Positions 1-64,000 of a stretch of DNA of 64,000 bases are shown piece by piece; positions within the stretch are counted from its first letter, which is position 1; every line of letters starts with the position of its first letter. The notes below the pieces were generated by a model that was not told the DNA's origin, searched no databases, and was given only the letters and a program-made list of their open reading frames with translations. This DNA comes from Macrolepiota albuminosa (Eukaryota; Basidiomycota; Agaricomycetes; Agaricales; Agaricaceae). The stretch is taken from NCBI GenBank assembly GCA_027475525.1, contig JAMWFC010000052.1, forward strand, positions 806,001-870,000. The letters are read 5' to 3'. The translations under genes were made by a program, and so were the position numbers.

Positions 1-222
1 CAAACACGCAACAAGAAGGACAAGATAGCCAAGCTCCCTTACAGATCCCTTGTCAGATGCCTATTATATATAGCAGTTGCAACTTGCCCTGACATCACCT
101 TTGCCATGCAGCAACTATCCCAGTTCCTTGACAACTACAATTGCACACACTGGAACGCTGGAATATGGCTAGTCAGATACCTCGAAGGCACCAGAGACCT
201 CAAACTTTGTCTAGGAGGACAG
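1..222 (+). pseudogene. Ty1/copia polyprotein fragment, left part of interrupted element
   Basis: Frame 1 is open to the gypsy insertion point and reads as the reverse transcriptase/RNase H junction of a Ty1/copia polyprotein, with motifs such as LPYRSLVRCLLYIA, CPDITFAMQQLSQF and VRYLEGTRDLKL. The frame resumes on the other side of the gypsy element at 12071 with SIVLQGFTDADWASCLDT, the start of the copia RNase H, once one copy of the 4-bp target duplication is dropped. The element runs off the left edge, so its 5' LTR, gag, integrase and most of the RT are outside the window. The copy is dead: it is interrupted, and the right part carries further stops. Confidence 0.85.
219..222. repeat. 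Target site duplication of gypsy insertion (left)
   Basis: ACAG directly precedes the TGATGACG start of the left LTR and is repeated at 12067-12070 directly after the right LTR end CCTATCA. A 4-bp duplication fits a Ty3/gypsy integrase and shows this is a single insertion, not a chimera of two solo LTRs. Confidence 0.75.
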
Positions 223-1247
223 TGATGACGCCCAAAGTTTGGTCAGTAACAAATGTAGCAAAAGTGTTACCGTACCAAGAGTTTGCGTTGGGCGCGCTAT
301 AAGTGATTTGAGGAGTCCCAGGCAGGTCCCAGAGAACGCGGTGTTACCGTACCAAGAGTTTGCGTTGGGCGCGCTATAAGTGATTTGAGGAGTCCCAGGC
401 AGGTCCCAGAGAACGCGCCTATGAAAAAGGGGTAAAGTCGGTAAGGGAGTCGGCAAGTGTAAAGCGCTAAAGTAAAGCGCTTAGGGAAGAAGCGGTAAGT
501 GCACACGGCAATGTCAGCGGCAAGAGCACGGTAAGCTTAGCGAAGTTCTAAGCGTCGATAATGCCTGCCGTAGTTGCAAGGCGCGAAGGTGTCGAAAGTT
601 GGCAAGAGTCTGCAACTGCCGACGAGTTCGACGTTGCCGACCGTAACTGAGCTCTGGAGCGTAAAGGGGACTGAAAAAGTGGGAGCAGGAAACTCTGGTC
701 TATTCGTCCGATGGGTATGTACAAGTCGGTAAGTACTTTTTATACTACAATGAGTTCACCGTCGCCAGTGGCCAACCATTGCCAAAGTGCGGTAAACTGG
801 AAAATTTCATAGGGGTAGCTCCAACGGTTTCAGATCCCTACCGTCCATTCAAGACCCTTGGCGCCACCAGGCGGCAGATCGCGGTGCTAAATCATCAATC
901 CATCACCCTTCTGTCTGTCAGAACACCTAAGCGACGTTGGGCGCCAAATCGAGACGGTAAGCGGTGTCAGACGCCAAGGTCAAACGCCAAGCTGTCCGTC
1001 AGTTTTTGATAGATCATCAAGCTTCTCGCTAAGCGCTGTCGTCAGTGACTGATGCCATCTGTCAGTTGTCATTCCTGCTGCCGTCGGCGCTATCATTGAT
1101 CGGATCTGCTTCTTGCCGTGCGCGGCCATCGGGAATGGCTTAAAATGGGTAGAACGCGTGCGCTAAGTTTGGAACGAGTGCAGCAAGGTTTCCGGAGCTG
1201 GTGCCGAGCCTGCCGTTGATGCGCCTAACCTGTATAGGGTCCTATCA
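223..1247 (-). repeat. Left LTR (3' LTR) of gypsy element
   Basis: It starts TGATGACGCCC and ends GTCCTATCA, matching 11042-12066 almost base for base. It contains an exact 77-bp tandem duplication (264-417) that the right LTR lacks, while the right LTR has a different 77-bp duplication, so both happen to be 1025 bp. Excluding the duplication I count 20 copies of CGSYAA/TTRSCG here. Confidence 0.93.
264..417. repeat. Exact 77-bp tandem duplication (no. 1)
   Basis: 264-340 is repeated exactly at 341-417. The partner LTR has one copy. Probably an assembly join artefact (see findings). Confidence 0.9.
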
Positions 1248-1258
1248 TCTCCCCCCAA
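1248..1258 (-). other. Polypurine tract of gypsy element
   Basis: Read on the minus strand, TTGGGGGGAGA lies directly before the LTR start TGATAGGACC. This is the expected plus-strand primer position and fixes the element's orientation. Confidence 0.75.
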
Positions 1259-1416
1259 CTGAAAAATTGACTGTCCTCAGTCACCAAATAAGGCTACCAT
1301 TACCGCTTTTGTGACAGGTGGTCCGTGCGTTCTTGAGATTTTGTTTATAGTTCTGGCGCGTGAGTTTGGACTTCGTTTCTTCTCCCCATCTTTTCCTGGC
1401 GCTCAATAATAAAAAT

Positions 1417-3815
1417 ATGTCCTTCCGTATTCCAACTCCGCCCCCCGTTCCGTCTCAGGCTGCTCAAGAAGCCGCCTACGCATACATCGCTAAGGCAAAT
1501 AATTTCGTTAGGCGCATCGAGGGTGTGGGCGCGGAGGCGCCTTCAAATTTGGTCATCGCGGTTATGAAGTTATTGGAGCGTTGGTACGAGGTCCGTGTCC
1601 TTGGCGTAGGCTGGGATAAGGAGATTGAGGTGCGGGAGTGGTGCTGAGCCCGCTATGTGGATAATTGTGGCGCGGAGTGGTTAGCGCCGTTTTCTCGTTT
1701 TGTAAGTGGTTTTAGCCCTTGCCGTGTCGCTAGCTGATCGAGTTGCCAGGCGCCTCCTCCCGTCCCTACCATCGAGGACGAGTTGGAGGATATTTTATCT
1801 GGTGCCTTGCCGATGATGGTAAGCGCTCCCGTGCCTGAGTAAGTATCTCTGATTTTTGATTTCTGACTTAGCTGTGGTCTGATCTGTCTCCCCATAGCAA
1901 ACAAGAGGTGTTAGCGCCTCTTGCTAATTTGCAGGTGGACGCTGAGATGGCGGCTATCCGCGAGAGTGTGCTGGAAGAGGCCTCCCGTGACGCCAAGGAG
2001 AGGACCAAGGCCTTAGAGGAGCGAGAGGTCGTTGGCGAGACCCTGGTAGCCAGTGAGAGGTCGCCAATTGCAAGGAGGCAGGTGTCTGGTGGGAAGGATT
2101 CCCGCGCCGGTAGTGCCCAGAGCCCAGCACTGCCGGCAAGCACATCGGGCTCTCCGGTCAAGCCTGGCAAGACTTTAAAGAAGAAGGTAAGTTTGTGCGT
2201 TGTTACCGCTGGCGCTTATCGTTTATCCCATTCTAAGTCTCGCAAGGCTGCCGCCCCTCGTTACACGGTAAGTTCGTTACGCCAAGGTACTTTCCCTGCT
2301 AACCGACTAGCTGACAGGCGCCAACGCAAACTTCCTTCAGCGATGCAAAGCTGAAAGGTTTGCTGGTCGCGCGACGAGATGAGGCAGTTTTGGATGAGGG
2401 ATTGGAAGCGGGAGTGGTCTTGCCGGAGATGAAGGACAAGAAGACGGCAAGCCCAGCGGCAAGGCAGGAGTTCAAGGACTCCCAAGGGGCGGTAAGCACT
2501 TTGGCTTTCCTTGCCGCTTTCGTTAACATTCTTGTAGTGCGACAAGTGCTGGGCCGACAACGACCCAGAGGGGTGTTGGTACCCCACTGGTGGCCAGCCC
2601 TGCTACCGGTGCGGTACGCTTAAACGGGCCTGCACTCTGGACGGCGCTAAGAGTCGCGAACGCGGTGGAGCTCCCGACGCGGTAGTGGAGCGCACTTTCA
2701 AGCGTGCCGTCCTCGTCAAAAGGGCGCGGGAGTTCGTTGAGGGGGAGAGGAAGAAGCAGGCCGCTGGCGACGCGGCGACGATTAGCAAGAGTTCCCTGGC
2801 GCTGCCGACGCGTCAAGGGGACGAGTCTGCAACAGTCGGCAACCGTGGCGCCGGAGAGCGCCAAGGGACTACGGTCCCTTCAAAACGACAAGTCTCCTCG
2901 CCCGCCAAAGGGAAGGGCAAGGCTAAGCGCGCGCGGGTAGTAGAGTCTCCTCCCCCTACCCCCGAGGACGTGGAGATGGAGGAGCTGGAGAAGGCGCTTG
3001 CTGCCAGTCGCCTACCGGTCAGGGATTCGGAGGCTGGGCCAAGTAAGTTGCTCTCTCCCATTCACCTGAGGGGGCCTTCTCTGCCGGCCGCCGACGAGGA
3101 CGACGCGGTAATGGACCCGCCGCCAAGGGAAGAGCCTCAGGAGGCGGGACCGATGGTGGCGATACCAAGGGGCGAAGGGAGCCCCTCGGCAATGGCTGGC
3201 GACGAGGACGCAGATGGGGAGCCAGACGAGACCTTGGCGACCCAGCGCGAAGGTGACGAGGAGGAGGCCCCCGCCAAGGAGACGGTAGCGGGAGAAAGAG
3301 AGGGAGCGGAAAGAGTCGCCAGGGAGGAGCCAGAGTGGCACTGGCTACCTTCCTACGGTAACGTTGCCCCTTGGGAGGTATCGGACCCCGAGGACGTTGC
3401 CAGATTGGAGCCGAGGCGCCCAGTAGTCGCCAGAATCAACCCCGCCTGGACCCCCCATCCTGAACCGACGGTCACTGGCGACGCCTTCCAATGGCTGGGG
3501 CAAGACCTCGTCTACCCAGTTATTGCGCTTAATCCCCGCGATGTGCTGGAGAGGTATTCCCAGAGGGCGGCAACGATGGAGTCGGCAATGGGGTGGGAAC
3601 GAGAACGCGTCTGGGGCCAGCTCATGGCGCTTCGCTTGCGCTATTCTAACTTGGGTCGAAGTCTACATGTCCTTCGCGATTACCAAGCGGATTGCCAAGC
3701 CACCCTGGACTGGCAAACGGCTAACAATATTTTGCCTGGCGACCTCCTGCCTCTTCGCGATTCCTCCTTGCCAGCTACAGACGACTCCCTCTCCATGGAC
3801 GACGTTAGCGAGTAA
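1417..3815 (+). CDS. Antisense extra gene of gypsy element: Zn2Cys6-like Cys cluster, disordered acidic protein
   Basis: The gene runs opposite to gag-pol, between integrase and the 3' LTR. It has several exons with canonical junctions: introns near 1839-1895 (gtaagt...catag), about 2188-2239, 2269-2319 and 2491-2537 (gtaagc...ttgtag). Joining them keeps one frame to the stop at 3813-3815. The first exon, from ATG 1417, is less certain. The fourth junction opens a cysteine cluster (about 2538-2633) spaced C-x2-C-x8-C-x8-C-x2-C-x6-C, which fits fungal Zn2Cys6 binuclear clusters; basic residues (TLKRAC) lie in its second half. A Lys/Arg-rich stretch (KGKGKAKRARVVES), a long acidic Pro-rich disordered part and a conserved-looking C-terminal region with WERERVWGQLMALRLRYS follow. 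I infer a nuclear DNA-binding protein. The function is unknown to me. A 77-bp duplication overlaps the stop codon. Confidence 0.7.
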
Positions 3816-3929
3816 ACGGACCTTAGCGTAGATAGGCCGTTTATGTAAATAATACAGACGACTCCCTCTCCATGGACGACGTTAGCGAGTAAACGGACCT
3901 TAGCGTAGATAGGCCGTTTATGTAAATAA
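3776..3929. repeat. Exact 77-bp tandem duplication (no. 2)
   Basis: 3776-3852 is repeated at 3853-3929. It covers the last codons and stop of the antisense gene, so a second stray copy of the C-terminus follows the real one. Confidence 0.9.
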
Positions 3930-4318
3930 TTTTTTTTGTCAGCATATATTATTTTCTTGCCGCCACTTTTTCGAGTGAAAGGATAAGTCCCAAAACCTGA
4001 GTTAGCGCAACAGCAGAGAGCCAATAAAGTGAAGTAAAGAGAGAGCAAGCGGCAAGCATTCTAAGATAAGTTTTTAGCGATAGGAGTAGGATGAGAGGGA
4101 CTTAGACAAATTTTGAGAAAAAGGGAAACGCTCAGTAAGTCATCATAGCGAAAAACCCTTGGCGAGAGTTGCGCAATGCGCTAAGCGCTGGCGACGCGCT
4201 AGCGCTGCGACTTGACTAAGTAAGGAAATGTCTGTTGGATATGGTACAGTAAGTATCGGCAAGAAAGATAAGTAAGGTAAGTAATAGAAAGAAAGGGCTT
4301 ATCAATTTATAGTCTTTT
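3930..4318. other. Spacer between convergent integrase and antisense gene
   Basis: No ORF is supported here. The stretch is A/G-rich, with GGTAAG-like words and several CGSYAA motifs (for example TTGGCG, CGCTAA and CGGCAA around 4160-4265). It must hold the 3' ends of two convergent transcription units. Confidence 0.5.
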
Positions 4319-5791
4319 CTAATCGTTTTCTTCTTCTTCAACTAGGGTCGGCAAGTCATCATCGTCCAATAATTCAGTTTTTTCAAGTTCTCTAAGCTTG
4401 GCGGTGTCGATATCTAGCGCTTCAAGCGGCAAGTCGATTTGTTCCCTGGCAAGATACGGTAATAGGCAAAAAGCGGCAACAGGTCGATGTAGCACTGAAC
4501 CATCTAATTCACAGAGCACGTAAGCACCACCACGGTTACGAGAGATAACTACCAAAGGTCCTAGATAGCGAGGGCGCATTTTCTTGTTGTATGAAGTTTC
4601 GATTTTGGAGTTGCGCATAAGCACTAGCGCGCCCCTCGGAAAGTTGTAATCCTTGATAGTAGCGCTATGGTCGGTCTCAAATCGTAGGGCTGCTTGGCGA
4701 CGGGCGCTAAAGACTACCTCGTAGAGTCGCTCTAAATCTTCTTTCCTTCGTTGGAGGTCAATAGCTTGTCTGGCGATCAGGTCGGTAGTCGCTAAGATAC
4801 TGTTGGGGGCTGGCTGAAGGTAGGTCGCTTCTATAATGTCAGCAGGGAGTAAAGGATGGGTGCCAGTAGCCGCGTAATAGGGAGAACAACCCATGCGCTT
4901 ACGAATAGTAACTCTTTCCGACCAGAACACTGAATAGGTCGCTTCGCTCCAACGAGACTCGTCGCCATCGACTGCCTTGAAGAGCGCTTGCCGAACGTCA
5001 AAGTGGGGTCTCTCTACCAGGCCATTGGCGCGCTTGTTGTAGCCAGATACTCGAATGTGGTGAATGTTGTATTTCTTGGCAAGGTATGTTAGCGCTTTGA
5101 TGATGGGCGCACCGTTATCCGTGACGATTTCTCTTAGCGCTCCCCAACGGCAGATGACGTCCTCAAATAGCCACTTGGCGACCGCCTCCGTGTTTTCTCT
5201 TTGGAGCATTCAAAATTCAGGCCAGTGGATTAGCGAACAACGACCTTGAATGATGTACTTGTAGCGACCAGACTTGGGCATATGCATGGTGTCGACGTAA
5301 ATTTTGCTGAAGAGGGGAGCTGGCGTTGCAACGGTTGGCGGGATGAGCACTTGGCGCGTTTGTTGAATTTGGCAGAGGTGGCAAGTCCTGATGTACCAGG
5401 CGATGTCGGCACTAGCGTGTGGCCACCAGAATCGTTCTAGCAGAGAGGCTCGGGTAGCGTACAGACCTCTATGTCCTAGTTCGTCATGCATGGCGCGCAG
5501 GACTCGTAAGCGACTTTCTGGCTTGATGATCAGCTTGTGAGCGCCATCTCGATTTCGTCGCCAAAGTCTGTTGTCGGTAAAGAAGAAATGGGTAGCATAT
5601 CGGATAAAAGTAGCGTATTGTTCGTCGGTAAGGTCTGGGGGTCGCTTAAGGTCTTGTATCCATTGCTTGACTACTAACAGGCGACTGTCTTCCGCCTTTG
5701 CCTTGGCAGATCGGGGAACGGCATCGTAGGTCAGGTTTTTGCTGTCTTCTCTTAGCGACTGGGGTTCCTGTACGACTTTTACTGGAGGCAA
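4319..5791 (-). pseudogene. Gypsy integrase, one in-frame TGA
   Basis: The N-terminal half (5210-5791) has the HHCC zinc-binding pattern (HDELGH, then CHLCQ) and the first catalytic Asp (IYVDTMHM). The C-terminal half (4319-5209) has VTDNGAP and the RANGLVE glutamate of the DDE core, then a GPLVVISRNRGGAYVL domain and an acidic tail. The two halves share a frame and are separated by one TGA (5210-5212), where family members normally have an Arg codon after WPE-F/Y. CGA to TGA is a single CpG deamination. There is no chromodomain. The copy is inactive unless the stop is read through. Confidence 0.85.
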
Positions 5792-6262
5792 GTCTTGTCC
5801 AAGGATGCTTGCCGTGTAGAATGTGAGGGGTGCGCTAAAGATCTCGGGGTGGTAAGGGACAATGGGATGTAGAAGGATGCTGGTAGGCTGTTGCCGTCAT
5901 AGTAGGGGGATTGGCTGTTGTATGAGGTGCACAAAACCATGTAAACGGTCGATCCAGTCCTCGAAATCGCTATCAGCCTGTGGGTCCACTGCCGGGTCGC
6001 CAGGCTGCCGTGGTCGCCTAGAGAGTCCATCTGGGCCGTGGAAAGAGCTCTTGACGTGTACCAGCTCAAAGTGAAACATGAGGATAGCGACTACCCAACG
6101 GTTCATGCTAGCGGACGGCTGGATATCGGGATTCTGCAGCATGCCTTTGATGTACCTAGCGTCGACTTCAACAATAAGGTTGCGCACGCCAATCAAATAC
6201 ATCTTTAGCGACCGGAAGGCTTTGAAGAGTCCATAGAGCTCTAGCTTAGGCTGACTGTAGCG

Positions 6263-6416
6263 AGATTCCCGGTCGTTTAGCGTGATGGACCCAAAGCGGT
6301 TGTAGCGTCGCTGTTTCCGATTGTCGCTAAGGCACTGGCAGATTCCCGGTCGTTTAGCGTGATGGACCCAAAGCGGTTGTAGCGTCGCTGTTTCCGATTG
6401 TCGCTAAGGCACTGGC
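6263..6416. repeat. Exact 77-bp tandem duplication (no. 3)
   Basis: 6263-6339 is repeated at 6340-6416 inside RNase H. 77 is not a multiple of 3, so it breaks the frame. Confidence 0.9.
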
Positions 6417-7998
6417 ACAAGAAGTAGCCAACGGCAATGTACGAGGTGTCCACCGCCAAGATGACAGGATCGGCAGAGCTATAGTCGATGGGAACTAGGG
6501 GCTTGGCGTCTTGTAAGGCTTTTACTAAATCTCGTTGGGCAGTAACCTGGTCTGGCCCAAATTCGAAGGGCTCGTTAGCGCGGGTGAGTCGGTTAAGAGC
6601 ATGTGCGCGATGGGCAAAGTTTTTGACGAATATCCTGAGAACGCCAACAGTACCAAGAAAGGCGCGAACTTCAGATAAGTCGCGGCAAGGACCCCATCGC
6701 TCCAGGAGTGCTAAGCGAGACTCGTCGGGAACACGACCGTCGGGAGTGCAGATGTGACCGAGTATTTTGAACCTTGGCGCGCATAAGAGGAGTTTGTGGC
6801 CGCTAAAGGTACCACCGCTATACTTCATACGTTGGAGAACTCGATTGAGCAGCTGGAAAAACTCCCATAGCGCTAAGCGAATGTTGGAGTTGTCGGGATG
6901 GGTCGCCAGTAAGTTGTTTACGAGTCGCCAGTCTTTGGGGCCTTTGACGCCAACGTCATCAATGAAGCTAAGGACATGGTGCGGTATCTCGGGTTGGAGG
7001 ATGAAAGTGATGTCGTCATGAAATATAGGGACTGAGTTTGTCCAGCCCATCGGCAAGGTAACTAGGCGCAAGGCGCCAAACGGAGTTTGAAAGGTGGTAA
7101 GGTCTCGGGAAGAAGGGTGTATTAAGCGTTCATCGTAGCCAACGTAGAGATCAAGGGTGGCGCCACAAATGCGCCCGGCAAAGGACTCGGCAAAGTGGTC
7201 AGGGAAAGGCGGTACGCCAGAGTGTCGTATAGTAACTCTATTCAGCGGCTCGAGACTGTGAACTATGCGTAGATTGCCGTTCTTTTTGAGGACGCAGAAC
7301 CAACGGGAGCGGTAAGAGCTATTGGAGGATTTGTAGACGCCAGCCTTGATCTTGGTCCTAATGATTTGGCAGACCTCGGCTTCGATCCCAGGCGATAGCG
7401 GTCGGTTATGCTCAGTCCACGGTACGTGAGGAATGGTCGGGATAACAACAGGCGGGAAGAAATCTGTATGTAGACTGCCGCGTTCTGAGTCCTCCCAAGC
7501 AAAGGCTTTGTCTTGCTTAGCGACGAGATCGGTAAGGACGTTCAACTCATCTTTGGTCAAAAATCCTGTGTCGTGCTCCTTGGCGAACTGCTGCTGGCGT
7601 TCTGTGGTAAAACGTCCCGTGGGCTGAAAGGGTGGCGGATTCGGTGATAAGGTCGGCATGTCGGCAAGAGGGTCGCCAATGATCTGGCGCTCGTTTCTAA
7701 AAGTCTCGGGAGAGTGCGTAGCGACGGGTTTTGTTTTAAGCGCAACTGGCTTATATTTCTTTTTAACTTGTACCCCTTTCCTTTTGGGAGCGTTAGCTTG
7801 GTTATACACAGATGTGGAAAGGGGAACTGTAGCCTGAGGGGCGGCAAGTCCAAGAACGGCAGGAGACGAGGCTCCGGGAAGGGTAGTGAGATACGTATCG
7901 GTAGACGCAATATTTTGAAATGATTCAGAAGCGGTAAGGTACAAGTAGGCAAGAGAGGAGTCAGTAATGTTTTGATTTTTCTGGGAAAGCTCTGCGTC

Positions 7999-8152
7999 GG
8001 TAGTGGGTAAAGTAGTTAAAACATCTTGGTCAAGAAAAGCAGTAGACATAACCGTTACAAGACCAGTTGAATGGTGGTAGTGGGTAAAGTAGTTAAAACA
8101 TCTTGGTCAAGAAAAGCAGTAGACATAACCGTTACAAGACCAGTTGAATGGT
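7999..8152. repeat. Exact 77-bp tandem duplication (no. 4)
   Basis: 7999-8075 is repeated at 8076-8152, between the protease and RT domains. Confidence 0.9.
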
Positions 8153-8194
8153 CATATTCCAGCGTTAGCGCTACATCTCCGTGATCGTTGCCAA

Positions 8195-8884
8195 TCACCT
8201 CCTCGATGGTCTGTGAAAACACCGGTGGGGAGGCTCGTTGGCGTGTTGGTCGGTAAACTCCGGGGGCTTAGCACGGGCGCCTTTTCGTTGTCCCCTAGGG
8301 AACGTTGGCACCGTTCGTCGGATTCCGGAATTTGGGTCGCTAATTGTGAGGGTCGTTTCCTCGTCGGTAACTGTCTTGACGACTGATCGCGCCAAGACGT
8401 CAAAGGGTCTGCCGAGTAGTAAGTCGTATGCTGGTGAACGTAAGATGTGTATTTGAAGATAAAACGTGATGTCGCCAAGGGTGCACGGCACATTCTTGGC
8501 GAGTCCTAGGGATCGGTCTACTGTGCCGTTAGCACTCTGCATGTTTAGTATAACCGTAGGGTCGTAAATGAGGCCTAGATCGTTAGCGACTTCAGCTGCC
8601 ATTGAAATGATCTGAGACCCGCTATCCACAATTGCCTCTACCTCGTGCTTATTGTCTACGGTTAGCGCGACTGAGCGGATAGCGTGCAATTCTTGAGCGA
8701 CGGTAAGGATTGCGGGGTCCTCTCCATGGTCCACTGACCTAAGGTAGGTCTCCACTGGGTCCACAGAGGTGGCGTTAGCGATGGTGTCGGCAGGAGAGTC
8801 TTCAGCGTCCAGCGAGTCGACGGTAACAGAAAAACCAGGGAGCGCGTCGTCGAGATCCTCGACCTCGGCAACGGTTGTCGCCAA
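8195..8884 (-). CDS. Gypsy aspartic protease region
   Basis: The segment contains the retropepsin active site in VEAIVDSGSQIISM (D-S-G) and the downstream flap/psi-loop region AYDLLLGRPFDVLA. It lies in the same frame as Gag, two codons after the Gag TGA, so Gag and protease are separated by a single stop. The last about 15 codons (after about 8240) look out of frame with the linker that leads to RT, so a small indel may exist there. It begins with a TTG in the ORF and is translated as part of Gag-Pol, not alone. Confidence 0.75.
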   Translation of the reverse strand: MATTVAEVEDLDDALPGFSVTVDSLDAEDSPADTIANATSVDPVETYLRSVDHGEDPAILTVAQELHAIRSVALTVDNKHEVEAIVDSGSQIISMAAEVANDLGLIYDPTVILNMQSANGTVDRSLGLAKNVPCTLGDITFYLQIHILRSPAYDLLLGRPFDVLARSVVKTVTDEETTLTISDPNSGIRRTVPTFPRGQRKGARAKPPEFTDQHANEPPHRCFHRPSRR

Positions 8885-8890
8885 GGGTCG

Positions 8891-10507
8891 TCAAGGAGTG
8901 ACTGCCGTCTTGACTTGGTTGCGGACATCCGGGGCAATACTACAAAGCTCTTCAACTGATAAGGTAACATTGGTTTTCATGATGCGGTTAAAGACGTGGT
9001 TGGATTTCTCTATGTCAAATATTGGCGCGGTTGGACGGTAGCCACCCTCAGGACGTTTCTCGGGAGCGGCAAAGTTTTGTTGTGCGGGAGCATGATAACG
9101 GTCGGGAATCCCTGAGTAGGGATGGAGAGGCAGCAAAGGCGGTTCGGGAGCGGTAGCAGACGACAATGGTTCGGGAGCAGTAGCAGGGGTAGTGGCAGGC
9201 GGTGCGGCAGGAGCAGGTGTCGGTAACTTGCTAGCGGGAGGCATTGGCTTATATCCTTTGAGAGGTTGTTTGGGCTGCTTAACTTCAACCCCATCAAAGA
9301 CCTGATTCTTAAGCGAATCCAACTCCTGTTGGAGCTTGGCGATACGTTCTTCCCGCGAGAAAGTAGGATGGTCGCCAACGCTGTTGAAGTGTAAGACCTC
9401 GTGAATCATCTGCTGTTGAGTCGCCTGTTCAGGGTCAGGGTTGGCGTTGCCAGATAGCGTGCCGGTAACAATTTGTCCTGGGTTGCGCCTATGCCACTCA
9501 TCAACTCGCTCCTGGAAGGACTTCTTGTCTGGGTAGTTGGGAATGATGGCGCCAGTAGTGAGAACTATCTTGCCGTCGATAGCCCATCGAATTCTCCCTT
9601 GCCGAATATAATTCTCTAAAGTTGCGCAGCGTCCTCTCGTCATGGTGTGGCCAATTTCCCCACAGAAGTGGCAAGGGCCAGGTGCGGGTACGTTAGCGGG
9701 TCGGTTAGCAGTCAGGTTGGTGGTAATCATAGTTTCAATACGCGTCATAGCGGAAGCGACAGCGGCGGTAATAGCAGCATTGAGCTCCTCTTTCTTAACG
9801 AAGTCGGCAACAGGAGGCGGGATGGGAATGATACCGTTAGTTCGCTCAGGTGGTGGGCTCGTCCTAGCGCGCTGCAGTCCAACGCCAGTGTCCGTTCCCT
9901 TGAGAACCCATTTACCGGCTTCAAAGACGTCGGCAACGTTATAGGGCTCGTCAGGGTGATGGGCCTGGTGAACTATCTCTAGGCGACGAGCAATGCGAGT
10001 CCAAAGCGAAGTCGGGATGCCTTGTTGGAATAGGCGACGTTCCTCGTTAATATATAGCTTGCCGTTCTGCAGAAGCCACCTAGCGATTTTCTGGAACTCG
10101 CGGTAATACGTAGAGAATGCGCCAAGAGATGATGTGCCACTGTCGAATGATTCCTGTACTAGTTTCTGGAGCTTGTTTACCGTGTATCGGGTAGCCTCCT
10201 CTGCGCCAGGGTACAGCTGGATCACTGCCGTCTTCCAGTCCTCATACGAAGCGCCTTGGGCTGGAACTGGCGGTGCGGCAGGGACAAAGGCGGCAAACTC
10301 GGTCAAACCTGTCCATGTCTCTGCCGTGTCATATGATACATATCTTGCCGCGTACTCCTTCATCTGTGTGTGGTCGGTAATGTTACAATCCCTAAACAAA
10401 TACTCCAATTCCTTGAAATACTGGGAGAGCTCCCGTGGCTTGGACTCGTCCCATTTTGGTGCCGAGAAGTGGTTGCGTGGCGGCATGCGCTGGACTTGTT
10501 GTTCCAT
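8891..10507 (-). CDS. Gypsy Gag with CCHC-like zinc knuckle
   Basis: It has an ATG start at 10507 and 538 residues. The N-terminal capsid-like part (KELEYLFRDCNI, YVSYDTAETWTGL) resembles retrotransposon Gag. A zinc knuckle variant CHFCGEIGHTMTRGRC lies in the middle and is followed by a Pro/Ala-rich tail. The frame ends with TGA at 8891-8893, and the protease continues in the same frame. This could be a readthrough stop or a mutation of CGA. Confidence 0.85.
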   Translation of the reverse strand: MEQQVQRMPPRNHFSAPKWDESKPRELSQYFKELEYLFRDCNITDHTQMKEYAARYVSYDTAETWTGLTEFAAFVPAAPPVPAQGASYEDWKTAVIQLYPGAEEATRYTVNKLQKLVQESFDSGTSSLGAFSTYYREFQKIARWLLQNGKLYINEERRLFQQGIPTSLWTRIARRLEIVHQAHHPDEPYNVADVFEAGKWVLKGTDTGVGLQRARTSPPPERTNGIIPIPPPVADFVKKEELNAAITAAVASAMTRIETMITTNLTANRPANVPAPGPCHFCGEIGHTMTRGRCATLENYIRQGRIRWAIDGKIVLTTGAIIPNYPDKKSFQERVDEWHRRNPGQIVTGTLSGNANPDPEQATQQQMIHEVLHFNSVGDHPTFSREERIAKLQQELDSLKNQVFDGVEVKQPKQPLKGYKPMPPASKLPTPAPAAPPATTPATAPEPLSSATAPEPPLLPLHPYSGIPDRYHAPAQQNFAAPEKRPEGGYRPTAPIFDIEKSNHVFNRIMKTNVTLSVEELCSIAPDVRNQVKTAVTP

Positions 10508-10577
10508 GGCGACGGTGGTAACGAGTTCGGTTAGCGGTAGTGGGGAAGGAGTTCTAGAAATTGGCGACGGGGTAAGA

Positions 10578-10731
10578 GAAATGAGTTGAGAAAGAGGCGT
10601 TAGCGGAGTAATGGGGGTGATTGGTTGCGGTACGGTAAATGGCGACGCTAAGGGGAAATGAGTTGAGAAAGAGGCGTTAGCGGAGTAATGGGGGTGATTG
10701 GTTGCGGTACGGTAAATGGCGACGCTAAGGG
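10578..10731. repeat. Exact 77-bp tandem duplication (no. 5)
   Basis: 10578-10654 is repeated at 10655-10731 in the gypsy leader. Confidence 0.9.
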
Positions 10732-10798
10732 GTCGTCGGCGCTATAATCGAGGGAATGCGGGAAGAGATCAGGAAATGCGTCTACAGTGGCGTTCTGT

Positions 10799-10952
10799 AG
10801 TTCCTGGGCAAGAGAGAGACCCGGTAAGGCACCAGGTGGTTGTGGAGTTGATGGGTGGGAAGGAGCTATGCCTTCAGTTCCTGGGCAAGAGAGAGACCCG
10901 GTAAGGCACCAGGTGGTTGTGGAGTTGATGGGTGGGAAGGAGCTATGCCTTC
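10799..10952. repeat. Exact 77-bp tandem duplication (no. 6)
   Basis: 10799-10875 is repeated at 10876-10952 in the gypsy leader. Confidence 0.9.
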
Positions 10953-11020
10953 TGCTGACTGGTCTAGCAGGCGGCGCCTATGCTGAAGACGGGTTTCTGG
11001 CGGAATTCTGCTCTAGAGAT

Positions 11021-11038
11021 CCCTTGCGGTGGGCTCCA
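11021..11038 (-). other. Primer binding site of gypsy element
   Basis: On the minus strand TGGAGCCCACCGCAAGGG starts 3 nt inside the 5' LTR. The leading TGG pairs with a tRNA CCA end. I cannot name the tRNA. Confidence 0.55.
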
Positions 11039-11041
11039 ATT

Positions 11042-12066
11042 TGATGATGCCCAAAGTTTGGTCAGTAACAAATGTAGCAAAAGTGTTACCGTACCAAGAG
11101 TTTGCGTTGGGCGCGCTATAAGTGATTTGAGGAGTCCTGGGCAGGTCCCAGAGAACGCGCCTATGAAAAAGGGGTAAAGTCGGTAAGGGAGTCGGCAAGT
11201 GTAAAGCGCTAAAGTAAAGCGCTTAGGGAAGAAGCGGTAAGTGCACACGGCAATGTCAGCGGCAAGAGCACGGTAAGCTTAGCGAAGTTCTAAGCGTCGA
11301 TAATGCCTGCCGTAGTTGCAAGGCGCGAAGGTGTCGAAAGTTGGCAAGAGTCTGCAACTGCCGACGAGTTCGACATTGCCGACCGTAACTGAGCTCTGGA
11401 GCGTAAAGGGGACTGAAGAAGTGGGAGCAGGAAACTCTGGTCTATTCGTCCGATGGGTATGTACAAGTCGGTAAGTACTTTTTATACTACAATGAGTTCA
11501 CCGTCGCCAGTGGCCAACCATTGCCAAAGTGCGGTAAACTGGAAAATTTCATAGGGGTAGCTCCAACGGTTTCAGATCCCTACCGTCCATTCAAGACCCT
11601 TGGCGCCACCAGGCGGCAGATCGCGGTGCTAAATCATCAATCCATCACCCTTCTGTCTGTCAGAACACCTAAGCGACGTTGGGCGCCAAATCGAGACGGT
11701 AAGCGGTGTCAGACGCCAAGGTCAAATGCCAAGCTGTCCGTCAGTTTTTGATAGATCATCAAGCTTCTCGAGACGGTAAGCGGTGTCAGACGCCAAGGTC
11801 AAATGCCAAGCTGTCCGTCAGTTTTTGATAGATCATCAAGCTTCTCACTAAGCGCTGTCGTCAGTGACTGATGCCATCTGTCAGTTGTCATTCCTGCTGC
11901 CGTCGGCGCTATCATTGATCGGATCTGCTTCTTGCCGTGCGTGGCCGTCGGGAATGGCTTAAAATGGGTAGAACGCGTGCGCTAAGTTCGGAACGAGTGC
12001 GGCAAGGTTTCCGGAGCCGGTGCCGAGCCTGCCGTTGATGCGCCTAACCTGTATAGGGTCCTATCA
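11042..12066 (-). repeat. Right LTR (5' LTR) of gypsy element
   Basis: It starts TGATGATGCCC and ends CCTATCA before the second ACAG. It differs from the left LTR by about 12 transitions and by carrying its own 77-bp duplication (11691-11844). Promoter elements must lie here but I see no clear TATA box. Confidence 0.93.
11691..11844. repeat. Exact 77-bp tandem duplication (no. 7)
   Basis: 11691-11767 is repeated at 11768-11844 inside the right LTR. The left LTR has one copy. Confidence 0.9.
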
Positions 12067-12603
12067 ACAGTCCATAGTATTGCAAGGATTCACAGATGCT
12101 GATTGGGCAAGCTGCCTCGACACACGGAGGAGCACAAGTGGCTACACCTGGTCACTGGGTACTAGAGTGATCTCCTGGTCCATTCAAAAACAGAAAACCA
12201 TAGTGACGTCATCCTGTGAGGCCAAGTACATGGCTGCCTATGGATCCACCCAAGAATGTGTATGATTACGCATGCTTTTGAAGGCAATCAGCTGGGATTT
12301 CACAGCAAAGCTGACCACCCTATTCTGCAATAACAAGGCCATGATCTCCCTGTCTGAGGACCCCACGGCTCATGCGTGAGTAAAGCACTTCGACATCAAG
12401 TACCACTTTATTTGCAAATGCACACAAAACAGAGAAATAACCATCAAATACGTAAATACCCGCAACAACATCACTGACATGTTCACCAAGCCCCTACCAA
12501 AGTCTCTATTCCTCCGACTACGCCAGATGCTGGGACTAATCCAAGACCCTACGATCCATGCGTGAGGAAGAGTTTGACTGGTTATGCACACAGTAAGGAG
12601 GAG
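12067..12603 (+). pseudogene. Ty1/copia polyprotein C-terminus, right part of interrupted element
   Basis: This continues the copia RNase H (GFTDADWASCLDTRRSTSGY, SSCEAKYMA) to the C-terminal signature IKYVNTRNNITDMFTKPLPK. At least two TGA stops interrupt it: one after STQECV, where the family has Trp (TGG to TGA), and one after DPTAHA, where it has Arg (CGA to TGA). A polypurine run AGTAAGGAGGAG directly precedes the LTR start at 12604. The first four bases are the target duplication. Confidence 0.85.
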
Positions 12604-12937
12604 TGTTAGAATGTGATGATGTGAAAGTGACATACGTCAAATGTGATAACATGAAAGGAAACAATGTGAAGAGTACTACGTGCACTCTGGCCAGGGACAC
12701 TGGGCCACTGGCTCCTTTGTCAGTGGATACACATATAGTCGAGCAAGCTACAATCGTACCCTCAGTCTTGTTTATACATCTCTGAGGATATGTTCCACAA
12801 TTATATTCTCATACAATAATAGGCTGAAACGTACTCAGATATAACACTTACACGAGTTGTCTAGGTACACAATACAGTCTCGTTTATACATCTCTGAGGA
12901 TATAACACTTACACGAGTTGTCTAGGTGTTGGTCACA
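12604..12937 (+). repeat. 3' LTR of the copia element
   Basis: It starts TGTTAGAATGTGATG straight after the polypurine tract. The end is uncertain, near GTTGGTCACA (about 12937). Inside, two blocks are repeated imperfectly: CAGTCTYGTTTATACATC with its flank near 12762 and 12876, and the word ATAACACTTACACGAGTTGT at 12841 and 12902. This suggests an internal duplication followed by a deletion. Confidence 0.6.
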
Positions 12938-13410
12938 CTCAATAGTTCACTGCTGCCCTGTTAGGATTCCAACAACATGAACATGTAGCATCAAATGAAC
13001 TTATGGTATGATACATTAATATGAAGGACAACATTGCTGACTTATTTATAAAACAACTTCTGTTGCTGCACTTCTCCCAACTTAGATGGATACTTGGAAT
13101 AGCATAGCCATGATTCTGTGAGGAGGAGTGCACCACTTACAGTGAGGAGTGTTGAGTGCTGCTGAACACTGTAAGCATCGAGCTGTTGATACTTGGCCAG
13201 GGACACAGTACTCCATTATATTGCTTTCTTAATGTCCACCCTTTATCCTGACTTACAATACAATAGATATATAAACCTACTATAGAACATTGTGCATACC
13301 CTCAGTCAAGTATACAAGACTGAGGGTAAGCAACTACATTACTGGTGACAAACAATATACTAATAGCCTGCCTAGTAGAGTTACTTACCTGTATACTCTA
13401 GACTCTAGAC
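12938..13410 (+). pseudogene. Second copia tail plus LTR-like sequence
   Basis: A different copia family's C-terminus is readable with stops (INMKDNIADLFIKQLL, FSQLRWILGIA). A purine run and TGTTGAGTGCTGCTG at about 13149 follow, probably its LTR start. Near the end lies a perfect 10-bp inverted repeat (13298-13327) that also occurs at 63427-63458. Confidence 0.6.
13298..13327. repeat. Perfect 10-bp inverted repeat, shared with 63427-63458
   Basis: ACCCTCAGTC and GACTGAGGGT flank a 10-bp spacer. The same arms occur 50 kb away with a 12-bp spacer. Confidence 0.85.
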
Positions 13411-13416
13411 TCTAGG

Positions 13417-14114
13417 ATGTCAGCTTCTAACAGCAACACCACAGATGCACTACACCTCATCGCCAGCAGAGTTAAAAGCACCTGGTGGGTGGGCAAGGTT
13501 GCAGCAGCCTTTCTCAACACAGTTTGGGAACAACTACTACACAACATGAGAGAACGAGGGGTCCCCACCTGCTATGTCCACCTCGCAGAACGGATGCTAT
13601 CCAACCGCCGAACAAGCCTGAAATTTGACAACTTTGCATCAGACTGGATGGACATTAGCAACGGCACCACACAGGGGTGCCTGCTGTCGATGCTCTATTA
13701 CGCCTTTTACAATGCACCACTAATACTTGTTGCAGACCCAAAGAGCAAATCAGAGACAACTTCAGGCTTTGTTGATGACATTGCATACCTGGCAGTGGCT
13801 GACACTCTGGCCCAGACCCACAGGATCCTGTCTGACATAATGCAACGCCACAACAGTGGATTTGCAACTTGCCATTTGAACTCAGCAGGCTCACCCTTAT
13901 GAACTTTCCGTGCTCCCACCATGACGAGACTCCACCTGATCTCTCCCTCACCAGGCAATTGGTCGATGGGTCACAGGTAACTCAATCCATCACAACGACC
14001 ACGACCTACAAGTACTTGGGGATCGTATCTTTCACTTATGCGGCTGATGTTTGGTTGACAGGGATCAGCGCCTCCTCCAAGGGCACCAAGTCTCAGTTTT
14101 TCCCTGTCTTCTAA
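13417..14114 (+). pseudogene. LINE (non-LTR retrotransposon) RT fragment, frameshifted and deleted
   Basis: The frame from 13417 holds RT palm motifs DISNGTTQGCLLSMLYYAFY and the catalytic GFVDDIAYL (F-V-D-D) of fungal Tad-like LINE RTs. The frame shifts near 13895, continues in another frame (FELSRLTLMNFPCSHHDETP, TTTYKYLGIV), then skips about 40-60 residues to SFTYAADVWLTGISAS and ends. It lacks an endonuclease and the 3' end. It sits about 100 bp beyond the esterase stop, tail to tail with it. Confidence 0.8.
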
Positions 14115-14210
14115 TACGCTGACCAAAAATAGTTTGGAATTGTCACAATGCAGTGGCTCTTAGAAATAACATGTCGCATACATGGCTCGAGTGAATACAT
14201 TGGAGTTGTA

Positions 14211-16494
14211 CTACTGCCCAGACAGAGCACCAACACTTTCCCAGAAACTGTTTTATGAGATACGTCAATATGGATGTCACAGAATCAGGAACAGCTTACA
14301 TACCTGCATCGCTGTAATAAGGAGCTAGACGTTATAATGGGTTTGATAATAGGTATGCCGGCCGCAGTTTTGTTAAAGATCATTTCTGTCAATCCTTCTG
14401 CCCAGATATTCCATTGAGGTGTTATGGTAGGTTCCGGCTTGATATTGGGGTCAAGCGACATCGCAAAGTCAAGGAAAGAATGCGAAAAGGCTGCGTCAAA
14501 ATCAGGGTTACTAAATGGAGGAAGCCCCGGGCTGTAAAAAAGATGAAATCTATTGATTACAGAGAAGGAAGATCACGCACGATGGGAAATAATATACAAT
14601 ATCGTCTTCATGGTGAGCTGGCAGAATGGCAAACTGTCCCTGAACAATTTTTCAAGTCAAGCATGGAAACTCAGGGAAGAAAAATAAACTCGCCTTGAAT
14701 GACCTATGCCTGAATGCCTTCAGGAAGAAGTAAGTCGGGCATATAATGATGGCTGGTCAAAAGATGAGGGGAAACATGGTACGGGGACCAAAGATGAGAA
14801 CAGTTACCTTCGCCCATGATGGCATTAGCCTGATCAATAGGTGCACCTAGATCTGCATACTGGGCTGTAGCCATTGATATCTCCTGTGGGCCGAACTTGG
14901 GAAATAACTGGCTAACAAATTCTGGGGTCGTGACTGTATCTGCCGTACTTTGATTAACAAAGATAAAGCCTTCAAATGTGTTTGTGACTGAAAGCAAGGC
15001 CTCCTAACTAGATATGAGGTTCTGATGGTAGGTGAAAAGATGAAATAGGCACACCCCGTTGACTTTGTGTTCCTTCAAAGCCTGAGTTGGTCGCTGTGTG
15101 ATGAAGGACCCATCGACAACAGGAACAAAGATAAAAGTTCCGAAAAATGCACTAGCTGAAAGGTTTAGATTGATGGTTTGCAACGTCATGGGGTCGCTGG
15201 CTCGCAGACAGGCCAGAGTGTCTGCTGCCGATGCGCAACTGGATCGTATGAGGAACGTTAGATATACTCGCTACTTTGAAGCTTTACCTCGCTTGAGAGA
15301 CTACCTCGTTATAAAGTGTCTGAGAAAGATTTAGGACCAAATTACAGTGTATCTTAGAAGTATAAGGACCAACTTGAGGAATAATATCGTCAAAGGCATA
15401 CTGTGAGGGCAGGAATGTCGAACTCGTAAGGGCTGCCCGAAAAAGAGGAGGAGATGTCTTCCCGTCATGCGCGATTGCATGCTGAATAACTGAACCGCCA
15501 CCTGAGAAAAAATAATAGATTTATATTCATAAGATGAGAATAGTCACTCGCAATCAAGCAGGTACTTTACCAGCGGATTCACCCCAAATTGCGACTTGAG
15601 CTGGATCACCACCAAATTTAGCGATCTAAAAAAGATGAGACATACACCTTCAACGAAAAAAGAGAAATAAATTTTACATTCGTTTGGACCCACTGCAACG
15701 CAAACTCTTGATCCACTAGCCAGGTACTTCATCAATAACTTCAGTACAGAAAGAGATAGAGAGAAACGCACATAACCCCGCGTTCAGGACGCCTTCAGCC
15801 TTGACCTCTTTTCCTGCTAAGAAACCAAAGACACCCAGTCGGTACTGTATCACGACAGCGACCACACCACCGTTGGCTTCACGGATGAGGTCTTCTCCGG
15901 AAAACCCCGCTGCGCTACCCAATTGGTAACCACCACTTGATTATATATAAGAAATGTGAATGGTTGAGTAACTTGATCAGTACCCGTGGATCCAAACCAC
16001 CACAGGCTTCGCTTTCGTATCTACGCCCGGCATTTGAGGAGTAAACACGCTAAAGTACTTATTTCCGGACCTACTCCTTGAAAAATGGAAGAAAAATACG
16101 CACTTTAAGAAAAGACAATCCTCAGAAGTCGCTACAGTGGCTCTCGCCCCCAAACCATGAGGTTGAGGATTTGTTGAAGAAATACCATCACCTGCGGAGG
16201 GGCATCCAGGCGGCTCGACATTGGCTTGTATAATGCCCGGCACTGTGTCCGGGATTCTTGGAAGTCGCCAGCGTTGACTGCCTGTGGCACAAGACGCATA
16301 GTTGATTTCCTCAAATGAATTGGACAAACGATACTACCTGTTGGTGGAGCAGCATAGCGGATACCAAGAAAGCGGGTATCTCCTGTTGTAGTATTCAATG
16401 TGCCTTGATAACTTGCATATCCCAGGTCTACGACCTGAGCTGAAGTCAAAACGACGGCGAGGGGAGACAAAATCGCAAGTGTAGTGAAGATCAT
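14211..16494 (-). CDS. Secreted carboxylesterase type B (cholinesterase/lipase family)
   Basis: About ten exons can be followed from ATG 16494 to the TAG at 14211-14213. The N-terminus MIFTTLAILSPLAVVLTSAQ is a signal peptide, so the enzyme is secreted. Family landmarks in order: GDTRFLGIRYAAPPTG, SEDCLFLK, KPVVVWIHG with GGYQLGSAAG after an intron (oxyanion hole), VVAVVIQYRLGVFGF and the nucleophile elbow IAKFGGDPAQVAIWGESAG with the catalytic Ser. Later exons give LLSVTNTFEGFIFVN, then GQFAILPAHHEDDIVYYFPS with the catalytic His region, and the end FWESVGALSGQ. All parts expected of an intact enzyme are present, although I could not confirm every splice site. The family hydrolyses esters of lipids or xenobiotics; the substrate cannot be predicted. 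Confidence 0.82.
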
Positions 16495-18097
16495 GTCAGC
16501 TGGTTTATCATTCCTCAGACCTTTTCGCATAGTCTGACAGGTTTTATAAGAAACGTCATCAGGAATTTATTTGGTCCTTGATATGGGCTGACGGAAATAG
16601 AGGGAATGAGAGCTTTTTGACATTTTCGCTGCCAGTAGAACAAGAAAAGAACCAAAGGTGGGAGCCAATGAAAAAAACTTACAAATTCAGACAGGATCAG
16701 GTTCTGCTCAACTCACACCAGAACAACGTTCAATGATTCCTACCCAGTGCTGCCGCATAGCATCTCTCAAAAGAGGTAATTCTCTGAGGGACTTAACTAG
16801 AGAAGCAATGCTCTGAAAGATCACTTGGCAATAGTGAGCCCAGTTGAACATTGTCCTTGATACTGCTCAGCCAACGTAAATCATTTAAGGTCCCAACAGG
16901 TTTCTAACCAAGGAAGTTACGAAATCAACTTGTCCAAACGATAAGCACTAGGACTGACAAAACTGAGTACCACCCCAGACTAACCTTCGGGTTTACTGCA
17001 ATAAATCTTGGTGTGAATTCAACGTCTCGTAAATAACATGAACTAACCAATGCCTTCTCCATGCTCTATATGGAACAATCATCCCAAACGCATTACATCA
17101 TTTGGGCAAATACATCTGATGTCAAGTTCGGGAAGTTATTTTTCAGACTTTCGTTCCCGCTAGAACCCAATCACGTGGCCAAACATGCTGAAAGTCGCGA
17201 TTAAATTTCAAACAACAAACTCGAGCAGGTCAGTGCAGCACTAAAAAAAAGGTTCTATGCGCGCTCTACAACTTGACTTTTTGCCACACAGAAATAAACA
17301 GGATGTTGGTGTGAATCAGACTGTGATTAGTATGGGAATTCAGACAGAGAATGCAGGAAAAGAAGAGCCATTAGATCATGTTCTTCCCAGCTGTCAGTTG
17401 ATGTAAGGGCTTTTTCCGAGAAACAATGCCCTTACAAGGCATCTAAGGCAGGACACTTCGTGCTTCAAGATTCAACTATTTTATGGTACTTACTTCTACG
17501 TTAAAATTAATACATCTGCAAATGTCAATAGTAGAGATACTTTAGAAACTTTCTGTATACTCAGAATGTCTCCAAAATTTTGTGGTATTGTATAATTCAA
17601 CTTTTATTCATCATGTGTGAAAAGGAATGCCGGATCACTGTTTACAAAAAAAAACACACATTGACAAACTGCCACAGCATTACTGCAGGCTTGAGCACTG
17701 TCACCATTTCTCTGTCTCAGAACTGCGAATACAAAAAGTGCTCAGTAAAAACAGTGCCACTGCTCAACATCGTCGTCGGCAACTACAAGCAAGTATAGTA
17801 ATATATTTGGACTATCAATATACGTGTTTACAGTGATGTAAGATTGTTGAGTAGGCCCGTGAATTCCTCTGTCCCAATGCCCAATGAAAACGGTAAGTAA
17901 AACAAAATGTAGTGATGAGATGGCTATTAGATTATCAATCAGTATGAAGATATGGGGAGTGATTGAGCTCTAGGCTCGACCATTATAGAAGTTGAAAGAT
18001 AGGCCTGCACGTCTCTCGATCAATTGTGCAGGCTGCGCACAAGGCGACATTATCAAAGGAGGTAATCTGAGATAGTTCAGATTTTCGTACTCGGGCA
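16495..18097. other. Intergenic, esterase promoter side and F-box 3' side
   Basis: There are only short unsupported ORFs and AT-rich sequence. No repeat, RNA gene or transposon remnant is recognised. Confidence 0.4.
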
Positions 18098-20504
18098 TTA
18101 GCCTTGATGAGCAAACGAAGCGGCCCCATAAAGACCGTCTTCACGACCGAGCATGCCATGACCATGCAGAATCTTGAAGACCTATTCAGTAATCTGATTT
18201 TCAAATGACGTAGATTATCAGCGTACCTCCATTTTTCTTGCATGCCAGCCTACACCGCTCGTGACGTTGCCATTTGCGTTTGACAATTTCTCCATCTCGA
18301 CTCTGAAGGGATGGTCAGGCTCGAGGTCGCGGCGCAACACACTCCCTTTGCCCGAGCCAAACTGCGCCACCCAACCACTTGCAGTGTCGACGTACCAACC
18401 TCGGCCACCTTTACTCCTAATGATTCTCCACGTGCCTGCACCTGCGCCCAGCCCAGCAAGTAAGGTAGTCGAAAGCTCAACAACTCTCAAATTCGTCGGC
18501 GGGGAAGCATTTGATGTTTGCGATGTCAGGCTGAAAGAGAATGGCGGAGTGCACAGCGGACGAATGAGTTGTGTATGCAAGGCCACAGAAGACTGCCTTG
18601 CAGAGCCACGCTGGGCACCTGGTGCGACCGGACGCAAGCCGCAGTCTAGCTCAGGAGATGTGCTCACGAGGGTAAGGATCTCGACATTCGGAGCTATTGT
18701 CTGCAGGAAGTTAGATATCGCCTTTAGCGCTATCCCGGGTATGTGCGAAAGCCCGAGAGACCGGAGCTTCGGCTGTGGACGGAATAGGCCGAGAAGCTCG
18801 CGAGTTAAGGGTGCGCTGGAAAGATCAAGGTATGCGAGCACGCCTTTAGTGAAGCAGGGCGCCTTGGTGATGATATCTCGGAGATGAGACTCAGAGATAT
18901 CTGTGACAAAGGTTGCGTCACCATAAAGATTCAGCTCCGTGAGTTCGCTGGTAACCTGGGAATCGACTAAAAGGGCCTTGATACTGGCGCTTGTCAATCT
19001 AACACATCGAGCAAGAGCCAACGACTGTAGACGGATAGTCGAGGATTCCCCAAGTGCAAGGAGGATGTCCGGAGTTACCCGAGTTCCGGAGAGGTCAAGG
19101 TGAGTAAGGGATGGGAATGCTAGGATAAAAGGAGAAAGAACACGAGGCAGGACGGACTTGACGCCACGCAAACCAAGACGTCGTAGTCCAGGAATGGTGA
19201 GGGACTCTTCACGAAAGCGTACTCCACGGCGCAATCGTCGACCAGCGAGGTTATTCGCGTCAACTTCGCTGTCGCTAGCCTCGGCATCGGTTTGTGGTTG
19301 TAAGTATGTCGTTACAAATTCCGTCAAAGCATTGACAAAAACCGCACTGACGCAACCTGTAAGATCAACCGCTTCAAGATCTCTGCACTCTCGCCTCCTC
19401 TCGCGATCTTCTTCTTCCATATCATGAACGTCAAACACTAGACTGCGTCCGCGAGATGGACGTCCACGGCCGCGGGAGGGTGCGCCACGAAGGAACAATT
19501 CTTTGAGCACGGGCAGAGTCAATGCTCCGTCCATGTACTCAGTTGCACCAAACACGGCGAGATTAGGCATTTCCTGGAAGAGAGACAAATGAACCTCTCA
19601 TAATAAAAGAAAAAGTCAGATGGCCACAGACCTTTAGAACGGCCTCAACGCGATCCCCGGTTACAAAGCGGCCCTGGACACCTTCATCGATGGAACGCCG
19701 CATACCGATGGTCCGGAAATGATTGAAATCTAGGTGGCGGACAAAACGTCCTGGACGAGGATCGTTCGGGGTAGGCACTGAAACAATGGAGTCACTCAGG
19801 CATTGGCGGGGGAACGATGCTTACCGTATACGCCGGGCTCCCTTTGTTCGAGGACATTCTGGATGGCATCGCTGATGGAACGGATGAGCTTCCAGCGAGC
19901 AGGGCTCTTACTCTTCGGTCGAAGCCGTCGAGGACTCGGATCTCGGGATACAGCCGGAGACAATAACTCTGGAGAAATGCTTTCGTCAGGAACAGCAAAC
20001 GTCTCCAAAATGCTCTCCTCCAACAAATTGCCTTTGTCTCGAGAGGCAGAGAGAGATCTTGAGGAACGTGCTGCTGCCTTGGCCGCTGCTTTGATAGTAG
20101 TGTCCATAACTTGGTCGACAGGTTCTTCGTCATAATCCCATGCTATCTCTTCAACCAGCGAGAGCCAAGTGATAGGTAATCGTACTTCTACTCTGATGTA
20201 AGTTAGCTTGGAAGCTGAGATACAGGTGAGATGTGACATACTTAGTCCATAGCCAAGGTTTCGCGGCTTCGTACCACGTGTGGTTTACGAGACAAAGGTT
20301 CGCCAAGGTCCGACGGGCGACGGGCTCAGGCCAGCTGCTCCCAGGCAAGGATGACGGAAGAGCAGTTGGAGTACCATAATCCTTTTGTATCAATGGGTCG
20401 AGGGATGGGGTATCGGCTTGGAGACAGAACGAATAAATGCAGGCACAAATGAGATGTTGAAGTTCAGAAGGGTAATGGAGAGAACGTGTAGGACCTGTGT
20501 GCAT
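18098..20504 (-). CDS. F-box/LRR protein
   Basis: Exons are: 20504 to about 20240, about 20193-19825, about 19779-19634, about 19575-18231 and a last short exon ending at TAA 18098-18100. An F-box-like segment at residues about 10-100 (PSELQHLICACIYSF, LANLCLVNHTWYEAAKPWLW) is followed, after an intron, by a basic linker. A large leucine-rich repeat region comes next (LPVLKELFLRG, LTIPGLRRLGLRGVKS, FPSLTHLDLSGTRVT, ELTELNLYGDATFV, LAYLDLSSAPLT). The C-terminus ends LHGHGMLGREDGLYGAASF after the last intron. F-box proteins recruit substrates to SCF ubiquitin ligases through Skp1, with the LRRs as the likely substrate-binding part. The target is unknown. Confidence 0.82.
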
Positions 20505-22822
20505 TAAAGAGAAGGAGCTGGATTAGACGCCAAGACGGTTGTGCTATGGTTGGCAGGGGCAGTCTGTTTTATAGAAAGCCCAGATCCGGCAGCTATTTAT
20601 AAAAATCCCCTTGTCGCGATCAAAATTCAGAATTATGTACAACATACGTCGACACTGCCTTTTGGGGATGTCTCTCGGGAATTTCGATGATACGCCGGCA
20701 CTCCTGAGATGACTCCCTGAAACGGTTTTAATATCTTGACCTACTAACAAACTCAAGATTCTTCACCCGCACTGACTTGAACGATATCCTCATTTCACCA
20801 GTTACAGGCCGGTATTCGTCGGACGCCTAATCTACGATATAGTTATACCCTCTTTACATGTAAAGCAGCAAATTGAGAAGCTTCGACTTCGACTGAATGC
20901 CTCACTAACTCACATGTCTTTCTATATCTATCTATCATCTGTTCCAGGGATATCATGCAGTTTCTCGAGTGTAAGGATAACTCTATCTGATCTAGAAAGT
21001 CGTCAAGCGCGTGGACGACTATAGCTAATAACCAGCTCTTTATTACATAAATTTGAGCTCTGTTATCTTGAATGGTAGATATCGAGGTTGTCTCTTCGAG
21101 ACCTGCACCCAGGTTTGTATCATCTCGTCACACTTGCTGGTTCTGCGCCACCTGCTCGTGCGCCGCCCGGTCATTGTTATATCTATTTGTTACATTGTCT
21201 AATTCATAATGGGGAAGTTGGAAGAAGGGGGTAGGTACTTAATGGGATGCCGACAAGGTCGTCAATCTGTATCAAAATGAAGGGCAGCTTCCTCGCGAAG
21301 AACGCGGACATGTATGTGTACATGTTCTCATTATGTTCTGACCTAAACAGAATCACCGACTAACGGCACTACTCAAACACTCGTTCAGTCGAGCTCAGTG
21401 CGGAATGACGGAAGAAGCAGATAAGACTGGTTTTCCAAACAAAGGTCTTTCCGTTTACTGGGTCACTCGAAGATACTTTCGTACTAATAATAGTCGCATC
21501 AAGGATTACTTACTCATGGAAGAAGGCTTGAGCTCACCACAAATATACCAAGGCCTCAAAATAGCTGCTTCATTGGCTCTTGCTCTGCGATTCTAGATTG
21601 AGCAGATGAGCTTCATTCTAATCCTCATGACACACAATTTACAGTAATAACACTAACGACATGTCGGGCATGGGCATGCCTTTCCTGACTTATAGACATC
21701 CACTACTGCCGAAATGACTGTCAACAAGACCCACTCTCATGGCCGTAAGCACAAGCTTATCGTAGGAAACGCCCATATATGTATTCCTTATTTGACGGTC
21801 GCCGATAACCTGGAATGTGGGTTTATTTCCGAACACGACAAATATGTATTAATAGCCCTTTGGTTTCCAGGTAATCCATTTTGTATCTGACTGGCTGACG
21901 AGAACCAGTTGAAAACTCTGCTAGGTGACTCGCCTCAATAAACATTTCGAAAGCATTTGAAACTGTGGAGGGCGCGCCTCGTTCGTGCGTCGTTTTTGAC
22001 CCTCACATGGATCGCTGTTACCGAAACCCCAGTCTGATTTACATACGGAGCATGTGACTATCCACAACAAGAAGCACGCAAGCTGCCATCATTCTCATCA
22101 GTAGAAACCTAAACTTCGCGCGACATCGCGCGATGAGTCAAAAGACCAGATGGGGTATGAACTCACTATGTACAACTACTTTTTCAGGGCGATCGAGACG
22201 TAAATATAGGTCACAGCTCTGATTGCATTCATCGAGTAGTCGAGTAGATTCAAGAGTCTTGCAAGGCCATTCGAAGTCCGTCAAGGTACGCAATCTTTTC
22301 CAAGATCCGAGAACTCGACATACCTGATCAACCCACAATATGAAGAGCCGTTGTCCATGTGACCTGTACTTGGAAGCCAAGATATCGATGCGGCGGGCCT
22401 CGGATCCGACAAAGACATGACAGGACGCCACGAGTGCAACGAATTTTGATGCATGATGCCTCATCAATATTTTCAGGAAGTCACGCATCACATCGTATGT
22501 ACGCACGAGTATGGGGCAATATGGCGGCACAATCACATACAAGGAAACCCCATGCATTTATGATAGATCATCAATGGTCGTTGATAGGATTTAATCATAA
22601 TCTGAACGTGAACGGCTATGAATTCCACAGTCAAAAACTTGGAGCATGAGAACAGCCATCCAGGATCTGAGATCCCGATGGAAGCGCAGCCTTTATGTTA
22701 CGAGAATAACTCGAAGCAATTTGAAGTCAAAAGACCCGATAGGTTCAAGTAGCAGTGACAGTGAGTCCAATATTCCTAGGTAGATGTCCTCATCTTCAGG
22801 TATATGCACAATAAGAATCACC
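20505..22822. other. Intergenic, 2.3 kb without a supported gene
   Basis: The longest ORF (22138-22557, minus, 139 codons) has no recognisable domain and no plausible partner exons that I can find. No repeats or RNA genes are seen. The F-box promoter is at its left and the ERG28 3' end at its right. Confidence 0.4.
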
Positions 22823-23396
22823 CTATCGTCTGACGTAGAACGTGTACTGATTGAACATCCAGATCAATGAAGTGGCTGATCAGAACGTCAGCATTGTTCA
22901 GAAGTAGTCGAAAGAACAGCTGACTGGAGACAATGACAGGGGACAGGAGTCCTGGGTTCATAGATGCGCTACGATAAATGAGCCACTCCGAAGAAAAGTG
23001 ACCAAATGCAATTAGGTATGTAAGCATAGCCATGTCATAGCACCTTTTAACGGTACAAAGTCAGTTGTTCCAGGGACAGTAGGGCTAGATATCACACACA
23101 GTTTGTTATGTATGTTGTATGCTGCGTAAAAGCGCACGACTGCAGACGTGAGCGTCCACACTGCGAAAGTGCGTGCCTGCAATGCAGTGACTGCAAGATG
23201 TCAAGCATGTCAAGACCTTCCGAACAACCCTTTGGCATGAAAGGTAGGTCTTACCGGTATTAGGTTTGACATTATATATTCTTCTCGTCAATTTGAGCGT
23301 CACAAAGTTTTGGAGGGAGTTGAACACTGCTGCTGCTGCAACAAGGAGTTGCCAGTAGGCGAGGAGGCCTTCTGATTTTGGAAGCCCTGGAATCAT
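22823..23396 (-). CDS. ERG28: Ergosterol biosynthesis protein Erg28
   Basis: Four exons encode about 130 residues. Exon 1 from ATG 23396 carries LLAYWQLLVAAAAVFNSLQN and FVTLKLTRRIYN. Exon 2 carries TALQARTFAVWTLTSAVVRF and YAAYNIHNK. Exon 3 carries MAMLTYLIAFGHFSSEWLIY. Exon 4 ends MFNQYTFYVRR at TAG 22823-22825. This is the signature of Erg28, a small multi-pass ER membrane protein that tethers the C-4 demethylation enzymes (Erg25, Erg26, Erg27) in sterol synthesis. All four hydrophobic segments are present, and the length matches the family. The gene is invisible as a single ORF because the introns cut it into pieces. It is divergent from the gene at 23587. Confidence 0.93.
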
Positions 23397-23586
23397 TGAA
23401 ATACATATCACAAGCGAGGAAGCGTAGCTTACAACTATCCAACCCCTCTATTGCGTCGTACATATTCAGCCGAGTCGTGGTGGAGGGTAAAAATTCGGCA
23501 AAACTAAGCACTTAATAGGCTTACGTAATACAATTGTGAGGGGCTTAGCGCTTAGCAGTTCGGGATTAGTTTTTCGTACGATCTGG
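23397..23586. promoter_or_regulatory. Divergent intergenic region of ERG28 and Ser/Pro-rich gene
   Basis: Only 190 bp separate the two start codons, so both promoters must share or abut here. No consensus element is recognised. Confidence 0.4.
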
Positions 23587-26500
23587 ATGGCCGACGAGCT
23601 CGAAGGAGCAACACAGCGCCCTGCATCCATTCGTTCCGTAGCTAGCAAGTCTAGCTGTGCAAGCGGTGTAAGCCTTACGCGCCAATCCAGGACCAGGAAG
23701 AGGTCCAAGACCGTGACCGGTGCATCGACGTGTTTTGAAAGCGCGCCGAAGAGCACAGTATCCGAACTAACTATACCTTATCCTAGCGGCAATTACACTA
23801 GAGAACCTCTTCCGACTTCCCCGTTCATCCAACCGGCTCTAGGCGCGCCTCCCCGCCCGAAACGGTCACCTCGGAGGGATACCTGTGCAGTGGCTCAGAC
23901 CGCCCCACTGGCAGTTGGTAACGGTGTAGAAGTGGGTGAAACTTTGCGGCAGGATGAGAAGCTCAGTTTGGCAGTTGAGGCAAGCCGGACTCATCGCGAT
24001 GTTACCAAACTCGTACGTCTTTGATCTCCTGAACCTTGACTAACTGGCTCAAACTTTTGACTATGTAGATTAAGCAGACCTCGGGTGTGCAAATTCAGCC
24101 AACGGCCTCCCATCCAGAACCTCCATTGTCGGCGTTCTCTAGGGATCCAGAAATAACAGGAGTTGATCCTGCGGCTGTCAACCTTCGGGACTCAGTATCG
24201 ACTCAGCTGTCGAGGCAGTCCTCATCTATATACCCTCCATCTAGTTCGACCACCTCTGAACCAGATTCGCCGCCATCTCCACAATCAGTGGTCTACGAGA
24301 ACGACAGACATGATTCTTCATATGATCCCGTGGTCAATGAAACGCAAATATATGACAGGGACGATGTCTCTTATCGTCTTCAACTGCTGGTCAACAACAA
24401 CTATTTCCTCCCACCTGCGCACTCGAAACCATCCGCAGCGGACCTTGCAGCCATGGAGAAAACTGTTCAGAAGAAGCCATCGACTCCGACTTTTTTTCAG
24501 CGGCTCCGTGGCAAATCAAAATCAAAACCGACGACTCCGACTGGATCATCCCCAGGCTTCGATCCTGCTGGGCCAGCATTGCGAACTCCTGCCGACTCTA
24601 TTACCACTGCTCATCTACGGCCACGGCCACCACGAGGGTCCTCCCAATTTCAACGCGGGTCTCCTGTTGAAACTCGCACAGGCAGGGTGGTTGTGGTCCG
24701 CGAAAAGATGGAAGATGTAGCAGTCGCTGCGAAGCAAGCCGAGCAGGAAATGAAAGCTAGAGCATTGCGACGTGATCAAGGTTCCCCGAACGGGCGAAAA
24801 ACATTTCCTGATGTCATTGACCCAACGGATGTTGTTGACCTGCCGCCGCCGTCTTCAAATTATCCGTTCGCCGTACAGGCCTCAGCGTTATGTGGATTGG
24901 GTGTCCAGGAGTCTCTAGGTGCAGCATTACTTGCCGATCATCTACCACCTCCACAAAGTCCTGGTATGTCGATCTCTGACCGTGACGATCACTGGAGAAA
25001 GGCTTTATTGCATGAGGCTGTCCATCACTCGCTGGATAACACGCCTGATACGTCGTTTTCGATGCTACAAGGAACATCAACACCTTTAACTTCGCCGCTG
25101 GTAGAGCGTTCTCAGTCTTCCCGAGTACTTGAGACCCACTCAACATCATTGCTGGATCAGCGGATTATCAGTGATTCGCGGTTTTCAGGTACACCGCTGT
25201 CTATATCTAGGAAGAAATCCAGTCAAAGTGCCATTTTAACTTCCTCAAAGTCTAGGTCCAGCCGACAAGGTAGCAGCAAGCTTTCACCGAGTGATGTCTC
25301 ATCCGGCGTGCCGCCCCTTCGTTCGACAACACCTTCTGAGCCACTCACTCCACTCACGCCTGCTCCTCGAAAGCATGTCCTCAATCTCTCGCATTCCACA
25401 TCACAGAATGAACTAGAACACCATGGTCAGTCCGCGGAAGGATCATCACGTGCAACTTTAAGGAAAGCGGTGTCTTCCCCCAGTCTTTCGGAGGCATACG
25501 GGCCTGGTGCTCTGAGTTTGGATCCAACGCCACCCCCGCTGTCTACACCCACTCAGTCATTTGTGTCCCTGAATGTATTGCAGGAAAAGCCAAGCCGGAT
25601 CACGTTACAATCCTTTACGACTGAGCACGATCAAGAGTTGGCTGATGGCGGTAGTACTCCACGAAGATCTTTTGCGATGTCGGCCTTGAATGGTCGTGCA
25701 TCTTTGTCGTCTGAATATTCACAACCATCACCAACAATGTCAGCCTTCCGTGACGCACCGCCTGACATGAATGGGGCCACTATAAATCAAACACGATGGC
25801 AACATACTGCAGATCATGAAATTGCCTCATCTAACGAAAGCTCTGTTGCTCGATATTCGGCCATGTCGCCTCCGCCGAGAATATCCTCTTCTTTAGCATA
25901 CTTTGCACTCTCCCCACCACCCCGACCATCACCTCCGAACTACCAAATTCGTTCAACTCCTTCTCCTCACGTCTCCGAAGGTAGCGATACTCCTCAACAA
26001 CCTTTGACATCGCTCACTGATGATATCCCAATAATGATAAATGCCCCGGAACTTACTCCTCCCTCATTTCCCCTCTCACAACGGCGCGGTCATCCGCTTG
26101 GAATGCAACTCTCTCTCGAAATACCCCCAACCGATATCACTGTTGCAATCCACTCAGCCCCAGGACCGTCATCTCCGACATCTTTCTTTGACGCTATCCA
26201 GTCCCAGCCTAGCGCCATGGACGATCTTGAATCTTCCGATGAAAGTGACGAAGGAGCCGATGTCACTCAGCTCAACGCAGCTAATCCCGACAGGTCCGAC
26301 CCTTACAGTCGCTCCATATCCGCTACGCCGGCCACCTCTCGGCCTTCTCTGATGCGGCTTGGAAACCATTCGACTCCGTATGTAAGCCATATCAGTCGTG
26401 AAATGCATCGTCCGTCAACCGGAATGAAGGATAAGAAGCCCATTGGAAATATTCCCGTACGTGTCCCCTTCTTCCGAGATAGAGCAGGGAAAAGCGATCA

Positions 26501-26777
26501 AGGTCACGGTCCTCCGGTGTCTTCTTTCGACTTTTATAAGTACACACAACAAAGTGATACTGCAATCGAGGAGCCCAGGAGTGCAGGCATTACAGGACGA
26601 CGGTCGACGGTTGGGAATGTATCGGCATGGAAGCCATTGAATCCAAAGGCGCAGGAATCTCTCAAAAAACTAGACGGAATGCTCATTCAGCATATGGCAG
26701 CTGAAAGGGATACTATCAAACGTATAGCAACCACCGCTCGATCTAATAGCACTATACCCGTCGAGCGTGGGCCTTGA
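23587..26777 (+). CDS. Conserved basidiomycete Ser/Pro-rich protein, unknown function
   Basis: Exon 1 is 23587-24012 (ATG, MADELEGATQRPASIRS) and exon 2 is 24069-26777. The intron gtacgt...gtag is phase 0, and the product is about 1044 residues. The protein is mostly low-complexity Ser/Pro/Thr. More ordered islands are DDVSYRLQLLVNNNYFLPPA near residue 230, a possible helical segment VVVVREKMEDVAVAAKQAEQ, and a C-terminal helix PKAQESLKKLDGMLIQHMAA. I recognise the first island as typical of uncharacterised agaricomycete proteins, but no named domain. It is probably cytoplasmic or cortical and phosphorylated, given its composition; that is inference only. Confidence 0.85.
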
Positions 26778-27173
26778 CGATGCACGACATCTTACCTTAT
26801 GAATCTGTATACCTGTGATACCATTTGTGTCCTTTTGCACATTATCCCCTGCTTTTAGAGGATTGTTTATACGAAGTATCGTCAAAGGGAAAAAAGGTTA
26901 TGAGTTTTCACATCGGCATTATTACGTCGCTATCATGCAATTCAAACATTTATGGGGACACATAACAAGTGGATATAGAATTTTTCTCAGATTATAGAAT
27001 AGTTGCAGATTTCTCATTGAGGACAGGTGGAACGAACAATGACCCTTGTACGAGTCATATTTCGCCACTGTCACTGAACTGGCGATCGCCCTTTGCCGAA
27101 TTCCTCAGCGTTTGACTCCGACCACGTACCTAGCCAAGGCTTGACGCAGTTTAACGACCTATTCCTCCATTAT
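26778..27173. other. Intergenic, 3' end to promoter
   Basis: AT-rich; no feature is recognised. Confidence 0.4.
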
Positions 27174-28885
27174 ATGGACAGATTCAACGATGGAGCATAC
27201 TACTCATACTCATGGCATCAGGTACAGGCATGTTGATTCACACCGTCAGCTCCACTAACTCCAGATCTCCATTTATCTAGTCTCACGACCAGGTATTACT
27301 TTCCACTAAACTCATGTGTCCCACCAATATCTGTCTCTAGGCCACTGTGCTCGTGATTGTACCTCATAATACTCAAGTTGAGGATGTTGTAGTGCGTCCC
27401 GGATTTGAATGGAATGAACTGGACTGATTGTGTCCCATCAGGTCGTCGTTGAACGTAACTACTTGCTAGTTGGGGTAGAGGGTCAACAGCCGATAGTCAA
27501 AGTGAGTCTTATCTTCAGCATTGGCCTTTTGTGTTGGTTCACAAAGAGTAGGGCCGGCTTTATAGTAATGTGAGCACAACAAACTCTGTGTGGCAACTGG
27601 AGCCGAGGAAACAGCGCTTAACGGGAAGGGAGCGCACAGCATCCACTGTTTCCACAACTTCGACGCAATCTTCGTACGCTTTCGTATCAGACCCGGAAAT
27701 ATCTAGCAGTTTTGCCGCATCACTTGAGAGTGGACAGGTCTCTGAGGCAGAGGACGTATCTCCTTCCCCCGCGCATTCGTCGCCAACCTCTGACGAGCGC
27801 GTCCTTCCACCTTTCTCACACAGAAATGCAGGTACTTCACGCTCTGCTTCTCCAGGCCGTGCATTACCTAGTATGACTTCTTCCTATACCACTTCTCTTG
27901 AGTCGTTGTCTGCCTCGAATTCTGGAAAACTACTCACCCTTCATTTGGAGAAAGAGTTGTCAATCATCTGGCCGTCACTGATTGTGGGCCCGGCTCCTGA
28001 TTATCTCTCGCCTCCTGTGACTGATTCTGTCATCTTCGACGCAAGTATCGAACTTGAGCACCAGTATAATATGGACCCTACAAGTCTAGTGCTGCTAGGC
28101 TTGGAACAATTTGACATCCGCAAAGACAAAGATGAGGCGTTTGAATATTTCATGTAAGTACGATTTATCATTGATCCTGATGTTTCCTCACTTCTGACCG
28201 TTTTGGTCTTAGACGAGCATGGCACCAGGCCCATGTGCCCACAGCCTCCATGAGACTAGCATCTCACTACCTGCCAGTTACTTCGGCTTATGATTTCAGA
28301 ATCTCTGAAACCCCGGAACCCCGTGGCACTACTGCCTACTACATTCAGTGTCTTGGTGGGCAGCGAGGGCTAGCTCAGCTCTATATCGATGCAGGCCTCC
28401 TCCATCTTGAGGGGGCCGCAACCACTCTTTTATCAGTCTCTTATTCGAGCTTGTCGTCGCTTCGCGTGCCTTTGCATGCACAAGTAGGTGAGGGCGGGAC
28501 GGAGGCGTGGATGCAAGATCGCAGTGCTGCCGCTGAATATTTTGAACGTGCACAGCTATTGGATCCTACCCTTGAGATCCCCGCCCTCCCACAGGTGGAG
28601 CCGCGTTACCATGCCGAAGAGTTGGAAATGCCGTACATCGACATAGGTTCATCCGAACCCGGGAGCCATTCTGATGTTTCCCTTTACAAAGACGCAGATC
28701 TGCGCCGTCGGAAGAAGAAAGAAGATATGTCTCTGTTTAACAATGCTGTTGGAGAAAATGACGCGGATAACACTTGGTATGTTTACATCCCCGGACTTGT
28801 CGGTGCGGGGACAGCACTACTTGTCGTTGGCATTGTGGGAGTGTTGAGCCTTTCAAACTGGTCAAGGAGGAATCAGAGTTCCTGA
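27174..28885 (+). CDS. CS-domain plus Sel1/TPR-like protein with C-terminal membrane anchor
   Basis: Small exons build a CS (p23/NudC-like) domain: 27174-27221 (MDRFNDGAYYSYSWHQ), 27341-27391 (ATVLVIVPHNTQVEDVV) and 27442-27501 (VVVERNYLLVGVEGQQPIVK). Then 27552-28153 begins GRLYSNVSTTNSVWQLEPR, the end of the CS fold. A tiny extra exon between the first two is possible. After a Ser-rich linker, 28213-28885 continues with helical-repeat sequence (DEAFEYFIRAWHQAHVP, ARLYI-like LAQLYIDAGLLHLEGAA, AAAEYFERAQLLDP) resembling Sel1/TPR repeats. It ends in one hydrophobic segment (YIPGLVGAGTALLVVGIVGV) with a short basic tail, typical of a tail-anchored protein facing the cytosol. CS domains often act as Hsp90 co-chaperones; the role here is unknown. 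Confidence 0.8.
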
Positions 28886-29123
28886 TGCTGTGTAGTGTAC
28901 CACGGTCTATAATGGATTTGGATTAAGTGTAGATGATGTATCATAGTCTTTTGCTTTCAAATGTTGTATCTTTCCATATCTAATAGATGGTCGTTGAACA
29001 GAACGTGTCTGTGGACACGTCGTGCTGGAGAGCGTTTATGACCGTGAGAATTGACATGCGCACATCTACGGTGTGCAACTGACTATCTAAAGTCAGAATA
29101 CCGTTACGCGTTTACGTGCAGCA

Positions 29124-30612
29124 ATGTCTTCACCTCAAATCGATCAGACTGGAAAAGTGCAGGTGTCCACTTCCAAGAGGTGTAGCAGTGTTCGTCACGA
29201 CCTGAACGTTCATTTACATCAGATAACACAGCGCTCGAGTTATCTTACCTGGGCCGGAGATCGTTCAATCAGTAGATCCAGAATCAGATGAGGAGCCTGT
29301 GGAAGAGGGTGGCGCCGATGAGCCTGAGGAAGGTGACTTCCTCGAGGACTTCCCTGACGAGACCGAGGTGAGCTCTGCGACAAAACCCAATTCTATATCT
29401 ATCACTTGAAGGCTTATATGCTTTTCACAAGGATTTAGAGTTAGTGCATGCACGGATTGGATCTTTGACAAATCTTCGACTTCCTCGATTCGCGAACTAT
29501 CTGAAGCGGCTTTGTCTAAGGCAGAATTTTGTCTCCTTTTTGGATCCTGAGGTCTTCAGTATGCTCACGAATCTAGAAGAACTTGACTTGTACGATAACA
29601 AGCTCAAGTCACTGGGAGATGCACTTCTGAAGCTATCAAAACTTGAGTGAGCAGAAACTATTTTTGATTATTCATGGACCGACTTGTAGGATTCGTCAGA
29701 ACACTAGATTTATCGTTCAATCTACTCAAGACAATCCCTGAGGGACTCGCATCTCTCACCTCCCTGCGCACCATCTACTTCGTGCAGAACCGAATATCGA
29801 AGATAAGTGGTCTAGAATCATGCATCAACCTACGAAGCCTGGAATTGGGCGGAAACAAGATACGGGTGTGTCAAGGCTCATGCCTTTTATTGACTTTGAT
29901 GCTCAATGATTTTAGAGAATAGAGAACATGGAATCATTAGTGAATCTTGAGGAACTTTGGCTCGGGAAGAACAAGATCACCAAAGTAGAGGTACAAATTA
30001 ATTTATGTGTTGTCTGCTGTGGTTATTTAAATGGAACAGAATCTAGGGACAATGAAGAAGCTGAAGATCCTTTCTTTGCAGTCCAACAGAATCACCTGCC
30101 TGGAAAATTTGGAAGAATTAGATAACCTTGAACAATTATATCTGAGCCATAACGGGATTAAGAAGCTCGAGGGATTGGAAAAGAATGTCAGTTAGTTTAT
30201 CTGGCCTTGTTATTTCCTCATCTCAAAAGGAGACAGACTAAGCTCACAACTCTTGACTTTGGAAACAACTTCCTATCAGCAATCGAGAACATATCGCACT
30301 TGTCATGCTTGGAAGAGCTCTGGGTGTGATTTATTTACCTGTCTACCTTCTACGAATTGACATCACATAGATGAATGGAAACGAAATCCCTGATCTACTA
30401 GCGCTGGAGCCACAGCTTGGGGCCATAAAATCTTTAGAGACTTTGTACCTCGAGGCAAACCCATGCCAAACGAAGGACATGACTGGTTATCGGAGAAAGA
30501 TCATGTTGTCATTGCCCCAGCTCAAACAAATAGACGCTACGTAAGTTATCGACGATGTCACCAACGGCTCATCAAGTCACCTTTCGTTTCCAGATACGTT
30601 AGACAGGCGTGA
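29124..30612 (+). CDS. sds22: Protein phosphatase 1 regulatory subunit Sds22
   Basis: Start ATG 29124 (MSSPQIDQTGKVQ). Exon 2, starting after the ccggag acceptor, opens IVQSVDPESDEEP. The rest, about eight exons, is a regular array of 22-residue leucine-rich repeats: LKRLCLRQNFVSFL, LEELDLYDNKLKSL, LDLSFNLLKTIPEG, LRTIYFVQNRISKI, LEELWLGKNKITKV, LEQLYLSHNGIKKL, LTTLDFGNNFLSAI. The LRR cap MLSLPQLKQIDATYVRQA follows, with the stop at 30610-30612. This LRR spacing and the cap are diagnostic of Sds22, which binds and matures the PP1 catalytic subunit in the nucleus and at mitosis. The acidic N-terminus also fits. Several introns are only about 45-55 bp. Confidence 0.93.
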
Positions 30613-30963
30613 TACTTTTGACTTGTTCTAATGGTTATTCGGGTTGTGAACGTTTTCATATATCTTGTCTGTCTACGTGAATTGAAGGTTCTCGATCACG
30701 TCATTTGCATTAGTAGTCATCCACCGTTCCGGTACAGTTACATCTGCAGCAGTGACCAGTGGCATGGGTCACTTTACCTATTAACGTTTAGAATCCCGTC
30801 TTTGGAATCCCGTCTTTGGACTCCCAGGGCTATGTGCTCTCATAACTTTAATTCTTCCAAAAATGTCGCTAGGAAAGCAAAATCACTTTGAGTCTCTTTT
30901 GCGATGAATGGTACAAGAGATAAAGGGGTATTTTGATTGTGCCATTGGAAAGTTCAACATAGA
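30613..30963. other. Intergenic between sds22 and thiamine pyrophosphokinase
   Basis: AT-rich, with a short direct repeat AATCCCGTCTTTGG twice near 30791-30820. No gene is seen. Confidence 0.4.
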
Positions 30964-31950
30964 ATGGCTTTTGCATGGAACGTTCACTTTCTCCAGAAAC
31001 AAGATGCCCCATCAGAGGATGCTCGCGCCCTAATTATCCTTAACCAGCCTTTTTCTCGCGAACTCCTTATTCGCGTCTGGAATGCATGCATCTGGCGTGC
31101 GTGTGCGGATGGTGGTGCCAATAGACTTTACGATCTGTTCGACGATAAACCCGAATTACGCACGGTGTAGGTCGCGAGTTGTGTCATCCTGTACATATTC
31201 CTTAACTTCCTTGCCATGGACATAGCTATCTTCCACAACTCATCAAAGGCGACTTAGACTCCATCCGAGATGACGTACGCTCGTTCTATCAATCTCTCGT
31301 GCGTCCTTCTGCGTCTTGTCGATGAAATCGTCTGTTTTACTGTCACACAGGGCGTCCCCGTGGTACATGATGCAGACCAGGGCTCAACTGACCTCATGAA
31401 GTGTGTGAGCGCCATCGAGAAGAACGAGTGTGCACAACAAGGCGTTAGATACGACATTATTATCCTTGGTGGGCTGGGAGGCCGTCTTGACCAGACGATA
31501 CACACTCTGTCGTACCTACACAAGCTACGAAAAACTAGAAAAGGTGTCTTCGCAGTCACAGATGATAACGTAGGCTGGGTGCTTGATGCAGTGCGCTTTT
31601 ATGCCTTCTTTCATCCTCCAATTGATTTGACGATTCATGCAGGGCGAGCATGTCATTGAAATCGATCATAACCTCCTCGGTCAGACTTGTGGTTTGCTAC
31701 CCGTTGGAATTGATTCAACGATCCTTACAACGTCTGGGTTGCGGTGGAACTTAGGTTCGTGGAGGTTTTGAGACGGACATTGACGTTTTTGCTTACTTTC
31801 TGAGCCATACCTGCAGAAGAACATCCTTCCTCATTCGACGGATTGGTATCGACATCGAATCATCTAGTTCCTGAAGAGAAGGAAGTCCGAATCAAGACTT
31901 CACGCCCGATATGGTGGACTGCAGAACTCAGGAAGTCAGGCTTGGTGTAA
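30964..31950 (+). CDS. THI80: Thiamine pyrophosphokinase
   Basis: ATG 30964 (MAFAWNVHFLQKQD) gives ALIILNQPFSRELL and WRACADGGANRLYDLF in exon 1. Exon 2 gives YLPQLIKGDLDSIRDD (the K-G-D-x-D substrate/Mg site). Exon 3 gives VPVVHDADQGSTDLMKC and DIIILGGLGGRLDQTIHTL. The C-terminal domain follows with GEHVIEIDHNLLGQTCGLLP, LTTSGLRWNLEEHPSSFDGL and VSTSNHLVP. The stop is at 31948-31950. All motifs of eukaryotic TPK are present. The enzyme transfers pyrophosphate from ATP to thiamine, making the cofactor TPP in the cytosol. About five exons are separated by short introns; no THI-box riboswitch is seen in the 5' region. Confidence 0.93.
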
Positions 31951-32050
31951 ATGATATGTAAATAGGTTTTGGTGGTCGTAGATGATGCGCAAATTCAGAT
32001 AAGTAACCGTGGACAGCCGCGTGAACTTGGCAAATAGCCTCTGAACTACC

Positions 32051-32323
32051 ATGTCAAATCGCACCATCACTGTCCTGTATTTTGCAGCGGCTTCGACGGC
32101 CATCAATATGAATGAAGAGACCGTGCCTCTACCTGGAGACGGATCTTTCCCACTTTCATCGCTCGCTGCACTCCTCACCACGCGTCATCCGAAGACCACT
32201 CTCGGAAAGGTGCTTGAAGGCAGTCAGTGGAGCGTGAACGCAGAGATGGTGGATAACCCAGAGATGATAGAACTGCAAGGTGGTGAAGAGGTCGCTGTAA
32301 TTTGTCCAGTCTCTGGCGGATGA
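32051..32323 (+). CDS. MOCS2A: Molybdopterin synthase small subunit (MOCS2A/MoaD-type)
   Basis: A single 90-codon exon starts at ATG 32051. It has a ubiquitin-like fold sequence (TITVLYFAAASTAINMNEET, VPLPGDGSFPLSSLAALL) and ends in VAVICPVSGG. The C-terminal Gly-Gly is the residue pair that is thiocarboxylated to donate sulphur to precursor Z in molybdenum cofactor synthesis. The length matches MoaD proteins. It starts only 100 bp after the THI80 stop codon. Partners expected elsewhere are the large subunit MOCS2B and a UBA4-type activator. Confidence 0.92.
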   Translation: MSNRTITVLYFAAASTAINMNEETVPLPGDGSFPLSSLAALLTTRHPKTTLGKVLEGSQWSVNAEMVDNPEMIELQGGEEVAVICPVSGG

Positions 32324-33199
32324 GAAGATTTGGAGTCGTTATTCCAGTGAGTGAGGGTCAACCTCAACTCCTTCCAATTCTGACTATTTGCTTGCTTGTT
32401 TGAACCGATCTGTTTTCTTGTGGTCGATCTCTGTCAGTGAATGGTCTCCTGCACTGTGTAAACTTGAATATGGAGAAGGAAGTAGATACCCAAGAAACTA
32501 ATGAGATAACTGCGATGATTATCAAACAAAAGAGTGTAATAATGGTATTGACTACGCTCATTAAACATGAAAAATCTGTTAGGATGCTCAAAAAATCCGA
32601 TAGCTCTGCCTTACCTCGTAGATGATAGATCGTTTTTCATTTGGCCAATAGTAACCAGAAGTGCCAGAAATATCGAGTGCAAGCGCCCGATCTATAGCCT
32701 GAGGGACAGTCCTTGACGTCGATGAATGTCATCAACAGATTCATGCCTACAATTCCCTTTTCGGTTTGGATAGTAGTTGCACATACTAGGCCTTAAGTCA
32801 GGCTATCCGTAGATTATGCTCCGTGATTTGTCAAATGGTGTCAGATGAGGAACAGAATTTGACGCATGCAAACAAAATAGATCTAACATGGAGGGCAGGA
32901 GTCAAAGATGGTGCATTTTCTCCCGAAATGGTTGGTGAGAGTGAAAAAGAACCATACAATCCTCTTCCATTAGACTCGCACAAGACAATGCAGATCTGTC
33001 TTAACTGAGAATTCGGAAGTTGTTTGGGTATCAAAATCAGGAGCGAGAAAAGTTGTATATTCCCTGCTTTGATCGTTGGAGTCTTTCCACCGCGCATGAG
33101 CTTTCTTTTGAAAGTCGAAACAGCTTCATGGGATCCAGACGCACGGCCGTATCAATGTTCAAAGGTATAGTGATTCGTCTCTTTTCGTTATTTAGAAAA
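32324..33199. other. Intergenic, MOCS2A 3' side to tRNA-Tyr
   Basis: Only short ORFs without recognisable content. No repeat is seen. Confidence 0.4.
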
Positions 33200-33285
33200 C
33201 CGACCTTAGCTCAGTTGGCAGAGCGTGAGACTGTAATGGTTGCATTCATATCTCAATGTCACCTGTTCGATCCAGGTAGGTCGGA
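33200..33285 (+). tRNA. tRNA-Tyr (GTA) with 13-nt intron
   Basis: A full cloverleaf is readable: acceptor CCGACCT/AGGTCGG with discriminator A, D arm GCTC/GAGC, T arm ACCTG-TTCGATC-CAGGT. The anticodon stem TGAGA/TCTCA encloses CTGTAA plus a 13-nt intron after position 37. The anticodon is GTA. A TTTTT run follows at once, a Pol III terminator. Confidence 0.93.
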
Positions 33286-33526
33286 TTATTTTTAACAGAA
33301 CACCATTTGGTGGTGTTCCTAAATAATTCGCCCTTGTGGGATCGTATATAATGTACTTGCATGAAGAACATCCCACATTCGAAACTAGTGTAGCAGTCTT
33401 ACATACAAAAAGCGAGGATCATCCAATTCAAACATAACTATCTTACTGTCACGCGTGCGTGACGATGCTTTTCTTGCGACCATTGCTTCTGTAACTCGAT
33501 GGTGATCAGGTAGTTGTTCAAGACAA

Positions 33527-34946
33527 ATGCCACCATCGAGTGATTCCAAGAGCAAAGGCATCAGCGTCAGTTCTTTCCTCGATTTGAAAGGGGAAATCGC
33601 TAGGCAAGAGGCAGAATTCGCGAGGACCAAGGCTGCTGGAAAGGCTAAATATGTCATAGGAGGTGTAAAGCGACCAGACAAGGTATGACGGACTGCTTAT
33701 AGTATGTCTTTACGCTTGCAGTATTGACCTGTTCCAGAAACCCACAGTCTGGGCAAAACAAAATAAGGGCCTCCAAGGTCGCGCCGCTCGAGATGTGGAA
33801 CTTGAGGCTGTAAGCAGGCCAACCTTGGATTCTGCGCGTGCGGCATTGGAACGCAAGGCGAAGATATACGACAAACTACAAAAAGGGAAGACGGGTGGTC
33901 TGAGCGACAAGCAGTACGATGCTCTCCTAGTGGATGTCAGGTTACCTTGCTTTTCACAGGCTGTGTTACTGAATATATCTTGACAGTTTGACTCAAAGCC
34001 CAGCTCCGGGCATTATGAATCAGATAGTGATGACGTCGACGAATCTGTCGAAGTAGCCCGGCCGCTCGACGAGGTGCGTTATAGTCTTTCCAAGACAAAC
34101 AAGCATCTGAGGCATAGAAGGACGACGCAATGGTGGAATATGAGGATGAGTTTGGTCGTATCAGAATGGTGAAACGTTCTGAAGTTCCAAGAAATTTCGC
34201 TTCAGCAGTCGACGAACCGGATGAAGACGAGTATGTTATTTTCCTTCCCGTCATTTTCCCGCTCATATCACTTTGTTTAGGGACATCATAATTCGTAAGC
34301 TACTTTTTCTCCTTGCAAACCTAATTTATTAACTATCTCAGGTAACCCCGTCAACCACTTTCCCGTTTACGAACCAAGTGCCGAACGAGTCGCGGAAATT
34401 ACAGCAAAGTTTGCGGAAGAAAATAATCCTCTCAATATCCATTACGACGCGTCACGGGAAAATCGAGCTAAAGGCGCTGCTTTTTACCAATTTTCCGGGG
34501 ACGAAGAGACGCGGCGAAAACAAATGGAGGATCTAAAGGCTGTGCGAGAGGAGACCGGACAAATACGACAGGAGCTAGGGGCAGTGGACGTGCGACCCGG
34601 CGAAATTGAGGGTATGCAAGGTTCTGGGGATGGGGGACGAAGTCGGGCAATGGAAAAGAGGAAGAGGGAGTTGGAGGAAAGGCGGAAGTTGTTGGATGCG
34701 AAGCGGAGGAAGATCAAAGGTGGGATTGATTCCCAAATGTTGGAGCCACCCTCTACATCTGCATCAGCGAGCTCATCGGTTATCCGCAATCCCTCGCCAT
34801 CTTCAACACCACCAGATCCTCTTGCTGCACTTGAGAAGACGACCAAATCGGAACGTGACAAGAGCAAACCCAAGACCATTCCAGCTTCTGACGCTGATCA
34901 ATTTCTGGCGCAACTAGAGCATGACTTTCTATCCAAAGGTCGATGA
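33527..34946 (+). CDS. CCDC174: CCDC174-like nuclear coiled-coil protein
   Basis: ATG 33527 (MPPSSDSKSKGISVSSFLDL), exon 1 to 33682, exon 2 from 33738 (KPTVWAKQNKGLQGRAARD) with KAKIYDKLQKGKTGGLSDKQ, then three or four further exons to TGA 34944-34946. The core is the CCDC174 (DUF4078-type) region: VEYEDEFGRIRMVKRSEVPR and HYDASRENRAKGAAFYQFSG. A long charged coiled coil follows (EDLKAVREETGQIRQELGAV, MEKRKRELEERRKLLDAKRR). The animal homologue is a nuclear protein linked to the spliceosome/exon-junction machinery; the fungal role is not established. The intron 2 donor (gtcagg) is non-standard. Confidence 0.82.
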
Positions 34947-35634
34947 CAATAACCGCTACCACATTCCCTTCCTGTCCTCACGTGAAGCGCGATTGTCATT
35001 ATAATGCGAGCAGGCGGATTTCTCTCAGAGACTTTCCGTTTTCTTCCAACAGAGGTTCCTTGATTGGGATTGACCTCGTGGCCAAGTTTTGAACTGGATC
35101 CTGGCCTTCAGGGCGCGTATATCCCGCGCATGAATGAATTCAGTTGTAGTCATTATGGGACTTGAAGAGACGCGATAGGGATAGATTAGAGCACAAATAT
35201 GTGTTCAAAGTATCGCCATTATTCAAAAGGTGTTTGCGCCTCACGGAGATATGGTATCCTCTGTTCATACAGTCAACATATTCACAACAAGTGTATAGAC
35301 GTTTCTCAGTAAGCAAAAAGGAAAAACCGGACGATTATTCACGACATATATTGCAGTATCACCCTACAGTACGAAATGCTTGATGACATCGCTCAATCTC
35401 GACGCAGGCAAGATCCGCCTGACCAGCTTTGAGATCACTCATGGTAACGTTCCACAAGAGCAAGATGAATTGGATTAAAAGAGGGATATACGAGTGTAGC
35501 TCCAACATGAACGAACATATGTGCAAAGTGCAAAGAGAAAGCTAGAACAATAAATGTAGGATAGATAGGATGAGACTTCATAACGATCGTAAACGAAAAA
35601 AAAATTGGCCAGAGGGGAATTTCCTTGATTAGAT
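34947..35634. other. Intergenic, convergent 3' ends
   Basis: It separates the CCDC174-like gene from the 3' end of the CaaX gene. Nothing is recognised beyond short ORFs. Confidence 0.4.
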
Positions 35635-38600
35635 TCACATAATTACACACCACCGACTCTTTTGCTCCTTAGAAGTGGGCTGAGGTCCCTTGTTTGCTTC
35701 ACCTTCGGTCGGGGTATATTGTTCGGCCACTGAAGGGCCTTCATCGATCGAGGGATCTCTCGCAGCGGCAACTTTTTGCGCAGTGAATTCTCCTTGAACA
35801 ACCTCGAAGAAGGGCCGACTTTCATCCACGGTCTTCGAAGGTGAAAACCAGCCTCCCGGGAAGAAACGAGAAGAGCTAGTTGACTCTAGCCTGGAACGGT
35901 CTGTAGCAGGAGAAATGGTGTCCAGGGAGGTCGAAGAACCATTAGCGGTCGTCTTTGCGTCCGAAGTCGAAAGACAAAGACCAGAGGGTCTAACGAGATC
36001 TCTCAGCATCACAACATATTACAGTGAAACAAAGCTTACTTTGACTCATTGAGTTGCTCGGCAAGAGACTGTTCAGTGGTAGGGAACACTTCGCGGACTG
36101 GGTTCACTTCCATGTTCTCTGACAATGGTTTGGTGGCCGTTGTCAAGACAGTGTCAAGTTTCTTGTCGTTAGATATATTCCGAGAGACCGTGTCCTGCTG
36201 ACTATCGTTTGTGTCCTGATCAAGTGGGGCTGGTGAGAGTTTGTTTGACTCTGCCGAAATCTCTGGGGTGGTGTTTGGCTGGCTATATACCCGTGGGCTC
36301 TTTGTTAGCTCCTGATTCATGTTGTCTGGGTTTTCAAGAGATTCTGATGCGATAGTAGCTGCGATAGGAACTTCCTGCAATGTGATGAGACGTTTGGTAA
36401 GTGCAACAATTTGGGGCAAAAATTACCTCTACTTGATCGTCATCAACCAACGAAGTGGAGACGACCGAAATCGCTTTGACTGTGGAGGCTTCAGGTGCTT
36501 CTTCTGCCATTTTTGTTACCACTTCGTCCTTTGAGATTTCGACACTAGGGGTCTAGAAAGAAACAGGGTGAGATGAATAGACGCAGAAACACGATTGAAA
36601 GAACCTCATGATCCCGAGATTCGACTTCGGCCACATGATTGGTTAGAACAGTCGGTGTTTCAACGACAGGAAGTTCCAATTCAACATCTTTTGGTGCGCC
36701 AGGTACGGTAGTGGCAATCGCTTCTTTGTCGAGAGGATTTGGACGTTCCTGAGCAGGGCTGCCTTGAACGACGACGGAATATGATGGCACCCAAGGAGAT
36801 GCTGGCCTCTCCTCAACATGAGGGGCTTGTCCTTCCGAGACTTGTTCAGAAACAGTAACGGAGGGCTACAAGGCGTCAAAATTAGAAACAAGGACTAAAA
36901 AATGAACTTACCACTACTACATCTTTGCTAGAGTCCAAAACAAGACGGGGAACTTCAATACCTGTGACAGGCATGGCAGCCGCGGCAAGATTGTTGTTGA
37001 CATCCTCTACTTGAGGGACATGCACTTGGCTGTTTTGTTCCAAGTTGGCGGCAATCGCTTCGGTTAGACTTACTTCCGGGTGTGCGGAGTCGAAAGTAGC
37101 TTGAGCAGAGGCAACTGTTGCATCAAGACGGTGCTGGGTTTCAACCACAGTGATACAAGGAGACACAACCTCCACAGGTGCCTCCCGTGTCTCGCTGAAA
37201 GCTTTGGCGGGGACCCCTGGATTCTGCGCTTGTTGGCCAAGAGGAACAGCTTCTTTGTCTGCAAACTTGATCTCCGAGTCAACTGCTTCATCTTCATTTG
37301 CAACAAGGGGTTCTTCCTTCTGAGGCGTACTCTCCTGAACAAGGACGGCTTGAGTAGGAAGAGGGCTACCCTGAGAGTGCACGGAATATGAAGGAGTCCA
37401 AGGGCGTGCAGACGGTTCTGGCGCATCCGTTTCGAGTTCCACGTGATATGGGTGCGAGCTACCTTGAGAATGTGTTGAATACAAGAATGTGGAAGGTTCT
37501 TGTAGTGGTCCTTCAGATATTTTCTCTGCCTCAGCTGGCTCAACGAGCAGCGATTGATCGATGACCAACTAGGTGAGGTAAATTCCCTGCATAATTCCAT
37601 AGAATTTGTCAGGCTTACCTGGGGAGTTGAAATCAGAGGTTGTTCAACATCTTTCTGGATATCTTCCACATCGACTGTAACTGGTACCAGAGGCTCCCGT
37701 GCTGGTTCTTCAGCTGATTTCTCTGCCCCAGCTGGTTCAACAAGCAATGATTTACTGGCGACCAACTAAATGAAGTAAATTCCCTCAATCCTCTAACAGA
37801 AATTATCGGCTCACCTGAGGAGTTGAAATTACATCCTTCGAGATCTCTTCTACATCGGCCGCTACTGGTATCGGAGACTCTTGTACTGGTCCTTCGTACG
37901 ACTTCTCCGCTTCAGCTGGCTCGACGAGTAACGATTGATCGATGACCAACTAAAGAATGTAAATTCCCTCCGTCCTTCAACCAACAGAATTTACTATGCT
38001 CACCTGAGGAGTTGAAATGACGGGTTGCTCGACATCCTTCAAGACCTCTTCCACGTCGGCTGTTACTGGTATCAGAGGCTCTTGCATTGGTACTTCGGAT
38101 GATTTCTCTAATTCAGCCGGTTCAACCACCAACGAATGATTGATGACCGACTAGGTAAGGTAAATTCCCTCCATCATATAACAGAATTTGTTAGGCTTAC
38201 CTGAGGAGTTGAGACGACAGGTTGCTCGATATCCTTAGACACCTTTTCTGCGTCAGCTATCACTGGTATCGGAGGCTCTTCTATCTCAGCTGGTTCAACA
38301 AGCAACGGTTTATCGATGGCCAACTAAATGAGGTAAATTCCCTCCATTCTGTAACAGAATTTGCCATGCTTACCTGGGGAGTTGAGATGGGAGGTTGCTC
38401 AACATCCTTCGAGACCTCTTCCACGTCGGCTTTTACTGGTACACTGTGTTCTTGTATTGGTTCTTCGATCGATTTTTCTGCCCCTTGTTCAACGAGTAAC
38501 GATTTATCGATAACCAACTAAATGAGGTGAATTCCTTCCATCCTTTAACAGAATTTATCAAGTTCACCTGAGGAGTTGAGATGAGAGGCTGTTCAACATC

Positions 38601-41600
38601 CTTCGAGATCTCTTCCACATCGGCTGTTGCTGGTACCGCTGCGGGCAATTTCTCAGCTGCATGCAGTTCTTCTGTCTTTACGATCTCTGTCTTGATTTCC
38701 ATCGAGGAATCAACCACAGGCTCAGTTGTGCTAGGCTCCGTCAATTGCTCGTCAGGTGAGACGACTTGGGAGGAAGGCGTCGAAGGAGACTTGTGCTGCT
38801 CGACCACAGGAAGCGCGTTGCTTTCTTCTATAGATTCCTGATTACTTGCATGAGTTCGGGAAAAACAACGTAATGAGATATCTCCGACCTTGGATTCATT
38901 GTTGGTTTCACCATAGACTCCTACGACAGATTTTGAGGCGTTGGCTAAAAAAAATTACTCAGATGGGGAACATACGACGAAATATAAATATATCAAACCT
39001 GCTTCAGTTTCGATTTCTGCAACGTCCACGGGCTCCGCAACGGAGGGAACAGTAGCAATGACAGCTTCTACATCCTCTTGCGTTAATATCGGTTCCTCGG
39101 TTGATATTTCTTCAGCAGTGACGGCCGTGGCAACAGGTGGGGTGACATTCGAGGGTTCCGCAACGGAGGGAACATCGATAACAGCTTCAACTGTCGGTTC
39201 CTCAGTCAATGTTTTTTCAGCAGTGATGATCGTGGTGACAGGAGGGATGGCATTCATGGGCTCCTCGACGGAGGGAATGACAGTGTCAGCTTCCACTGTC
39301 TGTTCCTCAGTTAATGTTTTTCCTTCAGCGGAGAGCGTGGTGACAGGAGGGGTGATATTCATAGGCTCTGAAACTGAGGTAATACTGGCAATGGCAGCTC
39401 CTACCTCCTCTTGTGTTGATGTCGATTCCTCAGTTGATGTTTCTCCAGCAGTGGCGATCGCGGCAACAGGAGGGGTGACCTTCGTGGGCTCCGCAACGGA
39501 GGGAGTGGCGATGACAGCTTCCTCTGTCGGTTCCTCAGTTAAGGTTTCTTCAGCGGGGATCGTGGTAACAGGAGGGGCAACATTCGTTGGCTCTGCAATA
39601 GAAGGAGTGGCAATGGCAGCTTCTACCGTCGGTTCCTCAGCTGATGTTTCTTCAGCAATGGCGACCGTGGCAACAGGAGAGGTAGCCTTTGTAGGCTCCG
39701 CAACGGAGGGAATGGCAATGACAGCTTCCCTTGTCGGTTCCTCTGTAGATGTTTCTTCAGCAGTGGCGACCGTGGTATCAGGAAGGGTGACATTCGAGGG
39801 ATCCGCAACGGAAGGATTGGCAATGGTAGCTTCTACTGTCGGTTCCTTAACTGATTCTTCTTCAGCAGTGGCGACCGTGGCAACGTCCGCAACGGAGGTA
39901 GTGGCAATGGCAGCTTCTACTGTCCGTTCCTCAACTAATGTTTCTTCAGCGGGGATCGTGGTAACAGGAGGGGCGACATTCGTTGGCTCTGCAATAGAAG
40001 GAGTGGCAATGGCAGCTTCTACTGTCTGTTCCTCAGCTGATGTTTCTTCAGCAGTGGCGACCGTGGCAACAGGAGAGGTAACCTTCGTGGGCTCCGCAAC
40101 GGAGGGAATGGCATTGACAGCTTCCCTTGTCGGTTCCTCTGTCGATGTTTCTTCACCAGCGGCGCTCGTGGCAACAGGAGGGATGATACCCGTGGGTTCC
40201 GCTGTCACCATTTCAACAGAGGCGGGTGCTGCTGTGGTAATATATTCATGGGCAGACTTGACGTCGTTGGGCAGCTCGACTTGTTCCTTTGTCGTAGTCA
40301 CATCCTCGAGATGTTTATCTTCCTCAACAACAGGAAGAATCTCTTCATGCTTGGCGAGGCCAGTTTCGGCCGTAGGAACCAAATCACCTTCCTCGACAGC
40401 GGCTTTGACTGTTTGAGTTGGTACAGGTTCTTCAGCAAGTGCATCAGTTTGCACTTGTTCCTTCTCGGCCAGAGATGCGTCCGAAATGGGCGCCGGGGCA
40501 CCTCCTTCTAATGTGCTACTGCTGGGTAACTCAACTTTGTCCTCTAATCCAGCCACAATTTCAGCCTGTTTTGTCTGAGCGCTTTCTTCAGCAGGTACTT
40601 GTATCTCTTCATGTTCTTTTACAACAGGAACGGAGACAGGTTCTTCGACAGCAGCTTCGACGTTAGTTTCGACCGAGTTATGTGTACCTTCCTCAGCTGG
40701 AGGAACACCTTGCACTTGTTCAACGAGGACCGCTTCCTTCTCAACGGACGGGGTTTCCGGCACATGGGTCGAGACAGCTTCCTCGACAGCGGGGGTGCCG
40801 AGGGTCTTTTCAACAACAGGAACGGCCGGATTCTCAGCATCTGCCTCCCGAGGAGGAACGGTTTCCTGATCGACGACCTCCTCAGCTTGTTCAACGACAT
40901 CGGTATCCTGAGGGCGCGTGCGCGCAGATTCGCTGACATCGTCAACGTCAACAAAAGGACGTGTAACATTTACATCGCTTGTTGATGGATGCTCGACAAC
41001 AGGAAGAGTCTCTTCATGCTCAGCAAGGCCAGCTTGGGAAGTAGGAACAGAACCAACTTCTTTGACAGCGGCTTCAACGACTGTTTTAGTTGGTACATGT
41101 TCTTCAGCAAGTGCATCAGTTTGCGCTTGTTCTTTCTCGGCCAGTGCAGCGTCGGAAATGGACGCCGGGACAGTTTCTTCTAATGTGCTACTAGTGGGTG
41201 ACTCAACTTTGTCCTGTAATCCAGCTACGATTTCCACCTGTTTTGTCTGGGCGTTTTCTTCAGCAGGTGCTTGCATCTCTTCATGTCGAACCTGTTCTTC
41301 CACAACAGGAGCGGAGACGGGTTCTTCAACAGGTGCGGAGACTTCTTTAACAGGCGCGGAGACAGGTTCTTTCACAGGAGCAGAGACATTTTCTTCGACA
41401 GGAGCGGAGACAGGCTCTTCAACCGCAGATTCTATGAAAGTCTCGACAGAGTCATGCGTACCTTCCTCAACCGGAGGGACATCTTGTCCTTCTTCAACGA
41501 GGACCGCCTTCTCAACCGATGGGGTTTCTGGTTCATGGTTCGAGACAGCTTCCTCGACAGCTGAGGAGCCGGGGGTCTTTTCAACAATAGGAACGACCGG

Positions 41601-43795
41601 ATTCTCGGCGTCTGCTTCCTGGGGAAGAACAGTTTCCTGATCGACAACTACTTCAGCTTGTTTAACGACATCTGTTTCCTGAGGGCGCGGGCGTACAAAT
41701 TCGTTCACGTCATTAACGTTAACAAAAGGACGTGTAACACTTACATCGCTTGTTGGCGGATGTTCTGAGGTTCCAACGGGCTCCTCAGAAGCTACAGCTA
41801 GCTCAGAGGGAACTTTCGTTTCTTCCGAAACGACGGTCGCCTCCTTCTCGACAGACGGTGTTTCCGACCCATGGGTCGAGACAGCTTCCTCGACAGCTGA
41901 ATGCGTACCTTCCTCAACAGGAGGAACACCTTGTTCCTCAACAGGAGGAACACCTTGTACTTGTTCAACGAGGACCGCCTTCTCAACCGATGGGGTTTCT
42001 GGTTCATGGTTTGAGACAGCTTCCTCGGCAGCTGAGGAGCTGGGGGTCTTCTCAGCAATAGGAACGACCGAATTTTCGGCATCTGCCTCCCGAGGAAGAA
42101 CGGTTTCCTGATCAGCGAACACTTCAGGTTGTTTAACGACATCTGTTTCCTGAGGGCGCGGGCGCACAGATTCGTTCACGTCGTTAACGTTAAGAAAAGG
42201 ACGTGTAACACTTACATCACTTGTTGTGGGATGCTCGGAGGTTCCAACGGGCTCCTCAGAAGCCACAGCCAGCTCAGAGGGAACTTTCGTTTCTTCCGAA
42301 ACGACGGCCGCCTCCTTCTCGACGGACGGTGTTTCTGACACATGGGTCGAGACAGCTTCCTCGACAGCTGAATGCGTACCTTCCTCAACAGGAGGAACAC
42401 CTTGTACTTGTTCAACGAGGACCGCCTTCTCAACGGATGAGGTTTCTGGTTCATGGGTCGAGACAGCTTCCTCGACAGCTGAGGAGCCAGGGGTCTTGTC
42501 AACAATAGGAACGACCGGATTTTCAGCTTCCTGGGGAAGAACAGTTTCCCGATCGACGACCACCTCAGCTTGTTTAACGACATCTGTTTCCTGAGGGGGC
42601 GGGCGCACAGATTCGTTCACGTCGTTAACGTTAACAAAAGGACTTGTAATACTCACATCGCTTGTTGGCAGATGCTCGAGGGTCCCAACGGGCTCCTCAG
42701 AAGCCACCGCTACCTCAGAGGGAACTTTCGGTTCTGCAAGTCGTTCTTCCGAAACGACGGTCGCCTCCTTCTCGACGGACGGGGTTTCCGGCACATGGGT
42801 CGAAGCAGCTTCCCTGACAGCTGAGGATCCGGGGGTCTCATCAACAATAGGAACGACCGGATTTTCAGCTTCCTGGGGAAGAACAGCTTCTCGATCGGCG
42901 ACCTCCCCAGCTTGTTTAACGACATCGGTTTCCTGAGGGCGCGGGCGCGCAGATTCGTTCACGTCGTTAAAGTTAACAAAAGGACGTGTAACACTTACAT
43001 CACTTGTTACCGGATGCTCGAGGGTTCCAACGTGCGCCTCAGGAACCACCGCTACCTCAGCGGGCACTTTCGGTTCTGCAAGTCGTTCTTCTGCAACGAC
43101 GGCCGTCTCCTTCTCGACAGACGGTGTTTCCGACACATGGATCGAAGCAGCTCCCTCGACAGCTGAGATACCGGGGGTGTTGTCATCAACAGGAACGACC
43201 GGACTTTCGGCGCCTGCTTCTTGAGGAAGAAGAACAATTTCTCGATCGGCGACTTCCCCAGCTTGTTTAACGACACCGGTTCCCTATGAACAACGCAAGC
43301 GCGCAAATTCAACTCGTCGACATCGTTAACCCTAACAAAAGGACGCGTAGCACTTACATCACTCGCTACCACACGCTCGGGAGTCCCAACGGGCTCCTTG
43401 GACGCCACCACCGGCGGCATCTCATCGGAAACTCTCGGTTCCAATTCCCCAACGGCAGCCAGTGTCTCCACAGTAGACGAGTCGGGGGTTCCTTCCTCAA
43501 GAGCAGGAGCAAGATCAAGAGCAGGATCTGCTTCCTGCGGTACAGGTACAGGTACAGATCCAACAACAGCTGGTTTCCCCGCCGCCGTAGCAGTAAACGA
43601 GTCCACCAAAGGCACTACACCGACGCCCGGGGTTCCTTCCAGCGCTTCCACCACCCGCGTCTTATCCAGAACCGGAATCGAATGTTCTCGCATAGCTTCC
43701 GAAGAATCCGAAGAATCCTCAACGACGACGACGGTTGTCGCGGCGACAGCGGCACCAGCGGTGGTGGTGGTGATGCTGTTGGCAGCAGGAGTGGT

Positions 43796-43826
<31 letters not shown>

Positions 43827-43861
43827 TCCTCGTTATCCTGAACAACCACACGTCCTTCCAT
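35635..43861 (-). CDS. Giant repetitive acidic Glu/Val/Pro/Thr-rich protein with C-terminal CaaX box
   Basis: Start ATG 43861 (MEGRVVVQDNEDTTATTAAA), stop TGA 35635-35637 after RWCVIM. No conserved domain is recognised. The protein is nearly all low-complexity acidic repeats in three arrays: long units (40890-43360), 34-36-residue units (39000-40240) and tandem duplicated exons (37619-38517). Last exons are TPSVEISKDEVVTKMAEEAP, EVPIAATIASESLENPDNMN and DLVRPSGLCLSTSDAKTTAN. Cys-Val-Ile-Met at the end is a farnesylation-type CaaX motif, suggesting a lipid-anchored, disordered, elastic or spacer-like protein at a membrane (inference). A 1393-codon ORF (38955-43136) reads through what are probably five 66-nt in-frame introns, so the real protein is shorter than the ORF. 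A 491-codon ORF on the opposite strand is a shadow. Confidence 0.75.
37569..38567 (-). repeat. Tandem exon-plus-intron array in the CaaX gene
   Basis: Five complete exons (38374-38517, 38201-38323, 38004-38150, 37815-37949, 37619-37765; 48, 41, 49, 45 and 49 codons) encode variants of LVIDQSLLVEPAEAEKS ... ADVEEISKDVEQPLISTPQ. Each is separated by a 49-54 bp intron (gtaagc/gtgagc...ttag or ctag). All junctions are phase 0. The exon upstream ends with the same STPQ block, and the exon downstream (from 37568) begins with the same LVIDQSLLVEPAEAEK block. Confidence 0.92.
38955..40240 (-). repeat. 11-copy 34-36-residue repeat array with 396-bp higher-order unit
   Basis: Units read like ETSTEEPTREAVIAIPSVAE PTK-SPVATVATAE. 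The pair at about 39990 recurs at about 39595, giving a 396-bp higher-order period, so blocks of about four units were duplicated together. Confidence 0.85.
40890..43357 (-). repeat. Large-unit tandem array in the CaaX gene (six intron-exon units)
   Basis: Units of about 340-770 bp each begin with an intron-like segment, then ETDVVKQAEVVVDQETVLPQ, then a P-V-V-P-I-V-E-K-T-P-G segment and STHVPETPSVEKE. Intron-like segments lie at 43284-43357 (74 nt), 42933-42998, 42591-42656, 42150-42215, 41679-41744 and 40908-40973 (66 nt each). Confidence 0.85.
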
Positions 43862-44431
43862 AGTTACTGCAAAGAGTCCAAAGGTCTACTTCAGCTAGGA
43901 CGGACGACGGTTCTCCTGGGATGGAACTTTTCGGTAAAAATAACGCATCACGTGTCTGTGTATTATCTAATTAATTGTCAATGGGGACTTTGAGCCGGGA
44001 TTCCGAGGGGCAAGGGAAGCTTATGCGTTCGTCCGGCGGCCCTACGGCCCCACATCATGGACATTCTGGAAGGGGACAATGGTGAAGTTATTTTACTCTC
44101 CCCTCTGTGCGGAGCAGCTCTTACATCTCATCCCTTATGAAAAAAAAGTTATGTAGTCCGTCAGCCACGGGCGCGCTTGAAATCAGGAACAGACCACCAT
44201 CACGTGCCCAGTCCACTCCAAACGCGCCACCTCACGTGCTCGCGCTCGCGCGTTTACCTCTCCAAGAAAAAAAAAAGGTCATTCACAAAATAGATTGCGT
44301 GTATATGTCCGATACGTATCGTAAAAACAGAACAGAAAAAAAAGAAGAATCTATATCAAGATATATCTGTATGTATGTGCGTACGTGTGGGCAACAGGAC
44401 TGATGAGAGCCCCGAGCCAAGTAGTATCCAA
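43862..44431. other. Intergenic, CaaX gene promoter and GPI gene 3' side
   Basis: Pyrimidine- and A-rich stretches. No gene is recognised. Confidence 0.4.
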
Positions 44432-45525
44432 TTATCCAACTGTCGTGTCCCGCTTAAGCAACAACGAGCCCGACCAAAGCCATAACGCCAACGAGGCCCA
44501 ACGCGCGTGCGTCAGACTTGTGGGCGGCAGCGGCATTGGACGACGTGGACGCAGCAGCGTTGGCGTTGGTTCCGGATGCAGACGAAGCAGGGGTAGTCCT
44601 GGACACGCTGGCGGCGTTAGAGTTCGCCGCAGTGGTCTGTTGTGGAGCGCTTGCACTTGGGCTTGCGTTGCTCGTCGCACCAGCAACGGGAGCGGTGCCT
44701 GTGGAAGCAGGCCTAAAGTTTAAGAACTCCCGTTATAACACGCACAGACTAAAAACAAAATAAAAGATCGTACGAGTTGGCGGTGCTGGAAGCGGGGCCG
44801 TTAGTCGAACCAGGAGAGCCCGACGAGTTAGCGCAGCTTAATACCAAGTCATCAAACATCACTGCGGCGAGGGAAGAAGTAGACACCACTCACCTAGTGT
44901 CCGAACCAGTGATCGTGACAATATCACTATACGCCTGAGCACCAGTCGAATCCTTCAGCGAGAAAGTACTACGCCCCAAATCAACACACAAATCCTCATC
45001 GTTATAGGAGGGGCAAAAACCAGCTTACATCCCAGTGTTAGGCGGAAGATCGACAGTCCAAGTCATCGAGTTCCCATTCTGCGTAGGGAACGATTTCAAC
45101 TACGAAGAAAAACAGTCAATAAAAAAAATTTGGCATGTCAGCCACTCTATCATGGACATACCGCAGGAGCCGAGACTTGCCCGCCTAAAAGGAGTAAAGT
45201 CAGCAAAAAGCCGCCACATCACCACCATCACGAATCACAAACCGGGTATAATTGACAGGAAGAACGGGCCTTGGCCATCCGACCACGTCAACAAGGTAGG
45301 CTCTAAAAAAAATCCCATTCAACACCACACACACACAAGCCACTTTCCAAGGGGGAAAAAGAAAACTGACGACACGAAACCACATTTGTACTGCACAGAA
45401 TCCCGTCAGCTCCTAGCCACCCACGCAGAAACCACCATCATCAGCACTCACGGGGTATTGATGGTCAAAGCAATGATGCTCTGAGCGAGTGAAAGGAGAG
45501 TGGCAAGAGCGACGAAGGACTTCAT
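44432..45525 (-). CDS. Secreted Ser/Thr-rich GPI-anchored protein (Kre9/Knh1-like N-terminal domain)
   Basis: ATG 45525 gives the signal peptide MKSFVALATLLSLAQSIIAL, followed by TINTP. Small exons then give LLTWSDGQGPFFLSIIPG, LKSFPTQNGNSMTWTVDLPP, FSLKDSTGAQAYSDIVTITG and SDTS. This is the pattern of the Ser-Thr-rich GPI-anchored membrane family (Kre9/KNH1-type). The last exon is a Ser/Ala/Thr-rich stalk ending in a GPI-attachment type hydrophobic tail (ARALGLVGVMALVGLLLL) and KRDTTVG; TAA at 44432-44434. There are about seven exons; the precise junctions at the third and fourth are not certain. It is probably a cell-wall or surface protein. Confidence 0.78.
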
Positions 45526-45814
45526 AATTATAAAGAGGGGTCACAGATATTGTAAGAGGAGGTTGGTAGAGAGGAAATGAAGGAGTAAAGAAGAAAACCC
45601 GTCAGCTTCTTCAATTACTATAGCGGAGCATCAATTCAATTAAAGGTCCGCGACGATCTTTCCAACAATGTTACGCTACGTGACGTCACAGCGTTACTTG
45701 GGTGGAGCCACAACTTAATTGGAGCATCATCCTATCAATGGTTTGATTTTTGATTTACGCGCCTACACACTGTACCATACCATGTGTTAGCCGCGCCGCC
45801 TTGGCAACGCCAAC

Positions 45815-48684
45815 TCAAAGCCCGATCCAACTACTGCGGCCGCCCGGGTTGTGCAAGCTCGTCTGTCCAATTTTCACAGTCTCATAAACAGGGGTCATCG
45901 CATTAATCACTTGAAATCGACCCCCACTCATCGGATCATCCGCATCAAGGAGCGGACTAGGCATAGGACGCGGCGGCGAAGCGGATATCGACACCGCATT
46001 TGGGCTTTCCCACTGCGCAATCGGAGTAGACAGGAACGATTCTGCGTGCCATTCATACCAAACCTGTCGTTCGTTGGTCAGTCGCCAAATGCACACCTGC
46101 AACTCAGAGTTGCTGGGAAGATAGAGGGGTTCCTGTGTGGTATGTGAACGAAGATGAATTTACGGCATCGAGGATATCTTACTTTAAATGGGAAAAATAA
46201 AGGGAACCAGCTCAGCATGTCCTTTGATATCTCTTCTTTGCGATGCGGGTGAATGCTGAGACCGACGTCTCCATATAGCACCTTGAAAGAGGTCAACAGA
46301 GGGTAGCATTTATCAGCAAGCAAAACTGACAGCTTCAAAATACCCGGCCAATCCACTAATAGACCCGTCAGACACTGCGTAGATCAATTACAAAGCTGCC
46401 GCGTACTGTAACACTCCGGCATGAGGGATATAAAAATTAAGTTTCGCTGATCGCACGTTGTGGCTGTTCGTCGTTGGCAGGCCTATATCAAACCGAATGT
46501 CATTTTCTCCAGACCAAATCACTACATAGCACCACTTGCCTCGATCATCAAGCACGGGATCTGTCCGAGGATGCGTGAATTCCCAACACTCTTGCACCTG
46601 AGGTCCACATTTCCCGCTCAACCCACCGCCATTACCGCTCAAGATATTCACAGCTTGGAACATCACGACATACGGCGTTTCCAAGCTCTTGAGGTCTTTT
46701 GGAGCACGTGCCTCGTTGAAAAGCTTTGAAGACGACAACGGCGCAAGGTGCGCAGTGTATGAAGACGGGATCGAAATACCTTTCGCTAAAACGTGCATTA
46801 GAACGAGACGTACACCCATACACAAGACCTCACGTTTCAAAAACCTCATTGCACCATCCAAACACTCTGGACTCAATTCATTATCGCCAAACGAGCCCAG
46901 GAGCTCACTGACCAAGATATCCACGCGCTCAGGGACATCCATGAACCGCATGTCTCCGAAAAGGAGCTCCACGCTGTTTCCCCATTCACGCTTTTTTCTG
47001 TCTTGGAGTCTGTTTGTGGTTCGTAATCAGGGTTTGCTATCATTGACGTGGAGAGGACTGACGTGACGTAAGCATTGGGATTTTTCTCGACGGCATAGAC
47101 AAAGGCTTCACGCCCGGAGCGCTCGATTGCTCTGAGGCAGCGAGCAACGAGGGGACCGCGGCCTGCGCCTGCTATGCAGAATGTTCTACCAAGCATTGAG
47201 AACATGGACACCGGTGTGGTTTACGCCTTACATTTTGTCCTCTCCCGTCCAATCAAGCAATGCCTGATACATGGCCTAGAAAGATCATGGATCATGATAG
47301 GACGGACAACTGACAGTCAACACGCACTTGCTCATACTGCCGGTACTTGATCGGGTCCTGCTCAAACGTCTGATATGTGACACTTTGTAAATTGTCCATC
47401 AAAGGCTAGTGTTGACTTAGTAGCCTCTAGGGAGCGAAGAAAGAGAGAACGGACCTGCAACGGGGCCTGCAAATAATCTTGATAACCTTGGGCGAAATTC
47501 TCGACAGTGCCGGCTCTCTCGGCGGCCTGGACAGCGGGACTGGTCTTTTCCAAATGCTGTACATATTGCATGTACGCAGCCTCACCACCGCGGGAGTGTG
47601 TACCGGCATCGACGCCGGAGAGAATAATGTTTGGGTAGTGCTGGAGAAGAGAGTCGAGGATAATAACGCGGATGAGAAAAAAGGACATACTATCATACAC
47701 TCGCGTATAAAGGACTGAGTCGTCTTGGGGAGTACAGGGTACCCTTTTGCATTGGCGATGAATGTGGAAGCAGGGAGGAGGATGTTCCTCACGGACTCTG
47801 CGGCCCACTTGCTGAGCACGCCGATGGTTGTCGGGAGGGGCAGGGACAGGTCGAGTGCTGGGACTAATGAGACTACAAGTGACTGGGGGAATGACTGGAC
47901 GTACTAAGTGTTAGACGGGGGTTGTAATCGCATATTGACCTGATGAGATCCCACATTTCCCAGGATGCGTCGAGCTCGCTCTCTGGTGCGGTGGATAGTT
48001 TTTCGGACGAGCTACGGGAAGCGCGAGCCGGAGAGGTGGTGAGAAAGTTTGGGCTATCAAGTGGGCCGGGGTCGATCTGGAGGACAGAAGGGTTGTAGAT
48101 GGGCAAACGGATGGAGAGGTGGATGTATGGGGCGTTTTTCAAGCACGAGTTGACGATGCGGGCGTACGATGCGACGTGGTCGCGGTTTCGGGGAGCAGGG
48201 AGGATGGCGGATTGGATATTGAGGTAGGAAGCATATGCGAGTTCTTGTTGGAGTGCCTGGAGAAACAATGATTAGTTGTGGGACTGCAAGAAAGCAGACA
48301 CGAACGATCTCTGCGTCGTTGCGGACCCAGTCGTCGGTTGCATCGAGTTCCAGCCAGTCGGAGAGCATGACGGTGACACCCTCGGCTTCGTCTGGGTCGA
48401 CGCGTGAGGATTTGGCTGGGCATAAGAGAAAGCGGCTCACCAAGGGTGGTAAGGGTGACCTCGTCGATGAGAAAGGCAGGCTTCGAGCGCCACGACTCTG
48501 CCTTGCGCTCTGCGGACATTTGTGTGTGTGGATCGCCGCCGGGTGGGAGCAGACACATGTCTGCCCAGCGGGATTTCCATTTGTCGGTGGTGAGAGGGAG
48601 GGCGACGGAGCTGTATCCTTTTGAGAGTGCGCTGGCGGGGGACAAGGAGGAGAGAGTGAGCAGAGTCGAGACGGTCGCGGACAT
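45815..48684 (-). CDS. PRMT5: Protein arginine methyltransferase 5 (PRMT5/Skb1 family)
   Basis: ATG 48684 ([20 protein letters not shown]) to TGA 45815-45817, about ten exons. The N-terminal TIM-barrel part has [20 protein letters not shown] and [16 protein letters not shown]. The linker holds [20 protein letters not shown]. The SAM-binding loop is [15 protein letters not shown], then [12 protein letters not shown]. The double-E catalytic loop is [19 protein letters not shown]. The C-terminal beta-barrel is [20 protein letters not shown] and [15 protein letters not shown]. Everything needed for a type II (symmetric dimethyl) arginine methyltransferase is present. In fungi Skb1 acts with Slf1 or kinases in polarity and mitotic control, and in general methylates Sm and histone proteins. 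Confidence 0.93.
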
Positions 48685-48724
48685 GGTGAGCTGTCAAAAC
48701 AACGCGTAAACAAGAGGGAAGCAG

Positions 48725-48845
48725 CTAGTAACTGGTCATTAATCATTAACTGGTCAGCAAAGGTCAGTAACAGGCATTAACAGGCATTAACAGCTCAGCA
48801 CTGGTCATTAACAGCTCAGCACTGGTCATTAACAGCTCAGCCTTG
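48725..48845. repeat. Imperfect minisatellite upstream of PRMT5
   Basis: The words CAGCACTGGTCATTAACAGCT and AGGCATTAACAGGCATTAAC recur; the core ATTAAC/GGTCATTAA is repeated about seven times. It lies 40 bp above the PRMT5 start, in its 5' region. Confidence 0.8.
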
Positions 48846-48947
48846 ATCACGTTCCGTTCAAGCCCTTACGCGACGCGAGAAGACGTCTCGATCATGATCG
48901 CTTTTAATTTTTTGTAATTAGCACAACTAGAATACTACATATGTCGT

Positions 48948-49729
48948 CTAAGAGTCAGATGCGCCGCCAATGAACCCCTGCGCGACCGTGCGCGAGACGG
49001 CGGCGTACAGTTCCTCGTCGGGGTCGCGCCCCTCTGCCTCGGCGCGCTGCATGATGTCGGCGGCAGACGCCATGAGCTCCGAAGTGAGGCGCTCGGCCTT
49101 GGCCTCGGCGTCCTGCGACGCGGACGCGGACGCGGGGGTCAGGGTCTGGAGATACGCAGCGACGTCTGGATATTCTTCTGCGATGTGTTCGATGGGCTGT
49201 TTGGGGCGTCAGGAGAGGTCAACAGAGGGACAGAGTGACGGACAGAGACGCCGTCGGCGTTGTGGCGATCGATGGTTGCGCCGTGCTCGACGAGGAAGCG
49301 GGCGGTGTCAATGTTCTCGGCAGTGTAGAGGGGCGTGTCGCCGTCCGAGTCGGTGACGTTTACGTTTCCTCCTAGATGTGAGTGAGAGAGCGTGTGGGCT
49401 CGCGGGCGGAAGAACGGACCGCGGGAGATGAGAAACGCGAGGACGTCGAGCTGGCCGTAGCTGGCGGCGGCGTGCCTGCGGGGAATGAGCACGAGCACAG
49501 CGACGAGCAAGAGACAGACATGGGCGTGTATGTGTTGTCATCGGGGCCGTTGGGGTCGACTGCTGCGGAGACGATGAGCACAGTGATGGGAGAACGAGCA
49601 CGACTTGCATTCGACGTCGACGAGGTGCTGCTGAGAACGTCAGCGGGGACTATGGACGACGACGAGGAGACTGGCCTGGACACGGACGAGGTCGCCGTCA
49701 GCGGCAGCGAGCCAAATGTTTTTTTGCAT
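48948..49729 (-). CDS. Small ankyrin-repeat protein
   Basis: The start ATG at 49729 (MQKNIWLAAADGDLVRV) fits the first ankyrin helix. Later exons give VDPNGPDDNTYTPMHAAASY, GQLDVLAFLISRG, VNVTDSDGDTPLYTAENIDT and ARFLVEHGATIDRHNADGVS, about three ankyrin repeats. The C-terminus is IAEEYPDVAAYLQTLTPAS, an Ala/Glu-rich helix (AEAKAERLTSELMASAADIM) and FIGGASDS with the stop at 48948-48950. The short exons near 49600 are uncertain. Proteins of this type occur in other basidiomycetes and ascomycetes; the partner is unknown. Its start codon lies 45 bp from that of the GATA gene. Confidence 0.75.
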
Positions 49730-49774
49730 GAGAGTAAATGTCTCGGATGTTTATTTACCTGCTCTTCTCCGCCC
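49730..49774. promoter_or_regulatory. 45-bp gap between divergent start codons (ankyrin/GATA)
   Basis: The only sequence between the two ATGs. Promoters must extend into the partner genes or the 5' ends overlap. Confidence 0.5.
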
Positions 49775-52260
49775 ATGACGACCACGGACACCGAGTTCGC
49801 CGCCGCGCACGACGTCCAGCGCATCCCCAAGCTCGGCCAGACCCGCTGCTGTGAGTCCCGCGATCGTCGCCGATCACTGCTGACCTTGCACAGACTGGGC
49901 CCTCCTCGACGCCGACCTCCGCTTTGTCTATCTCGACCCCGTCCTCGCCGTCCACCTCGACGCCCAGGCCCCCGTTCTCCTCACCAGGTCCCTTCTCGAC
50001 TTTGTCCACCCCGACGAGCAGGCCTCCGCCAAGCTCGACCTCGCCGGCGTCCTCGACAGCCGCACCCTCCATGGCTCCGTCACCCGGTAATCCCGCCGCT
50101 GCCTCCTTCGCTGCCTCTCTGCTCACTCCTTTCCCTAGCGTCCGCTTCTCGCGTCTCTCCCGTGTCCGCCGTCTCCTCGGCTACGACGGGCCACTCCCCC
50201 CCTGGACCGACGCCGACCGCGTCGCCCTCGACGCAAACTACATGGCCGTCGACATCGTCATCAACTGGGCAGCAGACGGCCTTGTCCTCTGCTTCATCCA
50301 CGCCATCGTCGACCTCAGCCCCGCAGACAACGACGAGCTCAACAAGTCCCCCTGGTCAAACTGGTGCGGCACGCCCCTCATGGACGCCTCCCAGATAACC
50401 CAGTGCTACCGCAATCTATTTGCCTCGGTCCCAACAGCCCCAATGTCCCGCGTCTTCCAGATCCTCGACAACCGCGAGGGCCGTCCCCTCCTCCTCAGCT
50501 GGCCCCCCGACCAGGGCCAGGGCACTCAGCACCCCAACGGCCAGGACTTTGCCCACCTTGTCGAAAACGCCCAGATTGGCTCGTCCAGCCAGGACCACAA
50601 CGACGCCAAAACAAGCTGTACACGCCGATACAAGGCCCTACAGTCAATGCCTTCCGTTCCGCCCGCAGGCCAAGTCGAAAGCATCTTCATCCCGCACGGT
50701 GCGTCGTCTCACTTTTTACTACAAATGTATCACACAGTCACATCTATATCTAGGCTCCGTCATCTTCGCTTGCCATAAACTCGTCTCGTCCCCCCGCAGC
50801 TCACTCGGCTCATCTGCAACCATGCAGCAGCAACTAGCCTACAGTACAGATCCACCCTACCAATCCTCATACTACGACAACCCTTCCTATGCTCTTCCTC
50901 CCCTCGCCGCTTCCTCCTACCCTTCCTACTCTTACCGCTGGTCCTCTTTGCAGCAACAGCAGTACCCCTCAGCCAGCCCCAGCCCCGTCTCGTCGCTCCC
51001 ACCCGCAGTGAGCAACCTTCGCGCCGCCTCTTACCCGCCCCATCAGCCCCCCTTTGCACCCGGTGGTCCCCAGGGCACACCGCTCTTTGACATGCCCCGT
51101 CCTGCTTCTCCTTATGCCGCTGCCCCCAATTCATATTCACCCGGTGCCGCAAGCGACAGATCTCTTCCTGCCGACGACACCCTCGTCCCCCCCTCGAGGC
51201 GCCGTCCCAGCCCAGCGGGTGACGCTTATGGAAATGTCATCCCCGGTGGCAGAAATGCAGGCAACAGGCCAAATGGAGTCTTGAAGTGTTCCAGTTGCAA
51301 GGTCACGAGTAGCCCCGAATGGAGAAAGGGCCCCTCGGGAAAGAAGGAGCTTTGTAACGCGTGAGCAGTTCGTTTCTTTGTTTTTCCTGGAGACTTTTTT
51401 TTTCGTCTCAGACTTTTTGGAATGTCTCATTCGACACGACTTTAATGCGTGTCCCGTGCCGCGTTTCGGCTCCCGTTTCCGGCAATCTCTTCTCCTGCTC
51501 CACGCATCCACCTCGTGTTTGTACTGACCCCTCTGCAGATGCGGTCTCCGCTATGCCCGTTCGCGTGCCAAAAAGGAAGGCCACCCACCCTCCCAACGAC
51601 GCCGCAAAGACAAGTCAACTCCTACAGTCGCAAGCGGGGGTATAACCAAACGCGAGGCCTCGGCGACACCTCCCTACCTCCCAAAGACAAGTCAACTCCT
51701 ACAGTCGCAAGCGGGGGTATAACCAAACGCGAGGCCTCGGCGACACCTCCCTACCTCCCGGCACTTCCTCGTCTGCACCGGCGACTTCATCCATGCCGAT
51801 GCGCCTTTCCTCTGGTCCGGCTCTTTCCGCGTCCGTCGGCGCATCAGGGGAAATGTACCACCACGACGAGACAAAAGCGGGATTGAGGCTCACCCCGTCC
51901 CCGAGCCCCCCGATGGGCTTCGTGCATTACGCACCGGGAGCACCGGCGCACCACCCGGGCCACCCGCACCATGGCCCCGGTCATCAGTTTTATAGTGTCC
52001 CGTCGCCGCTTTCGCATACGATTCCGTTGAGGGACGAGCCGAGTCCGCCGGGCGGCGCAGGGCAGCAGGGGGGTGCGCCAGAGATGAACGGCGCGGCGCC
52101 GGTCTCGTCGATGCCGGCGTATGTCGCGAGGTCCCCGATGACGACTATGCCGCCCGCGTCGTTTGAGAGGGATCGTGGCGAGAGGGACAAGGAGAGGGAG
52201 AGGGAGTTGCCCCCGCCGCTTGCGCTCCATGGCAGGAGGATCTTGGCCCAGCAGGGATGA
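49775..52260 (+). CDS. PAS-like plus GATA zinc-finger transcription factor, frame broken by 77-bp duplication
   Basis: Exons: 49775-49850, 49894-50086, 50139-50698, 50754-51360, then 51539 onwards. N-terminal PAS-like part: RIPKLGQTRCYWALLDADLR, FVHPDEQASAKLDLAG and RTLHGSVTRVRFSRLSRVRR. A Pro/Ser/Tyr/Gln-rich linker follows. A type IV zinc finger (C-x2-C-x17-C-x2-C) is split by an intron: CSSCKVTSSPEWRKGPSGKK ... CNACGLRYARSRAKKEG. The finger's basic tail (RRRKDK) runs into an exact 77-bp duplication (51605-51758), and the frame is lost. The rest is clearly coding in another frame (51793-52260: MPMRLSSGPALSASVGASGE ... GRRILAQQG, stop 52258-52260). Removing the duplication alone does not align the frames; one more base or a hidden intron is needed. 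PAS plus GATA suggests a light, redox or nutrient regulator. It is not an obvious WC-2 orthologue. Confidence 0.78.
51605..51758. repeat. Exact 77-bp tandem duplication (no. 8), in host gene
   Basis: 51605-51681 is repeated at 51682-51758 in the exon after the GATA finger. It is the only one outside the gypsy element. Confidence 0.92.
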
Positions 52261-52822
52261 GGAGGCGCAGCGTTGCAGCGCGGGTTGGTTGGTTCTCTCC
52301 CATCTCCATGTCTTGACGTTGACGGACATTCGGGTCTTGACTGCTGGATTACCGACTGCGCTTCCGTTTTAAAAAAAACGTTTTTTTTATATGTCTTGTT
52401 TCTTCGTGCCCAGCCTTTGGTCCTCTTAATCAGCGCACATCCTTTCTTCTTAATCGTATTTTTTTTCCCTCTTTTTTTTTTCTTTTCGATTCTGGTACCT
52501 AATTGTTTGGTTTGTGGTTTCGTAGCCACGCTTGCCTTTGGGGTATATTTATCTTGTTCAAAATTACCTTTTGACCAGTCATGGACTGTCCTCTCCCCTG
52601 GTTTCCTTTTTCTTTTTCTTTCTTCTTCTTTTTTTTTTCTTTTTTTTTTTTTGGTATCCATCCACTCTTCCCAGACAAAGTATATTACACGCGTATAGCA
52701 CCGTACATCGTAATGTGTCTTTTACGTTGCCTCCCCACCATCATAACTCCATCCATATCTACTTCATCCCATCCCATAACCAGCAGTATCCTTCTTTAAT
52801 CCTCCCATCCCATCCCATCATC

Positions 52823-52877
52823 CACATCCATCCATCCATCCATTCATCCATCTATTCATCCATCCATCCATCATCCA
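52823..52877. repeat. Tetranucleotide microsatellite (CATC)n
   Basis: About a dozen imperfect CATC/CATT units. Confidence 0.85.
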
Positions 52878-53284
52878 CTATCATGCCATGCAAACCCAAA
52901 AACATCCCGACCAGACCATATTATCGATGTCTTGGTGTTCGTTCGCGCGGACTTGATGTATATTAGTTAGCTCCATCCATAGGTCGCCTTTCCCCCCTCT
53001 TCCTTTTTTTTCTCTTCCTCTTCCTCTTTTCTTTTCTTTCATACATACATATTGCTTTTACACCCTTGAGCGGTTATGGTAATACACCTTTTATTGCTCG
53101 TTAGTATTTTGTTTTTGTCTTTCTCTTTCTCTGTCTTTGAGTATGATCGTGGGATCGTAGATAACATAACGTAACGTAACGTAACATGAACATATATACG
53201 TATAGTGTCCCCCTTTTTTTCTACATAGTCTGGATGGGGTCACAGGTTCGAATTCGCGTGAAGGTGTGAAACGTGAAAGTGGGA

Positions 53285-53357
53285 ACTGATGTGATTGTGA
53301 TTGTGATTTGTGATTTTGTGATTTGTGATTTGTGATTTGTGATTTGTGATTTGTGAT
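53285..53357. repeat. Heptanucleotide repeat (TTGTGAT)n
   Basis: Around nine units of GTGATTT/GTGATT in tandem. Confidence 0.85.
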
Positions 53358-53643
53358 CAAGTACCGTCCGTCCGTGTGTACGCCACAACACCTCTGCGTG
53401 GATCAGGCGCGTGTGGTGTGCGGCTCGAGGTGGGTTTGGCTTTCTTCTCAAGAGCTTCCTTGCTGTTATTTTTCTTTCTTTCGGAGAGAGAGAGAGAGAG
53501 AGAAATCGTCTAGATCGATCGATCTTTTTCATCAGAGATACTAGTAGCGAACGGACGGGGATGATCCCGGGCCCTTGCCCCCACAATTCCTTGAAGAACA
53601 AAATAAAAGGAACATGAGTTTTACTGGAAGACAAAGTGGGAAG

Positions 53644-53735
53644 AGGCACTGCCAGGACTCGAACCTGGGTTTCGAGAAAGAATTCCGAGCCTTGGGTATC
53701 AAAATCTCGAGTGATAACCTCTACACTACAGCGCC
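53644..53735 (-). tRNA. tRNA-Gln (TTG) with intron
   Basis: Acceptor GGCGCTG/CAGTGCC, D arm GTG...CAC, T arm CCAGG-TTCGAGT-CCTGG. The anticodon stem TCGAG/CTCGA surrounds ATTTTGA (anticodon TTG) followed by an intron of about 20 nt. It is flanked by a GA repeat on one side (53483-53502) and a complementary CT repeat on the other (53906-53925). Confidence 0.88.
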
Positions 53736-54429
53736 TTGGAAGGTGAATGATTGATTCAAGATGTACTCAGAAGCGGGTTGTACACTTTCACGTGGCTAGA
53801 AAGGGTCGCTGTTGGAGTTGCAGATGATTTGACTCTGCTCAAGTGTTCCTGAAGGGATAAATCATCATCTTTGACATCTTCCTGGCTCTTCTTCTCCTTT
53901 CTTTGTCTCTCTCTCTCTCTCTCTCGAAGCTGTGCTGTGCTGTCAGGCTTCCAGCATGAAGAAGGACTCCGGTTCTGATCACCTCTTGTCGATAATACAG
54001 ATGTGGACCGGACTCTGAATAGAAATGCGCGGTGCGTTGCTCTGTTTTGCGGAGACACCTCGAGGGTTGAGAGGACAACCACTTTTTCTTCCCTGCCCAC
54101 CCGCTCCGCTGACCACCCGGAGTCACAACCGGGTTCCAGTATTGGTCAGCTATATAAAGTCGGTGAGGACCTGCCTTTACACACTCGTGTGGGGGCTAGG
54201 GCCCAGCAGGAGCAGTTGTCCTTCCCTCCTTCCGTCGGTTGCATTACCCACTAGAACCTCGCTTCTGTCCCATGCATGTGTATCCAAGGTTCTCACTTCT
54301 AGCCCTGTCTCTATCCATGTTTCTTCCACCACGGCAGCCACCAGGACCTTTTCTCCCAGTTTAAGGTTTTATTGTCTAGGGTCGCCCTGCTCACGATAGT
54401 CTTGTTTCATCTGCTGGCGATTTCTTCCC
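53736..54429. other. Intergenic next to tRNA-Gln
   Basis: Holds a (CT)n run at 53906-53925 and no supported gene. It may include the border of the adjoining LINE remnant. Confidence 0.4.
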
Positions 54430-54950
54430 TACTATGGGGGGGGGGGGGTGTCGTTCTTCTGTATGATTCTCTCGCGTCTTGGTAGCCATATGAGATATGC
54501 CGATTCAGTTGTTAGAATTCTAAGTAGTCCTGCAAGACCTTTGAGAGTCTGTCACTCACAGCTGGGGCCTTTTGTATTGTCGTTCCCCAGAATTGAGCTG
54601 GTTCCTTGTATTGGTAGTGGTTTGTCGGTTCTCTTCTCCCATAGCTCGCTCGCTAGGTTCCAGATGATTGCTTGCCAAGGGCATGTGCATCCGGTCAGAA
54701 TACGGCTTTCCTCTAATGTTGGATCTTGGGCATCGACTTTCCATCTCATGGATATTGAGCTCACTTCATCATACATCTCTCTTATGAATTTTTCTGGACC
54801 CCTGACCTGCATAGATCAGGCACTCGAGGGCAATTGCCAGTTTCATCAAGTTTTACTGGACATATGCATTCAAGGTACCCAAAGCTGTTTTTCTGCATGT
54901 TCAAACGTCAAGGCCTCATCTACGTTTGGCAAATCTAATTCATGCTTCTG
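54430..54950 (-). pseudogene. LINE remnant, C-terminal part after the RT domain
   Basis: On the minus strand the pieces ILTGCTCPWQAIIWNLASEL and ELWEKRTDKPLPIQGTSSIL, then KGLAGLLRILTTESAYLIWL and PRRERIIQK, match the region beyond RT in fungal LINEs (zinc/HTH-type tail with a TESAxLIW motif). The frames change between them. It ends at a run of 13 C on the minus strand (54437-54449). It is dead and too short to classify further. Confidence 0.6.
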
Positions 54951-55354
54951 AATTACCGGTGAGGCTTGGAATGCGATATCTACCTCGAACATGGTACCTT
55001 GGCTGTGAATGAATGTGTGTGCCTTGATATAATACACAGCTTAGTGAGAACGCGGGACATAGGAATCATCTTCTCCAGCCATGGTCAGTCTCATTGTCCG
55101 CGACCACGTTCTCTTCTCCTTAGGTACATTGTCTGACCGATGCTGAATGGTACTATATCAATGGTAGTTGTTTGGACTTTTTTCATGATGGACTCAAAAC
55201 TCAATTGATGTCCAGTAATTCTTACACGCCACAAAATGAAATTGTAGATTTACAAATATTCGTACATATCCAAGTCAATCACATAAATATCAGAGTACCT
55301 AATGTACAAGAGTAAAACATGTTACAAGATCATAGTTACCTGCTTTAGTATTTT
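54951..55354. other. Intergenic, no recognised content
   Basis: AT-rich, possibly part of the older transposon remnant; no ORF is supported. Confidence 0.35.
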
Positions 55355-57556
55355 TTAATGCCAGGCACCAGGTATTTCTCTCACTCCCGAACTGGACGCT
55401 ACTGGAGGTTTCGGAGACGTAGCAAGAAGATCCTCTAGTAAGGTTGTGACAATGTTATCTTCTAAATCATTCCTTACGACTCCGTCAGAAGGGATTTGAG
55501 CTTTAATCTTTCCGCGTAAGTCTGGATGCATACTGTCGCTGAATCCCATCTATTGAGCACGGGTAAGAGAAGATAGGATGAATAGAGAAAGAGTTGAAAC
55601 GTACATCTGCCAAACGCTTCGCGATCCTATTAATCGTGCGGGTTCTCAAGTCATTATGTTCAGGACCGTAGCCTTGATGACGTCTAGTAGATGTCCCATG
55701 GCCAAGGTGAGTATTACGGCGATTGACTACCTCATAAGAGGGCTGATTGTTTCTGCCATGCACAGCAATGACAGGTGTCGTCGACCTTACGAAGGGAGAA
55801 GGCGTAGCAGGCTTATTTCTGAAAAGGTGCAGTGAGAAACCGGCAAGAAGTAATAACTTTTGCAAACCTACAATTCATCCATTGCTGATTGGGCTCTCAT
55901 CTCTCGTCCCTTGCGACGCTCCTCTCGATCTAGCCGGTATTTTTCCTTCTCTACTGGGTATCGGGCTTTCGCCTCGTCTACCTGAGCTCGCAACTCTTGT
56001 GGCGTTGGTTTACTTGCTCCACGCATCGACGTTTCCATAATTGGTGGGGGCCCGGGAGGGGCGAAGTAAGGGCCAGTGGGGGGAGGGGGCCCGGAAGGGT
56101 AGTAGCCAGAAAATTGGGGTGGAGGAGGCGGAGGCCACTTGGAAAAGCTGCGGAAGCTTCCATCGAAAGGAGGGGGCTGAGACCACTTGGAAAAGTTGCG
56201 GAAGCTTCCATCGAAAGGAGGCGGCAGCGGCCTTTGCCCAAACCATCCTCTCACCGGAGGTGATCCTCGCTGTCCTGAATATCCCCAAGGTCCAGGTCCT
56301 TGGTGCATGCCGGAATGGGATTCAGAAGGAACTTCGGGGACGGACGAGGGGGGAGGATCAGAGAGGTGCGCTTCGTTCGCTGGAACTGATTTCACTGGTT
56401 CCTGTCGAGTCGGCTCTGTGCTTGCCAAGCCGGTAAACGAGGGTACATCAGTATGAACGGACTGAAGCGTGTCCGACAACGACCGGAAAACACCTCCGAG
56501 CGCGTTAGTAACACGTCGCCTGGCTGCTTCCTCCGCTTCCGCAGCAACACCTGTTTGGCCGGCAATGTCTTGTGCGGCTTGGGACGTGTTATCTCTATGA
56601 ACGTGCCAATAAGTGCCATTCATCGTGTTGCGAAGAATATTGCGAAATCCTTCTGAAAGCTCCGGATGCGCAGCGATAACGTCGGCGAAGGTGGTAAAAA
56701 GTAAGGTTAGGTCGTTAAAAAACGAAGTAGATGTGGTCGTATCTGAAGTACTGAAAGTAGGAAGAGGACGCTCAGTTGGATTACCTTTGCTGCTACCGTC
56801 CTTGTCAGCTTCCTTGGTCTGAACACCAGGCGTATTAAGAGTCTGGGGGTCAACTTTCGGAGTGCTCTCAGCTGGAATGCAAGGGTAACCGAAGGCTGCA
56901 TCTGTGGTGATAGGAGGTTGAAAATCATACACATGAACCGGGGGCTTCGGAGGAGCGTCTTCGCCAAGCACTGACCCAGTCGATGAGACATCGTCATCAG
57001 GAGCTGCTTTCTGCTTTCCTTTGTCCAGGGATCCGATGCAAGGATTGTAAGAACTCGATAAGGAAGAGGGGAAGCTGTCCTGATGACCACTACCCTTGAC
57101 AGTATCTCTGTCACTGTCGAGGGTTTCAACCAAACCATGTGTTTGAACTTCTCTGGGAATGTTCGACAAAAAGAGTCCCTGAAGTTCGGATATGGGAGGC
57201 ATAGGAAGGGTTTGCCAGTCATCTTCAATATCAAACACCCCAGCGCCGATGGCATTTCGAGACTGATTGTGGGACAGTGTCCTCTGAAAACGAGCGATGG
57301 GTAGATCTTGAACTGTAAATTTTATAGCTTGACCATCAGTATATGAAGTGACATAGAAATCGTCCAGTTCCTCCTGTGAGCTCAAAGTGACCTGGTCATT
57401 GTCCGCATCGACGTAAGACACTGAAACTTTCTCGAGGGGAATGTCATAAAGCAGTTCAACCTTTGCAGCAAAAGTATTCCAAGAAGGCTTGTCAGGGAAT
57501 ACGACACGACGAGTGAGTCCATTGGGCTCAGTGAGCTTGAAGTTGACGGGCGGCAT
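55355..57556 (-). CDS. PB1-domain protein with Pro-rich C-terminal half
   Basis: Start ATG 57556 (MPPVNFKLTEPNGLTRRVVF), chosen because upstream in-frame codons lack ATG. Residues about 1-90 form a PB1 domain: the lysine/arginine-bearing first strand (LTRRVVFPDKPSWNTFAAKV) and the acidic OPCA-type loop YVDADNDQVTLSSQEELDDF. Later parts are disordered: LADVIAAHPELSEGFRNILR-like helices, ARRRVTNALGGVFRSLSDTL, Gly/Pro/Phe-rich repeats with the unit PPPFDGSFR-FSKW twice, and a charged helix (AQVDEAKARYPVEKEKYRLD). Two short introns near 55870 and 55555 lead to the end GVREIPGAWH, stop 55355-55357. PB1 domains hetero-oligomerise, for example in polarity, NADPH oxidase or autophagy receptor scaffolds. 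The middle could be NBR1-like, but I see no ZZ finger. Confidence 0.82.
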
Positions 57557-57996
57557 TGTAGATGTTGGGACAGCCACAGTCTGGCCCAGGGTAAGTATAT
57601 GATCTCATCGCATTCAAACTCCGAACTGCGGAGGTGCTGCGCCAACACGATAGACACAGGAATCTGTCAAGGAAGATATAACGCCTTGATATCTATGGCT
57701 CCGGGTTATAGAAATTCCTACTACTGTCGACATTGTGCTGGAACTGCTCAACTTGGTTTTGTTGTCATCTTGTATCATATGGGAGATGTAGATGAAACAT
57801 AGATGTATACAGACGCATTGTACATCCATCGTTTATACGAGAACAGAAGGCTAAGACTCCGAGAGACTAGTGATATATAAATGAAGGAATTGCGAAATCA
57901 ATTACAGCTCCGTGTATATGATCTCGGCGTAGGGTTATACTACACCGAGAGAAAAAATACATAGTAAGTCCACCAGCAGTTATTAGGTACCAATAA
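57557..57996. other. Intergenic, PB1 gene promoter and exchanger 3' side
   Basis: No recognised feature. Confidence 0.4.
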
Positions 57997-60688
57997 TTAT
58001 GAGACTGAACCGCTCTTGAACTCGACGAAGATGTTAGTTATCATGAGAATGAGATAGAAGGATACTAATGCGATGCCCCAGCGACGCGTGAGATAATAAT
58101 CGTTGAAGGGAACGTACACAAGAGTGGCGGCAAGTAGGATGAGGAGGCCGATAGTACTCACGAAGAGCGTTGTCGAGTAAGAGAGCTCATATGGAGCAGC
58201 TGTTTGATGAGTAATGTATGAACCTGAGATACCGATTCCAAGTAAAATGTTCAGCATAGGGCTACCAAAACAGGCAGAGAATCCCATTATGGGAGCAAAT
58301 TTCTGAGAGAATGATATTTACAGTGAGACTCATAAACGAAAGTTGCGGGACTATACGCACAGCCACGCTCAGGTTGGCTACCAAGTCGGCCAAAGAGTTA
58401 CCCATGGCGAAGAGAGTTAAACCAATGAGTGCATCGGATAAGCCAAAGATGAAACCAAACGCCTAGAGATCTGGTTAGCGCGATTTTTTAAACGTCAAAT
58501 TCCGCCTTACCTGGAGCACGAGCACAATCTCATCTGCAACAGCCATAATCCATACCATACTAACCATAAAGCCCATCGAGCATCGAGCTAATCTCGCTGT
58601 CGGATGGTTTGCGTTATCAGCGAATATGAGTACAAGGGCACTTGCTATGCAACCGCCAACCGCCGCTGCACCAAAGTAAACCACTTGACGGCTCGACGAG
58701 TCTTGGAGGTGAAAATCTTGTAAATATGCTGCAGAATTTGATGATCACTACTTACTGAATAGAACTGCAACGCAGAACAACGGGGCAAGCAAACACTGAA
58801 CGGCCATGAGCCATTTGTTAAATCCCATCAGATGTGTTTCTTCTAATACGACCTCCTCTGCGATTAACGCCCGCTCCTCGCCTTCTTCCTCAAAACCTAT
58901 CAAAAGGCCATCATTATGACGAAGAGTCTTCTCACGCGACACTGCATCGAAATCATATGGTGTCACAACAACAGGAAGTGTCAAGGTCAAGAGCAAGACA
59001 GCAGGTACCGCAAGTATCCCTACCACTTGACTTAACAGAGGCTTGGTACGAAAGTGATGTAGATTTGGAAATAGAATATGGGAAGTTTGACGAATAACAT
59101 GCTGAAGTCGCTGCCGTCGTGTGCGCGGGACAAATAATTGGTCCGCGTAGTCCGTATCTGCGTCGGAGGTCGATGGAGAAGCAGATGTACGAATTATAGA
59201 CGGAATAGCTGCACTGGAAGAGATAGGGGAAAGTTGTAGTGCTGGTGGGCGGCTGAAATAACCGCCTGACTGACTACGAAGCATATGCCTTGGTGCCTCT
59301 GGATTGGTTGGTGATACGAGAGAAGTTGAGTGTGGACTACGATCATCAAGCTCATGTGCATTCCAAGGGACGTGTTCTCGAGAAAAAGAGGTTTTGGGCG
59401 TAAGCTGCCGAGACCCAGGGTGACTATGATAATGTCCACCAGCATAAGGCGTGACTGGACTGCCGAACATGCTTAATGATGGACCAGCGGCTTCACGTTG
59501 AAGTGAATTGACAACATGAGCAAACTCGAGGGCACCTGCGAGAGAGAATGAGGGTAATTTCGCGTGCGGTCGCGAAGGCGAGGGAGAGCGGCTCCTAGGT
59601 CGCGGGGAACTCGGGTGAAGACTTCGTCGCAAGGAAATATTTGTGTCTATACGGGGTGGAATAGGCGGCGGTGACGTTTGAGAGACGACAGGAGTCGCGA
59701 GCGATACGTTAATGGCAATCTGACTGTCATTGATGACTTTGGAACATCAGATGAAAGCCTTTTTTTCGCTTGTTATTGTGAAGGAACACACCTTCATCTC
59801 GATATGGAACATGAACTGGATCATCTCCGGAGAGCACTTGGTCAACAAGTAATCTCTTCCTCTCCTGTCTACGATCCCAAAAAGCACCGATGACAACACA
59901 GATGACATAAGTCATATACGTGGCGATGAGAAAGTCTGCTTCCCATGACACTATTCTGCCATCCCAGAGGATCACCAATAAGAATAAAACGGCCACTGTG
60001 AAGAAACCGACGTCACGGAGAAACGACCTGCGATCAACTCTAAATTCGTTCGTAATGCACATCGCTCCCACTACAAATGAGACGATGAAAGATGCCGCGC
60101 CAAGTAGCTCTCCGATGGCCAAGTTTCCTGAACCTGCCCGCATAGAGGAAAATGTTGAGAACAGATCCGGACTACCATTTCCAAAGGCTAGGAACGTGAC
60201 ACCGGCGACATTCTCATCTAGACCAAGGATTTGTGCAAGCGTATTGAGGTTTGGCGTGAAGAAGTCAGATGCACTTATGCCAAGGGTCGAAAAGAGGAAG
60301 AACAACCAGATACTGAGAGCCACGAACGCCAGCGGTCGTAATGATGAACTCGTGCAAAAGTATCGTTGAAGGTAGTTCATTGAAATGGTCGTCCCAGAGA
60401 TAGGACATTTCTCTTGAACATGGGCACATTGGTCTGCGGCCGGTTGTGCTAGAGGAAGACACTGAGTCCATTCAGTTTGAGGGGTGCACGTAAAGAGCAG
60501 CAGCAACCTACCTGGTCTTGGGCGTCGATGGACTCTGGCGTATTGAGTAGTTCGAACGATATCCGCTTCACCAGATTATGACCTCTGAGTGTGCTGGTCT
60601 CTTGAATGGCATATCGACTTTGGGACCAGAGTAGAACGTTGATGACAAGGAAAAAGGTGAAGATAAGTCTTGCTAGAGCTGGGGACAT
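57997..60688 (-). CDS. Na+/Ca2+ (cation/Ca2+) exchanger, NCLX/NCKX6-like
   Basis: ATG 60688 (MSPALARLIFTFFLVINVLL, signal anchor), about seven exons, stop at 57997-57999. The N-terminal half has five or six membrane spans with the alpha-1 repeat TFLAFGNGSPDLFSTFSSMR. The C-terminal half has the alpha-2 repeat LIGLTLFAMGNSLADLVANL. Between them lies a long Ser/Pro-rich cytosolic loop (about residues 270-460). This layout is the Ca2+/cation antiporter superfamily, type NCLX/NCKX6, which includes fungal Ecm27-like proteins. It exchanges Ca2+ for Na+ or H+ across an internal membrane, probably ER or mitochondrion (inference). Two inverted alpha repeats with Asp/Asn pairs are intact, so it should be functional. 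Confidence 0.88.
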
Positions 60689-60958
60689 GGGGTAGCAAAG
60701 GGAAGGGTATACACCATGCCTTTTGAGTGGAGGCCCTCACGCGATACGCGCGTGGTCGTTGCTGTGTTCTTGTTACTCTCAAAAGCTTCAAGTAAATAAA
60801 GACCGAAACTGGCATTGAATTGAAATTGCAAAACACATGTACAGTTTGTTGTGGACTTAACAGGCTAGGTACCTCAACGAAGAAGTATACAGACTCGGAA
60901 AATGACAAATTATTCGACGTCTATCTCAGATGGAACACGCCGTCTACTTTCTGTTCCG
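60689..60958. other. Intergenic, exchanger promoter and DUF6534 3' side
   Basis: No recognised feature. Confidence 0.35.
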
Positions 60959-62932
60959 TTATCTTGACTGTGAACCTGCGCGGAGTAAGATCAATATACG
61001 AAATAGTAACACGGATAAAGTTTCTACTTGGAGAGCGCTTATAGGCTCGTCCTGAGACACTACAGACACCAGGCGGAAACTTAACGAAGTTCCACGTGTC
61101 CCAGAGTCTCTGCTTCGCAGTACTGATCGAGAGTTCAACGTTGCAAGCAACGAATTGGCGTACACTGTGGATACACGTAAATTTGGGAAGGTCGTCTAGA
61201 TGACTTCAAAAAGAGCGGATAAGGATACATACATTTTCCAATGACGAAATCAAAGGCAAACGAGTAGAAAGAGTTGGGTAACGCTGTGAACTTTGGAGGG
61301 CGCAGACGAATCAGATCATATGTGAAGGAGTTACATAACCATAACTTACGACAACCACTTCGACTATTGCGATAATCCTACAGAGAACTCAGTTAATCAT
61401 TCAAAGTCAAAAATTAATGATACATGCGATGTGAGAATGCAACGATTAATCGCAAATACAATGAGTTTGTGTATTATAAGGTTTGTTTCTTCGAACTCTG
61501 AGTGATTCCTCGCCAGTAAAAAGCACAGAGCAGTGGCAACGAAAACATCAGACAGAACAGCAGTAATGCCGAAGGGTAAGACACTGATGAACTGTCAAAT
61601 TGACCAATCAGGTCGACGTGGAGATAGAGACATAGGTTTTCAGCATACTTTAACTTCTTTTAGTCGTGAAAAATCCTTGATGAGGAAACTATGGAGGGGT
61701 CAGGGTACTAGATTGCCTCGAAAGTTATTCCTACAAATAGACAACGGTCTCTGAAAAGGTATTATTAGCTATAAAGAATGGTGAAACCATTCTACGGAAA
61801 GCATCCATACCCATTCCAAAGCCTGGCGTTTGTGACCCTGTTGAGCCTGTAGTTACGCGGTCATAGCCTTAAAACGTACAAAAGTGCGCCAAGACAAAGA
61901 AACCCTACATTCACGACGGTCAGGGACAATATCATTTGTTGGTTAGGATATTACGATGACGCACAATAATACTCGAAAGCCACCGCTTTATCCGAGGGGG
62001 ACTCACTTGTGTAAAGAGATGATTAAAAAGCATCCTTTTGTTTGGATGTCGAAGCATAACGCACAGGTGTAAATTCGTTGAGTAAAGTAACTGTATTGTT
62101 AATTGTTAGCAAGGTTTCGACTATACTGCGTGAAATCTAAGACCTACGCCTGAACAGTAAATGCCATGACAATCTTCGTGCTCAGGTCAACGATAGTGAG
62201 CTCAAAATAGAGTGAGATCATACATTGCTTGCTATTGAAGCCTGGCAGGTGATGTGAATCAAAGATCCATTAAGAGTGTTTTGAGTAGAGAGGTTTACAA
62301 ATAACGACCTGATGGAAAATAAGCAGGTAGACAGCAAGGAATCAAAGCACACACCAAGTCCCCTGCTGAAGCAGGCTTGGATTACTAAAGCCCGTGATCT
62401 ATTGGAAATGACTATCAACCATGCGATTCGACGAACTCAATTGTTGCGCACAAGGTAGTAATAAATCGAATGGCACACTAGCAAATATAATAGTAGTATC
62501 GCGGGCTATGTCAGCAATTTAAGGTTCTCACTAAAGACCACATGAACCGTATCCAATGTCCTGAAGATTAACGATTAGCGAATCAAAAGATGTTAGATTT
62601 TCTTGAGCACCATATCCCAGCCACCTAGTGATTCAATGGCTGAGTTTCAGCCAAAATGACACTGCACGAGGTCACTCACCAAAAGCTTCAGCGAGTGACT
62701 GTCTTTTGGGTAATAGATATAATAGAAGCACGTCTAAACGAACCTCAGGGTCACAGGTGATAAGAGTAGATGCAGACAAACTCGCCTGAAGAGTAGTAAT
62801 TCCGTAGACACTCATAGTCAGCATTGCACCTATAAGCATTGCACCTGGTCGACAGACTGCATTTAATCAATTCTCGCGACAGAACGAAGTATAACTCGCA
62901 CCAAAGGTCTGGCCAATGTCAAGATACGACAT
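60959..62932 (-). CDS. DUF6534-type multi-pass membrane protein (many small exons)
   Basis: No long ORF exists, but exon pieces on the minus strand read in order as the mushroom DUF6534 family. They are ATG 62932 MSYLDIGQTFGA, then GAMLIGAMLTMSVYGITTLQ, LDTVHVVFS, HSIYYYLVRNN and MILSLTVVNVGFLCLGALLY. The family core follows: DVFVATALCFLLARNHSEFE, LIIHKLIVFAINRCILTS, PNSFYSFAFDFVIGK and KLYANSLLATLNSRSVLR. The last ORF ends at 60959. An apparent stop after LVRNN may be an intron border or a lesion. The family is a seven-helix-like membrane protein expanded in basidiomycetes; its function is unknown. Boundaries are approximate and the gene could be a recent pseudogene. Confidence 0.6.
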
Positions 62933-63780
62933 AGTGAATTCCTATACAAGGATCTCAACTTATGTGAATCAGTTGACGAGAAAGGTGGGAAAGAGTCATG
63001 GATGGGTAAACGTCGCAAACTATCGATAGTCTCGCCTCGCCAACTGATACACGGGTTCTTTCAGTTTGCTTCCGATCACAAACTTGATGAGCTCGGGAAA
63101 AAAGAATCTTGAGAGTTCTGCCCTAAAATGGACACATATCTAGGATTGCTCACCTATTACAAGAACATCACGTTACAACGCTGTGGACCCGACGATAAAA
63201 CCACTCGAGCCCACCGTGACTGCGAAACATATGATATTCTAATTCATGTGGCTTCGAGGACCTAATTCAACTGCAGATCCTATAGTCCCAAATTCGGATA
63301 TTCCAGAACTGTTCATCATACAATACCAAAAATGGCCGGGAAAATACGTCACGCCGGGTCACAGTCCAAATAAGGAAGACAGGGGCCTTTACTCCGATGA
63401 GATAATGGACGAAACGATAACTAAACACCCTCAGTCAATTGTAGGAAAGACTGAGGGTGAGCGACTCAACTCAATACTGTGAACAATACTTACCTAAGTC
63501 GTAGATTAATGTTGCACAGAATCAAAGACCGAGGACTAGCGTACTGTGGTTTAGATGTAACCATTTAACACATTGAATATGGTACGTACCTCATATATGA
63601 ATAAAATGTTACATTTATTGATGGAAGATAGGTTAAGAATCAGGTGGTCTATTGGGCATCTACATATACAGATCGCACTGTTAGTATAGGCGTTGCCAGT
63701 TCCAAGAACAAATGCCACACTCCAATTCAAGCACTTGATGAATCCAATATCGGTTTGAGAAGCCTGTCTGTAAAAACGGA
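62933..63780. other. Intergenic with a copia LTR-like fragment
   Basis: Around 63427-63490 the sequence resembles the stretch at 13298-13350: the same 10-bp inverted repeat followed by similar AGCRACTNNATT...GTGAACAATAC-like words. It is probably a scrap of the same LTR family. Nothing else is recognised. Confidence 0.5.
63427..63458. repeat. Perfect 10-bp inverted repeat, copy of 13298-13327
   Basis: ACCCTCAGTC and GACTGAGGGT with a 12-bp spacer. Confidence 0.85.
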
Positions 63781-63872
63781 TGGGGGCACCGCGGATTGAA
63801 CGCGGGACCTTCAGAATAACTGTTGAACGTTGATGCTTCAGTCTGCTGCTCTCCCAACTGAGCTATGCCCCC
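63781..63872 (-). tRNA. tRNA-Phe (GAA) with 19-nt intron
   Basis: Acceptor GGGGGCA/TGCCCCC with discriminator A, D arm GCTC/GAGC, T arm CCGCG-TTCAATC-CGCGG, anticodon loop CTGAAG with anticodon GAA, then an intron after position 37. The first anticodon-stem pair is a G-A mismatch. Confidence 0.9.
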
Positions 63873-64000
63873 GGTGTGGTTTGAGTTGAAGCACGCGTGG
63901 TTCACGTCACGGTACAACGTCACTCTGTAAAAGCCTGGCCACCGATGAAAATGCGGTCGCGACAATTAGACTGATAAAGAGGCGGGACTATCCCGGGCTT

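What the first reader, a model, noticed from the sequence alone, without database searches (positions are those of the whole stretch)
223..12066. Gypsy element saturated with a short motif CGSYAA, together with its own zinc-cluster gene: possible sequence-specific self-recognition or anti-silencing system
The 6-mers CGGTAA, CGGCAA, CGCTAA and CGCCAA (one consensus, CGSYAA; reverse TTRSCG) recur throughout the element on both strands: in LTRs, leader, spacer, the antisense gene, gag and pol. In the left LTR, excluding the duplicated 77 bp, I count 20 in about 950 bp, where about 2 are expected by chance with equal base frequencies. By eye, pol runs at about 12-15 per kb, while the 2.7-kb host exon at 24069-26777 shows almost none. 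Codon preference cannot explain it, because the LTRs and spacers are equally dense. The element also encodes an antisense, spliced protein with a cysteine pattern like Zn2Cys6, a class that often binds CGG triplets. Plant VANDAL transposons carry a comparable pair: VANC proteins bind short motifs that have multiplied in their own element and remove its silencing. I infer, without proof, an analogous self-targeting system in a fungal LTR element. Alternatives are a host-factor site or an unknown mutational or replication bias.
Basis: partly seen in the sequence, partly recalled or inferred. Interest (0 to 1): 0.92.

Follow-up and report, generated by a model that had tools for sequence, protein, structure and literature searches.

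The report
Retrotransposon saturated with its own motif
A jumping gene in a mushroom genome has filled its whole sequence, genes included, with one short DNA word, and it carries an antisense gene for a cysteine-cluster protein that may recognise that word; two other families in the same genome carry such a gene and a different word each, which suggests a self-recognition system that could protect the element from silencing.

Summary
CGSYAA occurs 183 times in the 11,844-bp Gypsy element, against 63 in the other 52,156 bp of the window and 272 in 200 kb of random stretches of the same genome. It exceeds all synonymous-codon shuffles in pol/gag and is also dense in the LTRs. Between close copies it is narrowly the best conserved of 3,869 same-shaped patterns, with Y drifting mainly C<->T: it looks selected. 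The host is Termitomyces or a close relative. A related family, F3 (zinc domain 48% identical), is enriched for GCGCTA/GGCGCT but not CGSCAA. A distant Gypsy lineage, Fx, with its own antisense six-cysteine gene, is enriched for TCCCGG. One Gypsy-like stretch without a detected cluster and a host exon show none of these. Best reading: each family carries sites for its own antisense cluster protein, working like plant VANC anti-silencing. Binding and anti-silencing are inferred, not shown. Differences from VANC: cysteine-cluster protein, sites dispersed through coding DNA, no tandem arrays. Weak points: the F1 and F3 words overlap, Fx enrichment is 2-3 fold, one control. The zinc gene of this copy has a premature stop that ten other copies lack.

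The parts
223..12066 (-). Complete Ty3/Gypsy element (gag-pol sense is the - strand) with 183 CGSYAA sites
219..222 (.). Target-site duplication ACAG, left
12067..12070 (.). Target-site duplication ACAG, right
223..1247 (-). 3' LTR relative to pol: 948 bp plus one 77-bp duplication; 20 motifs in 300-1247
11042..12066 (-). 5' LTR relative to pol: 948 bp plus one 77-bp duplication; 11 substitutions in 948 against the other LTR; 21 motifs, duplication included
1417..3815 (+). Antisense cysteine-cluster gene with introns; homology blocks to Termitomyces proteins at 1492-1695, 1872-2030, 2321-2494, 2538-2966 and 3375-3785; exon limits approximate
1645..1647 (+). TGA in zinc exon 1; ten other loci (11 aligned rows, two of one locus) have a sense codon here
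2538..2633 (+). Six-cysteine cluster C-x2-C-x8-C-x8-C-x2-C-x6-C of the antisense protein
4319..5896 (-). Integrase region in two open stretches (Integrase_H2C2 above cut-off; SH3_Tf2-1 below cut-off)
6277..8106 (-). Reverse transcriptase / RNase H open frame (Pfam matches below cut-off; 77-bp duplications at both ends)
8195..8890 (-). Aspartic protease domain (above cut-off)
8891..10741 (-). gag open frame

Best explanation
Each family carries, antisense to pol and between the integrase end and the 3' LTR, a gene for a zinc-cluster-like protein that recognises a short family-specific word; selection has multiplied that word over the whole element, coding and non-coding, so that the protein coats its own copies. 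The most likely benefit is sequence-specific anti-silencing: keeping the copies open and little methylated in a genome where much old sequence is CpG-depleted. It would work like VANC/VANDAL but with another protein class in an LTR retrotransposon. Shown: family-specific saturation beyond codon constraint, excess conservation of CGSYAA between close copies, and association of distinct antisense six-cysteine genes with distinct words in three families. Inferred: the protein binds the word, and binding counters silencing.
For: Saturation beyond composition and beyond all 1,000 synonymous shuffles in each gene tested; over all 6-mers the four CGSYAA variants are among the top five of F1 pol/gag. 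Conservation: in four disjoint close pairs 177 sites are shared and 72 are in one copy only (0.711), first of 3,869 patterns with at least 40 places (reverse complements counted; median 0.425; runner-up GCYKGG 0.710 on 69 places); rough p 9e-15 against pooled, overlapping CG-starting patterns. In close F1 pairs C, G, S, A, A change at 0.03-0.08 and Y at 0.108 where the average is 0.113; 71 of 76 changes at Y are C<->T, against e.g. 35 of 53 for CGSYAB, 28 of 51 for DGSYAA and 21 of 27 for CHSYAA (ordered pairs among four copies, not independent). Own-word matrix: F1 CGSYAA z 16.9 and 16.3; F3 GCGCTA z 6.6 and 6.6 with CGSCAA flat (0.8, -0.3); Fx TCCCGG z 5.2, 5.1, 6.8 with CGSYAA flat (-0.2, -1.9, 1.2); L023 and the host exon without excess (all z under 2). 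F1 and F3 zinc domains are 48% identical over 130 aa. In copies on C69, C84, C106 and C114 the RT is 97% but the zinc exon about 4 kb away only 75-76% identical to the window's, so the zinc gene diverges faster. Ascomycete XlnR and AraR prefer CGGNTAAW and CGGDTAAW (PMC6486530, passages), similar words. F1 CpG observed/expected is 1.02, and non-motif CpG goes to TpG no faster than other C in two F1 pairs (0.060 against 0.072); four stretches that I picked from the 20 random ones stand at 0.12-0.32.
Against: No binding data. No Pfam Zn_clus match for F1 or F3; sub-threshold for Fx; the AlphaFold model of a Termitomyces relative is low-confidence in the cluster. Between F1 and F2 copies (about 24% apart) motif conservation is weaker: 898 of 1,590 kept (0.565), while the control GCSYAA keeps 112 of 195 (0.574); in close pairs GCSYAA also has 12 of 12 transitions at Y. 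The F1 and F3 words overlap: F1 is also enriched in GCGCTA (z 5.5, 6.5) and F3 in CGSTAA (3.4, 4.1) and CGSYAA (2.9, 3.0), so F3 is a shift, not a wholly new word; no excess conservation was seen among diverged F3 copies. Fx enrichment is 2-3 fold, its copies are 82-97% alike, and its top word CCGGGA is less conserved between L011 and L015 than the median pattern (7 shared, 15 not). Only one Gypsy-like stretch without a detected cluster served as control. VANC sites sit in tandem repeats in non-coding DNA (PMC5735166, passages); these do not. Normal CpG content may only mean young copies; in F2 pairs CpG>TpG is 0.076 against 0.070.
Confidence: 0.5

Rival explanations
1. The cluster protein binds the motif but serves as a transcription activator or a nucleoprotein factor of the element (cDNA, integration, nuclear localisation), not as an anti-silencing factor.
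For: Relatives have basic stretches after the cluster and long C-terminal helices; sites occur on both strands; in the window element same-orientation sites are never 6-10 bp apart and peak at 12-13 bp (10 pairs, about 2 expected), as a protein footprint might give; also in L036 and at 13 bp in L032, not in L038 or L039.
Against: A promoter activator would need sites in the LTR only, yet the genes hold 10-20 per kb. Packaging would not obviously need a different word per family.
Confidence: 0.24
2. A host DNA-binding factor reads the motif, and the antisense gene is unrelated to it.
For: No binding evidence ties gene and motif; conservation only suggests that something reads the motif.
Against: Three families in one genome have three words, each with its own antisense cluster gene; in 200 kb of random sequence dense CGSYAA was found only at three places, all F1-type LTR sequence or a related LTR-like insert.
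Confidence: 0.16
3. A mutational or reverse-transcription bias, or codon and composition preference, generates the words without function.
For: Fx is GC-rich and its apparent excess shrinks with a dinucleotide correction; the control GCSYAA is as well conserved as CGSYAA between F1 and F2.
Against: High density in LTRs, in the intron-bearing part of the zinc gene and in several reading frames; excess over codon shuffles; low change at the fixed positions in close pairs. CpG-bearing words would be lost, not gained, where CpG decays.
Confidence: 0.07

Closest known systems
VANC proteins of Arabidopsis VANDAL transposons (PMC5735166, passages; PMC10398659, abstract and section list)
   Same: Element-encoded factor, short degenerate word accumulated in its own family, word differs between related families
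   Different: VANC words (YAGTATTAY; [quoted passage not shown] here a 6-bp word is dispersed through coding and non-coding DNA of an LTR retrotransposon, and the candidate protein has a cysteine cluster; binding and demethylation are shown for VANC, not here
Fungal Zn2Cys6 regulators XlnR/AraR (PMC6486530, passages)
   Same: Six-cysteine cluster; sites CGGNTAAW/CGGDTAAW resemble CGSYAA
   Different: Host gene regulators with a CX2CX6C first half (recalled); here CX2CX8C and no Pfam match
TET/JBP genes of fungal DNA transposons (PMC12730594, passages)
   Same: Proposed counter-silencing gene carried by a fungal transposon
   Different: An enzyme, not a sequence-reading cluster; that paper found none in retrotransposons
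Plant Retand LTR elements (PMC11963269, search listing only)
   Same: Title speaks of the long way from pol to the 3' LTR; the listing counts 24 uses of 'antisense'
   Different: Plant lineage; paper not read, so motif content unknown to me

Membership tests
Ty3/Gypsy LTR retrotransposon | TG...CA LTRs, target duplication, gag, PR-RT-RH-IN order | tested here: met
   (RVT_1 and RT_RNaseH_2 below their cut-offs; gag-asp_proteas and Integrase_H2C2 above)
VANC-type anti-silencing system | Short motif multiplied in the element's own family | tested here: met
VANC-type anti-silencing system | Motif differs between related families whose protein has diverged | tested here: met
   F1 against F3, zinc domain 48% identical; one related pair only, and the words overlap in GCGCTA/CGSTAA
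[quoted passage not shown]
   TRF finds only seven 77-bp duplications and one 17-bp pair; genes hold 10-20 per kb
VANC-type anti-silencing system | Protein binds the motif and lowers methylation | not testable with these tools
   needs EMSA/DAP-seq and methylation maps
VANC-type anti-silencing system | Sequence homology to VANC proteins | not tested
   no VANC sequence was fetched or compared; likeness is claimed for mode of action only
Zn2Cys6 (PF00172) domain, F1/F3 protein | CX2CX6C first half and profile match | tested here: not met
   CX2CX8CX8CX2CX6C; no Zn_clus match
Zn2Cys6 (PF00172) domain, Fx protein | CX2CX6C...CX2CX6C and profile match | tested here: inconclusive
   spacing fits; Zn_clus E 5.4 and 1.8, and 0.068 for Termitomyces relative P0036, all under the cut-off

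The most novel reading that the evidence does not exclude
Several fungal LTR-retrotransposon lineages each carry an antisense cysteine-cluster gene and have recoded their entire sequence, protein genes included, into sites for that one protein, so that every family bears an identity tag readable only by itself: a molecular self/non-self code among retrotransposons that keeps them unsilenced.
Probability: 0.38. Interest if true: 0.93.

Novelty: new variant of a known kind. Interest (0 to 1): 0.85.

Why it matters
How a transposon escapes silencing without freeing its rivals is, to my knowledge, known mainly from one plant family. A second solution, in fungi, in retrotransposons and with another protein class, would suggest that sequence-specific anti-silencing evolves repeatedly, would help explain how Gypsy families persist in mushrooms with CpG decay, and would offer natural pairs of DNA-binding domain and target word for testing protein-DNA coevolution.

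Tried and rejected
Codon usage and base composition as cause: rejected for F1. A splice-signal explanation (CGGTAAG resembles a donor; recalled): dropped because CGGCAA and CGCCAA are as common and both strands are used. RNA packaging signal: unlikely with both strands used, though the window element leans 111:72 and L036 76:52; L032, L039, L008 and L003 are near even. Solved structures and folding: no support. IMG/VR: two scans gave no relatives (the tool says near records may be left out). Excess motif conservation in F3 and Fx copies: not found. The gag line was in a wrong frame (34 stops) and is replaced. L027 was first used as a cluster-free control and proved to hold an old relative of Fx (85.5% to L040), so L023 and the host exon remain as negatives. 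L013 as a separate family: dropped, it is an F3 copy beside an F1 LTR; one six-cysteine pattern there I take for chance. On checking, the dense stretch of L015 that I had counted to F3 is an LTR-like insert nearer to the F1 LTR; F3 figures in the report use L035 and L041 only. An earlier count said eight 77-bp duplications; the count is seven. Literature searches (PMC open library; listings and abstract starts) showed no report of such a system in a fungal retrotransposon; that is no proof of absence.
Full report
What the window holds. The window is G000:C87:806001-870000 of a 100.1-Mb, 129-contig genome. The relatives found for the antisense protein are all named Termitomyces, the termite-farmed mushrooms (34, 86; about 8,000 candidates scored each time), so the host is Termitomyces or a close relative (inference; taxonomy). 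The finding is one complete Ty3/Gypsy element, 223-12066, with TG...CA ends and a 4-bp duplication ACAG, inside a copia-like RNase H gene. gag, protease, RT/RNase H and integrase lie on the - strand. The LTRs are 948 bp plus one 77-bp duplication each and differ at 11 of 948 positions. Seven exact 77-bp tandem duplications lie in the element, and copies of 77-79 bp recur in L035, which points to a k-mer artefact of assembly (inference); single copies may therefore be assembly chimeras.

The antisense gene. On the + strand, between the integrase end and the 3' LTR, a spliced gene (about 1417-3815) encodes a cluster C-x2-C-x8-C-x8-C-x2-C-x6-C followed by a basic stretch; Termitomyces proteins align in several blocks, and the model of one relative has helices at both ends. 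In this copy a TGA interrupts exon 1; the 11 other aligned rows (ten loci) have a sense codon there. The last exon gave 116 matches in the genome (99 of 1,237 candidates scored), many open over the full length. Pfam recognises no domain, and AlphaFold gave no confident cluster.

The motif. 183 CGSYAA in 11,844 bp, 63 in the remaining 52,156 bp, 272 in 20 random 10-kb stretches, Markov expectation 27. S and Y are truly two-fold: 48/43/47/45. In every gene the count exceeds all of 1,000 synonymous shuffles: zinc exon 13 (mean 3.6, maximum 9), integrase pieces 13 (2.8, 10) and 9 (1.3, 5), RT 23 (6.5, 15), PR 14 (3.0, 8), gag 23 (5.6, 12). In the random 200 kb only three places reach five motifs in 500 bp: L013 end and L026 are F1 LTR-type sequence, and the third is an LTR-like insert in L015 that shares its first bases and a 54-bp block with the F1 LTR.

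Selection. I aligned 12 rows of the zinc region (11 loci; L034 and L036 are one locus). In four disjoint close pairs CGSYAA is shared at 177 places and in one copy only at 72 (0.711): first among 3,869 patterns of the same shape with at least 40 places (reverse complements counted; median 0.425), but closely followed by GCYKGG at 0.710 on 69 places; against pooled CG-starting patterns the rough p is 9e-15. In 12 ordered pairs among four F1 copies the six positions change at 0.076, 0.047, 0.030, 0.108, 0.045, 0.055 where the average is 0.113; the motif is kept in 578 of 706 cases, in control patterns in 48-73%; 71 of 76 changes at Y are C<->T. In F2 pairs 324 of 379 are kept, in controls 27-73%. 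Between F1 and F2 the advantage fades (898 of 1,590 kept; controls 29-57%, GCSYAA as high as the motif). So the word with its degeneracy appears to be read by something, on the evidence of close copies. Same-orientation sites are never 6-10 bp apart in the window element and peak at 12-13 bp (10 pairs, about 2 expected); L036 shows the same and L032 a peak at 13 bp, L038 and L039 do not.

Other families. F3 (L029-L031; L035, which contains L029; L041; 118 matches, 117 of 1,002 candidates scored) has a related pol and an antisense protein whose domain is 48% identical over 130 aa. Its top 6-mers are GCGCTA and GGCGCT in the L035 integrase frame (z 5.5 and 5.0; shuffle null 99% 4.4) and GCGCTA in the longest L041 frame (4.1, equal to the null 95%); the shorter L041 frames have other top words. 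Pooled over the L041 frames GCGCTA reaches z 6.6; CGSCAA is not enriched in either copy, CGSTAA mildly. Fx (L011, L015 right half, L040; 152 matches, 150 of 898 candidates scored) is a distant Gypsy lineage (RT 24-29% identical over pieces) with an antisense gene in L011 and L015 bearing CX2CX6CX15CX2CX6C; its 124-aa cluster exon shows no detectable similarity to the F1 protein. Its top 6-mer is CCGGGA/TCCCGG in the main frames of all three copies (z 4.6-4.9; null 95% 3.9-4.4), and z 5.1-6.8 when tested alone; CGSYAA is flat there. L023 (three frames, 8,754 bp; no cluster by pattern scan of its 10 kb) and host exon 24069-26777 show no excess of the seven patterns tested. So three families have three words, each with its own antisense cysteine-cluster gene. 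Limits: F1 and F3 words overlap, Fx enrichment is 2-3 fold, copies of one family are not independent, one cluster-free Gypsy-like stretch was at hand, and all data come from one genome.

Methylation signature. F1 has CpG observed/expected 1.02, and its non-motif CpGs do not decay faster than other cytosines in two pairs (0.060 against 0.072; F2 0.076 against 0.070). Four stretches that I picked (of 20) have 0.12-0.32 with excess TG/CA, and the old F3 copy L013 has 0.54. This fits copies that stay unmethylated while active, but equally youth.

Interpretation and rank. Saturation, conservation between close copies and gene-word association are shown; binding and anti-silencing are inferred. I put about 0.50 on own-protein recognition with anti-silencing, 0.24 on own-protein recognition for another purpose, 0.16 on a host reader and 0.07 on bias. 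It works like VANC/VANDAL without being filed as a member: the tandem-repeat feature was tested and not met, and homology to VANC was not tested. XlnR/AraR sites CGGNTAAW/CGGDTAAW show that a fungal zinc cluster can read a similar word.

Noticed in passing
window 264-417, 3776-3930, 6263-6417, 7999-8152, 10578-10732, 10799-10952, 11691-11846; L035 177-332, 4105-4260, 6534-6688, 6784-6937: Exact 77-bp (77-79 in L035) tandem duplications at seven places of the element and at least four of L035: a likely assembly artefact that disturbs pol frames and could mislead annotation of this genome.
   Followed up: partly
G000 copies on C69, C84, C106, C114: In these copies RT is about 97% identical to the window's while the zinc exon some 4 kb away is only 75-76%: fast evolution or exchange of the antisense gene against a constant pol.
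   Followed up: no
L009, L016, L021, L028: Stretches with CpG observed/expected 0.12-0.32 and TG/CA excess: strong CpG decay in part of this genome.
   Followed up: partly
window 38000-44000: Several 5- to 7-mers (AGCTG, AGGAA, CAGCTTC) strongly over-represented; possibly a repetitive region.
   Followed up: no
L023 (three long frames on one strand, RT match): Gypsy-like stretch whose top 6-mers CTGCCC/CCTGCC stay inside the shuffle null (z 3.9, null 95% 4.4); could be another weak family word.
   Followed up: no
L015 about 375-1440: LTR-like insert inside an F3 copy, starting like the F1 LTR, carrying both CGSYAA (9) and GCGCTA (8); about 78% like part of L028.
   Followed up: partly
window 1-222 and 12067-12265: copia-like RNase H gene that appears split by the insertion.
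   Followed up: partly
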